Positions 1 to 64,000 of a stretch of 64,000 nucleotides of DNA are shown in pieces. The translations under genes and the position numbers were made by a program. A model generated the notes under the pieces. That model did not search any database. It worked only from the letters and a program-made list of their open reading frames with translations, and was not told where the DNA came from. How positions within the stretch are numbered: the first letter of the stretch is position 1; every line of letters starts with the position of its first letter. The stretch lies in assembly GCA_026415395.1 (NCBI GenBank), contig JAOAHD010000016.1, positions 248,001 through 312,000 on the forward strand. The letters run 5' to 3'. The stretch comes from Candidatus Binatia bacterium. GTDB lineage: Bacteria > Desulfobacterota > Binatia > HRBIN30.

Positions 1-45
1 TGCTGCGATCGCTACCAGAGCCTTTGCCTGCATCCCAAACTTCAT
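1..45 (-). CDS. Start of an exported protein (partial, cut by left edge)
   Basis: Only the first 15 codons are inside the window. They read as a basic start followed by a hydrophobic run (MKFGMQAKALVAIAA), which looks like the beginning of a signal peptide. An excellent Shine-Dalgarno sequence, GGAGGTGA on the minus strand at about 51-58, fixes the start. The gene lies 67 bases downstream of the alanine-rich lipoprotein gene on the same strand and so probably continues the surface-protein operon. Its product cannot be named from 15 residues. Confidence 0.6.
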   Translation of the reverse strand, partial: MKFGMQAKALVAIAA

Positions 46-112
46 CGTTCTCACCTCCTATTCGTTCTGGGAGCACCCGCTCCGCGTTGTTGCGAGGATT
101 CCTCAAACCCCT

Positions 113-364
113 TTACTTACGCAACCGTTCCTTGAACCGGCCAGCAGCTTTTTCCGCCGCAGCTTCCGCCTTTGCGGCGGCATCGGCCGCCCGCTTCGCC
201 GCTGCCTCGGCCTGGCTTGCCGCCGACTCGGCCCGGCTCGCCGCTGACTCCACACGAGCAACAGTGTTCGGATCGATAATCGGCTTACGCTCGCCGCAAC
301 CAGTCACCACGCTGCCGACCAAGCTCAGCCCCACAATTGCCAAGGCCCATTGAACTCTTCGCAT
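113..364 (-). CDS. Small alanine-rich coiled-coil lipoprotein
   Basis: The 83-residue product starts MRRVQWALAIVG, has a hydrophobic segment, and reaches a lipobox-like stretch ending VVTGC, so it is probably a lipoprotein with the lipidated cysteine near residue 23. The rest is a heptad-like run of Ala, Glu, Arg, Lys and Ser (repeated A-E-S-A-A-S motifs), typical of an alanine zipper like that of Lpp-type or other trimeric/dimeric periplasmic spacers. I chose this Met over an upstream one at 466 because the upstream 34 residues look non-coding and a purine-rich AGGAAGGAGA lies just before it. It follows the FecR-domain gene by 108 bases. A structural role between outer membrane and periplasm is an inference; no enzyme motif is present. 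Confidence 0.7.
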   Translation of the reverse strand: MRRVQWALAIVGLSLVGSVVTGCGERKPIIDPNTVARVESAASRAESAASQAEAAAKRAADAAAKAEAAAEKAAGRFKERLRK

Positions 365-472
365 ACCCTGTCTCCTTCCTCTGTCTTGGCAAACCAACGA
401 CGGGGCCCTTGTTGCACAAAATTTGCGCAGCCGCAAGGGCAAAACCCTCATGAGAAATTCTGTCACGACGCT

Positions 473-1351
473 TCAGAAATCAACACGAACGTCCCCAGTC
501 AGGGGATAGCCCGGGCGGAACACCCGGAAGACTTCGATCGGCTGGGTGTTGGTGTACACATCCTCCGACATGAACTGAGGCAGCGGCACGCTCGGGGCTT
601 GTGCACCCAACCATTGCGGTGCGGGTGCACCGGGCACATCGCTCGGGTCCAGCAGACGGCCCAACGTCAATGGGTGCAACACGTTGAGCCCGTCCCGGCG
701 GCCGGTGCCGAACAGCTCGATGTCGGCCGCATACTGCCGCGCCCGCTCGACACCCCATGCCGCTGGTACTTGCGGCAGGCGCCCACGCGCCACCCGTACG
801 GCCAACCCGTCAGTCAAGCGCACTCGGCCACCTGCCATTGCTTCGACCTTTGCCGTGACTTCCACTTCACCACTCAGGGTGACCACCTCGGTGAACTCAT
901 CCTCAGGGTCGTAGCGAATCACGGTTTCTCCATCCGGTACAGCCACGCTCGCCGAGCCCGTTTCCACAAGACAGTGCGAGGCTCCACGAGCAAACCCTGG
1001 GGTTGTTCGCACGAGAATGCGCCCGCGAAACAAACGAGCCGCGAATGCCAAGCGCTGCACCTCGCGCACAGCGCTCAACTCATCGATGGCAAGCTCCGTG
1101 TTTGGCGCAATGTCCAACACGCCGGCATCCAAAATGACCAGCTTAACCCGTTGCGCAGCGCCGGTACGGATGCGGTCGCCCACGCTCACGCTCTCCCCCA
1201 CCTGAGCCACCGCACGGCCGCTCGCGCGGGTCCACTGCACTTCTCCCTGCACTGCCGCGAACTCCGCAGCCGCGCCAACCTCAGCAGTGGCACCTTCCGC
1301 GAGAGCGCTCACCAGCAGGACCGCCCACAACCAGCGCTGTTGTGGTTTCAT
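473..1351 (-). CDS. Exported FecR-domain protein
   Basis: The 292-residue protein has a signal peptide (about residues 1-23, ending near EGATA). A FecR-type domain of about 100 residues follows: it begins with the sequence around VQGEVQWTRASG, has the characteristic VGDRIRTG turn and VKLVILDAGVLDIAPN, and ends near LSGEVEV. The C-terminal ~100 residues have no family I recognise. There is no anti-sigma segment at the N-terminus, no sigma factor and no TonB receptor nearby, so this is not a classical iron-signalling FecR. It resembles the stand-alone exported FecR proteins found beside TPR proteins. It starts 12 bases after the stop of the TPR/beta-barrel gene, so the two are very likely co-transcribed and may work together at the envelope. 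Confidence 0.8.
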   Translation of the reverse strand: MKPQQRWLWAVLLVSALAEGATAEVGAAAEFAAVQGEVQWTRASGRAVAQVGESVSVGDRIRTGAAQRVKLVILDAGVLDIAPNTELAIDELSAVREVQRLAFAARLFRGRILVRTTPGFARGASHCLVETGSASVAVPDGETVIRYDPEDEFTEVVTLSGEVEVTAKVEAMAGGRVRLTDGLAVRVARGRLPQVPAAWGVERARQYAADIELFGTGRRDGLNVLHPLTLGRLLDPSDVPGAPAPQWLGAQAPSVPLPQFMSEDVYTNTQPIEVFRVFRPGYPLTGDVRVDF

Positions 1352-1363
1352 CGCCTTTCTCCC

Positions 1364-2902
1364 TCAGTACTTGAGCTGCAGACCGGTGGACACAATGTGC
1401 CGGTCGTACTCGAACAGCGGCTCGTTGGAATCGTGCACCTGGCCGATGTAGGCAATCGTCCAAGCCGCATGCTCGGTTAAAGGATAACTGAGCCCCAGCG
1501 CGAACTCGTGCGCATTGTCGCTCCGCTTCCGTGCCCCGAAACCGCTTGCGCGATTGTCGTAGTCGTACCGCCGATACACGTATGCGCTCTCCACCTGCAG
1601 CGCGTCCGCCACAAGCCAATGAACCTCTGCGTCGAAGACATGGCCCTTGTACGCGAACGCGCGCCCTTGGGGGCCATTCGACACCGTGTCTTCGATTTCA
1701 TACCGGTAGCCGAGCGCGAAAACACCCTGCGGGCGGCCAAGGCCAAAGTATTGCCGCAGCCCAGGGCTATAGTTCCAAGCATCTCGTCCCGGATCGTAGG
1801 GGCGCCGCAAGAAATCCCGGCCGCGAAAATCCAGAAACGCCTGTGTGGCAACTTGGTCCGACCACCGCAACGCGGCCCAGGGAGTGAGCAAACCTTCGTG
1901 GAAAAACGAACTGTAGTCGAGGGCGAAAAAGTTGTACGCAGCGCTCGCCCCATAAGCCCAGCGGTCGTGTTGGGAGGTAGCCGCCAGGCCCAAGCGGTGG
2001 CCCTGCAAATCGAACCGGCGAAGGTCGAAGTGCACACTTTGCGAAAACTCGTAACCGCCCGACAAATGGAACGGTGCTCCAGACAAGAACCGATAACGGA
2101 GTGCAGCAACACCCACGACTCGACCATCGGCTTGCTCTGTAATATCCCGCGGTGTGACCACGGTGACGGTGCTGGGACCGAGCGTCACGTTCGAATCGTA
2201 CTCGAGGGCAATTCGCCCAGCCACGCTCCACGCTCGCTCAGCTTCCGGCGCCAGTCCCCAGCGTATACCCTCCAAATACCGCGCGGCAGCCTGCCCAATT
2301 TCCGCCGCCGCAGCCTCGCGTGCCACCGTTTCCAACATTGGCCGTGCTGCCTCCGCCTGGCCCTGCCGAGCGGTGAGCAACGCTTCGTAGTACATCGCGG
2401 GGAGCCGCACTTCGGGGTCCGCCTGGGCGGCACGGAAGAGTTCGGCGGCAGCCGATACATTTCCCTGCCGGTAGAGCACCAAGCCTAGGAAAAACTGTGC
2501 GACCTGCCGTTCCTGCCCCTTCTCCACGGCACGTTCCAAGGCCACGCGCGCGTCGTCGAGCTTGCCTAAGCTCAGATACGCAATGCCCAAATCCAGCCAC
2601 GCGTGAGGCAGATCCGGTTGGTCTCGCAAGGCCTGCTCTAGGTCGTCGACTGCACCGGCAGTGTCCCCCGCACGGGCGCGGGCGAGGCCGCGGTAGTAGC
2701 GAGCGCGGGCATCCCTGCTGTCTGCCCCCAAGGCCCGATCGAACGCCGCAATTGCTTCGTTCCACCGCGCTTGGTGGAACGCAACCAACCCGCGCGCATA
2801 AGCCACCTGCGAGGCGACGTCCGCCCGTGCGGTTGCGGCGGCCAAGCCCAAGGCAACCGCCAGCACCAGTGCACCCAGTTTTCGTCCCCACCACCGCGTC
2901 AT
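1364..2902 (-). CDS. Outer-membrane beta-barrel protein with N-terminal TPR domain
   Basis: The 512-residue protein has a signal peptide (about residues 1-27, ending TARA). About five TPR-like helical pairs then cover roughly residues 30-215, for example the segments around YARGLVAFHQARWNEAIAAF and AWLDLGIAYLSLGKLDDARV. The remaining ~290 residues alternate polar and aromatic residues as in a transmembrane beta-barrel. The chain ends in the aromatic residue Tyr (TGLQLKY), the usual signal recognised by the BAM machinery. The arrangement resembles outer-membrane secretion or assembly proteins that carry a periplasmic TPR. It lies 11 bases downstream of the beta-propeller lipoprotein and 12 bases upstream of the FecR gene. 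I infer a role as a secretion or anchoring partner for its neighbours; the cargo is unknown. Confidence 0.75.
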   Translation of the reverse strand: MTRWWGRKLGALVLAVALGLAAATARADVASQVAYARGLVAFHQARWNEAIAAFDRALGADSRDARARYYRGLARARAGDTAGAVDDLEQALRDQPDLPHAWLDLGIAYLSLGKLDDARVALERAVEKGQERQVAQFFLGLVLYRQGNVSAAAELFRAAQADPEVRLPAMYYEALLTARQGQAEAARPMLETVAREAAAAEIGQAAARYLEGIRWGLAPEAERAWSVAGRIALEYDSNVTLGPSTVTVVTPRDITEQADGRVVGVAALRYRFLSGAPFHLSGGYEFSQSVHFDLRRFDLQGHRLGLAATSQHDRWAYGASAAYNFFALDYSSFFHEGLLTPWAALRWSDQVATQAFLDFRGRDFLRRPYDPGRDAWNYSPGLRQYFGLGRPQGVFALGYRYEIEDTVSNGPQGRAFAYKGHVFDAEVHWLVADALQVESAYVYRRYDYDNRASGFGARKRSDNAHEFALGLSYPLTEHAAWTIAYIGQVHDSNEPLFEYDRHIVSTGLQLKY

Positions 2903-2913
2903 GCCTCACTCCC

Positions 2914-5685
2914 TCAAGGGACTCTACCAGGCCGCACGAAGACACCAAAGGCGACCGGGGATTGTTGCACGGTAACGGTTTGCACCACCGCATTGCTTGC
3001 CGCATCGAGGACGGACACGGTGTTGTCCTCGAAGTTCGCCACGAACACGCGGCTGCCACTCGGATCGACGGAGACACCCCACGGGCTCCGTCCTACAGCC
3101 ACGGTGGTGACCGTCTGGTTCGCAGTGTTCACCACCGAAAGCCGCGCATTCTCGATGTTGGTCACGTACACACGGTCGCCTTGCGGGTGCACGGCCACAC
3201 CAAACGGTCGTGGCAACACGGTATAACTCCGCACCGTCGCCAAGGTTGTCGTGTCCACCTCTCGCACCGTGTTGTCGCCCAAGTTGGTTACGTACAGGCG
3301 CGTGCCCGAGGCGTTCACCGCCACAGCAAAGGGCTGGTTGAAGCCAGTCACGGTTGCCGTCACGGTTTCCGACGCGGTATCCACGACCGACACGGTGTTG
3401 CTCAACTGATTGGTCACGTACGCCAGCGGTTCAGTAGGATGGGCCGCCACGCCCGTGGGGCTATTGCCCACCGTGATTGCCCGCAGCGATTGCGTTTCCG
3501 TGTCGTACACCGCAAGTCGCCGTAACGTCGCGGGCAACTGAATGGCGACCAGCACCTTGGTGCCATCCGCGGTCACCGCCACACCAACTGGCCGTAAGCC
3601 AGCGCCTAAGTCAACCGTGTTCAACAACGCACCGGTCATACCGTCGAGCACCGACAGTTGGCCGCCGAGGTGGTTGGTCACATAGACCCGATTTCCCGAC
3701 GGATGAACGGCCACGCCGAATGGGGCCGACCCTAACATGGTCGTGCCCACCACGGCTCCGGTAGCGGCGTCAATCAGCGAGACGGAATTCGATCCGGAGT
3801 TGCTCACGAACACCAGCGGCACCGGCGTCGAAGTCGGGGTGACCGTCGGCGTGGAAGAGGGGCTCGGCGTCGACGTGACCGTAAAGGTTGCCGTTGGCGT
3901 GGGAGTCGGCGTCGCCGTATCCGTAGGTGTCGATGTGGGAGTGTCGGACCGTGTGGCGGTGGGCGTCGTTGTCGGCGTGTCCGTCGCCGTGGCCGTGGGG
4001 GTTTCGGTAAAGGTCGGGGTCGGCGTTTCCGTCGGCGTTGCCGTTGCTGTCTCCGTTGGTGTTGCCGTCGGTGTGGGTGTTGCCGTTTCGGTTGCTGTCT
4101 CGGTCGGGGTGAACGTGGGCGTGTCGGTCGGTGTGAGTGTCGCAGTCGGCGTTTGCGTGGCCGTCGGAGTTTCGGTTGCGGTGTCGGTCGGAGTAGGCGT
4201 GGCCGTCTGAGTTGGGGTGTCCGTCACGGTCGGCGTCGCCGAAGGCGTAGGAGTTTCCGTCGGCGTAGCCGTCGGCGAAGGCGTTGCTGTTTCGGTGGGG
4301 GTATTCGTCGCGGTTGGCGTTTCGGTTGCTGTTGCAGTTTCCGTAGGTGTCGGCGTTGCCGTCGGGGTGGGCGTTTCGGTCGGCGTGTCCGTGATCGTAG
4401 GCGTCGCGGTCGTTGTCGGGGTGACGGTAGGCGTCGGGCTTTCGGTTGGCGTCGGAGAATCTGTCGGCGTCCAGGTTGCGGTCGGAGTGTGAGTCAGCGT
4501 CGGCGTCAGCGTTTCGGTGGGTGTGCGCGACGGCGTCGCGGAAGCCGTGGCCGTCGGAGTTTCGGTTGAGGTTTCCGTTGGGGCTTCGGTCGGCGTAGCC
4601 GTCTCAGTGGCGGTTTCCGTAGGAGTCGGCGTTTCGGTCGGTGTAATCGTTGGAGTTTCGGTCTCCGTGGGCGTTTCCGTTGTGGTAGGAACCGGTGTTC
4701 CCGTAGCTGTCACCGTCGCGGTGTAGGTCGCGGTCGGCCGTTGTGTCGAGGTCAGCGTTGGTGAGGGAGTCGCCGGAGTTGCGGACGCCGTGGTCGTTGC
4801 TGTTGGCGTCGCCGTGGCAACTGGCGTTTCGGTTGCCGTTGGAGAAGGCAGGAAGGTGCCCGTGCGGAAGCTGTAAGAAAACGACAGTTGCCGGTCTGGG
4901 AACGTGCGCGAGGCCACTTCAAGACTCACAACTACGTCAGTGTTCGGATCAAAGGGGGCATCGGGCTCGAAGTCGAAGTGAAAGCCCGTAACCTGCTTCA
5001 CTCCGCCAAGACTGCAGTGCAGGTCAGTTTCTGCAGCGCGGTCCGTGCAAGCGTTCAAGTCGGCGGCCGCGGAGCTGCCCTCGCGGACAATGTTTCTCCC
5101 GCCGATCGTCACATTCAGAGTTTCCAGGTCGAGCTCCCCCACCGCCGTGGCAACGAGAAAGCGGATTCGTGGTAACCTCGACACGTCGCTCGCGCCGGGA
5201 GCAGGTTCTAGCTCGGTGACAAACGGCTGCGCCAACAAGTCGACTTCGGCGGTAACCGTCGCCCCTGCAATCACAGTAGCCGAGGTGCGTCCGGCAAACG
5301 ATGGAGGCAAGCGGAACTGGTCAATTCGCTCCCGCTGAGCGAAGGCTACATCCCAGCCACGCACAACCACGTCCGCCCGACCAGGTGGCAGACCTTGGAA
5401 TAACACAGAGCGGGTTTGCGTGGGGTCCACGATTTGCACGCGATCCGCGACACGAACCTCCACCGTGCGGACCGTGGGCGGCAGCTCCGAAGAACTTTCG
5501 AACGCCCGTGCGCGGTAGCTGCGCTGCGCGGCAGCAGCCGTTTCCCAGCGAATCCGCAGCGCTAGCTCTCCGCTCGCCGCCGGCGTCGAACCGCCACCAC
5601 CACAACCGGTGGCTCCGAGTGCAATGAGGAGCCCTACGGTTGACCAAACCCGAGCCCGACCCAGCTTTCGCACCACTCCCCGCAA
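2914..5685 (-). CDS. Lipoprotein with long Thr/Pro-repeat stalk and C-terminal YVTN beta-propeller
   Basis: With the start chosen here the protein has about 923 residues. A hydrophobic segment ends in a lipobox (GATGC, Cys about 28). A ~250-residue Ig-like region follows; the part around [18 protein letters not shown] resembles a Big_5/SbsA-type domain. Next come about 340 residues of almost pure Thr/Pro/Ala/Glu repeats (TPTxTxTPTET type). The last ~300 residues hold about seven YVTN-type propeller blades with repeated HPxGxRVYVTN motifs. The open frame runs up to 5862, but the upstream 58 residues look non-coding. A TTG at 5685 has GGAGGT four bases upstream; GTG codons at 5676 or 5673 are alternatives. 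The likely picture is a propeller held away from the outer membrane on an extended, probably O-glycosylatable stalk. The ligand is unknown. Confidence 0.8.
3825..4848 (-). repeat. Thr/Pro-rich low-complexity coding repeat (stalk)
   Basis: About 1 kb of the propeller lipoprotein gene is a degenerate tandem repeat of 12-18-base units, read on the plus strand as variants of GTCGGCGTTTCCGT. On the coding strand it encodes units such as [11 protein letters not shown]. Periodicity stays in frame and no stop or frameshift is seen. The antisense frames stay open and read Val-Gly-Val-Ser repeats, which should not be annotated as genes. Such tracts are prone to length change by slippage and to assembly error. 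Confidence 0.9.
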
Positions 5686-5943
5686 TACAACCTCCGGGCG
5701 CCGACATACACCAACGAAAATCCCATGGTCAAGCCGCAAACCCTGCTTTTCCACTTGCGCTCGCACCGGACGGCACAAAGCCAGTGGGCGGTCCTCGGCT
5801 CCGTGTGCTCTCGCTTGCAACTGGTCAAGACCCGCTCCAACGCCGCCCTGGCAAGAATGCATCGCAGCCCGAGCCGAGGAGCCTTCGCCCTGGCGCCAGG
5901 CCAGCTTCTCTAAGCCAGGAGAGCAAGCCTGTCGCTCAGAGGA

Positions 5944-10734
<4,791 letters not shown>

Positions 10735-10737
10735 GCT

Positions 10738-11046
10738 ATGAACTCGGCTGAACGACAGCGCCGTCTCCATCTCGTCATTTACGGATTGGTCCAGGGCGTG
10801 GGGTTCCGTTTCTTCGTAGAGCAGCAGGCGCGAGAGCTCGGTCTTACCGGTTGGGTGAGGAATTTGACCAACGGAGCGGTAGAAGTCCTAGCAGAAGGAC
10901 CGTCCCCCGCTCTCGCGAGGCTCGCGGAGGCCTGCCGGCGCGGCCCCCGCAGCGCGGTAGTCGATCGAGTGGAAGAGCACTGGCACGAGCCCACCGGCGA
11001 ATTCCGCCGCTTTGATATTCGCCCGACGGCAGCGTGTCCGCTTTGA
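10738..11046 (+). CDS. acyP: Acylphosphatase
   Basis: The 102-residue protein hydrolyses acyl phosphates such as acetyl or carbamoyl phosphate in the cytoplasm. It carries the signature GLVQGVGFR with the phosphate-binding arginine at residue 24, and the catalytic asparagine at residue 42 in GWVRNLTNGAVEV. The length is normal for the family (about 90-100). The gene starts three bases after the ligA stop. A shared transcript is likely, although I know of no functional link to DNA ligation. Confidence 0.93.
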   Translation: MNSAERQRRLHLVIYGLVQGVGFRFFVEQQARELGLTGWVRNLTNGAVEVLAEGPSPALARLAEACRRGPRSAVVDRVEEHWHEPTGEFRRFDIRPTAACPL

Positions 11047-12228
11047 GGCCCAGAGGTTCGGCAGGTGGCAACGCAGGCGGCTGCCATGGGGTCCACACCA
11101 GCCGCTTCAGCCGGCGCCTTCTTCCGAGAAAACTTCGGCCTGCCAGAGCTCTGCCCACGCTCGCCATCACTTACGACAAAGTGCGAGACACCGTGCCAGA
11201 CGATCGGCTCGGGCTAACCGGGACTCGCATCGAAGGCGTACCCGAAAAGGTTGATGTCCTTCAGCCGGCGACTGCTCAGCCCGTCCCAAGCCCGCAGCTC
11301 ACACCTAACCGTTTAATGGGGCCAATCAGGCCCGCACCGATGGGACCAACTCCCCGCTGAAAAATAGCGTCAGATCTCGCCACTGCAGCTTCAGGCTGGC
11401 GCACGTGGTTCTGCCTAAGCGTGGGTGAAAGTAGTGGTCCGCCCTCTCGAAGGGTGTTAGCCTCGCCGCCAAGCAGAAACATCCGCCGCTGCCCAAAACG
11501 ACGAGCAGCGCCGCGCATGGTGGGAAAAGTGTCCCCCACAAATATTGCCGGGTTCCCACGTGCCGTTGTTGAAACCCAACCAGCACTAACCTCTTAAGCC
11601 ACCAAATCATCGAAGCCGCGCAACCGTAAGCAGCCGCAACCCGACCTGCTTCTTAAGTGCTTGCATGACTGCGCGACCATCACCCGCGATGTGGAAGTAT
11701 GCGGTCATCGCGTCCTCGGCTGGCGCAGCGAGCTGCTGCGCAGCACCAAAGAACATGGCACTCGACGCTCCCAATCGTCTCGCGTGCCCGACTCGAGTCA
11801 CGTCTCTTGCCTCCTCGAATGGGCAGCTCTCAGCTCATTTTTTTCTTTCTCAAGAAAATTTCACCGAAGCGGGTGCGCTACCCGAGGAGACCGTACGGCG
11901 TTGCACACGTGTGCCAAGGGCAGGCAAGTTTCGGTTCCACGGACAACTGGGCCTCCCTAACCAAAAGGGCCTTTCCTTAAGCCACGCCCCCGCGGTGGCC
12001 GAGCAGAAGCGGGTCCTCAGCTTCTCCGCGCAGGCATGCGGCCGTCGTGAGGGTTGCGCGGGCGTTCGAGGTCCCCCGACAGGATCCGAGCGCTCTGCCT
12101 CGCGGCTCTTCGCTGCGGCCAAACAAACTGCGAGGGCGCGGCAGCGCGTCCACACTCGTGGCATTTCTCTGGTTGCAGTCAAGGGGCAAGGGTCTTATGG
12201 TTGAAGTCTCATTCATAGGAGGCGCATC
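11047..12228. other. 1.2-kb stretch without a supported gene
   Basis: Between acylphosphatase and thioredoxin I see only short open frames on both strands with no recognisable motif, no consistent ribosome binding site, and arginine/proline-rich translations typical of non-coding GC-rich DNA. A minus-strand frame at 11326-11610 has a hydrophobic start but a poor lipobox and no domain. I searched by eye for tRNA, tmRNA, RNase P and SRP signatures and found none. It may hold decayed genes or a small RNA. The last ~30 bases carry the thioredoxin ribosome binding site (AGGAGG at 12217-12222). Confidence 0.5.
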
Positions 12229-12552
12229 GTGGCACAAATCACCGAGGTTACGGATGCAACGTTCGACAAGGAAGTTCTGCAATCGAGCTTGCCCGTTCTG
12301 GTCGACTTTTGGGCTCCGTGGTGCGGACCCTGCCGGGCAATTGCCCCGATTGTGGAAGAATTGGCCAAGGAATACGAAGGTAAACTCAAGGTGGCCAAGG
12401 TTAACGTGGACCAAAACCCAGAGGCAGCGAGCCGCTACGGGGTGCGCGGTATCCCCACCTTACTCTTGTTCCAGGGGGGCCAGGTGAAAGACCAAATCGT
12501 GGGCGCCGTGCCGAAGCAAGTACTGGTAAAAGCTGTGGAAGCAGTGGTTTGA
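12229..12552 (+). CDS. trxA: Thioredoxin
   Basis: The 107-residue protein is a canonical thioredoxin, a cytoplasmic disulfide reductant. It has the active site WCGPC (Cys32 and Cys35), preceded by VLVDFWAP, and the cis-proline loop GIPTLLLF near residue 76. Start is a GTG with a perfect AGGAGG six bases upstream. The gene stands alone; the next gene begins about 50 bases later and is unrelated. Confidence 0.96.
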
Positions 12553-12601
12553 CGTAGGCCGTGCAGAACCAGCGCGAGCCCCGTGTTATGGTGCAGGGTG
12601 G

Positions 12602-12886
12602 GTGTCGATGGCCAGCAGCATTCGCCGCAACGATGTAGTGAAATTGTTTGGGACCCCCGACGTTGCTGAGGGCTCGGTCAACGAGCCACGCGAACGGGAA
12701 GAGAACGGCTTCCGTTACAACGAGCGTTGGCTGTACAAGCGCCCGCGTAACGATCCTGCACATGCTTACGAGCGGGTCATTTACTGGCACCGCTACGACT
12801 TCGTCGGCTCCTGTATCCGGCGTGCGCCGGAGGCCCCGTGGGAGGTAGACACCAACCTCCCCGACGCGCTGCGGCAGGCGGCTTGA
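12602..12886 (+). CDS. Small conserved-looking protein of unknown function
   Basis: This short protein (94 residues from the GTG at 12602, or 92 from the ATG at 12608) is charged and soluble, with no signal peptide or membrane segment. It contains the run [16 protein letters not shown] near the N-terminus and an aromatic-rich middle ([18 protein letters not shown]). The VxxxLGxP-like opening recalls proteins of the SmpA/OmlA or PepSY-like lipoprotein-fold type, but the similarity is too weak for a name. Codon usage matches its neighbours and a GGGTGG precedes the start, so I consider it a real gene. It lies between thioredoxin and aconitase on the same strand. Confidence 0.55.
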
Positions 12887-12977
12887 GCCTGGTTCGCCCT
12901 ACCCCCTTCCGACAAGCCTGCTAAGCAAACCAGTACACGTGAGCACACGCCCGATGCGTGTGCGGGAGAGGCCAACC

Positions 12978-15227
12978 ATGATCGATCGCATTCGTCAGTT
13001 ATACGAGAGTTTCCCCACTCGCCTCGAGCCACTTCGGCGCCGGCTGGGGCGTCCGCTGACGCTGGCGGAGAAAATTTTGTTTGTCCACCTCGATAAGCCG
13101 GAGAGCGCCGAACTCGAACGGGGAAAGAGCTGGGTGGACCTGTGGCCCGATCGCGTGGCCATGCAAGATGCCACCGCGCAAATGGCCTTGCTGCAATTCA
13201 TGCAATCCGGCCGCAAACGGGTGGCGGTGCCGACGACCGTGCACTGCGACCACTTGATTCGCGCACGCGTGGGCGCAGAGCCAGATATGCAGGCGGCCCT
13301 GCAGGAAAATGACGAGGTGTACCAATTTCTGCTCTCGGCCTCGCGCAAATACGGGATTGGTTTTTGGAAGCCGGGCTCGGGGATCATCCATCAAGTGGTG
13401 CTGGAAAACTACGCCTTCCCCGGTGGCCTCATGATTGGCACCGACTCGCATACTCCCAATGCCGGCGGCCTGGGCATGCTTGCCATCGGGGTGGGCGGGG
13501 CTGACGCCGCCGACGTAATGGCCGGCCTGCCCTGGAACGTGCAGTTGCCCAAGCTTGTGGGTGTGCGGTTGACAGGAAAACTGCACGGGTGGACTGCCCC
13601 GAAAGACGTCATTTTGAAACTCGCAGGCATCATGACAGTGAAGGGGGGCACCGGGAAAATCATCGAGTACTTCGGCCCGGGCACGCGTTCGATCAGTTGC
13701 ACGGGCAAAGCCACGATCACCAACATGGGCGCTGAGTTGGGGGCCACAACGTCGATTTTTCCGTACGACGAGCGTATGGCCACGTATCTGCGAGCGACCA
13801 ACCGTGCCGCCGTTGCGGATTTGGCGGATCGTTTCACGGCTCACTTGCGCGCTGATGCCGAGGTGGAAGAGCACCCCGAACGCTTTTACGACGAGATCAT
13901 TGAAATCGACTTGTCCCAATTGGAGCCCCACATCGTCGGGCCACATACTCCTGACCTCGCGCGCCCCATTTCTCGACTCAAAGAGGATGTGGGGAAAAAT
14001 AACTACCCAGTCGAAATTCGCGCTGCCCTGGTGGGCAGTTGCACGAACTCGTCTTACGAGGACATCGGCCGCTCCGCGCATGTGGCGCGGCAAGCATTGA
14101 AGCACGGCCTACGCGCACGCACGAAATTCCTCATCACTCCAGGCTCGGACCAAATTTACAACACCATCAAGCGCGATAGCCAAATGGAAGCACTCACTGC
14201 GATCGGGGGGATCGTGCTGGCCAACGCTTGCGGCCCCTGCATCGGCCAATGGCAGCGGGACGATATCCACAAGGGCGAGCGCAACACCATCGTGACTTCG
14301 TTCAACCGCAACTTCCCCGCGCGCAACGACGGGAATCCGGAAACGCTTGCCTTTATCGGCAGTCCCGAGATTGTCACCGCGTTTGCTTTGGCCGGGCGCC
14401 TCGACTTCAACCCTCTCACCGACACGCTCACGGCTCCGGACGGTAAGGAAGTGAAACTCGAGCCTCCCGAAGCACCTGAGCTTCCTGCACAGGGCTTTGC
14501 GGCGGGAACCGCTGGCTACGTCGAGCCACCGGAAGACGGCAGCGATGTGCAGGTGATCGTGCGGCCAGATAGCGAACGGTTGCAACTCCTCGAGCCCTTT
14601 CCTCCGTGGGATGGGAAAGACTTCATCCGCTTGCCCGTGCTGGTAAAAGCCAAAGGCAAATGCACCACCGACCACATCTCCCCGGCCGGCCCCTGGCTGC
14701 GGTACCGCGGACACCTCGATCGGATTAGCGACAATTTGTTTACCGGCGTCGTGAATGCCTTCACCGGCGAGGTGGGCAAGGGAAAGAACGTGCTCACCGG
14801 GGAGACCGGCGTGCCGTTCCCCAAGATTGCCCGCTACTACAAGGCTCAGGGCATCGGCTGGGTAGCCATCGGCGACGAGAACTACGGGGAAGGCTCGAGC
14901 CGCGAACATGCGGCGATGGAACCTCGTTACCTAGGTTGCAAAGCCGTGATTGCCCGCAGCTTCGCTCGCATCCATGAAACGAACCTCAAAAAGCAAGGGC
15001 TTCTGCCGCTCGTGTTCGAAAATCCAGCCGATTACGACAAGGTTCGCGAAGACGATCGCATCAGCATCGTGGGCCTTTCTGAACTTGCCCCAGGGAAGCC
15101 GGTGAAGGTCATCCTTCACCACGCGGACGGAAGCGAGGAAGAAATTACTTGCCGCCACACCTTCAGTGCCGAGCAAATCGAGTGGTTCAAGGCAGGAGCT
15201 GCACTCAACCTGATGCGCGGCAAGTAA
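12978..15227 (+). CDS. Aconitate hydratase (mitochondrial-type aconitase)
   Basis: Aconitase interconverts citrate and isocitrate in the TCA cycle with a [4Fe-4S] cluster. The 749-residue product matches the length of mitochondrial-type aconitase rather than the ~890-residue AcnA or AcnB. Cluster ligands are visible: Cys355 in [11 protein letters not shown] and Cys418/Cys421 in ACGPCIGQW. The substrate-binding signature [17 protein letters not shown] lies near residue 155, and the swivelling C-terminal domain shows the [15 protein letters not shown] motif. The ATG at 12978 has GGGAGAGG in front and is preferred to the open frame start at 12939. No regulator is adjacent. Confidence 0.95.
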
Positions 15228-15730
15228 TCCGTGTCCAGGCGGCAATCGGGGCAGGGTTAAAACCCCACCCACCAGAATTTCGCGCAGGTCCCTATTTCCC
15301 CACAGCCGCCGGCGAGTGCATAGAAACTGTAGGCGCAGGCCTCGTGTCTGTCCGTCGGGCAGCGGGAGTATCGGTCATGGAGCAGGCAGCGCCCGCGTGG
15401 AGGCCGGCAACGAGGGCAGCCTCAAGGGCTGCCCCTACGATCGGGTTGGTACAGGCTGCCAAGATGGGAACGCGCGGGGCCGCGGTCGCGACAGCGTCCG
15501 CCAATGCATGCGTTCCCTGATCTGCCACTTCCCACCACTCGCTGCTCGCCGCCGCATCACCGGGCACGCTGCTGCGATGTGGCAGCGTAGGGGCGACGCA
15601 TGCGTCACCCCTACGATCTTGCAGGTGCCGCGTGCCAAGAGGCAACACGCGCGGCACCGCGAACGATCGAGGCATTCCCCCTTTCGCGATTCGCTATTCG
15701 CCGCTCGCCACTCGCTACTGTTGGGCGCCG
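15228..15730. repeat. Intergenic region with palindromic and composite repeats
   Basis: This 500-base region has no supported gene. It holds a 40-base block at 15404-15443 that recurs at 31017-31056 with one mismatch. The block contains an 8-base-pair hairpin (GGGCAGCC...GGCTGCCC). Beyond it the similarity continues in diverged form for another ~70 bases. A 24-base near-perfect palindrome (AGGGGCGACGCA/TGCGTCACCCCT) lies at 15589-15612. Near the right end (15682-15718) is a run of degenerate ATTCGCT-type units. The layout matches the intergenic region at 30781-31157, which suggests a mobile or REP-like repeat family. Confidence 0.75.
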
Positions 15731-16258
15731 TCACATCTTGCCGCGTTGAGCCAGGATGCGGCGCGCTTGCGTGACGATTGTCGCCGACACGTTCTTGCTC
15801 TTGGCGAGAAAGCGCAAGTCGCGTTCGTGCAACGAGCTGACGAAGTGCAAGGCGATGGCCAACGGAGTCTTCGGGTTGGTCACCAGTGCGTGGCGAATTT
15901 GGTAATTGCGCGGCCAGGTTTTGTGCTCGCCGATCTCGCGCAGCACCTCGCTGTCGAGATTGCGGTTGCGGGCAAAGCCCAACACTTCCTCTTCAGTCAG
16001 CCGAGGGTTGCGCAGCACGAAGCGGGCAATCATCCTATTGGTGTCGCGCACCAGCAGCGCCCGTGCTTCGCGGTTGCCGAGCAGTGCGAGCTTGATCTTC
16101 TCCGCCACGCTCATGTTGGCAATGCGCGCGTGCAGGCTGCGGTTCGGCGGCCGCTCGTCTTTCGGCTCCTCCACGAGCTCTGGAGGCACGTGATAGGGAT
16201 CGGTGCCGCGCTGAATTTCCTCGGCAATGCGCTGCAATTCTTCTGGATTGGTCGTCAT
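15731..16258 (-). CDS. Helical protein of unknown function downstream of EF-G2
   Basis: The 175-residue protein has no signal peptide or membrane segment. It is predicted to be helical and basic at the C-terminus, with repeated motifs of the kind EAR-LLVRDTNRMIARFVL, PRLTEEEVLGFARN and PKTPLAIALHFVSSL that look like leucine-rich helical repeats. Similar small proteins occur in deltaproteobacterial genomes, but I cannot give a function. Its ATG overlaps the stop of the EF-G-like gene by four bases (ATGA), so it is translationally coupled and is the last gene of the cofactor/EF-G2 operon. A role connected to that GTPase is possible but unproved. Confidence 0.75.
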   Translation of the reverse strand: MTTNPEELQRIAEEIQRGTDPYHVPPELVEEPKDERPPNRSLHARIANMSVAEKIKLALLGNREARALLVRDTNRMIARFVLRNPRLTEEEVLGFARNRNLDSEVLREIGEHKTWPRNYQIRHALVTNPKTPLAIALHFVSSLHERDLRFLAKSKNVSATIVTQARRILAQRGKM

Positions 16259-18345
16259 GCGTGTTGCTTCTGGGCCCGCATGGCCTCGGCTTCCTTGATG
16301 ATTTTCTCGGTCAGGTGAGGCGGCACCTCTTCGTAATGAGAGAAGGCCATGGTGAACGAGCCGCGGCCGCTGGTCATCGAGCGCAAATCCGGCGAGTAAC
16401 GCAGCACTTCCGCAAGCGGCACCAGTGCTTTGATCACCTGGCTCCCGGGCTTCGCATCGACCCCAAGCACCTTGCCGCGTCGCGCGTTGAGGTCGCCGAT
16501 GACGTCACCCATACATTCGTCGGGCACGGTAATTTCCATGGACATGATTGGCTCGAGGAGTACCGGCTTGGCTTGCGCCACGGCGTTTTTGAACCCCAAC
16601 GAAGCCGCGATCTTGAACGCCAGTTCCGACGAATCCACTTCGTGGTATGAGCCGTCGTACAAGGTGACGCGGATATCGGTCATTGGATAATGCGCCAAAA
16701 ACCCCTCGGCCATGGCTTCGCGCACGCCCTTTTCCACGGCTGGAATGTACTGGCGTGGGACCACCCCGCCCACGATTTTGTCGACGAACTCGAAGCCCGC
16801 TCCGCGCGGCAGCGGCTCCACTTCCAGCCAGGTGTCGCCGTATTGCCCTCGCCCCCCGGTTTGCTTCTTGAGCTTGCCCTGCGCTTTGGCGCGACCCTTG
16901 ATGGTTTCCTTGTACGGCACTTTGGGCGCTTTGAGCTCCACCTCGGCGCCGTACTTCCGCTTCAAGCGCTCGATCACCACCTCGAGATGCAACTGGTCCA
17001 CACCCGACAAAATCAGCTCGCGGGTTTGTGGATCGCGATGGAGTTCCAGGGACGGATCCTCTTCGATCATCTTTTGTAAGGCTTGCGTGGCCTTTTCTTC
17101 GTCGCCCTTGCTCTTTGGCTCGATAGCGAACGAAATTGCCGGCGGAGGCAAGGTGTCTCGCGGATACACAATCGGCGCCTTCTCGTCCGCCAACGTGTCG
17201 CCGGTAAACGTCTCCTTGAGCTTGGCCACTGCAACAATGTCGCCGGGCACAGCCACTCCCACACCGGTTTGCTTCTTCCCAGTTAGTTTCAACAAGTGGC
17301 CAATCCGCTCCCGCACATCCCGGCTCGTGTTCAGCACGGCAGTATCGGGACCCAACTTGCCCGAGATCACTCGCAGCATCGACAGGCGACCCGCAAAGGG
17401 GTCGACCACTGTCTTGAACACGATAGCCGAAAACGGCTCGTTCACGTCCGGCAAGCGCTCGATCTCCACACCGAGTTTAGGATCCTTGCCAACCTGTTTT
17501 CCTTGCTCGATGGCGGATCCGAGGTAGCGGACCATCGCTTCCAACAATGCTTGCGCACCGATGCCCTTGACTCCGGAGCCACAAAGCACGGGCACAAAGC
17601 GGCGCGCCAATGTGCCCAACTTCAAGGCCTGAGCCAATTCTTCGTCCGTGAGTGTGCCGTTTTCCAAGTAACGCTCGGTAAATTCGTCGCTTGCGTCGGC
17701 CGCAAGTTCGATCAGCAGCTCGCGCGCCTTGTTTGCCTCGGAAGCGAGTTCCGCGGGAATTGGCTCCTCGCGCACAGCATTGTCCCCGCCTTGCACGAGC
17801 GCCTTCATGCTCAAGAGGTCCACCACTCCGCGAAACGACTCCGCGCTGCCCAAGGGCAACTGTACAGGCACAGGTTTCGCCCCGAGGATTTTTTTCATGT
17901 CCTCGACGGCAGCCTGAAAGTCGGCGTTTTCCCGGTCCATGCGCGTCACAAAGGCCACCACCGGCAACCCTAGCTCTTGTGCGCGAGCCCACACTTTTTC
18001 CGCCTCCACGCGCAGCTCGCCGGCAGCCGGCGCGAGCACGAGGATCGCGCCCGTACAAGCACGCATGGACAGGAGCGTGTCCGCCAGGAAATTGGAGTAA
18101 CCAGGCATGTCCAACAGGTGGATGGAATGTTTCTTCCACCCGAAGTGATACACCGCCGTGCTCAAGGAAATTTTGCGTCGGATTTCTTCGGGCTCGAAGT
18201 CAAAATTCGAGGTGCCATCGTCGACCCGGCCCAGTCGGTTGACGACTTCAGCCGCAAACAGCAACGCATCGGCCACCGAAGTCTTACCCACACCGCCTTG
18301 TCCAATCACGCCAATGCTGCGCACCAAGCTGACATCTTCTGCCAT
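16255..18345 (-). CDS. Elongation factor G-like GTPase (EF-G2 type)
   Basis: The 696-residue protein has the full EF-G domain order: G domain, domain II, then domains III-V from about residue 400. The P-loop is GQGGVGKTS (residues 15-23), not the GHxDxGKT of canonical EF-G. The G3 motif is DMPGY rather than DxPGH, and G4 is TRMD rather than NKxD. These features place it with the second EF-G family found in Thermus and mycobacteria (EF-G-2/FusA2), whose members bind the ribosome but whose cellular role is unsettled. The replacement of the G3 histidine, catalytic in normal EF-G, is notable. It lies six bases after coaX' and overlaps the downstream unknown gene by four bases. The canonical fusA must be elsewhere. 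Confidence 0.88.
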   Translation of the reverse strand: MAEDVSLVRSIGVIGQGGVGKTSVADALLFAAEVVNRLGRVDDGTSNFDFEPEEIRRKISLSTAVYHFGWKKHSIHLLDMPGYSNFLADTLLSMRACTGAILVLAPAAGELRVEAEKVWARAQELGLPVVAFVTRMDRENADFQAAVEDMKKILGAKPVPVQLPLGSAESFRGVVDLLSMKALVQGGDNAVREEPIPAELASEANKARELLIELAADASDEFTERYLENGTLTDEELAQALKLGTLARRFVPVLCGSGVKGIGAQALLEAMVRYLGSAIEQGKQVGKDPKLGVEIERLPDVNEPFSAIVFKTVVDPFAGRLSMLRVISGKLGPDTAVLNTSRDVRERIGHLLKLTGKKQTGVGVAVPGDIVAVAKLKETFTGDTLADEKAPIVYPRDTLPPPAISFAIEPKSKGDEEKATQALQKMIEEDPSLELHRDPQTRELILSGVDQLHLEVVIERLKRKYGAEVELKAPKVPYKETIKGRAKAQGKLKKQTGGRGQYGDTWLEVEPLPRGAGFEFVDKIVGGVVPRQYIPAVEKGVREAMAEGFLAHYPMTDIRVTLYDGSYHEVDSSELAFKIAASLGFKNAVAQAKPVLLEPIMSMEITVPDECMGDVIGDLNARRGKVLGVDAKPGSQVIKALVPLAEVLRYSPDLRSMTSGRGSFTMAFSHYEEVPPHLTEKIIKEAEAMRAQKQHA

Positions 18346-18351
18346 GGCCGT

Positions 18352-19131
18352 TCATCCTTTCTCTTTGTTGCGTTCGTACAGCAGGCGAAGCCCCTGCAAG
18401 GTTAAAAACGGGTCCACCTCGTCGATGGTCTCTGACTCGGGAGCAATGAGTTCCGCATAGGTTCCCGTCGCCAACACATGGGCCTTTTCGCGCGTTTCTT
18501 CCTGCATGCGTTCCACGATGCCATCGACGAGCGCCACATAGCCGTACACCAGCCCCGATTGGATGGCGTGGACCGTGTTGCGGCCAATGACCTGTTTGGG
18601 CCGGCGCAATTCCACGCGAAACAGCCGGGCGGTGCGTTCGAACAAGGCGTCGCTCGCGATCCCCAAGCCCGGCGCAATCACACCGCCAACATACTCGCCG
18701 CGTGCCGAAATGAAATCGAAAATGGTCGCGGTGCTGAGATCGACGACGATGGTCGTTCGCTGCGTGCGGGCGTACGCGGCAATGGCGTTCACGATGCGGT
18801 CGGCCCCCACTTCTTGCGGCTTGTCGTAAAGAATGGGCATGCCCGTGCGGACCCCAGGTCCGACCATCAGCGGCTCGCACCCTAACACGTCGCGGGCCAG
18901 CGACTCCATGATCGGAAGCATCGCTGGCACCGACGAGGCCACCGCCACCGCGCCGATCGGCGGGCGTCCGGCGCGCTCGAGCAAGCTGCGGAGGAGCACC
19001 GCATACTCATCGGCAGTCCGGCCCGCATCGGTTTGTAGGAACCAATGATGACGCAACCGCTCCCCCTCGAACACCCCGAGAGCAGTTTGCGTGTTGCTGA
19101 CATCGATAGCCAGGAACCAGCGATGGCTCAT
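18352..19131 (-). CDS. Diverged type III pantothenate kinase paralogue
   Basis: The 259-residue protein is clearly of the CoaX family (ASKHA fold, first step of CoA synthesis) and aligns end to end with its upstream neighbour. Three phosphate-contact motifs differ from the family consensus. DxGNT is DVSNT (Ser12), DxGTATT is DLSTATI (Ser133), and ATGG is ATGT (Thr224). The catalytic-region aspartate in GADR (Asp111) and the segment VIAPGLGIASDALF are kept. Loss of the glycines that line the nucleotide phosphates suggests weak, altered or absent kinase activity. It could be a regulatory partner of the intact copy, since CoaX enzymes are dimers. It overlaps the upstream coaX by four bases (ATGA) and precedes the EF-G2 gene by six bases. 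Confidence 0.85.
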   Translation of the reverse strand: MSHRWFLAIDVSNTQTALGVFEGERLRHHWFLQTDAGRTADEYAVLLRSLLERAGRPPIGAVAVASSVPAMLPIMESLARDVLGCEPLMVGPGVRTGMPILYDKPQEVGADRIVNAIAAYARTQRTTIVVDLSTATIFDFISARGEYVGGVIAPGLGIASDALFERTARLFRVELRRPKQVIGRNTVHAIQSGLVYGYVALVDGIVERMQEETREKAHVLATGTYAELIAPESETIDEVDPFLTLQGLRLLYERNKEKG

Positions 19132-19940
19132 GATGCGGCCGATCTTGTGTTTTTTTCTTTTCGCTCAGCGAAGATCAAGCGGATCCCGTCGAGGGTCAAC
19201 GTGTCTACGATGCGGTCGACAGCCCGGCACAAGGGCACCACCAGCGGCGCAAATCCGCCTGTGGCGATGGCCGGCGCTTGCACACCGGTTTCGCGCCGGA
19301 TGCGGTGGACCATGCCATCAACCAGCGCAGCATGGCCATAGAGCAAGCCGACCTGCAACGCGTGCACCGTATTGCGCCCGAGGATCTGCTGCGGTGCGAC
19401 CAACGGCACGCGGTACAAACGCGCCGCACGGGCAAACAACGCGTCGCTGGCAATCCCGAGACCCGGAGCAATTGCTCCACCCCAGTACACACCGCGTTCG
19501 TCGACAAACTCGAACTTGGTTGCCGTGCCGCAATCCACGACGATGGCTGCTCCACCCGTGAGCGCATGCGCTGCCATGGCGTTCGCCAGGCGGTCGGTGC
19601 CAAGTTGACGAGGATCATCGTAACGCACCCGCTCCCGGCCAACGTCATCTGCGCCCAGCACCGCCGCCTTTACTTGCAAGTAGTCGCGCGCCCACCGCAC
19701 TAAAGTGGCGGTGACCGGTGGGACGACAGAAGAAATGGCCACGGCTTCCAACCCACCGGCGAGCACTCCTTGCAAAAGGGTTTCGAGGTAAACGGCGTAT
19801 TCGTCGGCCGTGGCACGGGGGTTGGTTTTGACCCGCCACTGCCGGACCCAGGCGCCGCCCTCGAATAGCCCGAGGACGACGTGGGTGTTGCCAACATCAA
19901 CGCACAGAAGAGGCCGATTCCCGCAGATAGACATCGCCAC
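19128..19940 (-). CDS. coaX: Type III pantothenate kinase CoaX
   Basis: This enzyme phosphorylates pantothenate, committing it to CoA synthesis. Family motifs are intact: DVGNT at residues 15-19, GTDR near 114-117, DCGTAT at 136-141, and ATGG at 226-229. Length is 270 residues from the GTG at 19940, or 268 from the ATG at 19934; homology starts at LLCVDVGNT, so the first ~10 residues are uncertain. The start overlaps the end of birA by about 40 bases, and the stop overlaps the next paralogue by four bases. The order nadC-birA-coaX groups NAD, biotin-ligase and CoA genes, an association seen in several bacteria. Confidence 0.92.
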   Translation of the reverse strand: MAMSICGNRPLLCVDVGNTHVVLGLFEGGAWVRQWRVKTNPRATADEYAVYLETLLQGVLAGGLEAVAISSVVPPVTATLVRWARDYLQVKAAVLGADDVGRERVRYDDPRQLGTDRLANAMAAHALTGGAAIVVDCGTATKFEFVDERGVYWGGAIAPGLGIASDALFARAARLYRVPLVAPQQILGRNTVHALQVGLLYGHAALVDGMVHRIRRETGVQAPAIATGGFAPLVVPLCRAVDRIVDTLTLDGIRLIFAERKEKNTRSAAS

Positions 19941-20721
19941 TGATGATCTCGACTTCGCCGCCGTCCATCCGCTCGACGCGCAAGGCGCCGCCCTCGTCGA
20001 GCCCTAAAACCGTGCCCGCAAATCGCGTGCTGCCGGTGTCGACTTCGACCCGTTTCCCGATCGTGCCGCACACCTGCTCCCAGCGCTGCCGGATTGGCGC
20101 AAAGCCCTCGGCTGTGAAGCGCTCGTACTCCGCTCCCAAGCCAGCGAGCAGACCGGCAATGAACTCCTCGCGATCGATCGTCCGGCCACATTCGATGCGA
20201 AGGCTTGTCGCCAGCCCACGGAGTTCTTCGGGGAAATCTGCCACCAGCGCATTGATGTTCACCCCGATGCCCACAATCACGAAATCGAGCGCCGTCTCGC
20301 TTGCGGCGCTCATCTCCGCCAGGACTCCGCACAGCTTCCGTCCGCGCACGAGGACATCGTTCGGCCACTTGAGCTCTGCTTCCGGCAAGAGTGCGCGAAT
20401 GGCCTGTAACGCGGCCAGTCCGGCAACGATGCCGAGTTGCGGGGCGCGTTCGGGTGGGATTGCCGGGCGCAGCACCACCGACACGTACGCATTCAGGTTC
20501 GGCGGCGAACTCCAGCTTCGCCCCCGGCGCCCCCGTCCGCGCGTTTGCGCATCGGCAACCACCGTGGTGCCCTCCGGAGCGCCTTCGCGGGCCAGCGTTG
20601 CCGCATCGTCGTTGGTGGACTCGGTCACTGCACGGTAATGCAACGGCAGCCCCAAACGCGCTCCTTGTAGAAGCGCCTCCAGGCGAACAATGTCGAGCGG
20701 CGTCGCAACCACAGTTGTCAT
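19897..20721 (-). CDS. birA: Biotin--protein ligase BirA (catalytic form without HTH domain)
   Basis: The enzyme activates biotin with ATP and attaches it to the biotin carboxyl carrier protein. The 274-residue product has the catalytic core with STNDDAATL, the biotinyl-AMP loop around TRGRGRRGRSW, KWPNDVLV, and the C-terminal SH3-like domain ending GDVYLRE. There is no N-terminal helix-turn-helix, so it should not act as a biotin-operon repressor. The ATG at 20721 overlaps the nadC stop by four bases, which makes the long upstream extension of the frame (to 20970) implausible. Confidence 0.93.
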   Translation of the reverse strand: MTTVVATPLDIVRLEALLQGARLGLPLHYRAVTESTNDDAATLAREGAPEGTTVVADAQTRGRGRRGRSWSSPPNLNAYVSVVLRPAIPPERAPQLGIVAGLAALQAIRALLPEAELKWPNDVLVRGRKLCGVLAEMSAASETALDFVIVGIGVNINALVADFPEELRGLATSLRIECGRTIDREEFIAGLLAGLGAEYERFTAEGFAPIRQRWEQVCGTIGKRVEVDTGSTRFAGTVLGLDEGGALRVERMDGGEVEIISGDVYLRESASSVR

Positions 20722-21557
20722 CGCTGCAAAATCATGTGGAGATCTAAGGCTGGGGCCGAGTGGGTGAGGGCACCCACGGAAATTAAATCTACCCCCGTTT
20801 CTGCAATCGCCCGCACCGTTTCCAAATTCACCCCGCCCGAGGCCTCGGTAAGCGCCCGCCCCTGGATGCGCTCCACTGCACGACGAAGCCCGGCGGGGTC
20901 CATATTGTCCAGCAAAATCGCTTCGGCCCCGGCTGTCAGTGCTTCGTCTACCTCCTCCAGCGTGCGGCACTCGACTTCCACCCGTAGGGTGTGCGGGCCG
21001 TGCCGGCGCGCGGCTTCCACAGCGGCGCGCACCCCTCCCGCAGCACTGATGTGGTTGTTCTTGATCAAAATGCCATCGCTCAAGCCGAATCGGTGGTTGT
21101 GCCCGCCGCCGACCCGCACCGCGTACTTCTGCAGCAGGCGCAAACCGGGTAGGGTTTTGCGCGTATCCACAATGCGCGCCCGAGTGCCAGCAACTGCGTC
21201 CACATACCGCCGGGTCAGCGTCGCCACGCCACTCAGGTGCTGGAGCACGTTGAGCGTCACTCGTTCGATCGCCAGTAACTCGCGCGCCGACCCATGCAGC
21301 ACGGCGACCACCCGCCCAGGCTCTAGCCGTGCACCATCGACGATGACGAGCTCGGCACGAACGGTGCCGACCAGCTCGGCCGCAACGGCGACTGCCTCGA
21401 CGCCGGCCAACACGCCGTGGGCTTTCGCGCGAATCTCCGCCCGGGCGCTGCGCCCAGGCGGGATCGTGACTGCCGATGTGATATCACCGCTGCCCCAGTC
21501 GTCGGCCAACTCCCGCTGCATCAAGTCTCGAAGCTGCCAGCGCTCGGCAAGGTTCAT
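20718..21557 (-). CDS. nadC: Nicotinate-nucleotide pyrophosphorylase (quinolinate phosphoribosyltransferase) NadC
   Basis: NadC converts quinolinate and PRPP to nicotinate mononucleotide in de novo NAD synthesis. The 279-residue protein shows the family features DTRKTLPGLR, VRVGGGHNHRFGLSDGILIKNNH (residues split by the usual His/Arg/Lys substrate contacts), VEVECRTLEE, LLDNM and EASGGVN, and ends in the (beta/alpha) barrel motif DLISVGALTHS. The ATG at 21557 has AGGATGG upstream. It is the first gene of the overlapping cofactor operon. nadA and nadB are not in the window. Confidence 0.95.
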   Translation of the reverse strand: MNLAERWQLRDLMQRELADDWGSGDITSAVTIPPGRSARAEIRAKAHGVLAGVEAVAVAAELVGTVRAELVIVDGARLEPGRVVAVLHGSARELLAIERVTLNVLQHLSGVATLTRRYVDAVAGTRARIVDTRKTLPGLRLLQKYAVRVGGGHNHRFGLSDGILIKNNHISAAGGVRAAVEAARRHGPHTLRVEVECRTLEEVDEALTAGAEAILLDNMDPAGLRRAVERIQGRALTEASGGVNLETVRAIAETGVDLISVGALTHSAPALDLHMILQR

Positions 21558-21683
21558 ACGTCCATCCTGGCTTACGCTCTTTGCCAAGTTTCGGCCCTCT
21601 TGCAAACTACCTAGCGCTTGCCCCCGCTCGAATGGCCGCCGGAAATGACTGAGTCGGAGGCAATCTCGGCGAATGGCGGATGG

Positions 21684-21709
21684 CAGGGGCGACGTCTGCC
21701 TCGCCCCTG
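21684..21709. repeat. Palindromic repeat between nadC and the esterase gene
   Basis: The 280-base intergenic region 21558-21837 contains a 9-base-pair inverted repeat (CAGGGGCGA...TCGCCCCTG) with an 8-base centre, followed at 21760-21800 by the related sequence GTAGGGGCGATCGG. Both belong to the same palindrome family as at 15589, 25351 and 30951. No gene is supported in this interval. Confidence 0.65.
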
Positions 21710-21837
21710 CTGCGGTTACGGGACGAGGCCAGCGCTCCGACGGAATCACCCGATCGAGACGCAACGCGTAGGGGCGATCGGCGGTCGCCCGCACGTTTTC
21801 ATCGGAGGGACATATCAAACCAACCGAACCTGGGGAC

Positions 21838-22785
21838 TCACGGCGTGGGCACGCAGCCAGCGCAAGCCGGCGCTTTCATGCCTCGGTCGCGATCGGCGCC
21901 GCGGTGCTGCTCGAAAAAGCGCCAAATACGCTCGCTCGCGCCCGGGGGCCAATGATGGCCGAGCTCCGACTCGCAAAACACCACTGCCCCGCCACTCCTA
22001 CAATGTCGGTAAACAAGGCAGCCGTCGCTGGTCCTATCGGACGCAACGTCACAGCCATTGAGTTCTCGCCAGCGGTCGCGCAGTGCCCGCGCCCGCTCGA
22101 TCGGCACCCGATCGTCTATCGTGCCGTGGTGGATGATCACTGGCAGCGCCCGCGCTGGGGTGCAGGGCACGGGGAGGAGGCCCGCCCCTACCGGAGCGAT
22201 TCCGCTGATCACGTCGGCCATGTGGCAGGCGAGCAAGTGCGCGAGGAAGCCTCCATTGGAAAAGCCGGTGGCGTAAATGCGGTGCCGGTCGATGCAATAA
22301 CGCTCGGCTAGGTGATCGATGAGCGCGCGGACAAAGCGCAAATCACGGTTGTTTTCGCTCGTAAAGATCTGCCACCCGGCGCCTTCCCTGCCCAGCAGTT
22401 GCACGGGCAAGCCTTGCGGGTACGCGGTAACGAAGCCGTTTTCCTCGCCTAGGCGTTTGAACTCGGATACCCGCCACACACCGGCCGCGCTGTGTTGAAA
22501 GCCGTGAAAGTCTAGGAGCAACGGTACGGGTACGCGGCCCAAGGCCGAAGGTGGCACATCGAGAATGTACGTGCGTTTCTGCCCATCGACCTCCAGTTCC
22601 TGCTCTACCCCGCGGGCGGCAGCTTCTTCCCCGGCATCGGTTTTTCCACAACCGGCACTCGGTGCGCGTGCAAACGCGTTTCCGGCAGCGCAGGCAAGCA
22701 AAGCGAAGGCGGCGCACAGTGCTCGGCGCCGTTGCCCAAAGCGCCGCTCGCATCCCTCACCTCCTCCCCCTGCACCACCGTGCAC
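21838..22785 (-). CDS. Secreted LpqC/PHB-depolymerase-like esterase
   Basis: This protein belongs to the alpha/beta-hydrolase group of poly(3-hydroxybutyrate) depolymerase-like and feruloyl esterases (LpqC type). Visible motifs are LLLDFHGFQHSA (oxyanion region), the nucleophile elbow GFSNGG, the acid in GTIDDRVP and the catalytic-type histidine in ELGHHWPPG. Four or more cysteines suggest an exported, disulfide-bonded enzyme. A signal peptide (ALCAAFALLACAAGNAFA) lies at the front. The start is uncertain: I use the GTG at 22785 (about 315 residues). The best ribosome site (GGAGGTGAGGG near 22760) is followed by an ATG in another frame. It is divergent from the GH1 gene. The substrate is probably a plant or polyester ester. 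Confidence 0.75.
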   Translation of the reverse strand: MHGGAGGGGEGCERRFGQRRRALCAAFALLACAAGNAFARAPSAGCGKTDAGEEAAARGVEQELEVDGQKRTYILDVPPSALGRVPVPLLLDFHGFQHSAAGVWRVSEFKRLGEENGFVTAYPQGLPVQLLGREGAGWQIFTSENNRDLRFVRALIDHLAERYCIDRHRIYATGFSNGGFLAHLLACHMADVISGIAPVGAGLLPVPCTPARALPVIIHHGTIDDRVPIERARALRDRWRELNGCDVASDRTSDGCLVYRHCRSGGAVVFCESELGHHWPPGASERIWRFFEQHRGADRDRGMKAPACAGCVPTP

Positions 22786-22855
22786 ATCCCTGCCTAGCTG
22801 GGTTGGTTTCCAGCCTCGCTCTTGACATTGCCGCCGCAGCAAGGAGTTAAGAAGC

Positions 22856-24130
22856 ATGGCACGCATCGAATTTCCTCGAGATTTCGTTTTTGGTTCTGCC
22901 ACTGCCGCCCATCAAGTGGAAGGCAACAACATCCATAACGATTGGTGGGCCCACGAGAATTCGCCGGATACCAACGCGGTAGAGCCTTCCGGGATTGCTT
23001 GCGATCACTACCATCGCTTCCGAGAAGACTTCCAGCTTCTCCGGGAGCTCGGCCATCCGGCTCATCGGCTTTCGCTCGAGTGGAGCCGCATCGAGCCGGC
23101 ACCGGGAGAAATCGACCGTGGCGCCCTCGAACATTACCGGCGGGTGCTCGGGACGTTGCGCGACTACAACATCGAACCGTGGGTGACCATTCACCATTTT
23201 ACCTCGCCGCTCTGGTTCATTGCACGAGGCGGTTTCACTGAGGAGCGCAACCTCGACGCCTTAGTGCGGCACACGGAACTGCTCGCGCGCGAGTACGGCG
23301 ATCTCGTTTCCCATTGGTGCACCATCAACGAGCCGAACGTTGTCGCCGAGATGGGGTACCGCTTCGGATATTTTCCGCCGCGGCTCCTCGATGCCGATTT
23401 GGCTGCGCAGGTGCTCACGAATTTCTTCCGTGCCCATGCCCGCATGGCCGAGGTGCTCCATGCGCACGCGCGCAGCAAGGTGGAGATCGGGATTACTCTG
23501 GCCGTGCAAGCGCACGAGCCGCTGCGTTTGGAAAGCGAGGCCGACCGAGCCTTGGCAGCCCGCCGCGATGCGGAAACTAACGGCGTGATGTTCGAGGCTT
23601 TGCGCACGGGCGTGTTTGCCTATCCCGGGCGTGAGCCAGTCGCCATCCCCGGGTTGCGCGAAGCTTCCACCTTCGTCGGCGTGCAGTACTACTCGCGGGT
23701 GCGCTACGATGGCGAATCCCAGGGGCCGGCGATGCCGGACTTCAACCGCATCCTCAGCCACATGGGCTGGGAAGTGTACCCCGAAGGGTTTGGTCCGCTC
23801 TTGGAGCGCGCCGCGGCCACCGGATTGCCGGTGGTGGTCACCGAAAACGGGCTCGCCCACGACGACGATCGTGTGCGCATCCGCTACATCGCCGACCACC
23901 TGGCGCAAGTCGACCAAGCACGCCGCCGCGGCGCGGATGTGCGCGGGTATTTCTACTGGTCGGCCATGGACAACTTCGAGTGGAACTTCGGCTACGGCCC
24001 GAAGTTCGGACTGATCGAGGTGGACCGGCAAACGTTAGAGCGCAGGCCGCGCCGGAGCGCGTTCTTCTTCCGCGAGGTCATCCAACAGCGCGGCTTCGAC
24101 GAGGACACGGTGGAACGTTGGTGCCGATGA
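22856..24130 (+). CDS. GH1 family beta-glycosidase
   Basis: The 424-residue protein is a retaining glycoside hydrolase of family 1. The acid/base glutamate is Glu159 in TINEPN and the nucleophile is Glu330 in VTENG. The opening PRDFVFGSATAAHQVEG and the closing GYFYWSAMDNFEWNFGYGPKFGL are standard. There is no signal peptide, so it acts in the cytoplasm on imported or endogenous glycosides. AAGGAG precedes the ATG. Its stop overlaps the ATG of the phosphotransferase gene by four bases, which suggests the two enzymes act on the same compound. Confidence 0.93.
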   Translation: MARIEFPRDFVFGSATAAHQVEGNNIHNDWWAHENSPDTNAVEPSGIACDHYHRFREDFQLLRELGHPAHRLSLEWSRIEPAPGEIDRGALEHYRRVLGTLRDYNIEPWVTIHHFTSPLWFIARGGFTEERNLDALVRHTELLAREYGDLVSHWCTINEPNVVAEMGYRFGYFPPRLLDADLAAQVLTNFFRAHARMAEVLHAHARSKVEIGITLAVQAHEPLRLESEADRALAARRDAETNGVMFEALRTGVFAYPGREPVAIPGLREASTFVGVQYYSRVRYDGESQGPAMPDFNRILSHMGWEVYPEGFGPLLERAAATGLPVVVTENGLAHDDDRVRIRYIADHLAQVDQARRRGADVRGYFYWSAMDNFEWNFGYGPKFGLIEVDRQTLERRPRRSAFFFREVIQQRGFDEDTVERWCR

Positions 24131-25266
24131 ACGCAAACGCCGATAGCGACTTTCCCCGCTCCCCGGAGCAGCTTGATCCGCAGTGGTTCACTCGGGTGCT
24201 GCTGCCCTTCTTCCGCGATTTAGGGCAGGTTCGCGCGTTGGCTTGGGAACGAATCGGCACCGGACAAATGGGGTGTAACGTCCGCGTGGCGCTCGACTAC
24301 GAGTGCCCGCAACAGGCGTGCGGTCCGCCGAGCTTGGTCTGCAAGTTTGCCTCGCCCGATCCCACCAGCCGAGCCACCGGGCTGGCGCTGCGCAGTTATG
24401 AAATCGAAACCAACTTCTACCGCCAGGTCGCTGCTCACTTTCCACTACCGGTGCCGCGCTGCTTCTTTGCCGCCTTCGACCCTACGAACGGCGATTTCCT
24501 CATCGTCCTGGAAGACATCAGGAAAGGGGAGGCTGGAGATCAACTCGCGTCGTGCACGCTGCAACAAGCGCGCAGCGCGCTCGACGCCTTAGCGGCGATT
24601 CACGCCGCCACCTGGGCGCAGCCGTCGCTGGCCGCACTCGACTGGCTTCCGCGCCGTACCCCCGAGCAAAATGCCCAACTCGTTGCCTTCTTCCAAGCCG
24701 CGGTGCCGGGTTTCCTAGAGCGTTACGGCGGGGAGCTCGCCGCGCGCCACCTACGGGTGCTCGAGGAGTTCGCGCCGCGCTTTGCCGAATGGGTCGAGCT
24801 CCCACGCGGGCCGTTTGCTTTGGTGCACGGTGATTTTCGTCCGGACAACCTCTTGTTCTTGCGCCACCGTGCCGCGCCCTACCGCACCTTGGTGATCGAT
24901 TGGCAAACGTGCTCCTGGGGCCCGCCGTTTGCCGACGTGGCGTACTTCATCGGGGGCGCATTCGAACCCGAGGAGCGGCGCCGCTACGAGGGAGACCTTC
25001 TACAGTTCTACTTTGAACGCTTGCGCCGCCGTGGAGTACGCAGCTTGTCGTTTTTGCGCTGCGTCGAAGACCATTCTGTGTTTGCCTTCAGCGGCATCAC
25101 GATGGCGGTTGCGGCGGCGATGCTCGTGGAACGCACCACTCGCGGGGATCGCATGTTCCTCACCATGTTCGCGCGCCACGCCCAGCACGTGCTCGACCTC
25201 GGCGCCCTTTCCATTTTCGAGCCGCGCCGCCTGGCCAAACTCCGCGACGATCGCCAGCCATTCTAA
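24127..25266 (+). CDS. APH-family phosphotransferase
   Basis: The 379-residue protein has an aminoglycoside-phosphotransferase/choline-kinase fold. The Brenner motif is VHGDFRPDNLLF, with the catalytic aspartate in HGD, and the magnesium-binding aspartate is in VIDWQ. The acyl-CoA-dehydrogenase-like APH relatives and EcKinase-like proteins are the closest by look. The substrate is not predictable; a sugar, a terpenoid alcohol or a glycoside aglycone is possible. The ATG overlaps the GH1 stop by four bases, so expression is coupled. The long open frame upstream to 23980 is a shadow within the GH1 gene. Confidence 0.8.
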   Translation: MNANADSDFPRSPEQLDPQWFTRVLLPFFRDLGQVRALAWERIGTGQMGCNVRVALDYECPQQACGPPSLVCKFASPDPTSRATGLALRSYEIETNFYRQVAAHFPLPVPRCFFAAFDPTNGDFLIVLEDIRKGEAGDQLASCTLQQARSALDALAAIHAATWAQPSLAALDWLPRRTPEQNAQLVAFFQAAVPGFLERYGGELAARHLRVLEEFAPRFAEWVELPRGPFALVHGDFRPDNLLFLRHRAAPYRTLVIDWQTCSWGPPFADVAYFIGGAFEPEERRRYEGDLLQFYFERLRRRGVRSLSFLRCVEDHSVFAFSGITMAVAAAMLVERTTRGDRMFLTMFARHAQHVLDLGALSIFEPRRLAKLRDDRQPF

Positions 25267-25350
25267 CACCTTGCTGCGCCAACCTTCGTGCACGCGCCCC
25301 CGGGCTGACAAGCGGTAGCTTTGGGGAAATGGTGATTACGACTGGGGACG

Positions 25351-25386
25351 GGCCTCGGGGGCAACGCATGCGTCGCCCCCGAGGCC
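25351..25386. repeat. 36-base palindrome, possible terminator
   Basis: A near-perfect inverted repeat with outer arms GGCCTCGGGGGC and GCCCCCGAGGCC and a central ACGCATGCGT lies 85 bases after the APH gene stop. No T-run follows on either strand, so a standard intrinsic terminator is not assured. Its centre matches the other dispersed palindromes (15589, 30951). The rest of 25267-25480 shows no gene. Confidence 0.65.
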
Positions 25387-25480
25387 TGAGCGCGGCAGGG
25401 TTCTCGCTGAAGCGACAGGCCGTTGCACGCGCTTGCTCGAGGTGTATGGGAGAGGGGCGAGCAGAAAGGCAGGCCGGAGC

Positions 25481-26692
25481 GTGTCGGGAGAGGCAGAGCG
25501 GCGGTTGAGGCCAACCCGGCGAGCCACCCTGGCGTGGCTTGCCGTGCTCTACTTTGCATCGGGAATCCCGCTCGCAGTGTTCGTGGACGTCGTGCCGGTG
25601 TTCCTGCGGCAACACGGGGTGAATCTTGCGAGCATCGGCCTGCTCTCCGCGCTGGGCACCCCGTGGAGTCTGAAAGTGTTTTGGTCTCCGCTGGTGGACC
25701 GCTGGCCGCGCTATCAATGGTGGATTGCTGCCTGCTTGGCGGTTGTCGCTACCGCGCTCGCTGTGCTCGCTCGGCTGGGAGCGGCGGAAACCTCTCGCGT
25801 CTGGTTGCTTGCGTTGTTTGTGGTTTGCTTCGCGGGTGCCACGCAAGACATCGCCATCGATGCCTACTCCATCCAGTTGGTCCGCCGGGGCGACGAAGGA
25901 GTAGCCAATGGCGTGCGGCAAGCTGCCTATCGCATTGCGTTGATGATTGTGGGCGGAGCTTCGCTCCTCCTGGTGGCTCCGTTCGGGTGGCCGGCGGTGT
26001 TTCATACGATTGCCGTTACCGCTCTCGTGTTGGCGGGGGTGTTGTGGCTAAGTCCCCGCGCGGCGGTGGTACCCGGGCCTGCCGCCGAATGGGCGCGCGC
26101 ACTGGGGCGTTGGCTCAAGCGGCCGCGGGCTGCGGCGTTGTTCCTGTTCGCGCTCACTTACAAGCTCGGCGACGCCAGCATGGGGCCGATGATCAAGCCG
26201 TTTTGGGTCGACCGCGGCTTAAGCCCGGCGGAAATCGGCATGGTGTCCACGACTGCGGGGGCGCTCGCCACCATTGCCGGGGCGCTCGTCGGTGGCTGGT
26301 ACACGAGCCGCGCTGGCATCTCGCGGGCGTTGTTCGTGCTCGGGCTAGCGCAGGCGTTGTCGAACTTGGGGTACGCTCTAGTCGCCGCAGCCGGTTGGGG
26401 GCGGTACGGCATTTATGCCGCGTCCCTTACGGAAAGCTTTACCGGCGGTCTCGGCAGCGCAGCGTTTCTCGCTTTCCTCATGCGCGCGTGCGAGCGCGAG
26501 CGTGCTGCCACGGAATATGCGCTGCTCTCTGCCTTGTTTGCCGTTCCCCGGCAAGTGGTCGGTGCTACCAGCGGCTGGCTTACGCAGATTCTCGGCTATC
26601 CAACCTTTTTCGCACTCACCTTTGTTCTAGCCTTGCCCGCGCTGCTACTGATTCCGCGATTGCGCCCATGGGTGGAAAACTCGCCGCCGTGA
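25481..26692 (+). CDS. MFS permease, AmpG-like
   Basis: The ~403-residue protein has about 12 hydrophobic segments in the major-facilitator pattern. The N-terminal half contains FASGIPLAVFVDVVPVFLRQHGV and QDIAIDAYSIQLV, which match the AmpG/acetyl-CoA-transporter group. AmpG proteins import anhydro-muropeptides during peptidoglycan recycling. I prefer the GTG at 25481 (GGCCGGAG upstream) to the TTG at 25433, because the extra residues look non-coding. The stop overlaps the next gene's GTG start (GTGA). Its partner encodes an NlpC/P60-like fold, consistent with a cell-wall connection, although the transported substrate is inferred. Confidence 0.8.
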   Translation: MSGEAERRLRPTRRATLAWLAVLYFASGIPLAVFVDVVPVFLRQHGVNLASIGLLSALGTPWSLKVFWSPLVDRWPRYQWWIAACLAVVATALAVLARLGAAETSRVWLLALFVVCFAGATQDIAIDAYSIQLVRRGDEGVANGVRQAAYRIALMIVGGASLLLVAPFGWPAVFHTIAVTALVLAGVLWLSPRAAVVPGPAAEWARALGRWLKRPRAAALFLFALTYKLGDASMGPMIKPFWVDRGLSPAEIGMVSTTAGALATIAGALVGGWYTSRAGISRALFVLGLAQALSNLGYALVAAAGWGRYGIYAASLTESFTGGLGSAAFLAFLMRACERERAATEYALLSALFAVPRQVVGATSGWLTQILGYPTFFALTFVLALPALLLIPRLRPWVENSPP

Positions 26693-27627
26693 CTCGCTTG
26701 CGAACCCACAGCCGCGCCCAGGCCTGGGCCCTGTCGGCGGTGGCGGTGTTGCTCGCCAACAGCAGCGCCGCGCAGCTCGGGCCGCAAAACGTGGTGCGGG
26801 AGTTTTGCCGCCTCGACGCCCTCGGTGCACGTGCCACGCTCCAAGGCTGGCCACAAGTGGCGCCGCTGGTCGCCTGGCAACTCGAGCCGGCGTGGGACCG
26901 GGTCGTGCTCATCACCAGCTACACCGTGGGCTGGCCCGTTGCCGAGGCGGACGACGTCTTCGCGATCGAGGTGCGTTACGCGGTACAGGGCACAGTAACC
27001 GCGACCGGCTTCGAACAAGCCCCCACGGTGGAAGCACGGCGGTACCGCGTGGAACCGAGCGACGACGGCACCTGGAGGATCGCTGCTCCGCCACCCCCGC
27101 CACACATATTCTCTCACGACGTCGACATCCCAGCCATGCAACAGTCGCTCCAGCGGGGCGGTGTGAATTTTCTGCCGAACTCTTTGTTTGTGTGGGAGCT
27201 CTATCGGCGCAATGGCTGGGAAATTCCCTTCGAACACACCCTCGCCCTCACACGCACACAAGTGTTTCGCCGCACGGAGAAAGCAACAGCAGGCGATGTC
27301 GTGCTTTACCTCGACGAGGACACTCCGTACCATGTGGGCGTGCTGGAAAGCGAAGACGTGGTGGTCTCCTCGACGCTCAATGCCGGGATCGTGCGCACAC
27401 CGGTCGATGCTTTTGCTGGCACACGGCGAGTGTTGCACTTACGACCGCCGGAGTTTTGGCCCGCCACGCCCACACCGCGGCTATCTCCCGAGGCGTTCTC
27501 CTTGATCACGCCGACGCCAACAGCCGCGACTGCGCCGCCGCGCAAGGCTTCAACCGAGAAGACCAAACGAACACGGCAAGACCGCTCGACGGCGGCCAAG
27601 AGCAAGCAAAGGAGGAAGACAAAATGA
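26689..27627 (+). CDS. Exported NlpC/P60-like protein lacking the catalytic cysteine
   Basis: The 312-residue protein starts at a GTG overlapping the MFS stop. It has a signal peptide (about residues 1-28, ending SSAA) and an unassigned ~110-residue N-terminal domain. The region at about residues 150-260 follows the NlpC/P60 pattern. PNSLFVWELYRRNG (173-186) occupies the place of the usual DCSGFVxYVYRxxG, AGDVVLYLDEDTPYHVGVL (201-219) matches the GDLVFF...HVGIY core, and a TRRVLHLRP strand closes it. The nucleophile position is Asn174 instead of Cys, and the second histidine position is a serine; His215 is kept. The C-terminus is Thr/Pro- and Lys-rich. It is probably a non-catalytic muropeptide or peptide binder. 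Assignment rests on pattern, not on a search. Confidence 0.6.
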   Translation: MTRLRTHSRAQAWALSAVAVLLANSSAAQLGPQNVVREFCRLDALGARATLQGWPQVAPLVAWQLEPAWDRVVLITSYTVGWPVAEADDVFAIEVRYAVQGTVTATGFEQAPTVEARRYRVEPSDDGTWRIAAPPPPPHIFSHDVDIPAMQQSLQRGGVNFLPNSLFVWELYRRNGWEIPFEHTLALTRTQVFRRTEKATAGDVVLYLDEDTPYHVGVLESEDVVVSSTLNAGIVRTPVDAFAGTRRVLHLRPPEFWPATPTPRLSPEAFSLITPTPTAATAPPRKASTEKTKRTRQDRSTAAKSKQRRKTK

Positions 27628-28307
27628 AGAAACGACTCTTTGGTTTGGCCCTCGGATTGTCCCTGGGTTTCGTGTCCGCGTGCGTAAAGAAGCCCGTCAC
27701 TGCACCTCGCGCGGTTGTGCCCGAGACGGTCAGCGATCAAGTCCGCATTGTTGGCTCCGAAGGCAAAAATTTTGGTAGCATGGTGGCTCTAGGGATCGGC
27801 ATTGCAAACGGGGAGCAGGGACGGACCTACATTGCTTCTGCCGATCGCATTTTCGCGATCGATGAAGCCGGGCACCGCATTGCGCCGCTCTCTGTCGAAG
27901 AGGCTGCGCGCCAGGCGGGCGGGGCGACGGCGCTGGCTGCGGGACTGGAAGGCGCAGGCGCCGGGGCTTTTCTCACCGGACTCCTCGGTGCCATTCCCGG
28001 CGCAATTATCGGCGCCGCGCAAGGTGGAGCGGAAGGAGCGGGCAAGGGTGCCGCCATCGGTGCCGGAATTGGCGTGGCTGTGGGCGCCATCGGTGGATAC
28101 CATGAGTCGAAATCGAAAACCGAGCAGGAAATTATCGACCAACTCCACGGCTTGTATTTCGGCGAGCGGGAGGTGAAGCCAGGGATTCCGGTCAGTGGCT
28201 TTGTGTTTTACCCGGCGGGTAAGTACACGGGCGTGCGCGCCGTACTGGTCGACAGCCAGACTCAGGCCACGAAAGAAGTGGCCGGCCCTACGGTGCCTCG
28301 GCCATGA
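27624..28307 (+). CDS. Glycine-zipper lipoprotein
   Basis: The 227-residue protein has a typical lipoprotein signal (MKKRLFGLALGLSLGFVSAC, Cys20). The middle is a long Gly/Ala-rich stretch with GxxxG spacing (AIPGAIIGAAQGGAEGAGKG, then GAGIGVAVGAIGG), a glycine zipper that usually packs into or across a membrane. The flanks are soluble and the C-terminal ~70 residues look beta-rich. GGAGGAAG precedes the ATG, which overlaps the stop of the NlpC-like gene by four bases; the downstream gene overlaps in the same way. An outer-membrane scaffold role is likely. Confidence 0.8.
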   Translation: MKKRLFGLALGLSLGFVSACVKKPVTAPRAVVPETVSDQVRIVGSEGKNFGSMVALGIGIANGEQGRTYIASADRIFAIDEAGHRIAPLSVEEAARQAGGATALAAGLEGAGAGAFLTGLLGAIPGAIIGAAQGGAEGAGKGAAIGAGIGVAVGAIGGYHESKSKTEQEIIDQLHGLYFGEREVKPGIPVSGFVFYPAGKYTGVRAVLVDSQTQATKEVAGPTVPRP

Positions 28308-29764
28308 GAGACACGGCTGAACAGCACCCTGAGCAAGCAAGCGCCGAGGCGCGAGCCGCTTCGGCGAGCGAGCAGCTCGCACAGTTTGCCGCCCGGACCA
28401 CGTTCGGCCAACTGCCCGAAGCGGTGCGGGAGAAGGTCGCGCTGCACGTACTGGACACGCTGGGAGTGGCCCTGGCGGCGTGCCCCGAGCAATTTGCTCG
28501 CAAAGCGATGGCGGCACTGGAGCCCGTGGCCGGGCGGGGTCGGGCGAGCGTGCTCGGCCATGCGCGGCGCTGGCCGGCTGCGTGGGCAGCCCTCTACAAC
28601 GGCATGCTCGCCCACGGGCTCGATTACGACGACACCCATGCCGAGGCCGTGCTCCATGTAAGCACGACCGTCGTGCCGGCCGCACTTGCCGTGGCTGAGG
28701 AGAGAGAGCTTGCAGGCAGCGATTTCCTGGCTGCAGTTGCTGTGGGAATGGAAGTCAACGCGCGCATCGGCTTGGCGGCCCCCGGGGCGTTTCACGATCG
28801 CGGTTTTCATCCCACCGGCATTTGCGGGGCCTACGCCGCAAGCGTCGCGGCGAGCAAGGCCTTTGGCTTGGATGCGCGGGCCATGGCCGACGCGCTCGGG
28901 ATCGCTGGAAGCCAAGCCGCCGGCACGCTGGAATTTTTGGGAGACGGGAGTTGGTCGAAGCGCCTCCACGCCGGCTGGGCTGCACATGCTGGCGTGCTTG
29001 CCGCGCGGCTAGGTTCCGCCGGCTTCCTCGGCCCCCGCGCAACGTTCGAAGGACGCTTCGGCTTGTATCGTACCCATCTCGGCGACAGGGGGTGGGACGT
29101 GGGTGTTCTCACCGATGGGCTCGGCACGCGCTGGCGTCTTCTCGAAGTCAGCTTGAAGCCCTACCCGGCGTGCCACATGGTGCACGCGTTTATCGACGCT
29201 GCCCGTGTGCTGCGCGAGCGGCCCGGGTTTGCGTTGGACCGCATCGCTGCAATCGAAGCTGACATCCATCCGCGCGCCGTGCCGGTGGTGTGCGAGCCGC
29301 TCGCCAATAAATGGATGCCACGCACCGATTACGAGGCCAAGTTCAGTCTGCCCTACACCGTGGCAGCGATGCTCGTGCGGGGACACGTGAACGTCGACGA
29401 CTTTACGCCTGCCGCCATCAGCGACGAGGCCGTGCTCGCCGTCGCCCGCCTCGTTCGCTACCGGCAGGATGAAACCAGCCGATACCCGCGTTACTTCGAT
29501 GGCACGCTGCGAATTCGCTTCCGCGACGGTAGCGTGTGGGAGCATCGCCAAGCGATCAACCGGGGCCATCCGGAACTACCGCTCACTCGTGACGAAGTGC
29601 TGGACAAGTTCCGCCACAACGTCTGCCGTGTGGCCACCGATGCGGCAGCCAAGCAACTCGAAGTGGAGGTTACGACCCTACCCACTCGCCCCTCGTTGGG
29701 GAGGTTGCGGTCGGCCCTGCTCGCAGCGGCCAAGAACGCTCGCCCAGGTGGGCCCTCGCGTTGA
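28304..29764 (+). CDS. MmgE/PrpD family protein
   Basis: The 486-residue protein belongs to the MmgE/PrpD fold family, which includes 2-methylcitrate dehydratase and cis-aconitate decarboxylase. Family signatures are the helix opening VLDTLGVALAAC, NGMLAHGLDYDDTH (conserved Asp/His), HPTGICGAYAASVAASKAFGL, GDGSWSKRLHAGWAAHAGVLAA and SLKPYPACHMVHAFIDAA. No prpB/prpC genes are near, so a methylcitrate role is not supported; related proteins act on many dicarboxylates and itaconate-type compounds. Its ATG overlaps the lipoprotein stop by four bases, an odd partner for a cell-wall-type operon. Confidence 0.85.
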   Translation: MRDTAEQHPEQASAEARAASASEQLAQFAARTTFGQLPEAVREKVALHVLDTLGVALAACPEQFARKAMAALEPVAGRGRASVLGHARRWPAAWAALYNGMLAHGLDYDDTHAEAVLHVSTTVVPAALAVAEERELAGSDFLAAVAVGMEVNARIGLAAPGAFHDRGFHPTGICGAYAASVAASKAFGLDARAMADALGIAGSQAAGTLEFLGDGSWSKRLHAGWAAHAGVLAARLGSAGFLGPRATFEGRFGLYRTHLGDRGWDVGVLTDGLGTRWRLLEVSLKPYPACHMVHAFIDAARVLRERPGFALDRIAAIEADIHPRAVPVVCEPLANKWMPRTDYEAKFSLPYTVAAMLVRGHVNVDDFTPAAISDEAVLAVARLVRYRQDETSRYPRYFDGTLRIRFRDGSVWEHRQAINRGHPELPLTRDEVLDKFRHNVCRVATDAAAKQLEVEVTTLPTRPSLGRLRSALLAAAKNARPGGPSR

Positions 29765-29777
29765 CGGCGCCACCGTT

Positions 29778-30611
29778 ATGCCCTTTCCCGTCTACGTACC
29801 CTTCTTCCCCAACGCCGAGCCGCATCGACTGCTGAGCCGCGAAGCCACGCCGGAAAGCGAAGCGTCGTACCTCGAGGAGGCCCACCACATGGTGTCGGCC
29901 GCAACCTTTGCCGCAGCGCTGCCGCGCCACGGCTTGGTGCTCGATGCGGGATGTGGAGGTGGGCGCTGGACGCATTTTGCGCTGGCGTGCGGCTGCCGGG
30001 TCGTGGCCGTCGACTGGCACCGCCCCGTGCTCCACGCGGTGCGCTCGCGCGCGCCCCAAGCACTGTTGGTGGCGGCCGATGCCGGTCGCCTACCCTTTCG
30101 CGACGGCGTGCTCGCTGGAGCCATTTCCCTCGGCGTTGTCGAGCACGATCCCGCCGGCCCCGCAGCAATGCTGCACGAGCTCGCCCGCGTGCTCGAACCT
30201 GGGGGCACGTTGCTGCTGTCCGTGCCTTACAACAACTGGCTGCGGCGGACGGTGTTTAATCGCCTTTACCGCCGCTACAACAACCGCTGGGCAGGCCGCG
30301 GCCACTATTTCGTCGAATACCGTTTCGGCGCGCGGGAACTCCGCCGCTTCCTGGCCGAGCAAGGATTGACTGTGGAACGCTTCGTTCCTCATGAGTTCTT
30401 TCCGCCGCGCAACATGGGCTGGGTGGCCGATCACAACATGCTCTCCATTCGCTTCGTTCCTAAGGGTCAGGGCGATTGGGATCTGGCGCTGCCTTCGCAT
30501 CGGGGCTGGACTGTGGAGCGACGCTGGCAGCCACTGTTGCGAACGTTGTGGCGCATCTCGCCGTGGATCGTGGCGGGCGAGATCCTCGCCGTAGCCCACA
30601 AACGGCGATGA
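29778..30611 (+). CDS. SAM-dependent methyltransferase
   Basis: The 277-residue protein has a class I methyltransferase core: motif I VLDAGCGGGRWT near residue 55, the acidic end of strand 2 in VVAVDWH, AADAGRLPFRDGVLAGAISLGVVEH, and LEPGGTLLLSVP. This is the Methyltransf_11/UbiE-like layout used on small molecules and lipids. The start is the ATG at 29778, 13 bases after the PrpD-like gene. A longer in-frame extension into that gene is a shadow. The substrate is unknown. Confidence 0.85.
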   Translation: MPFPVYVPFFPNAEPHRLLSREATPESEASYLEEAHHMVSAATFAAALPRHGLVLDAGCGGGRWTHFALACGCRVVAVDWHRPVLHAVRSRAPQALLVAADAGRLPFRDGVLAGAISLGVVEHDPAGPAAMLHELARVLEPGGTLLLSVPYNNWLRRTVFNRLYRRYNNRWAGRGHYFVEYRFGARELRRFLAEQGLTVERFVPHEFFPPRNMGWVADHNMLSIRFVPKGQGDWDLALPSHRGWTVERRWQPLLRTLWRISPWIVAGEILAVAHKRR

Positions 30612-30707
30612 ACCGGAAAGGCGTAAGCGAACAGAGTTGGACGACGGGCACGACCCTGAGGGACAAACACCGCCGGCAGAGCGCCCGAGTAACGCCACTC
30701 GGAATGA

Positions 30708-30780
30708 TGAGCCGTGCTGGATTCGAACCAGCGACCCCCTGCTTAAAAGGCAGGTGCTCTACCTCCTGAGCTAACGGCTC
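30708..30780 (-). tRNA. tRNA-Lys (anticodon TTT)
   Basis: The 73-base minus-strand sequence folds as a complete cloverleaf. The acceptor is GAGCCGT/ACGGCTC, the D stem GCTC/GAGC, the anticodon stem CCTGC/GCAGG with loop CTTTTAA (anticodon TTT), the variable loop GGGTC, and the T stem GCTGG/CCAGC with loop TTCGAAT. The discriminator base is A. The CCA end is not encoded (TCA follows), so it is added after transcription. Confidence 0.97.
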
Positions 30781-31157
30781 GCGTCCGCCGTACAGCAGGC
30801 CCAGGCTCGCTAACACCGCATGTCGAGGCACGCAACCCACGTGCGCGCGGCGCCACATTGCCCACGGCCGACCGGTCGGCTGCCCCTACGCCTTGCGTCT
30901 CGATCGAAAGATGCCGTCGGACCGTGGTAGCGTTGTGCCACACCGGCAGCAGGGGCGACGCATGCGTCGCCCCTACGGGTTGCGTCTCGTCGGAAACATT
31001 CCGTCGCGGCGTGGTGCCGGCAACGAGGGCAGCCACAAGGGCTGCCCCTACGATCGCGCTGGCGCAGGGTGCTAAGATGGCAATGCGCGTGACACCGGTA
31101 ACGACGCCGTCGCCAATCCACGTGTTCCCCATTCGCGATTTGCCAGGCCATCGCTCG
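30781..31157. repeat. Intergenic region with palindromic and composite repeats (second copy)
   Basis: The 377 bases between tRNA-Lys and the rRNA methyltransferase carry no gene. A perfect 24-base palindrome (AGGGGCGACGCA and its complement) lies at 30951-30974. The 40-base block shared with 15404-15443 is at 31017-31056, and diverged similarity continues to about 31129. A GGCCGACCGGTCGGC-type inverted repeat is at 30868-30883. The end again shows ATTCGCGATT/CTCGCTATT-type units. It is the clearest second copy of the element at 15.4-15.7 kb. Confidence 0.75.
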
Positions 31158-32396
31158 CTATTTACCGGAGCGGCGCCAGTGGGGTCCCTCGCCAGCCACT
31201 GGGGCGGCGGAGATCGGAAAGCGCAACAGGCGGCACTCTATGGGCCCGTTCCACAGCTCGAAGCGACGGTCGGGCCGGAGGCCGATGCGCTTGGCCGCTG
31301 CTGGGTTGCCGGTAAAGATAAAGGCCGTCCAACCGAGAAAACGCCGCCGCAAGGTGTCGCCCAGCGACGCATACAGTTCGTCCAAGTCACCTTTCGCTAA
31401 ACGCACCCCGTAGGGTGGGTTGGTCACGACGATGCCGTTACGCCCCGGCGGAGCCAGGCTGCGGGCGTCGCAACGGGCAAAGCGGATCAGGCGACCGACG
31501 CCGGCTCGCTTTGCTCCTTCCTGTGCCAGCGCAAGGGCGCGTTGTGAAATGTCGGATCCGTACACCAACGGTTGGCTCATCTGCGCAGTGCGATCTTGCT
31601 GCCGCGCTTCCTCCACCAATAGGTGCCACAGCTCAGCGTCGTGTCGTTTCCAAGCGAGGAAGCCGAAATGCGTGCGAGTCAGTCCTGGTGCCCGGTTGCC
31701 AGCCATGAGTGCCGCCTCGATGACGATCGTACCCGAGCCACAGAAGGGATCGACGAGCAGGTCTCCGCGCCGCAAACGCTCGGGCCAGTCGGCCGCGTAA
31801 AGCAACGCTGCCGCTAACGTCTCCTTGAGCGGCGCCTCGGTCTGCTCGCCGCGGTAGCCGCGCTTGTAAAGCGGCTCCCCGGAAAGATCGATCGCCAACG
31901 AAGCCGAACTCCCGTGAAGGTAAACGTGAACCGTAAGCCGCACCCCTTGCCGTCCCACCGAGGGCCGGCCGCCGTAACGGTGGCGAAAGGAGTCGGCAAT
32001 CGCATCCTTCACCTTCAAGGCAGCGAAGTGGGTGTGCCGAATGGAGGTATCGGTGGCCGCCGTACACTCGACTTCAAAGCGAGTGTCCAGCGTCATGTGC
32101 GCGCCCCAGTCGATCGTCATGGCACCTTCGTACAGGGCCTGAGCGTCGGCAGCCGCCACCGTGGCTAGCGGCAGGAGCACCCGCTGCCCGACACGCGACC
32201 ATAAGCAAAGCCGGTAACCGGTCGCAAACGGACCAACAACGTGTACGCCACCGGGAACCGCCTTTGCCTCGCGCGCCCCGAGTGCCAACGCCTCCCGCTG
32301 CACCCACACCTCGGTGCCACGCGCGGCGGTGACGAAGAATGCGAACTCAGATTGCGCATTAGAGCGCTCGCTGCGGAGCGGCCTGTGAACGTGCAT
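31158..32396 (-). CDS. THUMP-domain 23S rRNA guanine-N2 methyltransferase (RlmL-like)
   Basis: The 412-residue protein has an N-terminal THUMP RNA-binding domain (about residues 10-165) and a C-terminal class I methyltransferase domain. In the latter, VDPFCGSGTIVIEAALMAGNRAPG is motif I and VVTNPPYGVRL is the NPPY catalytic motif of N2-guanine methyltransferases. Enzymes of this COG0116 group modify G2445 of 23S rRNA in E. coli, and archaeal/eukaryotic relatives act on tRNA. The ATG at 32396 has AGGACGGA upstream; the extended frame to 32513 is Arg/Ser-rich and unlikely. It lacks the extra RlmK domain of the E. coli fusion. Confidence 0.88.
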   Translation of the reverse strand: MHVHRPLRSERSNAQSEFAFFVTAARGTEVWVQREALALGAREAKAVPGGVHVVGPFATGYRLCLWSRVGQRVLLPLATVAAADAQALYEGAMTIDWGAHMTLDTRFEVECTAATDTSIRHTHFAALKVKDAIADSFRHRYGGRPSVGRQGVRLTVHVYLHGSSASLAIDLSGEPLYKRGYRGEQTEAPLKETLAAALLYAADWPERLRRGDLLVDPFCGSGTIVIEAALMAGNRAPGLTRTHFGFLAWKRHDAELWHLLVEEARQQDRTAQMSQPLVYGSDISQRALALAQEGAKRAGVGRLIRFARCDARSLAPPGRNGIVVTNPPYGVRLAKGDLDELYASLGDTLRRRFLGWTAFIFTGNPAAAKRIGLRPDRRFELWNGPIECRLLRFPISAAPVAGEGPHWRRSGK

Positions 32397-32602
32397 TTCC
32401 GTCCTGTAGGCGAGCAACGCGCCGTGCGCACGGGGGCGACGCGGGCTGGTGCTCGCGCAGCGGCACCGGAACCGTGCGCGTGCTGCCTGCGAAGCCGCTA
32501 TCAGCCTAACCACCCCGCGACAACCGGGGGAGTTTTCTGCCCCTGGCTTTCCGCCGTCAGGGCTGGCATGCTACGGCTGCTGTGCGCGGAGGACAAGGGC
32601 CA

Positions 32603-34099
32603 ATGACAAAGCAGTACTACTACGAACGCTTGAGCGCTTTGGATGCGTCGTTTCTCGGGCTCGAAGATTCGAACTTCCACATGCACGTGGGAGCAGTGAG
32701 TATTTTCGATGCCGCACCGGTGCAAACGCCGGAAGGTGGAATCGACATCGAAAAAATCCGCGCGGCGATTGCCGCGCGCCTACACCTCGTGCCCCGTTTT
32801 CGTCAGCGGATTGCCTACATTCCCTACGAGAAACATCCGGTGTGGGTCGACGACAACCGTTTTCGCCTCGCCTACCACGTACGCCACACTGCCCTCCCGC
32901 GCCCGGGCGACGAACGCACCCTCAAGCGCTTGGTGGGCCGGATCATGTCGCAGCCGCTCGACCGTAAACGTCCCTTGTGGGAAATGTGGGTTGTCGAAGG
33001 CTTGGAGGGGGGCCGCTTTGCGCTGGTGAGCAAAACCCATCATTGCATGGTGGACGGCATTTCCGGCGCGGATCTCATGTCCGTAATTCTGAGCCCATTT
33101 CCCGAGGAAGATCCGGGCGTGCCGGAGCCCTGGAACCCGCGGCCGCAGCCGACACCACGCCAGTTGCTCCTGGACGAGTTGCTTCGCCGCGCGGAGCAAC
33201 CGCTCACTGCAGCCAAGGCAATCATCGAAACTCTCCGCCACCCCGAGCAACGAGTCCACGAAATTGCCGACGCGATCGAGGGGATCATCGAAACCCTAGC
33301 TCCAGCGTTGAGCCCGGTGTCCCAAACCCCCTTGCAGGTGGAAGTGGGACCGCACCGGCGGTTCGATTGGACAGACATGCCCCTTATCGAAGTGAAGGAA
33401 GTCAAGCGCGTGCTCGGGGGAACGGTTAACGACGTTGTCCTGGCAACCGTCAGTGGCGCGCTGCGTCGCTTCTTCGAACGCCGCGGCCTCAACCCGGATG
33501 AGCTGGAAATCCGAGCCATGGTACCGGTGAGCGTGCGTACACACGATCAGCGCGGCACGCTGGGGAACCGAGTCACGCAGATTGCCGCTCCGCTGCCGGT
33601 CCACATCGCCGATCCCGTGGCGCGTCTCCATGCCGTGACCGAGACCACCAAGGACCTCAAAGAATCGAAGCAAGCGTTAGGCGGTGAGGTGCTCACGGCG
33701 ATTAGCGAGTGGACCGTGCCGAACCTGCTCGTGCAAGCCGTGCGCCTGGCTGCGCGCACGCGCCCGTACAACCTCATCGTCACGAATGTTCCCGGTCCGC
33801 AAGTTCCCCTCTACCTGCTCGGGGCCCAAATGCGCACCGCGTACCCGGTGGTGCCCCTGTTCGAAAACATCGGGGTCGTGGTGGGACTGTTTTCGTACAA
33901 CGGCGGGTTGTACTGGGGAGTCAACGCGGATTGGGAACACTTCCCCGACCTGCACGACTTCATCCTGGACATCGAGCACGCCTTCGCGGAACTCAAGCAA
34001 GCAGCCGAAGCACAACGCAAGCGTAGCGAGAGCCGCAGCCGCCGCCGCAAGGAAGCTCGGGTGAAACTCGCTGTGGTGGAGAGGAAGGCGGCGTCCTGA
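32603..34099 (+). CDS. Wax ester synthase/diacylglycerol acyltransferase (WS/DGAT)
   Basis: The 498-residue protein is a bifunctional WS/DGAT-type acyltransferase that joins acyl-CoA to fatty alcohols or diacylglycerol to make storage wax or triacylglycerol. The active-site motif HHxxxDG is at residues 146-152 (HHCMVDG), and the second family motif PLW is at about 124-126. NVPGP lies in the C-terminal half. The C-terminus is a basic, probably disordered tail. It lies 22 bases before an acyl-CoA synthetase gene, which would supply its acyl-CoA substrate. It is divergent from the RlmL-like gene, so its promoter should lie in 32397-32602. Confidence 0.93.
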   Translation: MTKQYYYERLSALDASFLGLEDSNFHMHVGAVSIFDAAPVQTPEGGIDIEKIRAAIAARLHLVPRFRQRIAYIPYEKHPVWVDDNRFRLAYHVRHTALPRPGDERTLKRLVGRIMSQPLDRKRPLWEMWVVEGLEGGRFALVSKTHHCMVDGISGADLMSVILSPFPEEDPGVPEPWNPRPQPTPRQLLLDELLRRAEQPLTAAKAIIETLRHPEQRVHEIADAIEGIIETLAPALSPVSQTPLQVEVGPHRRFDWTDMPLIEVKEVKRVLGGTVNDVVLATVSGALRRFFERRGLNPDELEIRAMVPVSVRTHDQRGTLGNRVTQIAAPLPVHIADPVARLHAVTETTKDLKESKQALGGEVLTAISEWTVPNLLVQAVRLAARTRPYNLIVTNVPGPQVPLYLLGAQMRTAYPVVPLFENIGVVVGLFSYNGGLYWGVNADWEHFPDLHDFILDIEHAFAELKQAAEAQRKRSESRSRRRKEARVKLAVVERKAAS

Positions 34100-34121
34100 A
34101 ACGAAACTCCCCCGCGGGCGT

Positions 34122-35870
34122 ATGACCCTCGGCGCGTTGATCCGCCAAAGAGGAACGGACCCAGTAACCGCCTCCAAGCCCTTCGTCCGCTTTTTCGGTT
34201 GGGAGTGTTCGTTCTCCGCGTACTACCAGGAGTGCGTGGCTTGGGCGCATTTGTTTTTGGCCTTGCGCAGCAAGAATTCATCCGCCCGCGAAGCGTTTCA
34301 CATCGGCATCTTGCTCGACAACACTCCCGACTACCTCTTCGCCCTCGGCGGTGCGTGGCTTGCCGGAGCGGTCGCCGTCGGGATCAACAACACCAAACGT
34401 GGGCAACATTTGGCACGCGACATCGAGTATACGGATTGCGGGTTGCTGATCACCGAGCCCCACTACTTGGAGTTTCTACTGCCAGTTCTCGAACGAGCTC
34501 GCCTGGTTCCTGAACAGGTTGTGGTGTCGCGGCGCTGGCAAGGCTTAGGGCGCGACCCGAGCATGGCGCAGCCACCAGCGCATCCCACAGCTCCAATGCA
34601 AGATGCGGAAGAACTTTTGCGGGCCTTGCGCGGGAGGCCAGACCCACATGTGGCTTGCGCGGAGCAGGATCTCGCCATGTTGATTTTCACCAGTGGCACC
34701 GTGACAGCGCCGAAGGCGGTGCAGTGTAGCCACCGCCGCCTGATGGAAACGGGCGAGAACCTGGCGCGGAACGTGTATGGCCTCGGCGCGGGCGACGCCG
34801 GCTACATCGCCATGCCCCTGTTCCACGCCAATGCGGTGATGTGCGGTTTCCTGCCTGCGCTGGCTGCGGGTGTTCCTGTGGGCCTCGCGCGCAAGTTTTC
34901 CAAACAACACTGGCTGGCCGACATTCGACTCTACCGTGCGACGTACTTCAACTACACGGGCAAGCCGCTCGCTTACATCCTCTCGACCCCTCGACGCGAG
35001 GACGATGCGGACAACCCCCTGCGCATTTGCTTCGGCAATGAAGGATCGCACCGAGTTGTGCGCGAGTTCGAAGAGCGATTCGGCTGCCGCGTTGTCGACG
35101 TGTTCGGATCGAGCGAAGGCGGACTCGGCGTCACCCGCCAGCCCGACGACCCACCCGGCAGCATCGGCTTTCCCGCGCCTGGCATCGCGGTGGTCGACGA
35201 GCATGGGCGCGAGCGGCCACCGGCACGGTTCGACGAGCACGGCCGGCTGCTCAATCCCGAGGAGTGCATCGGGGAGATCGTGAACACCCAAGGTGTGGCC
35301 TGGTTCGAAGGCTACTACAAGAACGAAAGCGCCACCGCCGAGCGAACCCGCTTTGGCTGGTACTGGAGCGGCGATCTGGGGTACAAGGACGAGCGCGGAT
35401 ACCTTTACTTTGCGGGGCGTACAACCGAGTGGCTCCGGGTGGACGGCGAAAATTTCCTGGCCCGTCCGGTGGAAGAAATTCTCCTCCGCCATCCCGACGT
35501 AACCCTCGCCGCAGTTTACGGCGTCCCCGACCCGGACGGGGGTGACCAGGTGATGGCTGCACTCGTGCTGCGGGAAGGCGCAAGCTTCGACCCGGATCGC
35601 TTCGCTGCATTCCTGCAGGCGCAGCCAGACCTATCTCCCAAATGGGTGCCCAAATTTGTGCGCATCGCTGCAGAATTGCCCCAAACCGCAAGCACCAAGG
35701 TGCTCAAGAACGAACTCCGGCGCCAAAAGTTTTTACCTGAGCGCTGCCGCGATCCGCTGTATTGGCGCCCCGGGCGCGAGCTCAGCTACCGCCGGTTCAG
35801 CGCCGCGGACCTGGACACACTTCTCGCCGCCTTCACCCGCTCGGGCCGCGAAGCATTGCTCGAAGTGTAA
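34122..35870 (+). CDS. Acyl-CoA synthetase (AMP-forming), FadD17-like
   Basis: The 582-residue ANL-superfamily enzyme activates a carboxylic acid to its CoA thioester through an acyl-adenylate. The P-loop-like A3 motif is FTSGTVTAPKAV. VFGSSEGG corresponds to the YGSTE motif A5, SGDLGYKDERGYLYFAGR to A7-A8, and STKVLKNELR carries the catalytic lysine of A10. The sequence style resembles mycobacterial FadD17-like long-chain synthetases. It follows the WS/DGAT gene by 22 bases, making a plausible lipid-storage pair. A longer-chain or steroid/terpenoid acid substrate cannot be distinguished. Confidence 0.9.
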   Translation: MTLGALIRQRGTDPVTASKPFVRFFGWECSFSAYYQECVAWAHLFLALRSKNSSAREAFHIGILLDNTPDYLFALGGAWLAGAVAVGINNTKRGQHLARDIEYTDCGLLITEPHYLEFLLPVLERARLVPEQVVVSRRWQGLGRDPSMAQPPAHPTAPMQDAEELLRALRGRPDPHVACAEQDLAMLIFTSGTVTAPKAVQCSHRRLMETGENLARNVYGLGAGDAGYIAMPLFHANAVMCGFLPALAAGVPVGLARKFSKQHWLADIRLYRATYFNYTGKPLAYILSTPRREDDADNPLRICFGNEGSHRVVREFEERFGCRVVDVFGSSEGGLGVTRQPDDPPGSIGFPAPGIAVVDEHGRERPPARFDEHGRLLNPEECIGEIVNTQGVAWFEGYYKNESATAERTRFGWYWSGDLGYKDERGYLYFAGRTTEWLRVDGENFLARPVEEILLRHPDVTLAAVYGVPDPDGGDQVMAALVLREGASFDPDRFAAFLQAQPDLSPKWVPKFVRIAAELPQTASTKVLKNELRRQKFLPERCRDPLYWRPGRELSYRRFSAADLDTLLAAFTRSGREALLEV

Positions 35871-36200
35871 TCCAAAGGATGCTCACTCTGCAATGCGGAA
35901 AACCCTTGCGCTCGAGCGACGAGACACGGGTCCGCGCCGACATCGCTTTCCGTAACCGCACCGCCAGTGCACGAGCGCGGTGATTCAGGGTCGCTCCAGT
36001 TCAAGGCCGCGGCCGGGGCATATTTTCACTGGCACGCGCCGGCTCTTCCCTCTCCGTTGATGGTTTTTAAGCAAGCACGGTTGCGCCGGAACGGCCGGGC
36101 ACACAGCACCGTCGCCGACGGGCAGGGTCGGATCCGAGCTCCCTTAGCCGATGCAGCCGCGCTGGTCCGGGAAGAGACTACTTCTCCCCGCCGTCGGTGT
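35871..36200. other. 330 bases between convergent genes, no feature seen
   Basis: This interval separates the acyl-CoA synthetase and the beta-helix protein, which converge. I see no gene, no strong hairpin with a T-run, and no repeat from the palindrome family. Short open frames here are continuations of antisense shadows of the beta-helix gene. Confidence 0.5.
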
Positions 36201-37511
36201 TCACGGTACGCGCTGCGATGCCACCTTCGCCTCGCTCGCCAGCGGCGACGAGGCGTCGATCGCCATCGTGATACCACAGAGTTGGTCGGCCGGATCCGGG
36301 CCTGGGCCGGTAGCACTCCCCCAGAAATTTTGCACTGCGGAGATCGATCCGAGGCTCGAGAGTTTATTGATGCCGCAGTTAAAACCCGAGCCGATGTTCC
36401 CGTAAAGGTTGCTCTTGGTGACCACGAGGTGGCCATTCACTTGAATACCATCTCCTTGATTCCCAACCGCCACGCAGTTGGTCAGAGTCGGATAGTTGCT
36501 CGAATCCGTCATCCCCGGGAAGGTAAAGCCCGCGGCACCGTTGTTCGTCGCGGTATTGCGCAGCAAAGGAATTGCCGTGGGCGTGGAGAAATTGATGTAG
36601 AAGCCCGAGCTTCCGTTCCCGGTGGCCAAGTTGCCGGTGAGGCTATGTCCGCTACCGGCCAAAATCTCAAAGCCATGCCCGTTGTTGCGTCGGGCCACAT
36701 TGTCTTGGAAGGTGACCCCGGAGCAGGTTCCGGTACAGCGAAACCCGGCCCCGGAAAGTCCAGCAACTACCACGTTGCGCCGCACATTGTGGCCGGTCCC
36801 CTGCAAGTCGATCCCCACTCCAGTGCTGCGGTTCACTTGGTTACGGTCGATCGTCACCGCATTGGAGCTCGCGCCCGTGGCCAAGGTTGCGGCGACGAAG
36901 AGGTTGTCGCGCACGAGGACGGTGCTCGCATCCACCGTCAGCGTGCCGTTGAGCCACCAATTGTTGCGAATACTGTGATTGCTGCCGGACACGATCCCGA
37001 GTCCGCCCGCGTGGTTGTCGAACACGTTGCCCATGAGGCTGACGGCGCTTACACCCGGATCCACCCGCACACCAACGCTTCCCGGAGCCCCACCCCGAAC
37101 GGTAAATCCCTTGGCCTTTTTCCCGAAGCTCACGCCATTTGCGCCGATGGCCACAGCGTCCGCGCTCGCGACATTGCGGATCAGCGTGGCGCCCGCGCCA
37201 TCGCGAGAGAGAATCGTGAGCGGCTTCGAAACCAGGATGGTTTTGCCGGCCACGCCGGAGTTCTCTTCGCCGGCATCAGCAAGGTCGCCGTCGCCGTTGA
37301 TATCGCCATACAGGCCCGGCCCGACGACAATCGTGTCGCCCGGGTTCGCATTCGAGATCGCTTGCGAGATCGAGCGGCACGGGGCGCTGCTCGGCCCACA
37401 GCTCAAGCTGTCGCTCCCCAGGTTCGACACTTGCAATGTGGCTGCACGGGCTGCCGCAGCCGATGCAAGCAACATGGCAATCAGTGCCACGCGTTCGGGC
37501 TTCCGAGTCAT
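36201..37511 (-). CDS. Secreted right-handed parallel beta-helix protein
   Basis: The 436-residue protein has a signal peptide (about residues 1-23, ending AAARA). Pectate-lyase-like repeats follow: many short segments such as NVFDNHAGGLGIVSGSNHS, NNWWLNGTLTV, RDNLFVAAT and NRSTGVGIDLQG, with regular Asn, Gly and small hydrophobics, as in NosD/PbH1-repeat right-handed beta-helices. Near the front is the calcium-loop-like DINGDGDLADAGEEN. GGAGG lies upstream of the ATG. No catalytic residues of pectate lyases can be assigned, so it may bind or cleave polysaccharide or simply be a surface structural protein. It is monocistronic. Confidence 0.8.
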   Translation of the reverse strand: MTRKPERVALIAMLLASAAAARAATLQVSNLGSDSLSCGPSSAPCRSISQAISNANPGDTIVVGPGLYGDINGDGDLADAGEENSGVAGKTILVSKPLTILSRDGAGATLIRNVASADAVAIGANGVSFGKKAKGFTVRGGAPGSVGVRVDPGVSAVSLMGNVFDNHAGGLGIVSGSNHSIRNNWWLNGTLTVDASTVLVRDNLFVAATLATGASSNAVTIDRNQVNRSTGVGIDLQGTGHNVRRNVVVAGLSGAGFRCTGTCSGVTFQDNVARRNNGHGFEILAGSGHSLTGNLATGNGSSGFYINFSTPTAIPLLRNTATNNGAAGFTFPGMTDSSNYPTLTNCVAVGNQGDGIQVNGHLVVTKSNLYGNIGSGFNCGINKLSSLGSISAVQNFWGSATGPGPDPADQLCGITMAIDASSPLASEAKVASQRVP

Positions 37512-37789
37512 TCAGTATCCTTTCCTCCAGAATTCTGCGCCGTCCACTGTTTGCGCAACGGCTCGTTAGCATCGCGAGCGGGAACCCGCTTTGTCAAGAA
37601 CGAAAATGGTTGGCCTGGCACCATCCGCTAGGCGCGACTACGCCGCTGGGTCATCCAATCGCGGGCGGCCGACCGGGATCTCTCCGCCAAAACCGGTCGC
37701 GCTCGCCGCGATGCATCATCGGCAGGCGACTTTCCTCTGGCATACACTCGCCGCGCAGCGTGTTTGCCCTGGTTCCTTGCTTCCTGGCA

Positions 37790-38665
37790 CTACAGCAGGG
37801 CCGAGGCCAAGCGCTGCCATTGTGGCATGGGCACAGCACGGGGATCTTGATCGAGCACTTGAATGCACACGTGCGAGGCGCCGGCATCGAGGTGTGCCTG
37901 CACCCGGCGGCGAATTGCTTCTTCATCGCCCCACGCGACGATTGCGTCGACAAGTCGGTCGCTCCCGCCGTTTGCGATGTCATCGTCGCTGAAGCCCAAG
38001 CGCTTCAGGTTTCGCACGTAGTTGGGCAGCCCCAAGTAAACCGACATGAAGCGCCGCGCCATGTCGCGCGCCTGTTGGGGATCGGTTTCGAGAGCGACCG
38101 TCTGTTCCACCGCCAGGATGGCCTCAGCACCGAGCCGCTCGCGCGCCCACGCGGTATGCTCCGGGGGTACGAAGTAAGTGTGCGACCCATGTGCCCGCTC
38201 GCGCGCAAGCTCCAGCATCTTCGGATGCAAAGCGGCGAGAACCCGCTTCGGCGGTTCCGGAGGGGGCACCGACATGAAGGGTGCGGAGTCCATCGCATCC
38301 AAGTACTTGCGCATGGCGGTCAAGGGCTTGTCGTACTCCTGCCCGCGCACGGCCACCATTGGCGCATGGCTCACGCCCAGTCCCAACAGGAAGCGCCCCC
38401 CGAAAGCTTCGCAAAGCGTTTTCTGCGCTGCCGCACAGGCCATGGCATCGCGCGCCCAAATCGAGGCGATGCCGGTAGCCACCACGGCGGATTTGGTTCC
38501 CGAAAGCAGCAAGGCAGCGTTGGTCATGGCCTCCCGCCCCATGGCCTCGGGAATCCAAATGGCGCTGTAACCGAGTTCCTCCACTTGGGCAGCGAGCTCA
38601 CGCGCCTTCTGGCCTGGCTGCAAATCGAAGGCGAAGGTCCAAATGCCAATCCGTCCGAGCTCCAT
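37790..38665 (-). CDS. Luciferase-like (LLM) oxidoreductase, probably F420-dependent
   Basis: The 291-residue protein is a TIM-barrel oxidoreductase of the bacterial luciferase superfamily. It begins MELGRIGIWTFAFD and contains AAQVEELGYSAIWIPEA, LLLSGTKSAVVATGIASIWARDA and LGLGVSHAPMV, which are usual for the F420-dependent subgroup common in mycobacteria. The second half ends in the cofactor-binding region around IQVLDQDP. GAGGAGG precedes the ATG at 38665; the extended frame to 38767 is unlikely. Cofactor and substrate are inferred from family style. It is divergent from the permuted NlpC/P60 gene. Confidence 0.82.
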   Translation of the reverse strand: MELGRIGIWTFAFDLQPGQKARELAAQVEELGYSAIWIPEAMGREAMTNAALLLSGTKSAVVATGIASIWARDAMACAAAQKTLCEAFGGRFLLGLGVSHAPMVAVRGQEYDKPLTAMRKYLDAMDSAPFMSVPPPEPPKRVLAALHPKMLELARERAHGSHTYFVPPEHTAWARERLGAEAILAVEQTVALETDPQQARDMARRFMSVYLGLPNYVRNLKRLGFSDDDIANGGSDRLVDAIVAWGDEEAIRRRVQAHLDAGASHVCIQVLDQDPRAVPMPQWQRLASALL

Positions 38666-38796
38666 GCCGTTCCTCCTCTGCAAATTGTTTTTGGCGCGGT
38701 CGTGCACCGCTTGTCGCCGTCGCCGGCGGCTCAATGTGCCCGCGCTCGACAAAATTTCCCTTGCCATAACGGCATTGCACGGGCTAGCTAGGGGCT

Positions 38797-39714
38797 ATGC
38801 GTTGGTGGCAACGGCTGACGGAACCGATCCGCCGTCGCGTCGTGAAGTGGATGATGGGCGTGCTCACGAAACCGCGCAAAGTTTATGAGCACCGTATTCC
38901 AAACGATCTCGCCGCGTTGCGCAGCCAGCTCCGTCCCGGTGATGTCATCTTGGTCGAAGGGGACCAGCGGATTAGCCAAGTGATTCGCTATCTCACGCAA
39001 AGTTCATGGTCGCACGCCGCCCTGTACATCGGGGACGAGCTGCGTCGGTTTCGTCCCGAGCTCGTTCCCGAGCTGCGGCAGCGCTTTGGCAGCGACGCCA
39101 GTTACTTGCTCGTCGAAGCGTTGGAAGACGGGGTGGTGTGCAATCCAGTCACCAAGTATGCGCGCCACAATATCCGTGTGTGCAGGCCGCGGGGGTTGCG
39201 GCGGGAGGATCTCGACCGCATCCTTGCCGAGGTCACGGCGCAACTGGGTAAACCCTACAACGTCCGCCACGTGCTGGAGCTTGCACGCTATTTCTTCCCC
39301 GTGAGCCTCATTCCCCGCCGCTACCGCCGTGCCGCCTTGCGCTACGGTGGAGAGGCCACGCAAGTGATTTGCACAACCATGTTGGCGCGCGCCTTTGCCT
39401 CTGTGGGGTTCCCGATCATTCCGCGCGTCACCCTGAACCCCGAGCCCCCACGACGCCGCTGGTTCAGGTGGTTCAGCTGGCTCAGGCGGCCGGAGTACGA
39501 AGCGCTGTATGAAAAGGAGGATCCGGCCCTCGTCACACCGCGCGACTTCGATTTGTCGCCCTACTTCGACATCGTGAAAGTCCACCACGCCACCGCTGTG
39601 GGCTTCGACTACCGCCGGATCCACTGGGCGCAAAGCGAGTCCAAAGCTGCCAGCGCGGCTCAGCCCGCGCCGCCGCAGATGACCCCGGCCAAAGTGGAGA
39701 ACAGCGCGGCATGA
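38797..39714 (+). CDS. Permuted NlpC/P60 (YiiX-type) protein
   Basis: The 305-residue protein fits the circularly permuted NlpC/P60 family (YiiX/YebB, DUF830). The order is histidine first, cysteine last: RPGDVILVEGDQRISQ, then SSWSHAALYIGD with the histidine near residue 73, and VICTTMLARAFASVGFPI with the cysteine near residue 192. Members are thought to hydrolyse amide or ester bonds in peptidoglycan or lipids. An N-terminal amphipathic segment (WWQRLTEPIRRRVVKW) may associate with membrane. It is followed after four bases by an MFS carrier gene, a pairing that recurs at 25.5-27.6 kb with another NlpC/P60-like protein. Confidence 0.8.
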   Translation: MRWWQRLTEPIRRRVVKWMMGVLTKPRKVYEHRIPNDLAALRSQLRPGDVILVEGDQRISQVIRYLTQSSWSHAALYIGDELRRFRPELVPELRQRFGSDASYLLVEALEDGVVCNPVTKYARHNIRVCRPRGLRREDLDRILAEVTAQLGKPYNVRHVLELARYFFPVSLIPRRYRRAALRYGGEATQVICTTMLARAFASVGFPIIPRVTLNPEPPRRRWFRWFSWLRRPEYEALYEKEDPALVTPRDFDLSPYFDIVKVHHATAVGFDYRRIHWAQSESKAASAAQPAPPQMTPAKVENSAA

Positions 39715-39718
39715 ACCG

Positions 39719-40993
39719 GTGCAGGCGGAGCTGCGTCGTTGGGCTCTTCGCTTGACTGCGGCGGTGCCCGACCCGACCTCAAGTTCCACACCCGCCGTGC
39801 CCAGCTCCGATCGCCTGCTTACCCGCAACTTCTTGCTCGCTTGTGCCATGCAGCTCTTTGGCTCCATGGCTGGAGCCTTGTACATCTTATTTCCGCTCTT
39901 CGTGCGTTCCCTCGGTGGCACGGAGCTCACCATCGGCGTCTACGCCGGCATTGGCGCGGCGGCGGCGGTGGGGATCCGCTGGCCGTTGGGCTTCCTGCTC
40001 GACCGGCTCGGACGCAAACGCATCATGCTAGCGGCCACAGGCGTGCATGCGGCGGCGTCGTTTGGCTTCCTCGGCGTGACCGAGCTCGGCGCTTTGTGTG
40101 CACTCCTCGTCGTTGCCGCCTCGGTCGCAGCCGGGGCGATGTTTACCAGTTTTGTCACTTACGCAAGCGACGTGATTCCGGTCACCCGCCGCGCGCAAGG
40201 ACTTGCTTGGTTCGGCTTGTGGGGCATGGCGAGCAACGGGTTAAGTCCGCTTCTGGGCGAATGGCTGATCCGGAGCTGGGGGTTTGCCGCCTACTTCCTC
40301 GCGGCAGCGACCCTGGCACTCGCATGTCTGGGGGTCATTGCCCTACTCGACGAGCGCGGGCGTCCACGCGCCGCACATCCCCACACGCCTGCCACGCTCG
40401 CCCCGGCACCGGTTCCTCCCGCCTTCTGGCCGCTCATGGCACTGACGTTTCTGTTCGGCGCAGCGGAGGCGAGTGTGTTTACCTTTCTCGCCCCTTACGT
40501 AACCGCAGCCAATCTCGCCCCGGCGGGCACTCTCTTTTTCGCCTATGCAGGCACCGCTGTTTTCGTGCGGATCGTGAGCGGGCATTTACCCGATCGCATC
40601 GGACGCTACCCCATGCTGGCGTTCGCATTCGTCGTTTACGGCACCGCCTTGTTCCTTTTGCCCCGTGCTGGGGATCGTGTGTGGCTCCACGCTGCCGGCT
40701 CGTTGGCCGGCATGGGGCACGGCTACGCGTTTCCGATCTTGGCTGCTTTGGTTGTCGACCTGGCAGGCAGCCGCCGCGGGCGCGCGGTGAGCTGGTTCAC
40801 GGCGATGTTCGACTTAGGGCACACGCTCAGCAATCCAGCCCTGGGTGCGATTGCCGAGCACTTTGGCTACCGCGCCATGTACTCCAGCGTCGGCATCCTC
40901 GCGTTCCTTGCTGGGTGCGCCGTAGCGAGCCGGGCCTTGCCCACGCGCGACCACCGCGCATTGAAGCCTCAGCCGGCGAGGGAACGCAACTGA
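39719..40993 (+). CDS. MFS transporter
   Basis: The 424-residue protein (GTG start) has about 12 transmembrane segments after a ~35-residue hydrophilic N-terminus. The cytoplasmic loop motif between segments 2 and 3 (GFLLDRLGRKRIM) is the MFS motif A; the matching second-half loop is GHLPDRIGRYPML. It looks like a drug- or metabolite-proton antiporter. It lies four bases after the permuted NlpC/P60 gene. Its 3' end overlaps the convergent hydrolase gene by 25 bases. Confidence 0.85.
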   Translation: MQAELRRWALRLTAAVPDPTSSSTPAVPSSDRLLTRNFLLACAMQLFGSMAGALYILFPLFVRSLGGTELTIGVYAGIGAAAAVGIRWPLGFLLDRLGRKRIMLAATGVHAAASFGFLGVTELGALCALLVVAASVAAGAMFTSFVTYASDVIPVTRRAQGLAWFGLWGMASNGLSPLLGEWLIRSWGFAAYFLAAATLALACLGVIALLDERGRPRAAHPHTPATLAPAPVPPAFWPLMALTFLFGAAEASVFTFLAPYVTAANLAPAGTLFFAYAGTAVFVRIVSGHLPDRIGRYPMLAFAFVVYGTALFLLPRAGDRVWLHAAGSLAGMGHGYAFPILAALVVDLAGSRRGRAVSWFTAMFDLGHTLSNPALGAIAEHFGYRAMYSSVGILAFLAGCAVASRALPTRDHRALKPQPARERN

Positions 40994-41754
40994 GCCGTCA
41001 CCTCGTCCGGCCGTTCGAGCATGACCAGGTGGCCCGCACCCGGCACCGTGCGCAGCGTCGCTCGGGGAATCGCGGTAGCAAAGCGCTCACCGTAAAGCGG
41101 AGGGAAGAAACGGTCCTCAGCTCCCCAAACAATCGCCGTTTGCGCCCGCACGCGGGCGAGCAAGCGCTCCAACTTGGGATTGTGAAAGTAAGGATTCCAG
41201 GCCACGCGGGCGAGCGCCTCCATGGCCTTGAACTGCTGCAAGATCAGCTCCTCTGGAAGCGAGGCAATGTCCGAAACCGCTGCCATCATCGCCGCCACAG
41301 GGTGCTTGAGGTTGTGGAAGAGCAACGCGGCGAGATCACGCGGCTCGCGCCCGAACACCTCCTCGGGCGGGTGCTCGTCGATCCACAGCCCCGCCGGCGC
41401 GACGAGCAACAAGCGACTGACGAGCGCGGGATATCGCGCTGCAAGTTCGGCAGCTACCCAGCCACCGAAGGAAGCACCAACAACAGTCAACGGACCGCGC
41501 TCGAGTTCCAGTGCCGCCAACACATCCAGGTAGTGGAACACCAAATCCTCGATGCCATCGAGGCGCTCCCCTCCAGTGGAACCGCCGAAACCCGGATGGA
41601 GCGTTTGCACAACGGTAAACTGCTGCGCCCACTCGTCGAACACGGGGAGCCAATCGGTGTCGCCGATTCCCCCGTGCAGATAGAGAAGCGAAGGACCACG
41701 ACCTTTTCGCCGGAACTCAACCGTTTCGCGGCCAATGACGATCGTTTCCGCCAC
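40969..41754 (-). CDS. Alpha/beta hydrolase
   Basis: The 261-residue protein has the alpha/beta-hydrolase fold: LLYLHGGIGDTDW for the oxyanion region, nucleophile elbow GASFGG (Ser), acid in WGAEDRFFPP, and histidine in VPGAGHLVMLERP. This set resembles meta-cleavage-product hydrolases and related C-C or ester hydrolases. The GTG at 41754 has AAGGAGGG seven bases upstream and is preferred to the GTG at 41778 that overlaps the upstream stop. It follows the LLM monooxygenase by 20 bases and probably acts on its product. Confidence 0.85.
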   Translation of the reverse strand: MAETIVIGRETVEFRRKGRGPSLLYLHGGIGDTDWLPVFDEWAQQFTVVQTLHPGFGGSTGGERLDGIEDLVFHYLDVLAALELERGPLTVVGASFGGWVAAELAARYPALVSRLLLVAPAGLWIDEHPPEEVFGREPRDLAALLFHNLKHPVAAMMAAVSDIASLPEELILQQFKAMEALARVAWNPYFHNPKLERLLARVRAQTAIVWGAEDRFFPPLYGERFATAIPRATLRTVPGAGHLVMLERPDEVTAQLRSLAG

Positions 41755-41774
41755 GTCCTTGCCCTCCTTGCCGT

Positions 41775-42926
41775 TCACGCTGCTTGGGCCCGGCGCTCCT
41801 TGTCCCACGCCTGGAGCCGCGGCATCACCTCACGAGCAAACAATTCCATGTTCCGCCGGGTTAAATCCGCGGGCAACGTGCCAACTTGCAGCAGGGCCAG
41901 AATGTTGCCCACGCCCAAGCTAGAAATCATCTCGGTCATTTGCTCCACCACTGTATCCGGGCTGCCCACGACGGCGTATCGCCCTGCGACCACTTGCTCC
42001 CAGGAATCGACGTACAGCAGGAAATCGCTTCGCGCCGTAACAAGCTTCACTGCCGAGCGTGCCGAGGTGTACCCCGGCGGACTGGTCTCGATTCCTGGCA
42101 GTAAGCGCTTAGCGAAGTACCAAAAGTGCGGCTCGTACTCGCGGCGGGCGGCTTCGTCGGTTTCCGCGACGTAAATCGGACAGAGCCAGCCCATTTGATC
42201 CGGGCGCGCCTGATAACCTTCTTTCTCGCAGGTCTCGCGGAAGAAGGCGAAATTTCTCTCGAACACGCGGCGATGGAAATACGGGATGCCCATGTACGCG
42301 TAACGGCGGCGGGCCACGAACTCCATGGTTTCCAGGCTCCCTGCGCCTGGGATCCAAATCGGCGGATGCGGCTTCTGCAGCGGGCGCGGCCAGGGGTTTA
42401 CGTAGCGAAGCTTGTAGTACTTGCCGTTAAACACGAAGGGGCCCGGACGGGTCCAGGCCTGCACGATCAGGTCGTGCGCTTCGTAAAACCGTTCGCGCGC
42501 CTGCGCAGGGTTGAGTCCGTTCGAGTAATATTCCGGCCCGCCTCCCACGACCATCCCGGCAATGAGTCGGCCGCCGGAGATCACATCGATCATGGCAAAC
42601 TCTTCCGCCACCCGTACGGGCGGGTTGTAAAGCGGCAGAGCATTGCCCACGATGGCGATTTTACAGCGTCGGGTTTGTCGCGCGAGGATCGAGCCGATGA
42701 GATTCGGCGAGGGCATGTTGCCGTAAGCGTTGGCGTGGTGCTCGTTGACACACACGCCGTCGAATCCGAGCTCTTCGGCGTACACGAGCTCGTCGATGTA
42801 GCGATTGTACACGGCCACCCCGCGCTCCGGGTCGTACAACTCGTTGGGGCAACGAATCCACGCTGGACCGTGATAATCGGGCGGTAAGTAGGGCCACGGC
42901 ATTAAATGGAAGAAGTAGAACTCCAT
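41775..42926 (-). CDS. Luciferase-like monooxygenase
   Basis: The 383-residue protein is an LLM-superfamily flavin-dependent oxygenase with a TIM barrel. It has AEELGFDGVCVNEHHANAYG (NEHH motif near the active site), LPLYNPPVRVAEEFAMIDVISGGRLIAGMVVGG and VVGSPDTVVEQM. The NEHH and YNPPVRVAEE motifs occur in limonene- and alkane-type monooxygenases of this family. The start at 42926 follows GGGAGGAACC. It precedes an alpha/beta hydrolase on the same strand, which suggests a Baeyer-Villiger-like or C-H oxidation followed by hydrolysis. The reductase partner and substrate are not encoded nearby. Confidence 0.86.
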   Translation of the reverse strand: MEFYFFHLMPWPYLPPDYHGPAWIRCPNELYDPERGVAVYNRYIDELVYAEELGFDGVCVNEHHANAYGNMPSPNLIGSILARQTRRCKIAIVGNALPLYNPPVRVAEEFAMIDVISGGRLIAGMVVGGGPEYYSNGLNPAQARERFYEAHDLIVQAWTRPGPFVFNGKYYKLRYVNPWPRPLQKPHPPIWIPGAGSLETMEFVARRRYAYMGIPYFHRRVFERNFAFFRETCEKEGYQARPDQMGWLCPIYVAETDEAARREYEPHFWYFAKRLLPGIETSPPGYTSARSAVKLVTARSDFLLYVDSWEQVVAGRYAVVGSPDTVVEQMTEMISSLGVGNILALLQVGTLPADLTRRNMELFAREVMPRLQAWDKERRAQAA

Positions 42927-43045
42927 GGTTCCTCCCTTCAGTGACGAGCTCCGCCCGGCACGCGCAATTGTTTGCCGCGGCGTCCGCCACTTGGAAAGCA
43001 CTTCTACTCGCGCTTCATCTACCCTGCACCGCTTTCCTTGCTTGC

Positions 43046-44569
43046 TCAATCAGGGCGAAAGGTGTTTCCGCTGTCACTGTGCACGACTTCACCCTGCACA
43101 CCCACCAACTCGCGCTCTTCCCAACGAAGAAGTTCCGCAGGCTCCGCGGGCAAGTTGGCGAGAAATCGGTGGCCGTCGGCCAAGCGGCCGACGACAATGC
43201 CTCGTACCGGCGTGCCATCGCGATCGTGCACGATCGTGTAGGTTTCCACCGTGCCCCGACCGCACGGCCGCAACACCAGCTCCGGGCGAGCCATGCAATC
43301 GATTTCTTGCTGATACTCGGCCGGGTCGCGACGCACGAACGGGCGAGGTGGGGGCTCGGTGCTGTACAGGCCGACACTGTGCTTGGTGATGTACCAACCG
43401 AGTCCGGTCACCAACCCGCGCTTGCCAGGATGCTGGCGCAGCAGTTCGAGCATCGTCGCGATCGAGTGGGTGACGTAGTTATTTCCCGGGCCCCCAAAGT
43501 ACGGTAGGCCGCCAGTCACGGTGAGAGGCCGGGCGTCGTCGGCGCAGATGCCGAGAGCATCGCGGCCGATTTGCACCGCGCTGGGAAAGCAACTGTACAG
43601 GTCGAAGAAATCGATTTCCTCCAACGACCAACCCGCCATCCGCATTGCCTCCCGACCTGCGACGCGGATGGCGGGTGACGACCAGTAATTCACCCGCTCG
43701 GAGACGAACCAGTGGTCCTGCGTATCCGCGCAACCCCACAAATACACGCAGCGGTCCCGCGGCACCCCGAGTTCTTTGGCATACGCGGCCGAGGTGATCA
43801 GCAAGGCGGCGCCTTGATCGACCTCCATGATCGCGTTCATGTACTTCGTGTACGGGAACGACACCATGCGGTTTTCCGCACTGGGCGTGGCAATTTCCTC
43901 TGCCGTGCGGCGCAGCGGAAACCACGCATGCGGGTTTTGCGCAGCCACAGCGGTCATCCGGGCACAAAGCTCCCCCAGGTACCGCCGGTGCTGCTCCAGG
44001 GAATGCCGGTAGTGAACCCGCAGCGCGTTCTCGAACAGCGGGTAGACCACCACCGGCAACGTCATCCCGTGGGCCATCTCGACGTCGTTCACACCGGGGC
44101 GCTCGGAACCAACCACCGTCGCGGGCGGAAATCCGGGCGCTTCACCCTTCGACCATTGCAACTGCACCTTTGCCACCCGGGCGCGCCGCCGCGTGGCAAA
44201 CGCCTCGGCCCCAGCAAGCAAGGCAAAGCGCACCTCTCCTTTAGCAATGCGAGCAGCAATCTCGTTCACCAACCACTGAGGGGTGTTACCGCCCAGGGTC
44301 GAGTACCAGAGTTGCGCCGGCTTGGCATCGAACCGTGCCGCCAAGGCTCCCGGCGGGTTCGCATAAGACCAGCCGAGAATGTTCACGACTGCGGCCAGAT
44401 CGATCTTTGCCAGAGCGGCGGGCGCTAGGCCCGCATGCTCCGCAGCGCGCTGGGCGGCGATGGTCATGAGCCCGAGAGGCTCCTCCGCACGGAGCGGGTC
44501 CACGTCGCGTTGGGTGATTTGCCCCCCACCAATCAGAACCGGAATGCGGTCTTCGGACAACGCTGCCAT
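43046..44569 (-). CDS. Thiolase-like protein (TLP/SCP2-type) lacking catalytic cysteines
   Basis: The 507-residue protein has the thiolase fold plus a C-terminal OB-like extension (from about residue 415), as in TLP1-type 'acetyl-CoA acetyltransferase' proteins. The nucleophile cysteine of thiolases is replaced: the motif reads STLGGNTPQ. The region of the second cysteine reads TGLGWYITKHSVGLYS, also without cysteine. The His in the NYVTHSIA segment is kept. Such proteins bind CoA esters, but thiolysis by the classical mechanism is unlikely. It lies between the LLM monooxygenase and a zinc alcohol dehydrogenase on the same strand. Most pipelines would label it acetyl-CoA acetyltransferase. 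Confidence 0.82.
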   Translation of the reverse strand: MAALSEDRIPVLIGGGQITQRDVDPLRAEEPLGLMTIAAQRAAEHAGLAPAALAKIDLAAVVNILGWSYANPPGALAARFDAKPAQLWYSTLGGNTPQWLVNEIAARIAKGEVRFALLAGAEAFATRRRARVAKVQLQWSKGEAPGFPPATVVGSERPGVNDVEMAHGMTLPVVVYPLFENALRVHYRHSLEQHRRYLGELCARMTAVAAQNPHAWFPLRRTAEEIATPSAENRMVSFPYTKYMNAIMEVDQGAALLITSAAYAKELGVPRDRCVYLWGCADTQDHWFVSERVNYWSSPAIRVAGREAMRMAGWSLEEIDFFDLYSCFPSAVQIGRDALGICADDARPLTVTGGLPYFGGPGNNYVTHSIATMLELLRQHPGKRGLVTGLGWYITKHSVGLYSTEPPPRPFVRRDPAEYQQEIDCMARPELVLRPCGRGTVETYTIVHDRDGTPVRGIVVGRLADGHRFLANLPAEPAELLRWEERELVGVQGEVVHSDSGNTFRPD

Positions 44570-44617
44570 GTTCGCGTGCCTTTTCCCTTGAGGATCCGTG
44601 CGTTCGCAGCGGCGAGC

Positions 44618-45712
44618 TCACGAATACACGATGACGCTGCGCGCCACCTCGCCAGACTCCATCGCGGCAAAGGCATCGTTGACTTGATCCAAGGAAATGC
44701 GGCGCGAAATCAGCTCGTCGAGCTTCAGCCGCTTCTGCACGTACAACTCGAGCAGCTTCGGCATGTCGCGCCGCATGTGCGCCGAGCCATACAGCGAGCC
44801 CACCACCGACTTCTCTTCCAGCGGAATCGCCGACGCCGGCAGGCTCACCGTCTGGTCGAAGCCGGGAACACCCACCACAATCACTTTGCCGCCGCGGCGC
44901 ACGGACAAAAATGCCTGGGTGATGATTTCCGGCATGCCGATCACTTCGAAGGCAAAGTCCACGCCGCGGCCCTCGGTTAGCGAGCGAATCGCATCGGGCA
45001 CATCGCTGGTTTGTGTGGCGTTAATCGTGTCCGTAGCGCCGAACTCGCGAGCCCACTGAAGCTTTTTGTCCACGAGGTCAACAGCAATGATGCGCGCGGC
45101 ACCGCACAGCACGGCTCCTTGAACCACATTCAGTCCAACGCCTCCGCAACCGAACACAGCCACGGTTTGTCCGGGCCGCAACTTGGCCGTGTTCGTCACC
45201 GCACCCACTCCGGTCATCACCCCGCAACCCACCAAGCAAGCCCGATCGAGTGGCACATTCTCAGGGATCTTGATGCAAGCCGAAGCCCGCACCAGCGTGC
45301 GTTCGGCAAACGAGGCGACGCCCGCCATGCGGGAAATTGCCTGGCCATCCTTCTCAAAAGCGGTTTCCTCGCCCGCCATCATGGCTTTGATGGCTGCGTC
45401 GCAGAGGTGCTCCTCGCCATCGATGCAGTACGCACAGCGCCCACAACTTTGTACCCAAGCCAACACCACGTGGTCGCCAGGTTTGAGCCCGACAACATCT
45501 TTCCCTACCTCTTCCACGATGCCGGCGCCTTCGTGGCCGAGAATCACCGGCGGCGGGAACGGCAGTTTGGCTTGTTGGACCGACAAATCGGAGTGGCACA
45601 CCCCACTCGCAGCCATTTTCACCACCACTTCATCCGGACGCGGATCGCGCAGGCGCACCTGCTCGATCTTGAGAGGCTCGAAAAAGTTGTACAACACTGC
45701 TCCACGAACCAT
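44618..45712 (-). CDS. Zinc-dependent alcohol dehydrogenase (class III-like)
   Basis: The 364-residue medium-chain dehydrogenase has catalytic zinc ligands Cys39 and His60/Glu61, and structural zinc ligands Cys90, Cys93, Cys96 and Cys104 (CGRCAYC then EEHLC). The Rossmann motif is VFGCGGVGLNVVQGA, followed by the aspartate VD that favours NAD(H). Its closest look is the class III / NDMA-dependent alcohol and aryl-alcohol dehydrogenase group. GAGGTGG precedes the ATG. It sits 48 bases upstream of the thiolase-like gene. It probably oxidises an alcohol formed in the same pathway. Confidence 0.92.
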   Translation of the reverse strand: MVRGAVLYNFFEPLKIEQVRLRDPRPDEVVVKMAASGVCHSDLSVQQAKLPFPPPVILGHEGAGIVEEVGKDVVGLKPGDHVVLAWVQSCGRCAYCIDGEEHLCDAAIKAMMAGEETAFEKDGQAISRMAGVASFAERTLVRASACIKIPENVPLDRACLVGCGVMTGVGAVTNTAKLRPGQTVAVFGCGGVGLNVVQGAVLCGAARIIAVDLVDKKLQWAREFGATDTINATQTSDVPDAIRSLTEGRGVDFAFEVIGMPEIITQAFLSVRRGGKVIVVGVPGFDQTVSLPASAIPLEEKSVVGSLYGSAHMRRDMPKLLELYVQKRLKLDELISRRISLDQVNDAFAAMESGEVARSVIVYS

Positions 45713-45964
45713 GGCTCCACCTCACTGAGAAGTTTTCCGCCTTCTCGTACGCGCCTGCCACCGCCGAGGCAAGCGGGGCGAGGGGCAAACCATCAGTGCA
45801 TCGTTGGCCCCGGTTCCGCGCACCCATCCACGAACGGGATCCACTCGAAGGGAAGGCCGATGGCGCTGGCGCAACCCACCGTGCGACTGCTCAGTGAAAT
45901 CACTTTTTCTGCGGGTCTACGTTGCCTGCAGCGGCACCTCGTGACTACAAGCGCCTCACTGCCC

Positions 45965-46705
45965 ATGCAACTCGATCTCTCCGGCGTTGTTTTGCTCTTG
46001 GCCACCGGCCTGGCCGCGGGCATCGTCAACACCTTGGCTGGGGCGGGTTCGCTCCTCACGGTGCCCGCCCTCGTGCTGCTGGGTGTGCCGGCTGATATTG
46101 CCAATGGCACCAACCGCCTCGGCGTTCTGGTCCACAATGTCGTGGCCACTTGGCGGTTCCATGCCGAGGGTGTCCCCGGGCTTCGGCAGGCAGCGCCGCT
46201 GATGGTCCCCACGATCGCGGGCTCGGTCGCGGGTGCCTACACGATCTCGCTCGTTTCGCCCGCCATGTTTCAACGCATGTTCGCGGTTCTGATGCTGGCC
46301 CTCGTTGTTCCTATCGTGATTCGCATTCAACCGGCCAGCCGGCGCTCCAAGTGGCCACAGGCGGTCACCGCAGCCGTTTTCTTCTTGGTCGGCACGTTCG
46401 GAGGTGCTTTTCAAGCAGGTGTTGGTTTGCTGCTCATCGCCGCCTTGGCTCATGCCGGGCACGATTTGCTGCGCGCGAACAGCATCAAGGTCGTCTTGAA
46501 TGCCGTGCAAACTGCGGCTGCGCTGGCCATCTTCCTTATCCAAGGGCTGGTATGGTGGGGGCCCGGGCTCGTGCTCGCAGCGGGCTACGGCGTGGGCGGG
46601 GCAATTGGCGTTCGCTTAGCAGTGGCGGGCGGTGAGCCTGTCGTTCGCGTGTTCCTGGCGGTCACCGTGGTCGCTCTCTCGCTGCGGCTCCTCGGTTGGC
46701 GGTAG
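45965..46705 (+). CDS. TSUP (TauE/SafE) membrane permease
   Basis: The ~246-residue protein has about eight hydrophobic segments and the TSUP signature AAGIVNTLAGAGSLLTVPALVLLGVPADIANGTNR near the front, repeated in diverged form in the second half (FFLVGTFGGAFQAGVGLLLI). Family members move sulfite, sulfoacetate, taurine or other anions across the inner membrane. I use the ATG at 45965 for its typical length; an ATG at 45860 has a better ribosome site (AAGGGAAGG) and would add 35 residues. It is divergent from the alcohol dehydrogenase and convergent with PAP2. Its substrate is unknown. Confidence 0.85.
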   Translation: MQLDLSGVVLLLATGLAAGIVNTLAGAGSLLTVPALVLLGVPADIANGTNRLGVLVHNVVATWRFHAEGVPGLRQAAPLMVPTIAGSVAGAYTISLVSPAMFQRMFAVLMLALVVPIVIRIQPASRRSKWPQAVTAAVFFLVGTFGGAFQAGVGLLLIAALAHAGHDLLRANSIKVVLNAVQTAAALAIFLIQGLVWWGPGLVLAAGYGVGGAIGVRLAVAGGEPVVRVFLAVTVVALSLRLLGWR

Positions 46706-46742
46706 AGCGCCCCACGACGTGCAGGCCCGACGCGGAACCACG

Positions 46743-46773
46743 TTCGAAGCCTCAACGCGCGAGAGGCTTCGAA
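46743..46773. terminator. Inverted repeat between convergent TSUP and PAP2 genes
   Basis: A perfect 11-base inverted repeat, TTCGAAGCCTC and GAGGCTTCGAA, encloses a 9-base loop. It lies 38 bases after the TSUP stop and 62 bases beyond the PAP2 stop, where both transcripts would need to end. No run of T follows on either side, so it is a weak or factor-assisted terminator candidate, or a transcript-stabilising hairpin. Confidence 0.5.
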
Positions 46774-46834
46774 AATGCCGGCGATGCCGTAGACGGTCCT
46801 GCCGGCCACTTCCCTCTTTCGGCTCCTCCCTGCG

Positions 46835-47518
46835 CTACCGCAGCCACCAAGTGACGAAGGTGTTCCCCGCGCGGCGCAAGTCGCCGAACAACGTCGCAAG
46901 TAGGTAGGTCGCGAGGAACCCGAGCGCGTAAAATACTGAGGGATGCCGACCGGCCGCCGCTGCGACTCTGCACATGTTGCGCAGGACGAAGCGGCTCCTG
47001 TCCACGAGCAGCACGCTGGCAACTCCGATGACGGTGCCGCCCAAAATGTCGGTGGGGTAGTGCAGGCCGAGGTACACGCGCGGAAAGCACACCACCGCGA
47101 CGGTGTGCACTAAAGCGATCAAGCCAAGAGGGCGCGCGACCATCCACAGTCCGGTTGCCAGCGCAAAAAACAGCGTGGCGTGGTCGCTCGGGAAGGCGCT
47201 CCATTCGGCCCATCCGGGTGACAACTCCGCATCCATGCCGACCAAGATTCGCGGGCGCGGCCGGTAGGGAAGTGCGAGCGCGAGCACCGACGCGATCGCC
47301 AATGCGCCCATGGCAGCGGCCAGGGCAGCCAGCAGCCGGGCTCGCTGCTCCCGTTGCTGCGATCCTTTCCGAAACCAAGCCCACCAATAGAGACTCAGCG
47401 CAAAGCCGCCTTTGACCAGTTCCCAGTTCGTGGAAAACGCAACCAGTCCATCAAACCATGGCCAGCGATTCGCCCAAGACGTGAGCCAGCGTAGGATGGC
47501 GAAGTCGAAGGCATTCAC
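46835..47518 (-). CDS. PAP2-family membrane phosphatase
   Basis: The 227-residue integral membrane protein has five or six hydrophobic segments and the three phosphatase motifs of the PAP2 superfamily: ALPYRPRP (motif 1 in short form), AFPSDHATL (motif 2 with His), and RVYLGLHYPTD (motif 3). Relatives dephosphorylate undecaprenyl pyrophosphate, phosphatidate or other prenyl and lipid phosphates at the outer face of the inner membrane. It starts nine bases after the MaoC-like gene, so it ends the thiolase-to-MaoC operon. The reason for a phosphatase there is unclear. Confidence 0.88.
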   Translation of the reverse strand: MNAFDFAILRWLTSWANRWPWFDGLVAFSTNWELVKGGFALSLYWWAWFRKGSQQREQRARLLAALAAAMGALAIASVLALALPYRPRPRILVGMDAELSPGWAEWSAFPSDHATLFFALATGLWMVARPLGLIALVHTVAVVCFPRVYLGLHYPTDILGGTVIGVASVLLVDRSRFVLRNMCRVAAAAGRHPSVFYALGFLATYLLATLFGDLRRAGNTFVTWWLR

Positions 47519-47527
47519 GAACTTGCT

Positions 47528-48373
47528 CTACTCGCGGTAGCGCGTGAGCCCTTGGGAAAGCACGACGTTACCGCGCTGAGTCTCGCATTGCACGATGGCC
47601 TCGCCCGGCGCGGTGCGCCACAGCTTGGTGACGATGGTGTCGCCGAAATACACTTGGTCCGCAAAACGGGCCTCGAAGTGCAAGAACCGCGCGGGGTTAC
47701 CGTTGCAGAGCGCGCGCAAGATCGCTCGCCCCGCAAAGCCGTACGTGCAGAGCCCATGCATGAACGGCCTTTCGAACCCCGCCATACGGGCAAAGTCCGG
47801 ATCGATGTGAATCGGGTTGCGATCCCCGGAAAGGCGGTAAATTGCGCCTTGTTCCGGCCGGGTCACCAACTCGACCACGTGATCCGGGGCGCGGTCCGGC
47901 GGGCGGTTGCGATCCTGCGTCGACGGGCCTCGCTCGCCGCCAAAACCACCGGCCCCGCGAATGAACAACGTTGCCTTGGTCGTGCACAGCAGCCCCTGCC
48001 GATCTTCGACGATGCCCTCACAGCCAATCACCGCTGCCTTTCCTTTGTCCCACACTTCAGCCACGCGGCCGGTGATGGTTACCTCTGCCTCTGGCGGGAG
48101 CTCGCGGTGGAGGGTGATCGACTGCTCGCCATGCAGCAGCATCGCCAAGTTGATGTCGACGTTCGACACCAGTCCGCCCATGGAAAACATCCCGGGAATC
48201 ACCGCGTACGTCGGCAACACCTTCGGCCCTTTGCCTTCGTACACGAACGCCAGCTCGCCCTCGGGTTGGGCTCCCACCCCTACAGCGTAAAGCATTACGT
48301 CTTTCGCATCCCACCGGAACGTGACCGGTGGAAAGGTCATGCCTACAAGTGCACTAGAAATCGGTTGTCCCAT
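47528..48373 (-). CDS. MaoC-like (R)-specific enoyl-CoA hydratase
   Basis: The 281-residue protein is a double hot-dog hydratase of the peroxisomal MFE-2 hydratase-2 type. The catalytic motif is SGDRNPIHIDPDFARMAGF, with the conserved Asp and His, in the second half, followed by PFMHGLCTYGFAGRA. The first half is the degenerate hot-dog that binds the acyl tail, as usual for bulky substrates such as branched or steroid side-chain CoA esters. It lies 84 bases downstream of hyuA and nine bases before PAP2. It would hydrate a 2-enoyl-CoA ahead of the neighbouring thiolase-fold enzyme. Confidence 0.9.
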   Translation of the reverse strand: MGQPISSALVGMTFPPVTFRWDAKDVMLYAVGVGAQPEGELAFVYEGKGPKVLPTYAVIPGMFSMGGLVSNVDINLAMLLHGEQSITLHRELPPEAEVTITGRVAEVWDKGKAAVIGCEGIVEDRQGLLCTTKATLFIRGAGGFGGERGPSTQDRNRPPDRAPDHVVELVTRPEQGAIYRLSGDRNPIHIDPDFARMAGFERPFMHGLCTYGFAGRAILRALCNGNPARFLHFEARFADQVYFGDTIVTKLWRTAPGEAIVQCETQRGNVVLSQGLTRYRE

Positions 48374-48457
48374 CGCCAGTTTCCTTTCCCTCGTCTGAAT
48401 CTACTTGTCGGCTCCTCCCTACCATGCGCGCACACTCGCGCCCTTTCAAAGTCGACG

Positions 48458-50512
48458 CTACGTCCCGATCTCGATGCGGTAATTGCCTAAGCGATCGATC
48501 GTGGCTCGGTCGCCTGGGTGCAACACAATCGTGGTAAAGGGCTCCTCGATAATTGCCGGGCCGGCAATTTTCTGCCCGGCGCGCAAACTCGGACCGGCAA
48601 ACACTGGCACGGCCACAAAGCGCCCGCCGAAGTAGGCGCGTCGGCGTGATACCGGCTGTGCCGGCACACGCGTCGCGGCCAGCACCGGAAGGGCCGGTTT
48701 GGCCGTGTGCTGCACCACGGTGAGGCGCACACCCCGCAAAATCGGTTGCTCTTCGCGCACGGCATACGTGTGGAGTTCCTCGTGGAGATCGTGAAAGCGC
48801 TCGATGGTTTGCGCCCAGCGTTTCGGGGTCAGCGGCCGCAGTCCATTGCCCATCGGCACTGTCAAATCGAAGGTTTGTCCCGGGTAGCACAGTTGCGCAA
48901 AGCAGCGAAACTCGACCTTTTGTCGCCCGCCCCCGAGCACCTCGCGCGCGCGCCCCGCCATGTCGGCAAACAGCGCCTCGACCCGCGCCAGGTCCGCCGC
49001 CGCGGCGGGCGTGATGTACGACCGCATTTCGTCGACAATGCGATCGGCAAGCAGCAGCCCGAGGGCAGAAAACGCCGGCGAGGTTTTCGGCACGATGACC
49101 TGCCGAATGCCCAGCTCGCGCGCTTGTGCGGTGGCGTGGACCGGTCCGTTCCCTCCATACATCACCAGCGCGAACTCTCGCGGATCGACTCCGCGTTGAG
49201 CAGAAATCCGGCGGATGGCGTTCGCCATGTTGGCGTTGACGAGGCGATAAATCCCGTATGCGGCCTCTTCCACGGAAAGGCCGAGCGGTCGGGCAATCTG
49301 CTCCTCGATCGCTTCGGCTACGCCCTCTCGCTGCAAGCGCATGGTGCCCGCGCAAAAGGCTTCGGGGTTGAGATAGCCGAGGAGCAAATTGGCATCGGTG
49401 ACCGTCGGCACGCGACCGCCGCGGCCGTAACAAATGGGCCCAGGGTCAGCTCCTGCGCTCTGCGGGCCTACCTGCAAGCTCCCGCTGACCACCCGCGCGA
49501 GCGAGCCCCCGCCTGCTCCGATGGAGTGCACCTGCACCATCGGCAGGGCGATGAGATACCGGTGATGCCAGTTCCAGCCGGATCTAATCTCCGCTTCGGC
49601 GCCACGGACAAGACAAACGTCGTAGCTCGTACCGCCCATGTCGGCGCAAATGAAATCCATCACTCCAGCCTCTCGACCGAGGCGACAGGCGGCCATCACC
49701 CCACCCGTGGGGCCGGAGGCGAGCAGGGTGACCGGGCGCTGCAGGATGTACTGCGGCCCCATCATTCCCCCATTGGACTGCATGAGCAGCAACTCACCGC
49801 GATAGCCACTGATGTGGAGGCGGTCCGCCAAGCGGCGCACGTAGCGATCGATCTTCGGGCCGACGTACGCGTTGACCAACGTCGTACTGGTCCGCTCGAA
49901 CTCCGGTGCGGCGGGCAGGACTTCGTGCGATAGCCACACCGCCATCTCCGGACACTCTTCGCGCGCGATTTCGCGCACCCGCTGCTCGTGTCGTGGGTTG
50001 ATGAAAGAGAACAAGAACACCACGGCCAGGGATTCGGTGCCTTGTTTGCGCAGTCGGCGCAGGGCAGCGCGCACTGCCTCTTCGTCGAGCGGCACGAGGA
50101 CGTTACCCTCGTAGTCGAGCCGCTCCGGCACGCCAATGCGGCGGCGGCGCGGCGCAATCGGCGGGGGCGGGGGGAGTGCAGGATCCCAAATGTCTTCCTT
50201 AAAGCCGCGCCGGAGTTCGATTTCGTCGCGATGTCCGGCGCTGGTGACGAGTCCGGTCACTGCGCCGTTCATTTCGATCATCGTGTTGTCCGCGGTGGTC
50301 GTGCCGTGTACGATGCGGAGCGTTTTGCGCAGAAAGCTCGCCACCGACTCGCCCTCCTCCCCGGCAATTTGCGCAAGGCCCGCGAGCACTCCTTCGGATT
50401 GATCGCTCGGGGTGGTAGGGTGTTTCGCTAGGCGGATCGTGCCGTCGGGGCGGACGACGACAAAGTCCGTGAACGTTCCACCCACATCGATGCCAACGGC
50501 GTACCCACGCAT
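48458..50512 (-). CDS. Hydantoinase A / oxoprolinase / acetone-carboxylase family subunit (HyuA)
   Basis: The 684-residue subunit has the ASKHA ATP-binding N-terminus GIDVGGTFTDFVVVRPDG, the segment VHGTTTADN, and the second ATP motif ICADMGGTSYDVCLV. This family uses ATP to activate a carbonyl, amide or carboxylate group, for example in N-methylhydantoinase, 5-oxoprolinase, and acetone or acetophenone carboxylase. The ATG at 50512 is 22 bases after the HyuB stop. The gene order HyuB-HyuA inside a thiolase/DUF35/MaoC operon suggests carboxylation or amide cleavage of a CoA-pathway intermediate rather than hydantoin use. Substrate cannot be read from sequence. Confidence 0.88.
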   Translation of the reverse strand: MRGYAVGIDVGGTFTDFVVVRPDGTIRLAKHPTTPSDQSEGVLAGLAQIAGEEGESVASFLRKTLRIVHGTTTADNTMIEMNGAVTGLVTSAGHRDEIELRRGFKEDIWDPALPPPPPIAPRRRRIGVPERLDYEGNVLVPLDEEAVRAALRRLRKQGTESLAVVFLFSFINPRHEQRVREIAREECPEMAVWLSHEVLPAAPEFERTSTTLVNAYVGPKIDRYVRRLADRLHISGYRGELLLMQSNGGMMGPQYILQRPVTLLASGPTGGVMAACRLGREAGVMDFICADMGGTSYDVCLVRGAEAEIRSGWNWHHRYLIALPMVQVHSIGAGGGSLARVVSGSLQVGPQSAGADPGPICYGRGGRVPTVTDANLLLGYLNPEAFCAGTMRLQREGVAEAIEEQIARPLGLSVEEAAYGIYRLVNANMANAIRRISAQRGVDPREFALVMYGGNGPVHATAQARELGIRQVIVPKTSPAFSALGLLLADRIVDEMRSYITPAAAADLARVEALFADMAGRAREVLGGGRQKVEFRCFAQLCYPGQTFDLTVPMGNGLRPLTPKRWAQTIERFHDLHEELHTYAVREEQPILRGVRLTVVQHTAKPALPVLAATRVPAQPVSRRRAYFGGRFVAVPVFAGPSLRAGQKIAGPAIIEEPFTTIVLHPGDRATIDRLGNYRIEIGT

Positions 50513-50534
50513 GGAGACCCTCACATGGCCAGGA

Positions 50535-52382
50535 TCAACTCGCCCTCTCACCGCTTTGCTGCCGCAGCTCGGCGCGGAGAGCTCGGGTTGCTTCCCAGTC
50601 GACCTCCAGGGTCAAGTCCTCAAGCGAACCGCGCAGCACAACGCCGTAGTCGCTTCGCGCCGCTTCGATAGAAACGTACTCGTCGAGTACGTCCTCGAGT
50701 ACCCTTTGCGGGTCGCGTTCGAGCGGATCCCCCCAGCCACCACCACCCCCATATCGATACTCGTACCGTTCTCCAGGCAGGTGCTCGACATAAAACGCGG
50801 TGGTAGTCACCTCATGTGCATGTGGTCCCCCGGCGCGCACAATCAGCCGGTTCGGTGCTCCTGGCTTACCGCCGGCAATGCCAGGCATGGGGTATTTCCG
50901 CCCGACGACATAGGTGTAAATTTGCGCGGGGGCGCAAATTTCCTTGACATAAAGCGAGCCCGGGCAACCGCGCCACTTGCCGGGTCCACCCGTGTCGGTG
51001 GCGTAGTCACGCGAGATGTGCCGGACGGGAAAAATGGATTCGTTGATTTCCGCAGTGGCGCGAATCAAGTTCCCGAAGCTTACATTCATCGCCCCCCAGC
51101 CGTCTTGCCCGTACACCGCCCCGCAGTAAGCGGCAAAAGTGTCCACAGAGTGATCGATGAAGAGCTGCCCGGTCTTTGGGTGCTTGCCGAAGATCACCGT
51201 CGGCATTCCCATTTTGTAAATTTGCGGGCAACAACGCTCAGGAATGACTTGCTCGAGCGCCTTGGCGATGGCCTCGCCCACCTCGGTGCCGGGGTGGTGC
51301 GTGCCGGCAGCGACCGACCGTTCCGGCGGTGGATTTAAGCAGCAGCCAGGCGGAACGATCAGGCGGATGGAGTTGAAGAAGCCCTCGTTCTTCGGAATCG
51401 AAGGGTCCATCATGCTGGCGAGCTGGGCGACGACGTACCCCCGCGTGTTGCCGAAGGTGGAGTAGGCTTGCAAGTTGTCGCGCATGTCGGAGCCGGTGAA
51501 GTCGACGGTCAGATCGCTACCGCGAATCGTGACCTTGCAATGGATGTGAATATCGGGGTTCCCCTTCGGGTCGTGGTCGACATACACGTCCGACTCGTAC
51601 TCGCCATCCGGCCACTTCGCGACTTCTTCTCGGAAGCGGCGCGCGGCGTATTCGATCATGTACTCCACGGCGGCCCGCACGGTGGCCGTGCCATAGCGCT
51701 GGAGGAGTTCCTTCAACCGGCGCACACCGAGCTGCGCAGCGCCAATTTGCGCCCGCAGGTCGCCTATGAAGGTGGGCGTGCGGTTGTTGATTTTCATCAT
51801 GTACACTACATCGCGGCGCTCCACTCCGCGCTCGAACACCTTCACGGCGGGAAAGCGCACGCCCTCGGCCCAAATGTCGCGCGCATCCACGTTGTAGCCG
51901 CCGGGCATCGCCCCGCCCGTGTCGGCATGGTGGCACTGGATCGAGGCAATGAGCACCATTTCCCCGTCATGAAACACGGGGGCAAACACGTTGTAATCGG
52001 GAAGGTGGCCACCACCGTGGTACGGATCGTTAGCCACCAAAACGTCGCCATCGTACAAACCGTCGGGTCCGAAAAATTCGAGGGCGAATCGCACCGGCAA
52101 GGTGGAGCTCAACATGAACTGCGGAATCCCCACGCTCAGCGCTGCCAGCGAGCCGCGTGCATCCAAAATTGTGGCGTTGCGCTCGTTCGATTGGTTCAAG
52201 ATGGGAGTCGTGGCCGTCAGGCTGACATGGGTGGCCATCTCGTAGCAAATGGTTTCCATCGCTCCGCGAATGATTTCGGCGGTAACCGGATCCACCGTTG
52301 TCTTGGCCTTGGGTGACTTCATCCGGCTTGCCGCTAGCCGGCGCGGTTTGTCACGAGAAACCACTTTGCCATGAGTTCGCAT
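50535..52382 (-). CDS. Hydantoinase B / oxoprolinase / acetone-carboxylase family subunit (HyuB)
   Basis: The 615-residue subunit matches HyuB in length and motifs: DPVTAEIIRGAMETICYEMA near the front, then ATILDARGSLAAL, DVLVANDPYHGGGHLPD, and PGGYNVDARDIWAEG. It forms the catalytic partner of HyuA in ATP-dependent hydrolases and carboxylases. The ATG at 52382 has a strong AAGGAGGAACCC upstream. It starts 20 bases after the DUF35 gene stop. No gamma subunit (as in acetone carboxylase) is found in the operon, which argues for a two-subunit oxoprolinase-type enzyme, though acetophenone carboxylase-like complexes also vary in composition. Confidence 0.9.
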   Translation of the reverse strand: MRTHGKVVSRDKPRRLAASRMKSPKAKTTVDPVTAEIIRGAMETICYEMATHVSLTATTPILNQSNERNATILDARGSLAALSVGIPQFMLSSTLPVRFALEFFGPDGLYDGDVLVANDPYHGGGHLPDYNVFAPVFHDGEMVLIASIQCHHADTGGAMPGGYNVDARDIWAEGVRFPAVKVFERGVERRDVVYMMKINNRTPTFIGDLRAQIGAAQLGVRRLKELLQRYGTATVRAAVEYMIEYAARRFREEVAKWPDGEYESDVYVDHDPKGNPDIHIHCKVTIRGSDLTVDFTGSDMRDNLQAYSTFGNTRGYVVAQLASMMDPSIPKNEGFFNSIRLIVPPGCCLNPPPERSVAAGTHHPGTEVGEAIAKALEQVIPERCCPQIYKMGMPTVIFGKHPKTGQLFIDHSVDTFAAYCGAVYGQDGWGAMNVSFGNLIRATAEINESIFPVRHISRDYATDTGGPGKWRGCPGSLYVKEICAPAQIYTYVVGRKYPMPGIAGGKPGAPNRLIVRAGGPHAHEVTTTAFYVEHLPGERYEYRYGGGGGWGDPLERDPQRVLEDVLDEYVSIEAARSDYGVVLRGSLEDLTLEVDWEATRALRAELRQQSGERAS

Positions 52383-52402
52383 GGGTTCCTCCTTCCCCGA
52401 TT

Positions 52403-52837
52403 TCAAGACCCCGAAGCGGGTGATGCCTCTCGGCTCGGGCGAAACTTGGGCAGGGCAACGTCGTCACGCACCTTGTCGAACACGACTTCCACAGGCATCC
52501 CCACGTAAATCTCTTCCGCGGAGCACTCCACCAGTTGCGTGTGCAAACGCGGACCCTCGTCCAACTCGACTAACGCGACGTTGTAAGGCACGTCGGCATT
52601 GAAGGCCGGATACTGCGACTGGTGCACAATCACCCAACTGTACACGCGCCCCTTGCCGGAAAGTGGCACCCAAGAAAAATTCTCGCTCTGACAACGCGGG
52701 CAGAGGAACGCCGGCGGAAAACGGATGTGCCCGCAGGCGTGGCACTGTTGCATGCAAAGCTGGCCGCGCAGCGCTGCTTCCCAAAACGGCGCTGTATCCT
52801 CGGTGCCGCGCGGCAAGGGCTTCTCGAGAGTGAACAT
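52403..52837 (-). CDS. DUF35 OB-fold/zinc-ribbon protein, thiolase partner
   Basis: The 144-residue protein has the rubredoxin-like zinc ribbon CHACG...CPRC (Cys32, Cys35, Cys46, Cys49) followed by an OB-fold (KGRVYSWVIVHQSQYP, VPYNVALVELDEG, GMPVEVVFD). DUF35 proteins bind thiolase-fold enzymes, for example BbsA with BbsB in toluene catabolism and ChsH2 with the aldolase Ltp2 in steroid degradation. It lies 12 bases after the thiolase-like gene and so is almost certainly its subunit. Confidence 0.93.
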   Translation of the reverse strand: MFTLEKPLPRGTEDTAPFWEAALRGQLCMQQCHACGHIRFPPAFLCPRCQSENFSWVPLSGKGRVYSWVIVHQSQYPAFNADVPYNVALVELDEGPRLHTQLVECSAEEIYVGMPVEVVFDKVRDDVALPKFRPSREASPASGS

Positions 52838-52849
52838 GACAATCTCCTT

Positions 52850-54010
52850 TCAGTCGCGCGCCAACACCAGGGCGGAGTAGCTGACCGTCGGAGGCGATTC
52901 GTGCGGCGCCCCGCCGTAACCAGTCACCAAGCAAATCCGTGCACCGGCCACTTGCCGCTTTCCGCACTCTCCGCGCAGTTGGCGTACCCCTTCGCGTACA
53001 TGACCGAAACCCCACAGATGGCCTTCGGACAACAGCCCGCCCGCGGTATTGCACGGCACGCGCCCGCCCAGCGCGAAATCCCCTCGCGCAAAGGCGGCAT
53101 CCAGCTCTTCAGGCGCGGCAAGGCCATACGCCACGAGATCGTTCACGACCCGCGGGGTGAAGGCATCGTAGAACTGAACGCAGCTCAAGTCGCTGGCGCG
53201 AATCCCCGCCATTGCATACGCCCGCGCTGCCGCCTTCATGCCGCCCCACAACGCTTGCCCGTTGCCCTTCGGTTCCACCAGCTCCGCTCGATGCTCCTGG
53301 CCAACCCCGATGACGCGCACGACCGGCTGACGGAGATCCCGCGCCCGCTCCACTGAGGTGACGACGATGGCACCGCCGCCGTCCGTGTTCGGGCAACAAT
53401 CGAACAAGCGCAGCGGCTCGGCCACCCATCGCGAGGCGAAATAATCCTCGAGGGTCATCGGCTTCTGCATCTGTGCTTCTTCGTTAAGCTGCGCATGGCT
53501 GCGGCAAGTCACCGCCACGCGTCCATACAGCTCGTCCGGCAGCCCGTACTCCACCTGCTGCCGGCGCTTGAGAAAGCCGCTGAAGCAAATTGCCCCCACA
53601 TCGCCATACGCAAGGTGAAACTCGGAACCGAACAGTTGCAGCGCCACGCCTTGCGGCCAGGTTTGCGTGCCAAAGGCACACAGTACGGTGGAACAATACC
53701 CAGCCTCGATCGCTGCCATGGCCATGTGCACCGCCCCGCATGCCGTGGCACCGCCCATGTCCACAGTGCTGCAAAACGACGGATCGAGCCCCAGATAGGC
53801 AGCCACCCGTGCGGCCCAACCATGCTGCTCCCCGAGCGCGGCCGGCATCACTACCAGCAGTCCGTCGATGTCGGCCATGCGCACACCCGCATCTTCTACG
53901 GCTCGCTTACTCGCCTCCAGCGTGAAGCCCATCGGGCTCACTCCGGGCACCTTGCCAAAGCGCGACAACGCGACTCCGGCAATCGCATACTTTCCTCGCA
54001 ACGTTCCCAT
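52850..54010 (-). CDS. Thiolase-fold enzyme of the SCP-x/Ltp2/BbsB type
   Basis: The 386-residue protein has the thiolase fold with the nucleophile region VDMGGATACGAVHMA, where a cysteine is kept at about residue 92. The C-terminal region reads NTAGGLLSEGHLWGFGHV, with the His of the GHxxG motif. The second catalytic cysteine of thiolases is absent: the last glycine-rich loop reads TGYGGAPHESP. This pattern is typical of DUF35-associated enzymes, either BbsB-like thiolases or Ltp2-like retro-aldolases. It heads an operon with DUF35, HyuB, HyuA, MaoC-like hydratase and PAP2. GGTGAGCG precedes the ATG. It probably cleaves a C-C bond of a beta-oxo- or beta-hydroxyacyl-CoA. Confidence 0.87.
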   Translation of the reverse strand: MGTLRGKYAIAGVALSRFGKVPGVSPMGFTLEASKRAVEDAGVRMADIDGLLVVMPAALGEQHGWAARVAAYLGLDPSFCSTVDMGGATACGAVHMAMAAIEAGYCSTVLCAFGTQTWPQGVALQLFGSEFHLAYGDVGAICFSGFLKRRQQVEYGLPDELYGRVAVTCRSHAQLNEEAQMQKPMTLEDYFASRWVAEPLRLFDCCPNTDGGGAIVVTSVERARDLRQPVVRVIGVGQEHRAELVEPKGNGQALWGGMKAAARAYAMAGIRASDLSCVQFYDAFTPRVVNDLVAYGLAAPEELDAAFARGDFALGGRVPCNTAGGLLSEGHLWGFGHVREGVRQLRGECGKRQVAGARICLVTGYGGAPHESPPTVSYSALVLARD

Positions 54011-54318
54011 CGCTCACCACGCGCGCATTGAATCAATTGATTAAAGCACTTGCTTGCCCCAGGGGCTGGACCAAGTCAAGGCGCCCGCAACCGCCTTTCG
54101 GCAAGCGCAACGCTCGCTTCGCCACTAGGGACCAGTTCTCAATACGCCGCGCAGCAGCAGCCCGCGAGGGGTCGCGGCCGCGCGCCGGGAGCCGCCACCG
54201 GTGCCTGCCGGTACCTCCAGGCCGTAACACAAAAGGAGACCGTGCCGCGGGCCGCTTGCAGCCTTCACTCCTCCGGCCAAGGCGACCCCTCGCCTACCGG
54301 CAACCTCCTTCGCCTCTC
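54011..54318. other. 308 bases upstream of the thiolase operon, one hairpin only
   Basis: No gene is supported. A 6-base-pair hairpin (AGGCGA/TCGCCT with a four-base loop, 54280-54295) lies just beyond the stop of the large Thr/Pro protein and may help end its transcript. The promoter of the thiolase-to-PAP2 operon should lie in the left half (54011-54150), but I see no clear -35/-10 pair. Confidence 0.5.
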
Positions 54319-57300
54319 TCAATCGATGGGCGGAACAATCGACGTGGGCGAACGCGTCGACGTGCGGGTCGCACTGGCCGAGGCCGTAGGTGTGCGCGTG
54401 ACCGTCGCTGTGCCCGTCGCAGTTCGTGAAGGCGTGGCAGGGAGCGTTGGCAACGGGCAGCGATTACCAAACTGCAGGTTCAGTACTTGCCCGCATTCGA
54501 TGAAGACGGAATGCGTGCCCGGCGGCGAAGGGAAGGTTTGCACGCAACTGCCTTGCAGCACTTCCTGCACCGTGTACGGCGCAGCCGCTGGTATCCCCGT
54601 GCAAATCGTGCCACCTGCCAAAGTCACCACCGAGCTCACCACGTTGTTGTTGGCGTCGAGAAATTGGATCGTCCAGCCACCGAGCCCAGGCTCTCCATCG
54701 TTTTGACCGTTACCGTTGAGGTCCCAAAACTTCGTCACACACACCTCGGCAAAGCACGGCGTGCGGCTCGGCGTCAACGAAGGCCGACTTGTCGGAGTCG
54801 CACTCACCGTTGCCGTTGGTGTATTGCTCGCCCGCGGCGTCGCGGTGGGAGAATTCGTTGCCGTGGCAGTGGGTCGGGATGTTGCCGTTCCCGTGGGGGA
54901 AGGAATCCGGGTAGGCGACGACGAAGCGGTGGGGGTAGGGGTGATCGTCAGCGACGGTGTGGCAATGGGCAGTGTTGCCGTGTGTGTCGGAGTGGCCGTG
55001 CACACTGCACCCGGGCATCCCGAGGTCGGTGTTGCCGTCGGCGACAGTGGCTCGCCGGGCATACACTCGCAACCTGAATCGTCCGGCTTCGGTCGGCACA
55101 CCTCGTTGGGGTTCGGGCACGTCCCGCCACACATGCGCGGTCCCACAAAGCGGCATTCGCCCTCGAAGGTCGGCGTGATTGTCTGGGTGGGTGTCCGGGT
55201 CAGAGGCGGAGAAACCGTAGCCGTAGCGGTCGAGCTCGCAGTGCGCGTGTGGGTGGACGTCGTTGAGGCCGATAAAGTGCTCGTGGGTGTCGGGGTCGCC
55301 GTGAGGCTGGGTGATGCGCTACTGGCCGTTGGGGTTTTGCACTTACCCCCGAAGCCAGCGATGCTGGCAATTTCCGGCGAGGTCAGGGCGCGATTGAAGA
55401 TTTCGACTTCGTCGAGGCCGAACTCGAACCCATTGTTCGGAAGGCGCGACTTTCCGATCCATAGGGGCACAGTGCTATCGCTCACCCCTGCGGCCGGAGC
55501 AAAGCTGCCAAGCACGTTGCCGTTGAGGTAAAAGACGCCAAGGCTAGCGCCACGGTCGACGGTAACGGCCACATGCAGCCACTGTCCGCCAAAGGGCCAC
55601 GGCGGAACGGGCGGCAAAAAGCTCATGGTAGGCACATCGTAAAGCGCAGTGCCGCTGTAAATCGGGGCGCACACGCCACTGCTGCCTTGTTGGAAGCACA
55701 AGTCGACGAACACATTCACCGGAAAATTCTGCGGCGGATTCGGTGGCGCGGAGGTCGCCATGGTGCGCAGGAACAAAGCGTAGCCGGCGTTTCCCGCGGC
55801 ATCGGCCTTGTCGACAATGGCATAAAAGCGTGCCTGGCCGGGCGACCAGTCCGGCACCCCACCAAAGCCCGGGGCGTTGGGCAAGAAAGCAGCGAACCAC
55901 GCGTCGATGGTGAGATCCTTCTGAGCAAGATCCAGCAGCGGAGAATGAGGGACTTCGACCAACTCCGCGCCGGAGAAGAAGTAAAGCGCCGTGGCCACTT
56001 GCCCTGCAATCGTCACCGGGCCATTGGCGAACGTGCTGTTCACCGACCCCGGCTGCGGCTGTCCGTTCAAAGCCAGCCCTCCGATGTCGAGCACTGAAGT
56101 CGCGCCGCTCGGGTCGTCGAGTGGCCACCACGCAATTGCGTTCGTGGGGATCCCCACACACGTGGGTGTGGGCGTGGCGCTCGCTGTCGCCCCTGATGGA
56201 GTCGAGCTCGGTGTCGGGGTGGCCGAAGGCGTCTGGGTCACGGACCTCGTCGGGCTCGGACTCGGGTGCGGAGTGGGTGACGCACTCGGGATTGATGTGG
56301 CTGAGGCCGTCGCGCTCGCCGTCGCGCTAGGTGACAAGGTCAACGTTCGCGACGCGGTCGGAGTGACTGTGGCTGTCTGCGTGCGGGTTAGTGTGCGCGT
56401 GCGGGTCGCGGTCACGCTCAGCGGTGGTGTACGGGTGGACGACGCAGTTGAGGTGGCAGAGGACGTGCGCGTCGCGGTTCTCGTGCGGGTGGCGGTGCGA
56501 GTGGGCATTGCCTTGTGGGTGGGCGTAGCCGACGGGCAGTCCGCCTCCGCGCGGGCATTGACCAAGAAGCCCGTCACGTTCGACAAGTTGCTCACGTTAA
56601 ATCGCAATGTGTTCAGCCCTCCGACAAACGGGTTGAATGCAGGCGGGCTCGCCACAAGGTTCAAGTTCTGCAGAGCGGAAAAGCAATTACTCGTCGGCGG
56701 CGTGCACGACCCAATCACAGTGTTGTTCAGTAAGATGCTCGAGACGATGTTGTCCGCAGCATACTGCCCCACGATGCGGAGGGCGGTGTACTGACTGAGT
56801 GGCGGCCAAATGAAGACGTCCACCACGTAGCTAGCGTTCGGTCCCGGGCTCGGGCTTCCAGACGTGCTCGGCTGAAGCCACCAGACCCCAGCAGGTGGTG
56901 CGACCCATGCTGTCGCCGGCGTCGTCGTAAAGGGGATGGGGCCGACCGGCGGTGTGGGTAGCGCAAAGCGCCAAAACGGGTCCGGCGCACCGGCAACGCT
57001 CACGCCTTGTCCGGTACTGATGTTCGCCACCAACGTTTGTCCGGGCACTGCGGGCGGAGAGCACGGTCCGAGGAACACCACGGGAGGCTGCGTGATCCCC
57101 GGTGTAGCGGTAGGCGAATTCGTCCCTGTGGGGGTGACGACGATAGCTGTTGCCGTTGGAGTGCGGGTCGGGGTAAAGCCATTGACTGGCGGGCAGCCCT
57201 CCAGCACCCCACGCACGGCACGCACGATCTCTTCCACGGTGATGCGCCTGTCGCCATCGCTGTCGCCGGCCGCACAGGCGCCGGCATCCGCCCCCTCCAG

Positions 57301-57510
57301 TGCCAAGCGTACCAGGGTGACAACTTCATCGACGGTGACGGCGCCATCTCCGCGACAGTCGCCCGGGCACGTCTGGGCCCAAAGAGATTGCGGCTTAAAG
57401 AATGCCGCCCCTGCTAGAAATGTGAGGAGCACAAACTTGCAAACCAAGTTGCGTGGGGCGACCCATAGAATTCCGCCAATTCCAGTCGGTCGCAACGCTC
57501 GTCGGTTCAT
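54319..57510 (-). CDS. Large secreted dockerin/Thr-Pro-repeat/LamG protein
   Basis: The 1,063-residue protein starts at the ATG at 57510 (AAGGCGATCCCC upstream), has a signal peptide (cleaved near residue 46), and then a dockerin-like EF-hand pair at about 48-106. A beta-sandwich domain follows at about 145-325, a Thr/Pro/Ser tract at 325-450, and a LamG/concanavalin-type domain at 455-725 (AWWPLDDPSG start, WLHVAVTVDRG, LDEVEIFNRAL). A second tract leads to a small cysteine-rich module at about 787-823, then a third tract, an SdrD-like calcium-binding Ig domain near 920-1020 (KFWDLNGNGQNDGEPGLGGW), and a Thr/Ser tail. It resembles the protein at 5944-8616 in architecture. The open frame extends to 58278 across the csb2 stop, but that part is not coding. 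It likely binds carbohydrate at the cell surface. Confidence 0.8.
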   Translation of the reverse strand: MNRRALRPTGIGGILWVAPRNLVCKFVLLTFLAGAAFFKPQSLWAQTCPGDCRGDGAVTVDEVVTLVRLALEGADAGACAAGDSDGDRRITVEEIVRAVRGVLEGCPPVNGFTPTRTPTATAIVVTPTGTNSPTATPGITQPPVVFLGPCSPPAVPGQTLVANISTGQGVSVAGAPDPFWRFALPTPPVGPIPFTTTPATAWVAPPAGVWWLQPSTSGSPSPGPNASYVVDVFIWPPLSQYTALRIVGQYAADNIVSSILLNNTVIGSCTPPTSNCFSALQNLNLVASPPAFNPFVGGLNTLRFNVSNLSNVTGFLVNARAEADCPSATPTHKAMPTRTATRTRTATRTSSATSTASSTRTPPLSVTATRTRTLTRTQTATVTPTASRTLTLSPSATASATASATSIPSASPTPHPSPSPTRSVTQTPSATPTPSSTPSGATASATPTPTCVGIPTNAIAWWPLDDPSGATSVLDIGGLALNGQPQPGSVNSTFANGPVTIAGQVATALYFFSGAELVEVPHSPLLDLAQKDLTIDAWFAAFLPNAPGFGGVPDWSPGQARFYAIVDKADAAGNAGYALFLRTMATSAPPNPPQNFPVNVFVDLCFQQGSSGVCAPIYSGTALYDVPTMSFLPPVPPWPFGGQWLHVAVTVDRGASLGVFYLNGNVLGSFAPAAGVSDSTVPLWIGKSRLPNNGFEFGLDEVEIFNRALTSPEIASIAGFGGKCKTPTASSASPSLTATPTPTSTLSASTTSTHTRTASSTATATVSPPLTRTPTQTITPTFEGECRFVGPRMCGGTCPNPNEVCRPKPDDSGCECMPGEPLSPTATPTSGCPGAVCTATPTHTATLPIATPSLTITPTPTASSSPTRIPSPTGTATSRPTATATNSPTATPRASNTPTATVSATPTSRPSLTPSRTPCFAEVCVTKFWDLNGNGQNDGEPGLGGWTIQFLDANNNVVSSVVTLAGGTICTGIPAAAPYTVQEVLQGSCVQTFPSPPGTHSVFIECGQVLNLQFGNRCPLPTLPATPSRTATGTATVTRTPTASASATRTSTRSPTSIVPPID
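56160..56535 (-). repeat. Thr/Pro/Ser low-complexity coding repeat
   Basis: This is the longest of several degenerate repeat tracts in the LamG-bearing gene; others lie at about 55150-55340, 54770-55040 and 54330-54440. Units encode TxTxTPT, SATASAT and similar runs. All stay in frame. They separate folded modules, as in the propeller lipoprotein at 2914-5685. Confidence 0.8.
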
Positions 57511-57574
57511 GGGGATCGCCTTTCTCAAACGCCGCCTTTCGAGTAGCCACATTGGCGGAACTCGGTGGATAAAA

Positions 57575-57616
57575 GGCCTTATACACCCTCCTCTCGGCCT
57601 TATACACCCTCCTCTC
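57575..57616. repeat. Exact tandem duplication of 21 bases
   Basis: Two identical, directly adjacent 21-base units (GGCCTTATACACCCTCCTCT plus C) lie between the csb2 stop and the start of the LamG protein. On the minus strand each unit reads through GGAGGGTGTATAAGG. There is no spacer, so this is not a CRISPR array. The TATAAG in each copy could provide a duplicated -10-like element for the downstream gene. The remaining bases of 57511-57746 show no gene. Confidence 0.85.
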
Positions 57617-57746
57617 AAGGAGTGCAACAAACTACGGGCAGCGAAATATTTGCCTCGCGCACCACGCCCCGCCGGCGACGTTTCGACACGGCGCGGGGGT
57701 GGTTGCAGCGTCCCCCGAGCATCCGAAGCGTCGGAGCTGCAGAATG

Positions 57747-59258
57747 CTACGCGACCGGTTTGAACAAGCCGACCCCAAAGCTGGCGGAGTGCCCCAACCG
57801 CAGGGGCCCGGGGACGGGCTCTGGAAACTCCAAGCGCAGCCGGTACCCGCGGCGGTCGCCCCACGATGTGCGCGCTCTTGCCTCGACCCGCGGCAAATGC
57901 ACCGCGACCCACGACGAGCCGAGCACCTCCACATTCGTTTGTTCGGCACCGGCAACGCCCCGCAACGCGAGCTCGCGCCGCACTTGATGTTCTACCGCTT
58001 CCCGCGCGCGTAGCTTCCCGCCCCGCAAGTATCGGCGCGCCGGCACGTACGGAACCATGGACTCCCATACCTGCCACGCTCCATCGCCAAACCCCGGTGG
58101 CGGAGGAACACTGCGATCCAGCGGCACCAGCCGCACCTTCCACGCATCGCTGTCGTCGCCCGGCGCTGCCCAGGAAACTGGCTGCGCGGCAGCAGCTAAG
58201 ATGGCTTGTTCTTCCTCCCTTTCGAAGGTGCTGCTGCGCCAAACCATGAGGCGCGTGGGGCAGCCGTCCTCGCACCAAACAAAAAACTCTGCGTGCCGGT
58301 GTCCTTGCAGTGGCTTGCCGTCAGCGTCTTTCCCGGCGATCAAGGCAACCGCGTTGCGAAGTTCCCTGGAAGCGCGAGACCATGTTACCGCGCGACCATT
58401 CGCCTTCTCCTTCAGGAGCTCGCGCAGCACCCTGCCGCGGAAGCGCGACGTCAAACGCGCTACCGCGCGGAGTTCCGGTTGCACGGTCCAGCCTATGGCG
58501 AACTGAATCAAGTTTCGGCTCGAGTGCATGGAACGTAACTGCCGTTTTTCGGAAGTGAACGGGCGCGGCGGACGGGCGGCGTAAAGGTACCGCGCACCAG
58601 GGGGCAGCGAGCGCCCGGCCACACTGGGATCCTCGGTCGTTCGTTCGAGGTCCGAGCGTCTAGCCTCCGGAGAAGGTACCAAAACCGGCACTCTGTCCCC
58701 TCGCGGTTCCTCGAAGAGCTCGCAGTTAGGCTGGGGAAAACTGACGGACTCGCGATACATGCGCGAGAACGACTCCGCCCTACCAAAGTAAATCATGCGC
58801 TCGAGGCAGCGGTCTAGCACGGTCGCCAGCTCGTCGCTCCAATCCGGCCCATCGATGAACCACCACACGGCGCCTTCATCCCCTCGGAGCGTGCACCAAT
58901 AATTGTCTTGCGCCAAGCTGCGGCGATACGAGCGCATCCCCGGCTTACCTTTTACCGCCGGATCCCAGTCAAAGTCCGCTGGAAAATATTGGCGCAGGGG
59001 AGCACCTCTACGGGCAGCCGGAGAAAGCCAAAATGCATACGAGCTCGTGCAAAGGGCCCGCACAAGCTTGTCGAGCTCGCCATCCGAGCGTGGATCCTTG
59101 GATTCTCGCGCCCATTGGTACCACCGTGCGACCACAGCACGAGCAAAGCGCCACGGGCTCGGCGGCCACTCGCCATGGGGGTCGTCGAAAGGATTCACCC
59201 GCCACGGTGTGGCGTGAAAACGGCCCAGGGGGAACACTTGTCGGAGGACGATCCTCAT
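57747..59258 (-). CDS. csb2: Type I-G CRISPR protein Csb2 (Cas5-Cas6 fusion)
   Basis: The 503-residue protein matches the GSU0054/Csb2 family. An N-terminal Cas5-like part begins with QVFPLGRFHATPWRVNPFDDPHGEWPPSPWRFARA. A C-terminal RAMP half contains GHRHAEFFVW, whose histidine is a candidate for crRNA processing, and ends in the glycine-rich loop GPLRLGHSASFGVGLF typical of Cas6-like proteins. In type I-G systems this protein processes pre-crRNA and caps the 5' end of the Cascade complex. It starts nine bases after csb1 and is the last cas gene visible; no cas4, cas1 or cas2 follows. Confidence 0.92.
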   Translation of the reverse strand: MRIVLRQVFPLGRFHATPWRVNPFDDPHGEWPPSPWRFARAVVARWYQWARESKDPRSDGELDKLVRALCTSSYAFWLSPAARRGAPLRQYFPADFDWDPAVKGKPGMRSYRRSLAQDNYWCTLRGDEGAVWWFIDGPDWSDELATVLDRCLERMIYFGRAESFSRMYRESVSFPQPNCELFEEPRGDRVPVLVPSPEARRSDLERTTEDPSVAGRSLPPGARYLYAARPPRPFTSEKRQLRSMHSSRNLIQFAIGWTVQPELRAVARLTSRFRGRVLRELLKEKANGRAVTWSRASRELRNAVALIAGKDADGKPLQGHRHAEFFVWCEDGCPTRLMVWRSSTFEREEEQAILAAAAQPVSWAAPGDDSDAWKVRLVPLDRSVPPPPGFGDGAWQVWESMVPYVPARRYLRGGKLRAREAVEHQVRRELALRGVAGAEQTNVEVLGSSWVAVHLPRVEARARTSWGDRRGYRLRLEFPEPVPGPLRLGHSASFGVGLFKPVA

Positions 59259-59267
59259 GGCTCAGCG

Positions 59268-60446
59268 TCACTCCGCAGCGTCCTCTTCTTCCTCGCCGGC
59301 CGAGCCCGCCTCTGCCGGTTCCTCAGCGCCGACACGGTAGAGTGCCTCCCGTGGCCAATAGAGGTCGGTCACTCGCGGCTCCTCGAACCCTGCCTTCTCA
59401 ATGGCCTCGCGAATATTCACGTCGATCTCCGCCTCTTCGCCGTTGCTCTTCAAACCCACACATTCGAGGTGGCAGCCGGAGCGGAAACGGAAAGGTTTCT
59501 CCAAGAGGCGCTTGATCTTCCACAACGCCAGCGCGACCAAAAACTCCTGTTGATTCTCGCGAAGACCGAGCCATCCGTCGCCGTTTCCGCGGCCGAATGA
59601 CCGCACGAGCGCGGTGTCGAGGATGAACGTGGCGCGGATTTCCCTCGCCGTGGCATCGTCGACCGCAAAAATCGGTTGCCCTGAGGTGGTCATTCCCAGG
59701 CGGTCGAACTTCACCCCGGAGCGGTCCACACGGCCCGCACCGAAGGCTTCAAGATGAGCGGTCAAGACTCGCGGGATCTTAATTTGCCACTGCGGAAAGA
59801 GAACACCGTGTACGAGGGCGTTCGGGTCGTACCGGAAGATGGTCTGGAACACGTTCCACCACTTTTCCGCCGGCGGATGGGCTTTCTTACTCCCGGGGAG
59901 TTCGATGCCGAATTTCTCAATGAGAACCTCCTGAAACTCCAATGCACTCGCCTGGTTGGCTTGCCCTTTCTTCTTCCCCTGTGCTTGCCCATGCGGCTTA
60001 GTGCAAAGGGCACCGCGTTCATCGATCACTTGACCTTCGAGAAAGTACGTCGAAGCGATGCGGTGGCCTTCCGTTAAGCTTGTCACCACGACTTCACGTT
60101 TATCTAGGTCTAGCCGGCCGTTTTCGGATGCACCGGTCACGCAGCGCAGGTAGGGCATGCCCGCTAGATCGTCCACGAGTTCGTAGTCATGGGGGCCGCG
60201 CAAGCACACCGCCTCGAGGTGGTTGGCCATGCTGGCCGCGCTATCCACGATACAAACACTTTCCTCCCAAACTTGCTCCCCGCTCGTTCGCGGTGCCTTG
60301 TAGATGACGTGTCCTACCTCGGGGAAGCCAGCGGGCTGGAAGCGATCCAACCCGGCCACGGGCCGCAGTGTGGCCACCAGAACGAACGGGGACTCTCCCC
60401 GCAACACGGCCCCTGGGTTCACTCTCGTTGCCTTAGACACGGACAT
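59268..60446 (-). CDS. csb1: Type I-G CRISPR protein Csb1 (Cas7 backbone)
   Basis: The 392-residue protein matches GSU0053/Csb1, the Cas7-type backbone subunit that coats the crRNA. Recognisable parts include LRPVAGLDRFQPAGFPEVGHVIYK at the front, SVCIVDSAASMANHLEAVCL, the segment FGRGNGDGWLGLRENQQEF, and a C-terminal FRSGCHLECV. The C-terminus is an acidic Glu/Ala tail. AAGGAGGAC immediately precedes the ATG, which overlaps the csx17 stop by 14 bases. Confidence 0.92.
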   Translation of the reverse strand: MSVSKATRVNPGAVLRGESPFVLVATLRPVAGLDRFQPAGFPEVGHVIYKAPRTSGEQVWEESVCIVDSAASMANHLEAVCLRGPHDYELVDDLAGMPYLRCVTGASENGRLDLDKREVVVTSLTEGHRIASTYFLEGQVIDERGALCTKPHGQAQGKKKGQANQASALEFQEVLIEKFGIELPGSKKAHPPAEKWWNVFQTIFRYDPNALVHGVLFPQWQIKIPRVLTAHLEAFGAGRVDRSGVKFDRLGMTTSGQPIFAVDDATAREIRATFILDTALVRSFGRGNGDGWLGLRENQQEFLVALALWKIKRLLEKPFRFRSGCHLECVGLKSNGEEAEIDVNIREAIEKAGFEEPRVTDLYWPREALYRVGAEEPAEAGSAGEEEEDAAE

Positions 60447-62541
60447 GTCCTCCTTTCTCTCGCTCTAACCGAACCCAGCGCTCGAACAGGGCGCTGCGGT
60501 CGCGATCGTTGAGGGGAAACAACAAACCTGCCAGCAGTCGCTCCGGATCGACGAGGCGAAACTCTGCACTCAGGCGCAACAAGGCCACATCTGCCAGCGC
60601 ATAGCGGCTCCGGGCCAGTTCCACCGCAGCGGCGATCTGGCCGGTTCGAATCCGTGCCGCAATCGCCCGCGCCGCACCTGCAGTGCGGGCGCCGGTGCGG
60701 TCCAGCGGAACCTCGACACGGCCGCCGGCAACAAAGCGCCAGAGGGGGCGGCCATCGAACAAGGGCTGCAACAGCGCCAGGAACAACAAGGAACCGTCGG
60801 CTGCCGCCGCGCTGGCGTTTGTTGTTTGGGGGAGTTTGCGCACTTCGTCAGGAATCCTCTGCCAGTCGAACAAGGCAAAACGGGCAAGCCACCGCGCAAG
60901 AAGCTCCTCGTCGAGATCTCCCCGAAGCCATGCGTCCACGTCGTCTCGCGCCGCAGCGGCGGGCCAGTGTCGCGGGCGCCAAAGCTGCCCACTGTTTCCA
61001 GCCTTGCTCTCCTGCCAATCCAAGATCAATCTCAACAACACATCGGCGAGCGTTCTCGCCAGCAACCCGGGACCGTACACCCACCGAGCCGGAGGCTGCT
61101 CCGGATGCTCGAAGCGCCCAGGCGCGCCTAGGACTCCGAAACGGTACAACGCAAACGGCAGGGCTCGCGGGAAGGCGGACACAAAGGCCAAGGCCAGCCG
61201 CGCCTCCAACGGCGGAGCGGAATTCGGAAACAGGAGAGGCACCGCTTCGACCGGAAGAGGTCGCCAGCGCACACCCGCTTTTCTGTAGCTCGCGTTGCGA
61301 TCTACACGGTCCAGCGCCTGCACCACAGCATCCAAGACCGCGCACAGCGCCTCGGGATCGTCCGCGGCCTGTGCCGCCCGGATCAACGCCGCCTCCACAG
61401 GTCCCCGCAGGCCGTGAAACCGCCAGCGGTTTCCTTCCTTGCGGTCCGCGGGCAACCGTTCCACCAATCCGAGGATCCGCTCAGCAACTTGCGCTCGCGT
61501 CCGGTGCAGCCTCGGATCACCACTGCGGCGCGGAACGACGGTAAGTCCCTGGTACCGTGGTTCAAAGGTATTCGCGCTGGTGGTGGCGCCTAAGACAAAG
61601 CGAGCGAACCCTAAGACCCCCGCGTCAACGCCGCGGCGGACGATGGCCGCGGCGAACGCCGCTGGGGTTGTCGCCCCGCGCCCACGGGTTTCCGCGCGGC
61701 CGCGCTGAAACAGCGCACGGACCTCAGGCAACGTCATCGGCCGTTCCCAAATCGGTGCCCAAACCTCACCGCGGTCACGGCCGGCTTCGCCCGCGATTGC
61801 TGGGGCGGCCGGTCGGCAGACAAACGGGAACGCTGCCTGCGCACGCGTGCGAGCACCCAACCGCCGGGAGGAACCACCCGCAAAAAACGGCAGGCCCTCG
61901 CACGCCAGCGCCATCGCCCAAGGCGACAGTGGCTCTTCTCGAAACGGTGATTGCCCGCTGTTGTACAGTTTGTTTGCGTTGCTGAACCAAGAGGCGGCAA
62001 CGATGCCCCTCAGCAACCACTGCGTCGGCATCCCGCACAGCCAATTTCTCAGCTCCGCGCGCCGGCAAACTCCCTTCGGTGGCCTCTTGAGGCGATCGAC
62101 TGCGAGCTTCCATCCTTTGGCGAACTCTCGTCGGCCAGCGTTTCCCCCGCTGCCGAGCAATGGATTGAACGCCACCCGATTTAACGGGACTTCGTGCGCG
62201 AGAAACATCTCGAGCAGCAGTTCCGGGGCGCTGCTTTGCCAAAGGGCGAGAGGCCGCGCGCTTTTCTTCGTCGTGGCCTCGCTCTGTGCCTTCAGCCAGG
62301 CTCGTTCGTAAGCAGTCCACTGACTGTTCGCGGCAACCGAGTCGAGCGCTGCAACGAGCTCGTCGACGTTCTGCGGGCCGCCGACCACTCGCGGGATTCC
62401 CTCATACCAACCAATGCGCACGCCTGGCCACTGGCGAGCGAGCACACGCAAAATCCCGAGCGACGCCAGGTAATTCCCGAGCACCTCCAGGCGAAGGCCC
62501 GGTAGTGCCACCGCCGGCAACACCCCCTCATGGCTAGCCAT
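60433..62541 (-). CDS. csx17: Type I-G CRISPR large subunit Csx17 (Cas8 family)
   Basis: The 702-residue protein has the Csx17 opening LPGLRLEVLGNYLASLGILRVLARQWP, followed by PRVVGGPQNVDELVAAL, FNPLLGSGGNAGRREF and the segment PLSPWAMALACEGLPFFAGGSSRRLG. Length and order agree with the Cas8-type large subunit of type I-G (formerly I-U) Cascade, which helps bind PAM and target DNA. The ATG at 62541 overlaps the cas3 stop by eight bases; the frame extending to 62691 is a shadow within cas3. Translation of cas3, csx17 and csb1 is therefore coupled. Confidence 0.93.
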   Translation of the reverse strand: MASHEGVLPAVALPGLRLEVLGNYLASLGILRVLARQWPGVRIGWYEGIPRVVGGPQNVDELVAALDSVAANSQWTAYERAWLKAQSEATTKKSARPLALWQSSAPELLLEMFLAHEVPLNRVAFNPLLGSGGNAGRREFAKGWKLAVDRLKRPPKGVCRRAELRNWLCGMPTQWLLRGIVAASWFSNANKLYNSGQSPFREEPLSPWAMALACEGLPFFAGGSSRRLGARTRAQAAFPFVCRPAAPAIAGEAGRDRGEVWAPIWERPMTLPEVRALFQRGRAETRGRGATTPAAFAAAIVRRGVDAGVLGFARFVLGATTSANTFEPRYQGLTVVPRRSGDPRLHRTRAQVAERILGLVERLPADRKEGNRWRFHGLRGPVEAALIRAAQAADDPEALCAVLDAVVQALDRVDRNASYRKAGVRWRPLPVEAVPLLFPNSAPPLEARLALAFVSAFPRALPFALYRFGVLGAPGRFEHPEQPPARWVYGPGLLARTLADVLLRLILDWQESKAGNSGQLWRPRHWPAAAARDDVDAWLRGDLDEELLARWLARFALFDWQRIPDEVRKLPQTTNASAAAADGSLLFLALLQPLFDGRPLWRFVAGGRVEVPLDRTGARTAGAARAIAARIRTGQIAAAVELARSRYALADVALLRLSAEFRLVDPERLLAGLLFPLNDRDRSALFERWVRLEREKGGHVRV

Positions 62542-64000
62542 GTGCCACCTCCGAGGGCCTCGTGCACTGCGAGGGCCGGGCGCTCGCACGCCGATCCGCC
62601 ACGCGAACCAGCGCCTCCAGGTACGCGAGCTGAAACGGCCCGAGTTTCCTCGGTTCGTCCTTTGGGACAACGCCCGCAACAGCCCGATCATCGGGATGCC
62701 AGGGGCCCAGTAGGTCGCTCACCAAGCCAGTCCAGCCATGTCCGTGCAATGCAAAACCGTCGGGTAACCAATCGCCTTCGGCGCCATCCTTCACCACCGA
62801 AAAATCCAACAACCACGCCTCCCCGTTCAGAGAGAGCGGCGCACTCTCCACAGGAACACCAAAGGCGTCGTCCCCCAATTCGGTGAGGGAACGGAACACC
62901 GTACGCACCTTGCCATGATGCGCAGCCGCCAGGTAAACCGCCAGCGCCGGATAGTCCGCCAGGCCAGCTCGGTAGCGCTGCCACATGGCCAAGGCCGACG
63001 CCGCCTCGTGGCGCATGTTTGGCCGAAAAAATGCGTGGCCAGCCCACACCACACCTGGCAGGGCATGAATCTGCTCCAACTCCTCTCTCGTCACCGGCTC
63101 GTCCACCGCAAAACGAAGACGCAAGACCTTCTGCTGATTCCGCAGCCGACTCTCCGGCGATAACTGCAAGCTGTCGCAGCGAAGCTCCCGCACCTTTGCC
63201 GCCACGATCGGTACCCGGACAACATCGTTGACCTCGACAGCGAGGACCCGCGGGCACTTGGCCCACGGGCCCGCGCCCTCGATGCCGTCAGCTTGCAGGG
63301 CGCCTTGCCATTGCGGGTGGGCCTTGCCGAGATCGTGCAGCCCGGCCGCCACAACCACCGCAGTCCGGATTTGGCCCTGCAGTCCCAAACTGTCGCACAG
63401 CGATTCGGCCTCTCGCCGCGCATCCCCCAAGTGAACATCCAGCCGGGCCCAGTACCCGGTTTCCGACCGTTCCTCGTCGCGTAACGCTTGGCCGCGACCA
63501 GCCCGCGGCACGCGGGGTAGCTGGTGCGCCCGCTCCCCTGTCCAGCCCAAATCCGCGTCATAGCCCCCGGCCTCACGGTGCAGCATCACGACCATGCCCG
63601 GCCGAATTCCATCCGGTGCCACCGTTTCCCACCTCTCCTCCTCGTCATTCCAAACCCAAGCCCCGACCCTCCAGGCCTCGAGCGCCGCTCTCAGTCGAAA
63701 GAACGGCACCGGGCAACCCTCACTTCCGATGTCCAGCGGAGGCCCGTCCAGCTCCTCGCCGACTGGGGGATTTTTGTTCGGACCACCCGGCCAATCGCGC
63801 CACACGACGGTGACGTCGGCATCGATGTCATCGCCGCGCACAAAGGGGCTGATGTCCGTAAAGCCGCCATGAACGTCACGTTCCGTGGAAAACAACCCGT
63901 GCACGTCCACCGCCCGCGGCATCGGTTCAGGTTTTGGCTCCAGAGCCAAGCGCAGCTCAGCGCCCAGTTGTTTTTCCAGCTCGCGCAGCGCCTCCACGAA
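62534..64000 (-). CDS. cas3: Cas3 of type I-G: C-terminal part with HD nuclease (partial, cut by right edge)
   Basis: The frame is open to the right edge, so the visible 488 codons are the C-terminal part of a longer protein. It contains the HD nuclease motif GLHDLGKAHPQWQ (HD codons at 63332-63337), RHEAASALA, and AAHHGKVR, which form the metal-binding set of the Cas3 HD domain. Upstream is the segment FTDISPFVRGDDIDADVTVVWRDW that links helicase and HD parts in type I-U/I-G Cas3. The helicase motifs must lie beyond 64000. An HD domain at the C-terminus, not the N-terminus, is characteristic of this subtype. The enzyme degrades target DNA recruited by Cascade. Confidence 0.9.
   Translation of the reverse strand, partial: FVEALRELEKQLGAELRLALEPKPEPMPRAVDVHGLFSTERDVHGGFTDISPFVRGDDIDADVTVVWRDWPGGPNKNPPVGEELDGPPLDIGSEGCPVPFFRLRAALEAWRVGAWVWNDEEERWETVAPDGIRPGMVVMLHREAGGYDADLGWTGERAHQLPRVPRAGRGQALRDEERSETGYWARLDVHLGDARREAESLCDSLGLQGQIRTAVVVAAGLHDLGKAHPQWQGALQADGIEGAGPWAKCPRVLAVEVNDVVRVPIVAAKVRELRCDSLQLSPESRLRNQQKVLRLRFAVDEPVTREELEQIHALPGVVWAGHAFFRPNMRHEAASALAMWQRYRAGLADYPALAVYLAAAHHGKVRTVFRSLTELGDDAFGVPVESAPLSLNGEAWLLDFSVVKDGAEGDWLPDGFALHGHGWTGLVSDLLGPWHPDDRAVAGVVPKDEPRKLGPFQLAYLEALVRVADRRASARPSQCTRPSEVAHG

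Follow-up and report, generated by a model that had tools for sequence, protein, structure and literature searches.

We describe here a six-gene operon of Candidatus Binatia bacterium, found in a window (the whole stretch of DNA analysed) of 64,000 nucleotides, in which a thiolase-fold protein and its DUF35 neighbour are encoded together with HyuA and HyuB. The thiolase-fold protein has lost the thiolase nucleophile and is probably a retro-aldolase, HyuB carries a Glu at its putative metal site that marks a clade of its own, and the linkage of the aldolase with HyuAB is recurrent across genomes but not obligate. We tentatively propose, with somewhat less than even confidence, that the operon encodes consecutive steps in the breakdown of branched or polycyclic acyl-CoAs, namely hydration, retro-aldol cleavage and activation of the resulting ketone by HyuAB.

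Organisation and conservation of the operon

The six open reading frames all lie on the minus strand, and their coordinates and Pfam matches (Table 1) confirm the families named in the preliminary description. In the 5'-3' order thiolase-fold protein, DUF35, HyuB, HyuA, MaoC and PAP2, the junctions are a 12-base gap, a 4-base overlap, a 17-base overlap, an 84-base gap and a 9-base gap, depending on the choice of start codons; the spacing of 12 to 84 bases first reported fits two of the five junctions, but two others overlap.

Table 1. Genes of the operon, with positions in the window
Gene product	Position	Strand	Length, matches and residues
Thiolase-fold protein, probable Ltp2/Sal-like retro-aldolase	52850..54010	-	386 aa; PF22691 115 bits; Gly87, Tyr281 (YDAF), His331
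DUF35/ChsH2 protein, zinc ribbon and OB fold	52403..52837	-	144 aa; PF01796 89.5 bits, PF12172 34.6 bits
HyuB, metal-bearing subunit	50535..52406	-	623 aa; PF02538 444 bits; putative ligands Glu75, His134, Asp137, His159; Tyr171
HyuA, ATP-binding ASKHA subunit	48458..50551	-	697 aa; PF01968 306 bits
MaoC double hot-dog hydratase, MFE-2 hydratase-2 type	47528..48373	-	281 aa; PF22622 97 bits, PF01575 93 bits
PAP2 membrane phosphatase	46835..47518	-	227 aa; PF01569 54 bits

Because a congener (L050/L114) keeps the identical six genes in the identical order, and a search of 140 genomes of the class gave HyuB orthologues with 72-91% identity in a further 30, the arrangement is far beyond chance. 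The earlier view of an acyl-CoA type operon containing HyuAB is supported. The core genes are also kept together outside the genus, but the expected conservation of the whole set does not extend to the placement of MaoC beside HyuA or to PAP2, both of which were observed solely in the genus of the window.

The MaoC protein is a double hot-dog of the MFE-2 hydratase-2 type with an intact stretch YRLSGDRNPIHIDP, which we take to be the hydratase-2 motif. Its orthologues (64-82% identity) are situated at other genomic places in seven relatives, and a MaoC-family hydratase enters the cluster in three lineages, each time by a different gene; two single hot-dog proteins precede the aldolase in three genomes of one family (G021, G088 and G091), and in Halioglobus (L066) the hydratase, which belongs to cluster 92 and was typed on the L055 member, follows HyuA. 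The third lineage is the window's genus. The best NCBIfam resemblance of the PAP2 protein is to undecaprenyl-diphosphate phosphatase (45.8 of 229 bits), and among 128 non-redundant fetched loci a PAP2 gene near HyuB was found solely in the congener's L050, so that its inclusion in a conserved six-gene set is not borne out and it is probably a genus-level neighbour outside the module. Given these placements, we rejected both MaoC and PAP2 as defining parts.

The thiolase-fold protein and its probable DUF35 partner

In alignments, the position of the thiolase nucleophilic Cys is occupied by Gly87, and the catalytic Tyr of Ltp2 and Sal is retained as Tyr281, aligned with Ltp2 Tyr294. PMC12329534 argues that Sal, having no thiolase nucleophile, does not thiolyse 3-ketoacyl-CoA, and by the same argument the window protein should not do so either. 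A plain thiolase-DUF35 pair was therefore rejected. Judged by these residues, the protein is probably better read as a DUF35-bound retro-aldolase of the Ltp2/Sal kind, and by analogy the DUF35 protein is its probable binding partner, a role known for steroid side-chain aldolases from PMC11321319 and PMC12329534.

The same residues recur in related proteins. All 16 aligned rows, which represent 13 distinct sequences, have Gly at the nucleophile position with Tyr in YD(A/G/C)F. Of the fetched E-state loci (those in which HyuB has Glu at the metal site; D-state loci have Asp), 16 contain both thiolase-fold and DUF35 genes, and 14 of these show the same two residues, the two exceptions (L056 and L086) being Cys/HDCF thiolases located 7-9 kb off. 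The AlphaFold model of the window protein (mean pLDDT 80.8) has Sal (Z 47.9) and then Ltp2 (Z 47.8) as its best structural matches, with other thiolase folds trailing by only 1 to 3 Z units. The Ltp2-ChsH2(DUF35) and Sal-Shy(DUF35) pairs (PDB 6OK1, 9MYR) resemble the window pair in the thiolase fold, the adjacent DUF35 gene, the Gly for Cys, the Tyr of YDxF and the coupling to a MaoC hydratase. However, identity is 30-36% in structural alignment, the window aldolase forms its own clade (support 100/100), neither known system has the HyuAB of the window operon, and the second aldolase catalytic residue is without a match, with His331 at the position of Ltp2 Tyr344 and Ala283 at that of Sal Cys304, a departure that counts against the pathway proposed below. 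The Ltp2-type second Tyr is present in five associates (L048, L051, L058, L064 and L066). Against the PRK07855 lipid-transfer protein subfamily (NCBIfam), which we take to cover Ltp2, the window aldolase scores 234.6 bits and does not reach the cut-off of 469 bits, and the Halioglobus L066 homologue scores 540.5 bits. The benzoylsuccinyl-CoA thiolase BbsAB (PDB 7PXP) is likewise a thiolase fold and DUF35 pair acting on CoA esters, although the similarity is lower (68 bits to the BbsB model and 49 to BbsA) and BbsAB is a thiolase by its PDB/NCBIfam name whereas the window protein has no nucleophile.

Another reading is an igr-like cluster for the side chains of steroids or bile acids, comparable to ChsH1-ChsH2-Ltp2, with HyuAB recruited for a ring ketone. 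We consider this distinctly improbable, since the window aldolase scores so far below the PRK07855 cut-off, the MaoC protein is of the MFE-2 double hot-dog type, and no KshA_C match was found in the window genome, G001 or G002, although 40 of the 140 class genomes have one. In its favour, the aldolase, DUF35 and MaoC functions do correspond to the side-chain set as described in PMC11321319 and PMC12329534, a KshA_C match is present in 10 of the 31 genomes with HyuB, the loci L063, L073 and L076 have KshA_C-type Rieske genes close to HyuBA, and the paired hot-dog proteins before the aldolase in three genomes of one family are consistent with such a cluster. A steroid ring pathway in the window genome itself was rejected, there being no KshA_C match.

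HyuA and HyuB

The ATP motifs of HyuA (DVGGTFTD, DMGGTSYD and GADPGP) are intact, and alignment places a putative E-H-D-H metal tetrad in HyuB at Glu75-His134-Asp137-His159. The Asp-to-Glu change at this site marks a 15-row clade in the HyuB tree (SH-aLRT 100), with a matching HyuA clade of 27 rows (support 100), and the solved relatives included in the trees all fall outside the HyuA/HyuB clade. The trees contained one solved hydantoinase, with which HyuAB does not group, and no verified 5-oxoprolinase rows. Only acetone carboxylase alpha shares the Glu among the four references in the HyuB tree, which requires two Asp/Glu changes. Glu is also present outside the clade in two HyuB proteins of L188, where the motif SPIVSQGGE resembles SPIVEQEGE of acetone carboxylase; L188, counted as E-state in the first count below, is acetone-carboxylase-like and not a clade member. 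The HyuB AlphaFold model (mean pLDDT 76.8) has low confidence near the metal site, at residues 131-136 and 161-183, and the site geometry was for this reason not taken from it; with Foldseek the model gives confident matches to the hydantoinase/carboxylase family only. A plasmid search with HyuB returned 926 records, all below 60% identity.

Both subunits find their best match in caprolactamase, in NCBIfam as in the PDB, and score nearer to it than to the carboxylases; HyuAB could be a CapAB-like ATP-dependent lactam, imide or amide hydrolase of N-heterocycle degradation, with the hydratase and aldolase processing the acyl-CoA after ring opening. This is a real possibility, if on the whole somewhat unlikely. 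CapAB (PDB 6YRA) has the same two-subunit HyuA/HyuB build, a two-gene alpha/beta make-up that PMC5214803 gives as the Hyd type. Also in common are the ATP motifs, all but one of the four metal ligands, and the proposed acid/base residue Tyr136 of CapB, retained as Tyr171 (Phe at this position in 54 of 95 aligned HyuB). However, the caprolactamase equivalog scores of 624.0 and 303.3 bits are far below the NCBIfam cut-off of 1000 bits, the window HyuB has Glu in place of the metal ligand Asp41 of the Asp-His-Asp-His site, the vicinal Cys410-Cys411 of CapB align with Val442-Ser443, and CapAB and N-methylhydantoinase fall outside the clade in both trees. In favour of a hydrolase, HyuB is preceded on the same strand by an amidase gene (PF01425, tested on the L043 member) in five loci (L043, L047, L049, L052 and L128), and a permuted papain-like amidase family gene (PF05708) is present at 38797-39714 in the window; against it, a scan of 20 proteins of the window found no transaminase. 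L049 and L128, apparently from a single genome, have an opposite-strand gene between the amidase gene and HyuB. We also note that chain 6yra_A is labelled 5-oxoprolinase in the PDB table, and that 6YRA is the caprolactamase entry (PMC8453981).

The known ketone carboxylases offer a different comparison. Acetone carboxylase AcxABC (PDB 5SVB, 5M45) has HyuA/HyuB-like subunits, and Glu75 is at the position of its metal/gate residue Glu89, but AcxABC has a gamma subunit that the operon lacks, its HyuB-like subunit is 776 residues long compared with 623, Met187 of AcxA is in the place of Tyr171, and the two are distant in both trees. Acetophenone carboxylase Apc (PDB 5L9W) has a HyuA/HyuB-like core and would share a ketone substrate if our model is right, although it is encoded by four to five genes, two of them for HyuA-like subunits (PMC5214803), whereas the operon has one HyuA and no extra subunit. 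No acetone carboxylase gamma subunit is encoded in the operon, and there is no PF08882 match in the window genome, G001 or G002. Matches to PF08882 are found in 56 of the 140 class genomes, 18 of them above 100 bits, and these strong matches occur in none of the 31 genomes with clade HyuB and in 18 of the 109 others (p 0.013, a value confounded by kinship); we regard this mutual exclusion as a lead. The DUF35 protein was considered as a substitute for the gamma subunit and rejected, the likeness between the two being that each binds zinc through cysteines.

Recurrent linkage and a candidate pathway

Clustered genes for aldolase, DUF35 and HyuB recur in many relatives within the class, and also in a few gammaproteobacteria, in Myxococcales and in one acidimicrobiian. 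For counting, loci with HyuB more than 93% identical were collapsed (164 to 128 loci), fragments shorter than 450 residues (first count) or 400 residues (second count) were excluded, and rows with neither Glu nor Asp (one and three, respectively) lie outside both classes. Thiolase-fold and DUF35 genes both lie within 10 kb on the same strand at 16 of 78 E-state loci, compared with 3 of 49 D-state loci (p 0.04, Fisher's test), with the reservations that loci were sampled non-randomly, that the statistics ignore kinship, and that E-state loci supplied the thiolase-fold profile, so that detection is favoured in them. For Binatia-type loci (HyuB above 800 bits) the linkage is 9 of 26 against the same 3 of 49 (p 0.002). 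When restricted to loci whose flanks each extend 5 kb or more, the comparison is 11/49 to 3/33 over all E-state loci (p 0.14) and 7/14 to 3/33 for the Binatia type (p 0.004). A second count that adds the window and L199-L205 gives 18/79 E-state and 3/49 D-state loci linked, with a hydratase present at 4 of the 18 linked and 3 of the 61 other E-state loci (p 0.04). This count is biased, since L199-L205 were chosen for their aldolase and these loci also supplied the hydratase seeds, and we give its p value no weight.

Among the 140 class genomes, a HyuB orthologue is present in 31, a thiolase-fold orthologue in 14 and both in 12, at a thiolase-fold cut-off of at least 540 bits that was chosen after the list was seen; at this cut-off 19 of the 31 HyuB genomes have no thiolase-fold orthologue, and G005 and G010 have one in the absence of clade HyuB. 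The distance from HyuB to HyuA is 4 kb or less in only 16 of the 26 Binatia-type loci, compared with 51 of the 52 other E-state loci, and no HyuA was found in G032 at E 1e-100. That either pair occurs without the other is what would be expected if HyuAB and the aldolase pair were mere neighbours with separate jobs and no shared pathway, and many Novosphingobium loci have HyuBA between aminotransferase and FtsH/DnaB genes; the full-flank test over all E-state loci is also not significant. Nevertheless, the genes are tightly packed in the window, the linkage is significant in Binatia-type loci, and in other phyla it involves a different aldolase subclade, so that we view separate jobs as improbable.

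In the pathway that we tentatively favour, MaoC would add water to an enoyl-CoA with a fully substituted beta carbon, its expected substrate, and the aldolase with DUF35 would cleave the tertiary 3-hydroxyacyl-CoA by retro-aldol to acetyl- or propionyl-CoA and a ketone. This step is modelled on the action of Ltp2 in steroid side-chain breakdown; Sal acts likewise but gives an aldehyde. HyuA may then use ATP to form an enol phosphate and/or carboxyphosphate that is passed to the HyuB metal site, where the ketone would most probably be carboxylated to a beta-keto acid, and a CoA ligase or CoA transferase could re-activate the acid. CoA ligases and a CoA-transferase III are among the flanking genes in L064/L066. 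A search of titles and abstracts in the open-licence literature found no described pathway with this gene set, in agreement with the preliminary description, and none that combines an aldolase with ATP-dependent ketone activation.

A broader proposal, speculative and rather unlikely, is that the clade represents a gamma-less, Glu-marked family of two-subunit ATP-dependent ketone carboxylases, acting in a hydrate, retro-aldol and carboxylate bypass that in several phyla would deal with the fully substituted carbon of isoprenoid, terpenoid or polycyclic acyl-CoAs. The absence of a PF08882 gamma subunit from operon and genome argues against it and against the carboxylation step of the favoured pathway, both known types of ketone carboxylase having at least three kinds of subunit according to PMC5214803, although the same paper doubts a direct part of the extra subunits in the reaction. 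The scores nearer caprolactamase with the retained Tyr171, the upstream amidase genes, Amidohydro_2 genes near HyuBA in 10 loci, a linkage that is not obligate and not significant over all full-flank E-state loci, and the occurrence in G024 and G031 of D-state HyuAB beside DUF35 and true thiolases also count against the favoured pathway. The known two-subunit relatives hydrolyse amides, and if the proposal is true, a two-subunit clade with a carboxylase-type Glu and ketone-releasing aldolases would reveal which residues or subunits separate carboxylation from hydrolysis, and would provide a testable class of carbon source for the Binatota, termed yet-uncultured in the title of PMC8262859.

The operon and its thiolase-fold protein

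The six genes of the operon lie where the preliminary description placed them, each matching its named Pfam family (see table). From first to last, the junctions are a gap of 12 bases, overlaps of 4 and then 17 bases, and gaps of 84 and then 9 bases, and the spacing of 12-84 bases described previously is correct for the two gaps of those lengths, although two other junctions overlap. The source assembly comprises 3.69 Mb in 25 contigs; among named records of the genome collection, HRbin30 has the closest HyuB (L033, 91% identity). The Binatota phylum includes an order HRBin30, according to PMC8262859, in whose main text 'ketone', 'acetone', 'steroid' and 'thiolase' have zero counts. The window's class is taken to be Binatia in what follows, an inferred assignment. 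The kinds of component are already known; neither their combination nor a Glu-marked two-subunit HyuAB clade tied to aldolases was found described in the open-licence papers that our searches returned.

Features of the window and their coordinates
Feature	Coordinates	Strand	Content or remarks
Second catabolic operon	40969-45712	-	Downstream; NDMA-type alcohol dehydrogenase, TLP1 thiolase-like protein, luciferase-like monooxygenase, alpha/beta hydrolase
Six-gene operon	46835-54010	-	Thiolase-fold, DUF35, HyuB, HyuA, MaoC, PAP2
1319-aa frame	54319-58278	-	Laminin_G_3 domain; immediately upstream of six-gene operon
Cas_GSU0053-family protein	59268-60446	-	Pfam, 90 bits
Two long frames	60433-63997	-	

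The protein previously read as a thiolase is a predicted aldolase in build, since the thiolase nucleophile is absent, with Gly87 at its position, and YDAF stands where SCP2 thiolases have HDCF, its Tyr281 aligning with Tyr294 of the steroid side-chain aldolase Ltp2. In the related aldolase Sal, the Tyr of YDHF/YDCY is the catalytic base, and Gly at the nucleophile position is argued to exclude thiolysis, according to PMC12329534. The best sequence matches among solved structures are the putative thiolase 4U4E and Ltp2 (6OK1), followed by Sal (9MYR). The position of Ltp2 Tyr344 is occupied by His331, whereas the proteins of L048, L051, L058, L064 and L066 retain this second Tyr. Gly and Tyr are invariant in all 16 aligned thiolase-fold rows (13 distinct), and the pattern is present at 14 of the 16 fetched E-state loci (Glu at the HyuB position of caprolactamase CapB Asp41) holding both thiolase-fold and DUF35 genes, the exceptions (L056 and L086) being Cys/HDCF thiolases 7-9 kb off. 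In a tree, the window protein groups with seven orthologues in a separate clade (support 100/100) outside the group holding Ltp2. Sal (Z 47.9, rmsd 2.5, 374 aligned) is the best structural match of the AlphaFold model (mean pLDDT 80.8), followed by Ltp2 (Z 47.8, rmsd 2.1, 361 aligned); other thiolase folds trail by 1 to 3 Z units, so structural similarity cannot by itself tell aldolase from thiolase.

A Glu-marked HyuAB clade

Both HyuA and HyuB score highest in NCBIfam against caprolactamase, yet with 624 and 303 of 1000 bits they fall far below the equivalog cut-offs. In a 51-row tree that includes four PDB references, HyuA lies in a 27-row clade (SH-aLRT 100) with CapA, N-methylhydantoinase, ApcC and AcxB all outside, and in a 37-row tree HyuB lies in a matching 15-row clade (support 100). 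Judged by these trees, each subunit belongs to a clade apart from the four PDB references, verified 5-oxoprolinases being outside the tree sampling; how far the clades lie from the carboxylases is only roughly gauged, because acetophenone (Apc) and acetone (Acx) carboxylases join by long branches. All 15 HyuB clade rows have Glu at the position of the CapB metal ligand Asp41, and the remaining rows with a residue there have Asp, the one exception being the alpha subunit of acetone carboxylase, in which PMC8453981 assigns Glu89 a gating role; the ApcD row is gapped. Two changes at this site are required on the tree. A larger alignment of 95 HyuB sequences has 84 E, 10 D and one gap, and L188 holds two further E-state HyuB proteins of acetone-carboxylase-like appearance. 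The other three metal ligands and the HyuA ATP motifs are intact.

Linkage and operon membership

HyuB orthologues (E 1e-200 or better) are present in 31 of 140 class genomes and thiolase-fold orthologues in 14 (540 bits or more, a cut-off chosen after the list was viewed), with both in 12 (Fisher p 1e-7, kinship not corrected). Linkage was scored in the fetched loci after HyuB proteins had been collapsed at 93% identity, and was defined as thiolase-fold and DUF35 genes both within 10 kb on the same strand. It occurs at 16/78 E-state and 3/49 D-state (Asp) loci (p 0.04), or 11/49 and 3/33 where both flanks extend at least 5 kb (p 0.14), the loci having been sampled by HyuB or HyuA similarity, not randomly, and the thiolase-fold profile derived from E-state loci. 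Among Binatia-type loci (HyuB over 800 bits) it occurs at 9/26 (p 0.002 against the same 3/49), and with full flanks at 7/14 (p 0.004 against 3/33). Linked loci include class genomes, three gammaproteobacteria (L066, which is Halioglobus, and L058 and L064), Myxococcales (L063, L072) and an acidimicrobiian (L051); at L044 (CAMBZJ010000035.1), aldolase and DUF35 accompany a HyuB of 74% identity.

Of the six-gene operon, aldolase-DUF35-HyuB recurs, but MaoC and PAP2 were seen at these places only in the window's genus, PAP2 only in the window and its congener L050. Orthologues of the MaoC protein (64-82% identity) occur in G003, G004, G005, G006, G008, G010 and G012, and since those of G004, G008 and G012, which carry window-type HyuA, are not next to HyuA, its placement is a window-genus trait. 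A MaoC-family hydratase enters the cluster through other genes in two further lineages. One family (G021, G088, G091) has two single hot-dog proteins (the first typed by Pfam in L201 only, the second read from motif), aldolase, and then alpha/beta hydrolase, DUF35 and HyuB, the last about 9 kb past DUF35 in G021 and cut by the contig end in the others. In Halioglobus L066, a cluster 92 protein (FAS1_DH type, as typed on the L055 member) follows HyuA amid CoA ligases and a CoA-transferase III.

L174 (G034:C110) is an independent instance of HyuAB-aldolase linkage, in which a thiolase-fold protein of the aldolase type (YDHY, Tyr) and DUF35 come after D-type HyuAB. In G005 and G010 (L199, L200) an aldolase-DUF35 pair without this HyuB lies behind an acyl-CoA ligase-like gene, and a strong acetone carboxylase gamma match occurs elsewhere in each genome. 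The congener locus L122 (G001:C7:285100-305000) has a second E-type HyuB (77-79%) with no adjoining HyuA, neighbored by an NDMA-type alcohol dehydrogenase and a gene of the P450 cluster. In gammaproteobacteria, E-type HyuBA also occurs in another catabolic setting (L061, L065, L067, L068, L071, L074, L075, L105), among varying subsets of P450, CoA-transferase III, crotonase, short-chain dehydrogenases, ferredoxin and AraC regulators.

Plausible chemistry and neighboring features

Hydratases of the MFE-2 type accept enoyl-CoAs that are bulky as well as branched ones. The simplest reading of the operon is that the MaoC hydratase would hydrate its substrate, the DUF35-bound aldolase would release a ketone by retro-aldol cleavage, and HyuAB would activate the ketone, probably carboxylating it; later steps are guesses from neighbor genes in relatives. 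This reading joins two precedents: Shy/Sal and ChsH/Ltp2, in which DUF35 joins a MaoC hydratase to a thiolase-fold aldolase yielding a ketone or aldehyde (PMC11321319, PMC12329534), and HyuAB relatives that activate a carbonyl as phospho-enol or phospho-imidate (PMC5214803).

Several observations weigh against carboxylation and a shared pathway. The acetone carboxylase gamma subunit was not found in operon or genome, the same model matching in 56 of 140 class genomes, and section 7 of PMC5214803 gives the two-subunit relatives known to date as hydrolases. Amidase genes lie upstream of HyuB at L043, L047, L049, L052 and L128, Amidohydro_2 genes near HyuBA at ten loci, and many Novosphingobium loci have HyuBA among housekeeping genes. 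HyuA is within 4 kb of HyuB at only 16/26 Binatia-type loci, and in G032, with aldolase, DUF35 and HyuB, HyuA was not found at E 1e-100; among class genomes the HyuAB and aldolase pairs each occur without the other. Because D-state HyuAB is linked to DUF35 and true thiolases in G024 and G031, thiolase-fold linkage alone is no proof of ketone chemistry.

The second operon is common to L050, and its TLP1 protein bears its own extra C-terminal domain; its monooxygenase and hydrolase could constitute another ketone-handling route. The Laminin_G_3 frame has relatives in L050 and G002 and a weak codon-position signal. The Cas_GSU0053 protein and the two long frames beside it probably mark where a type I CRISPR locus borders the window.
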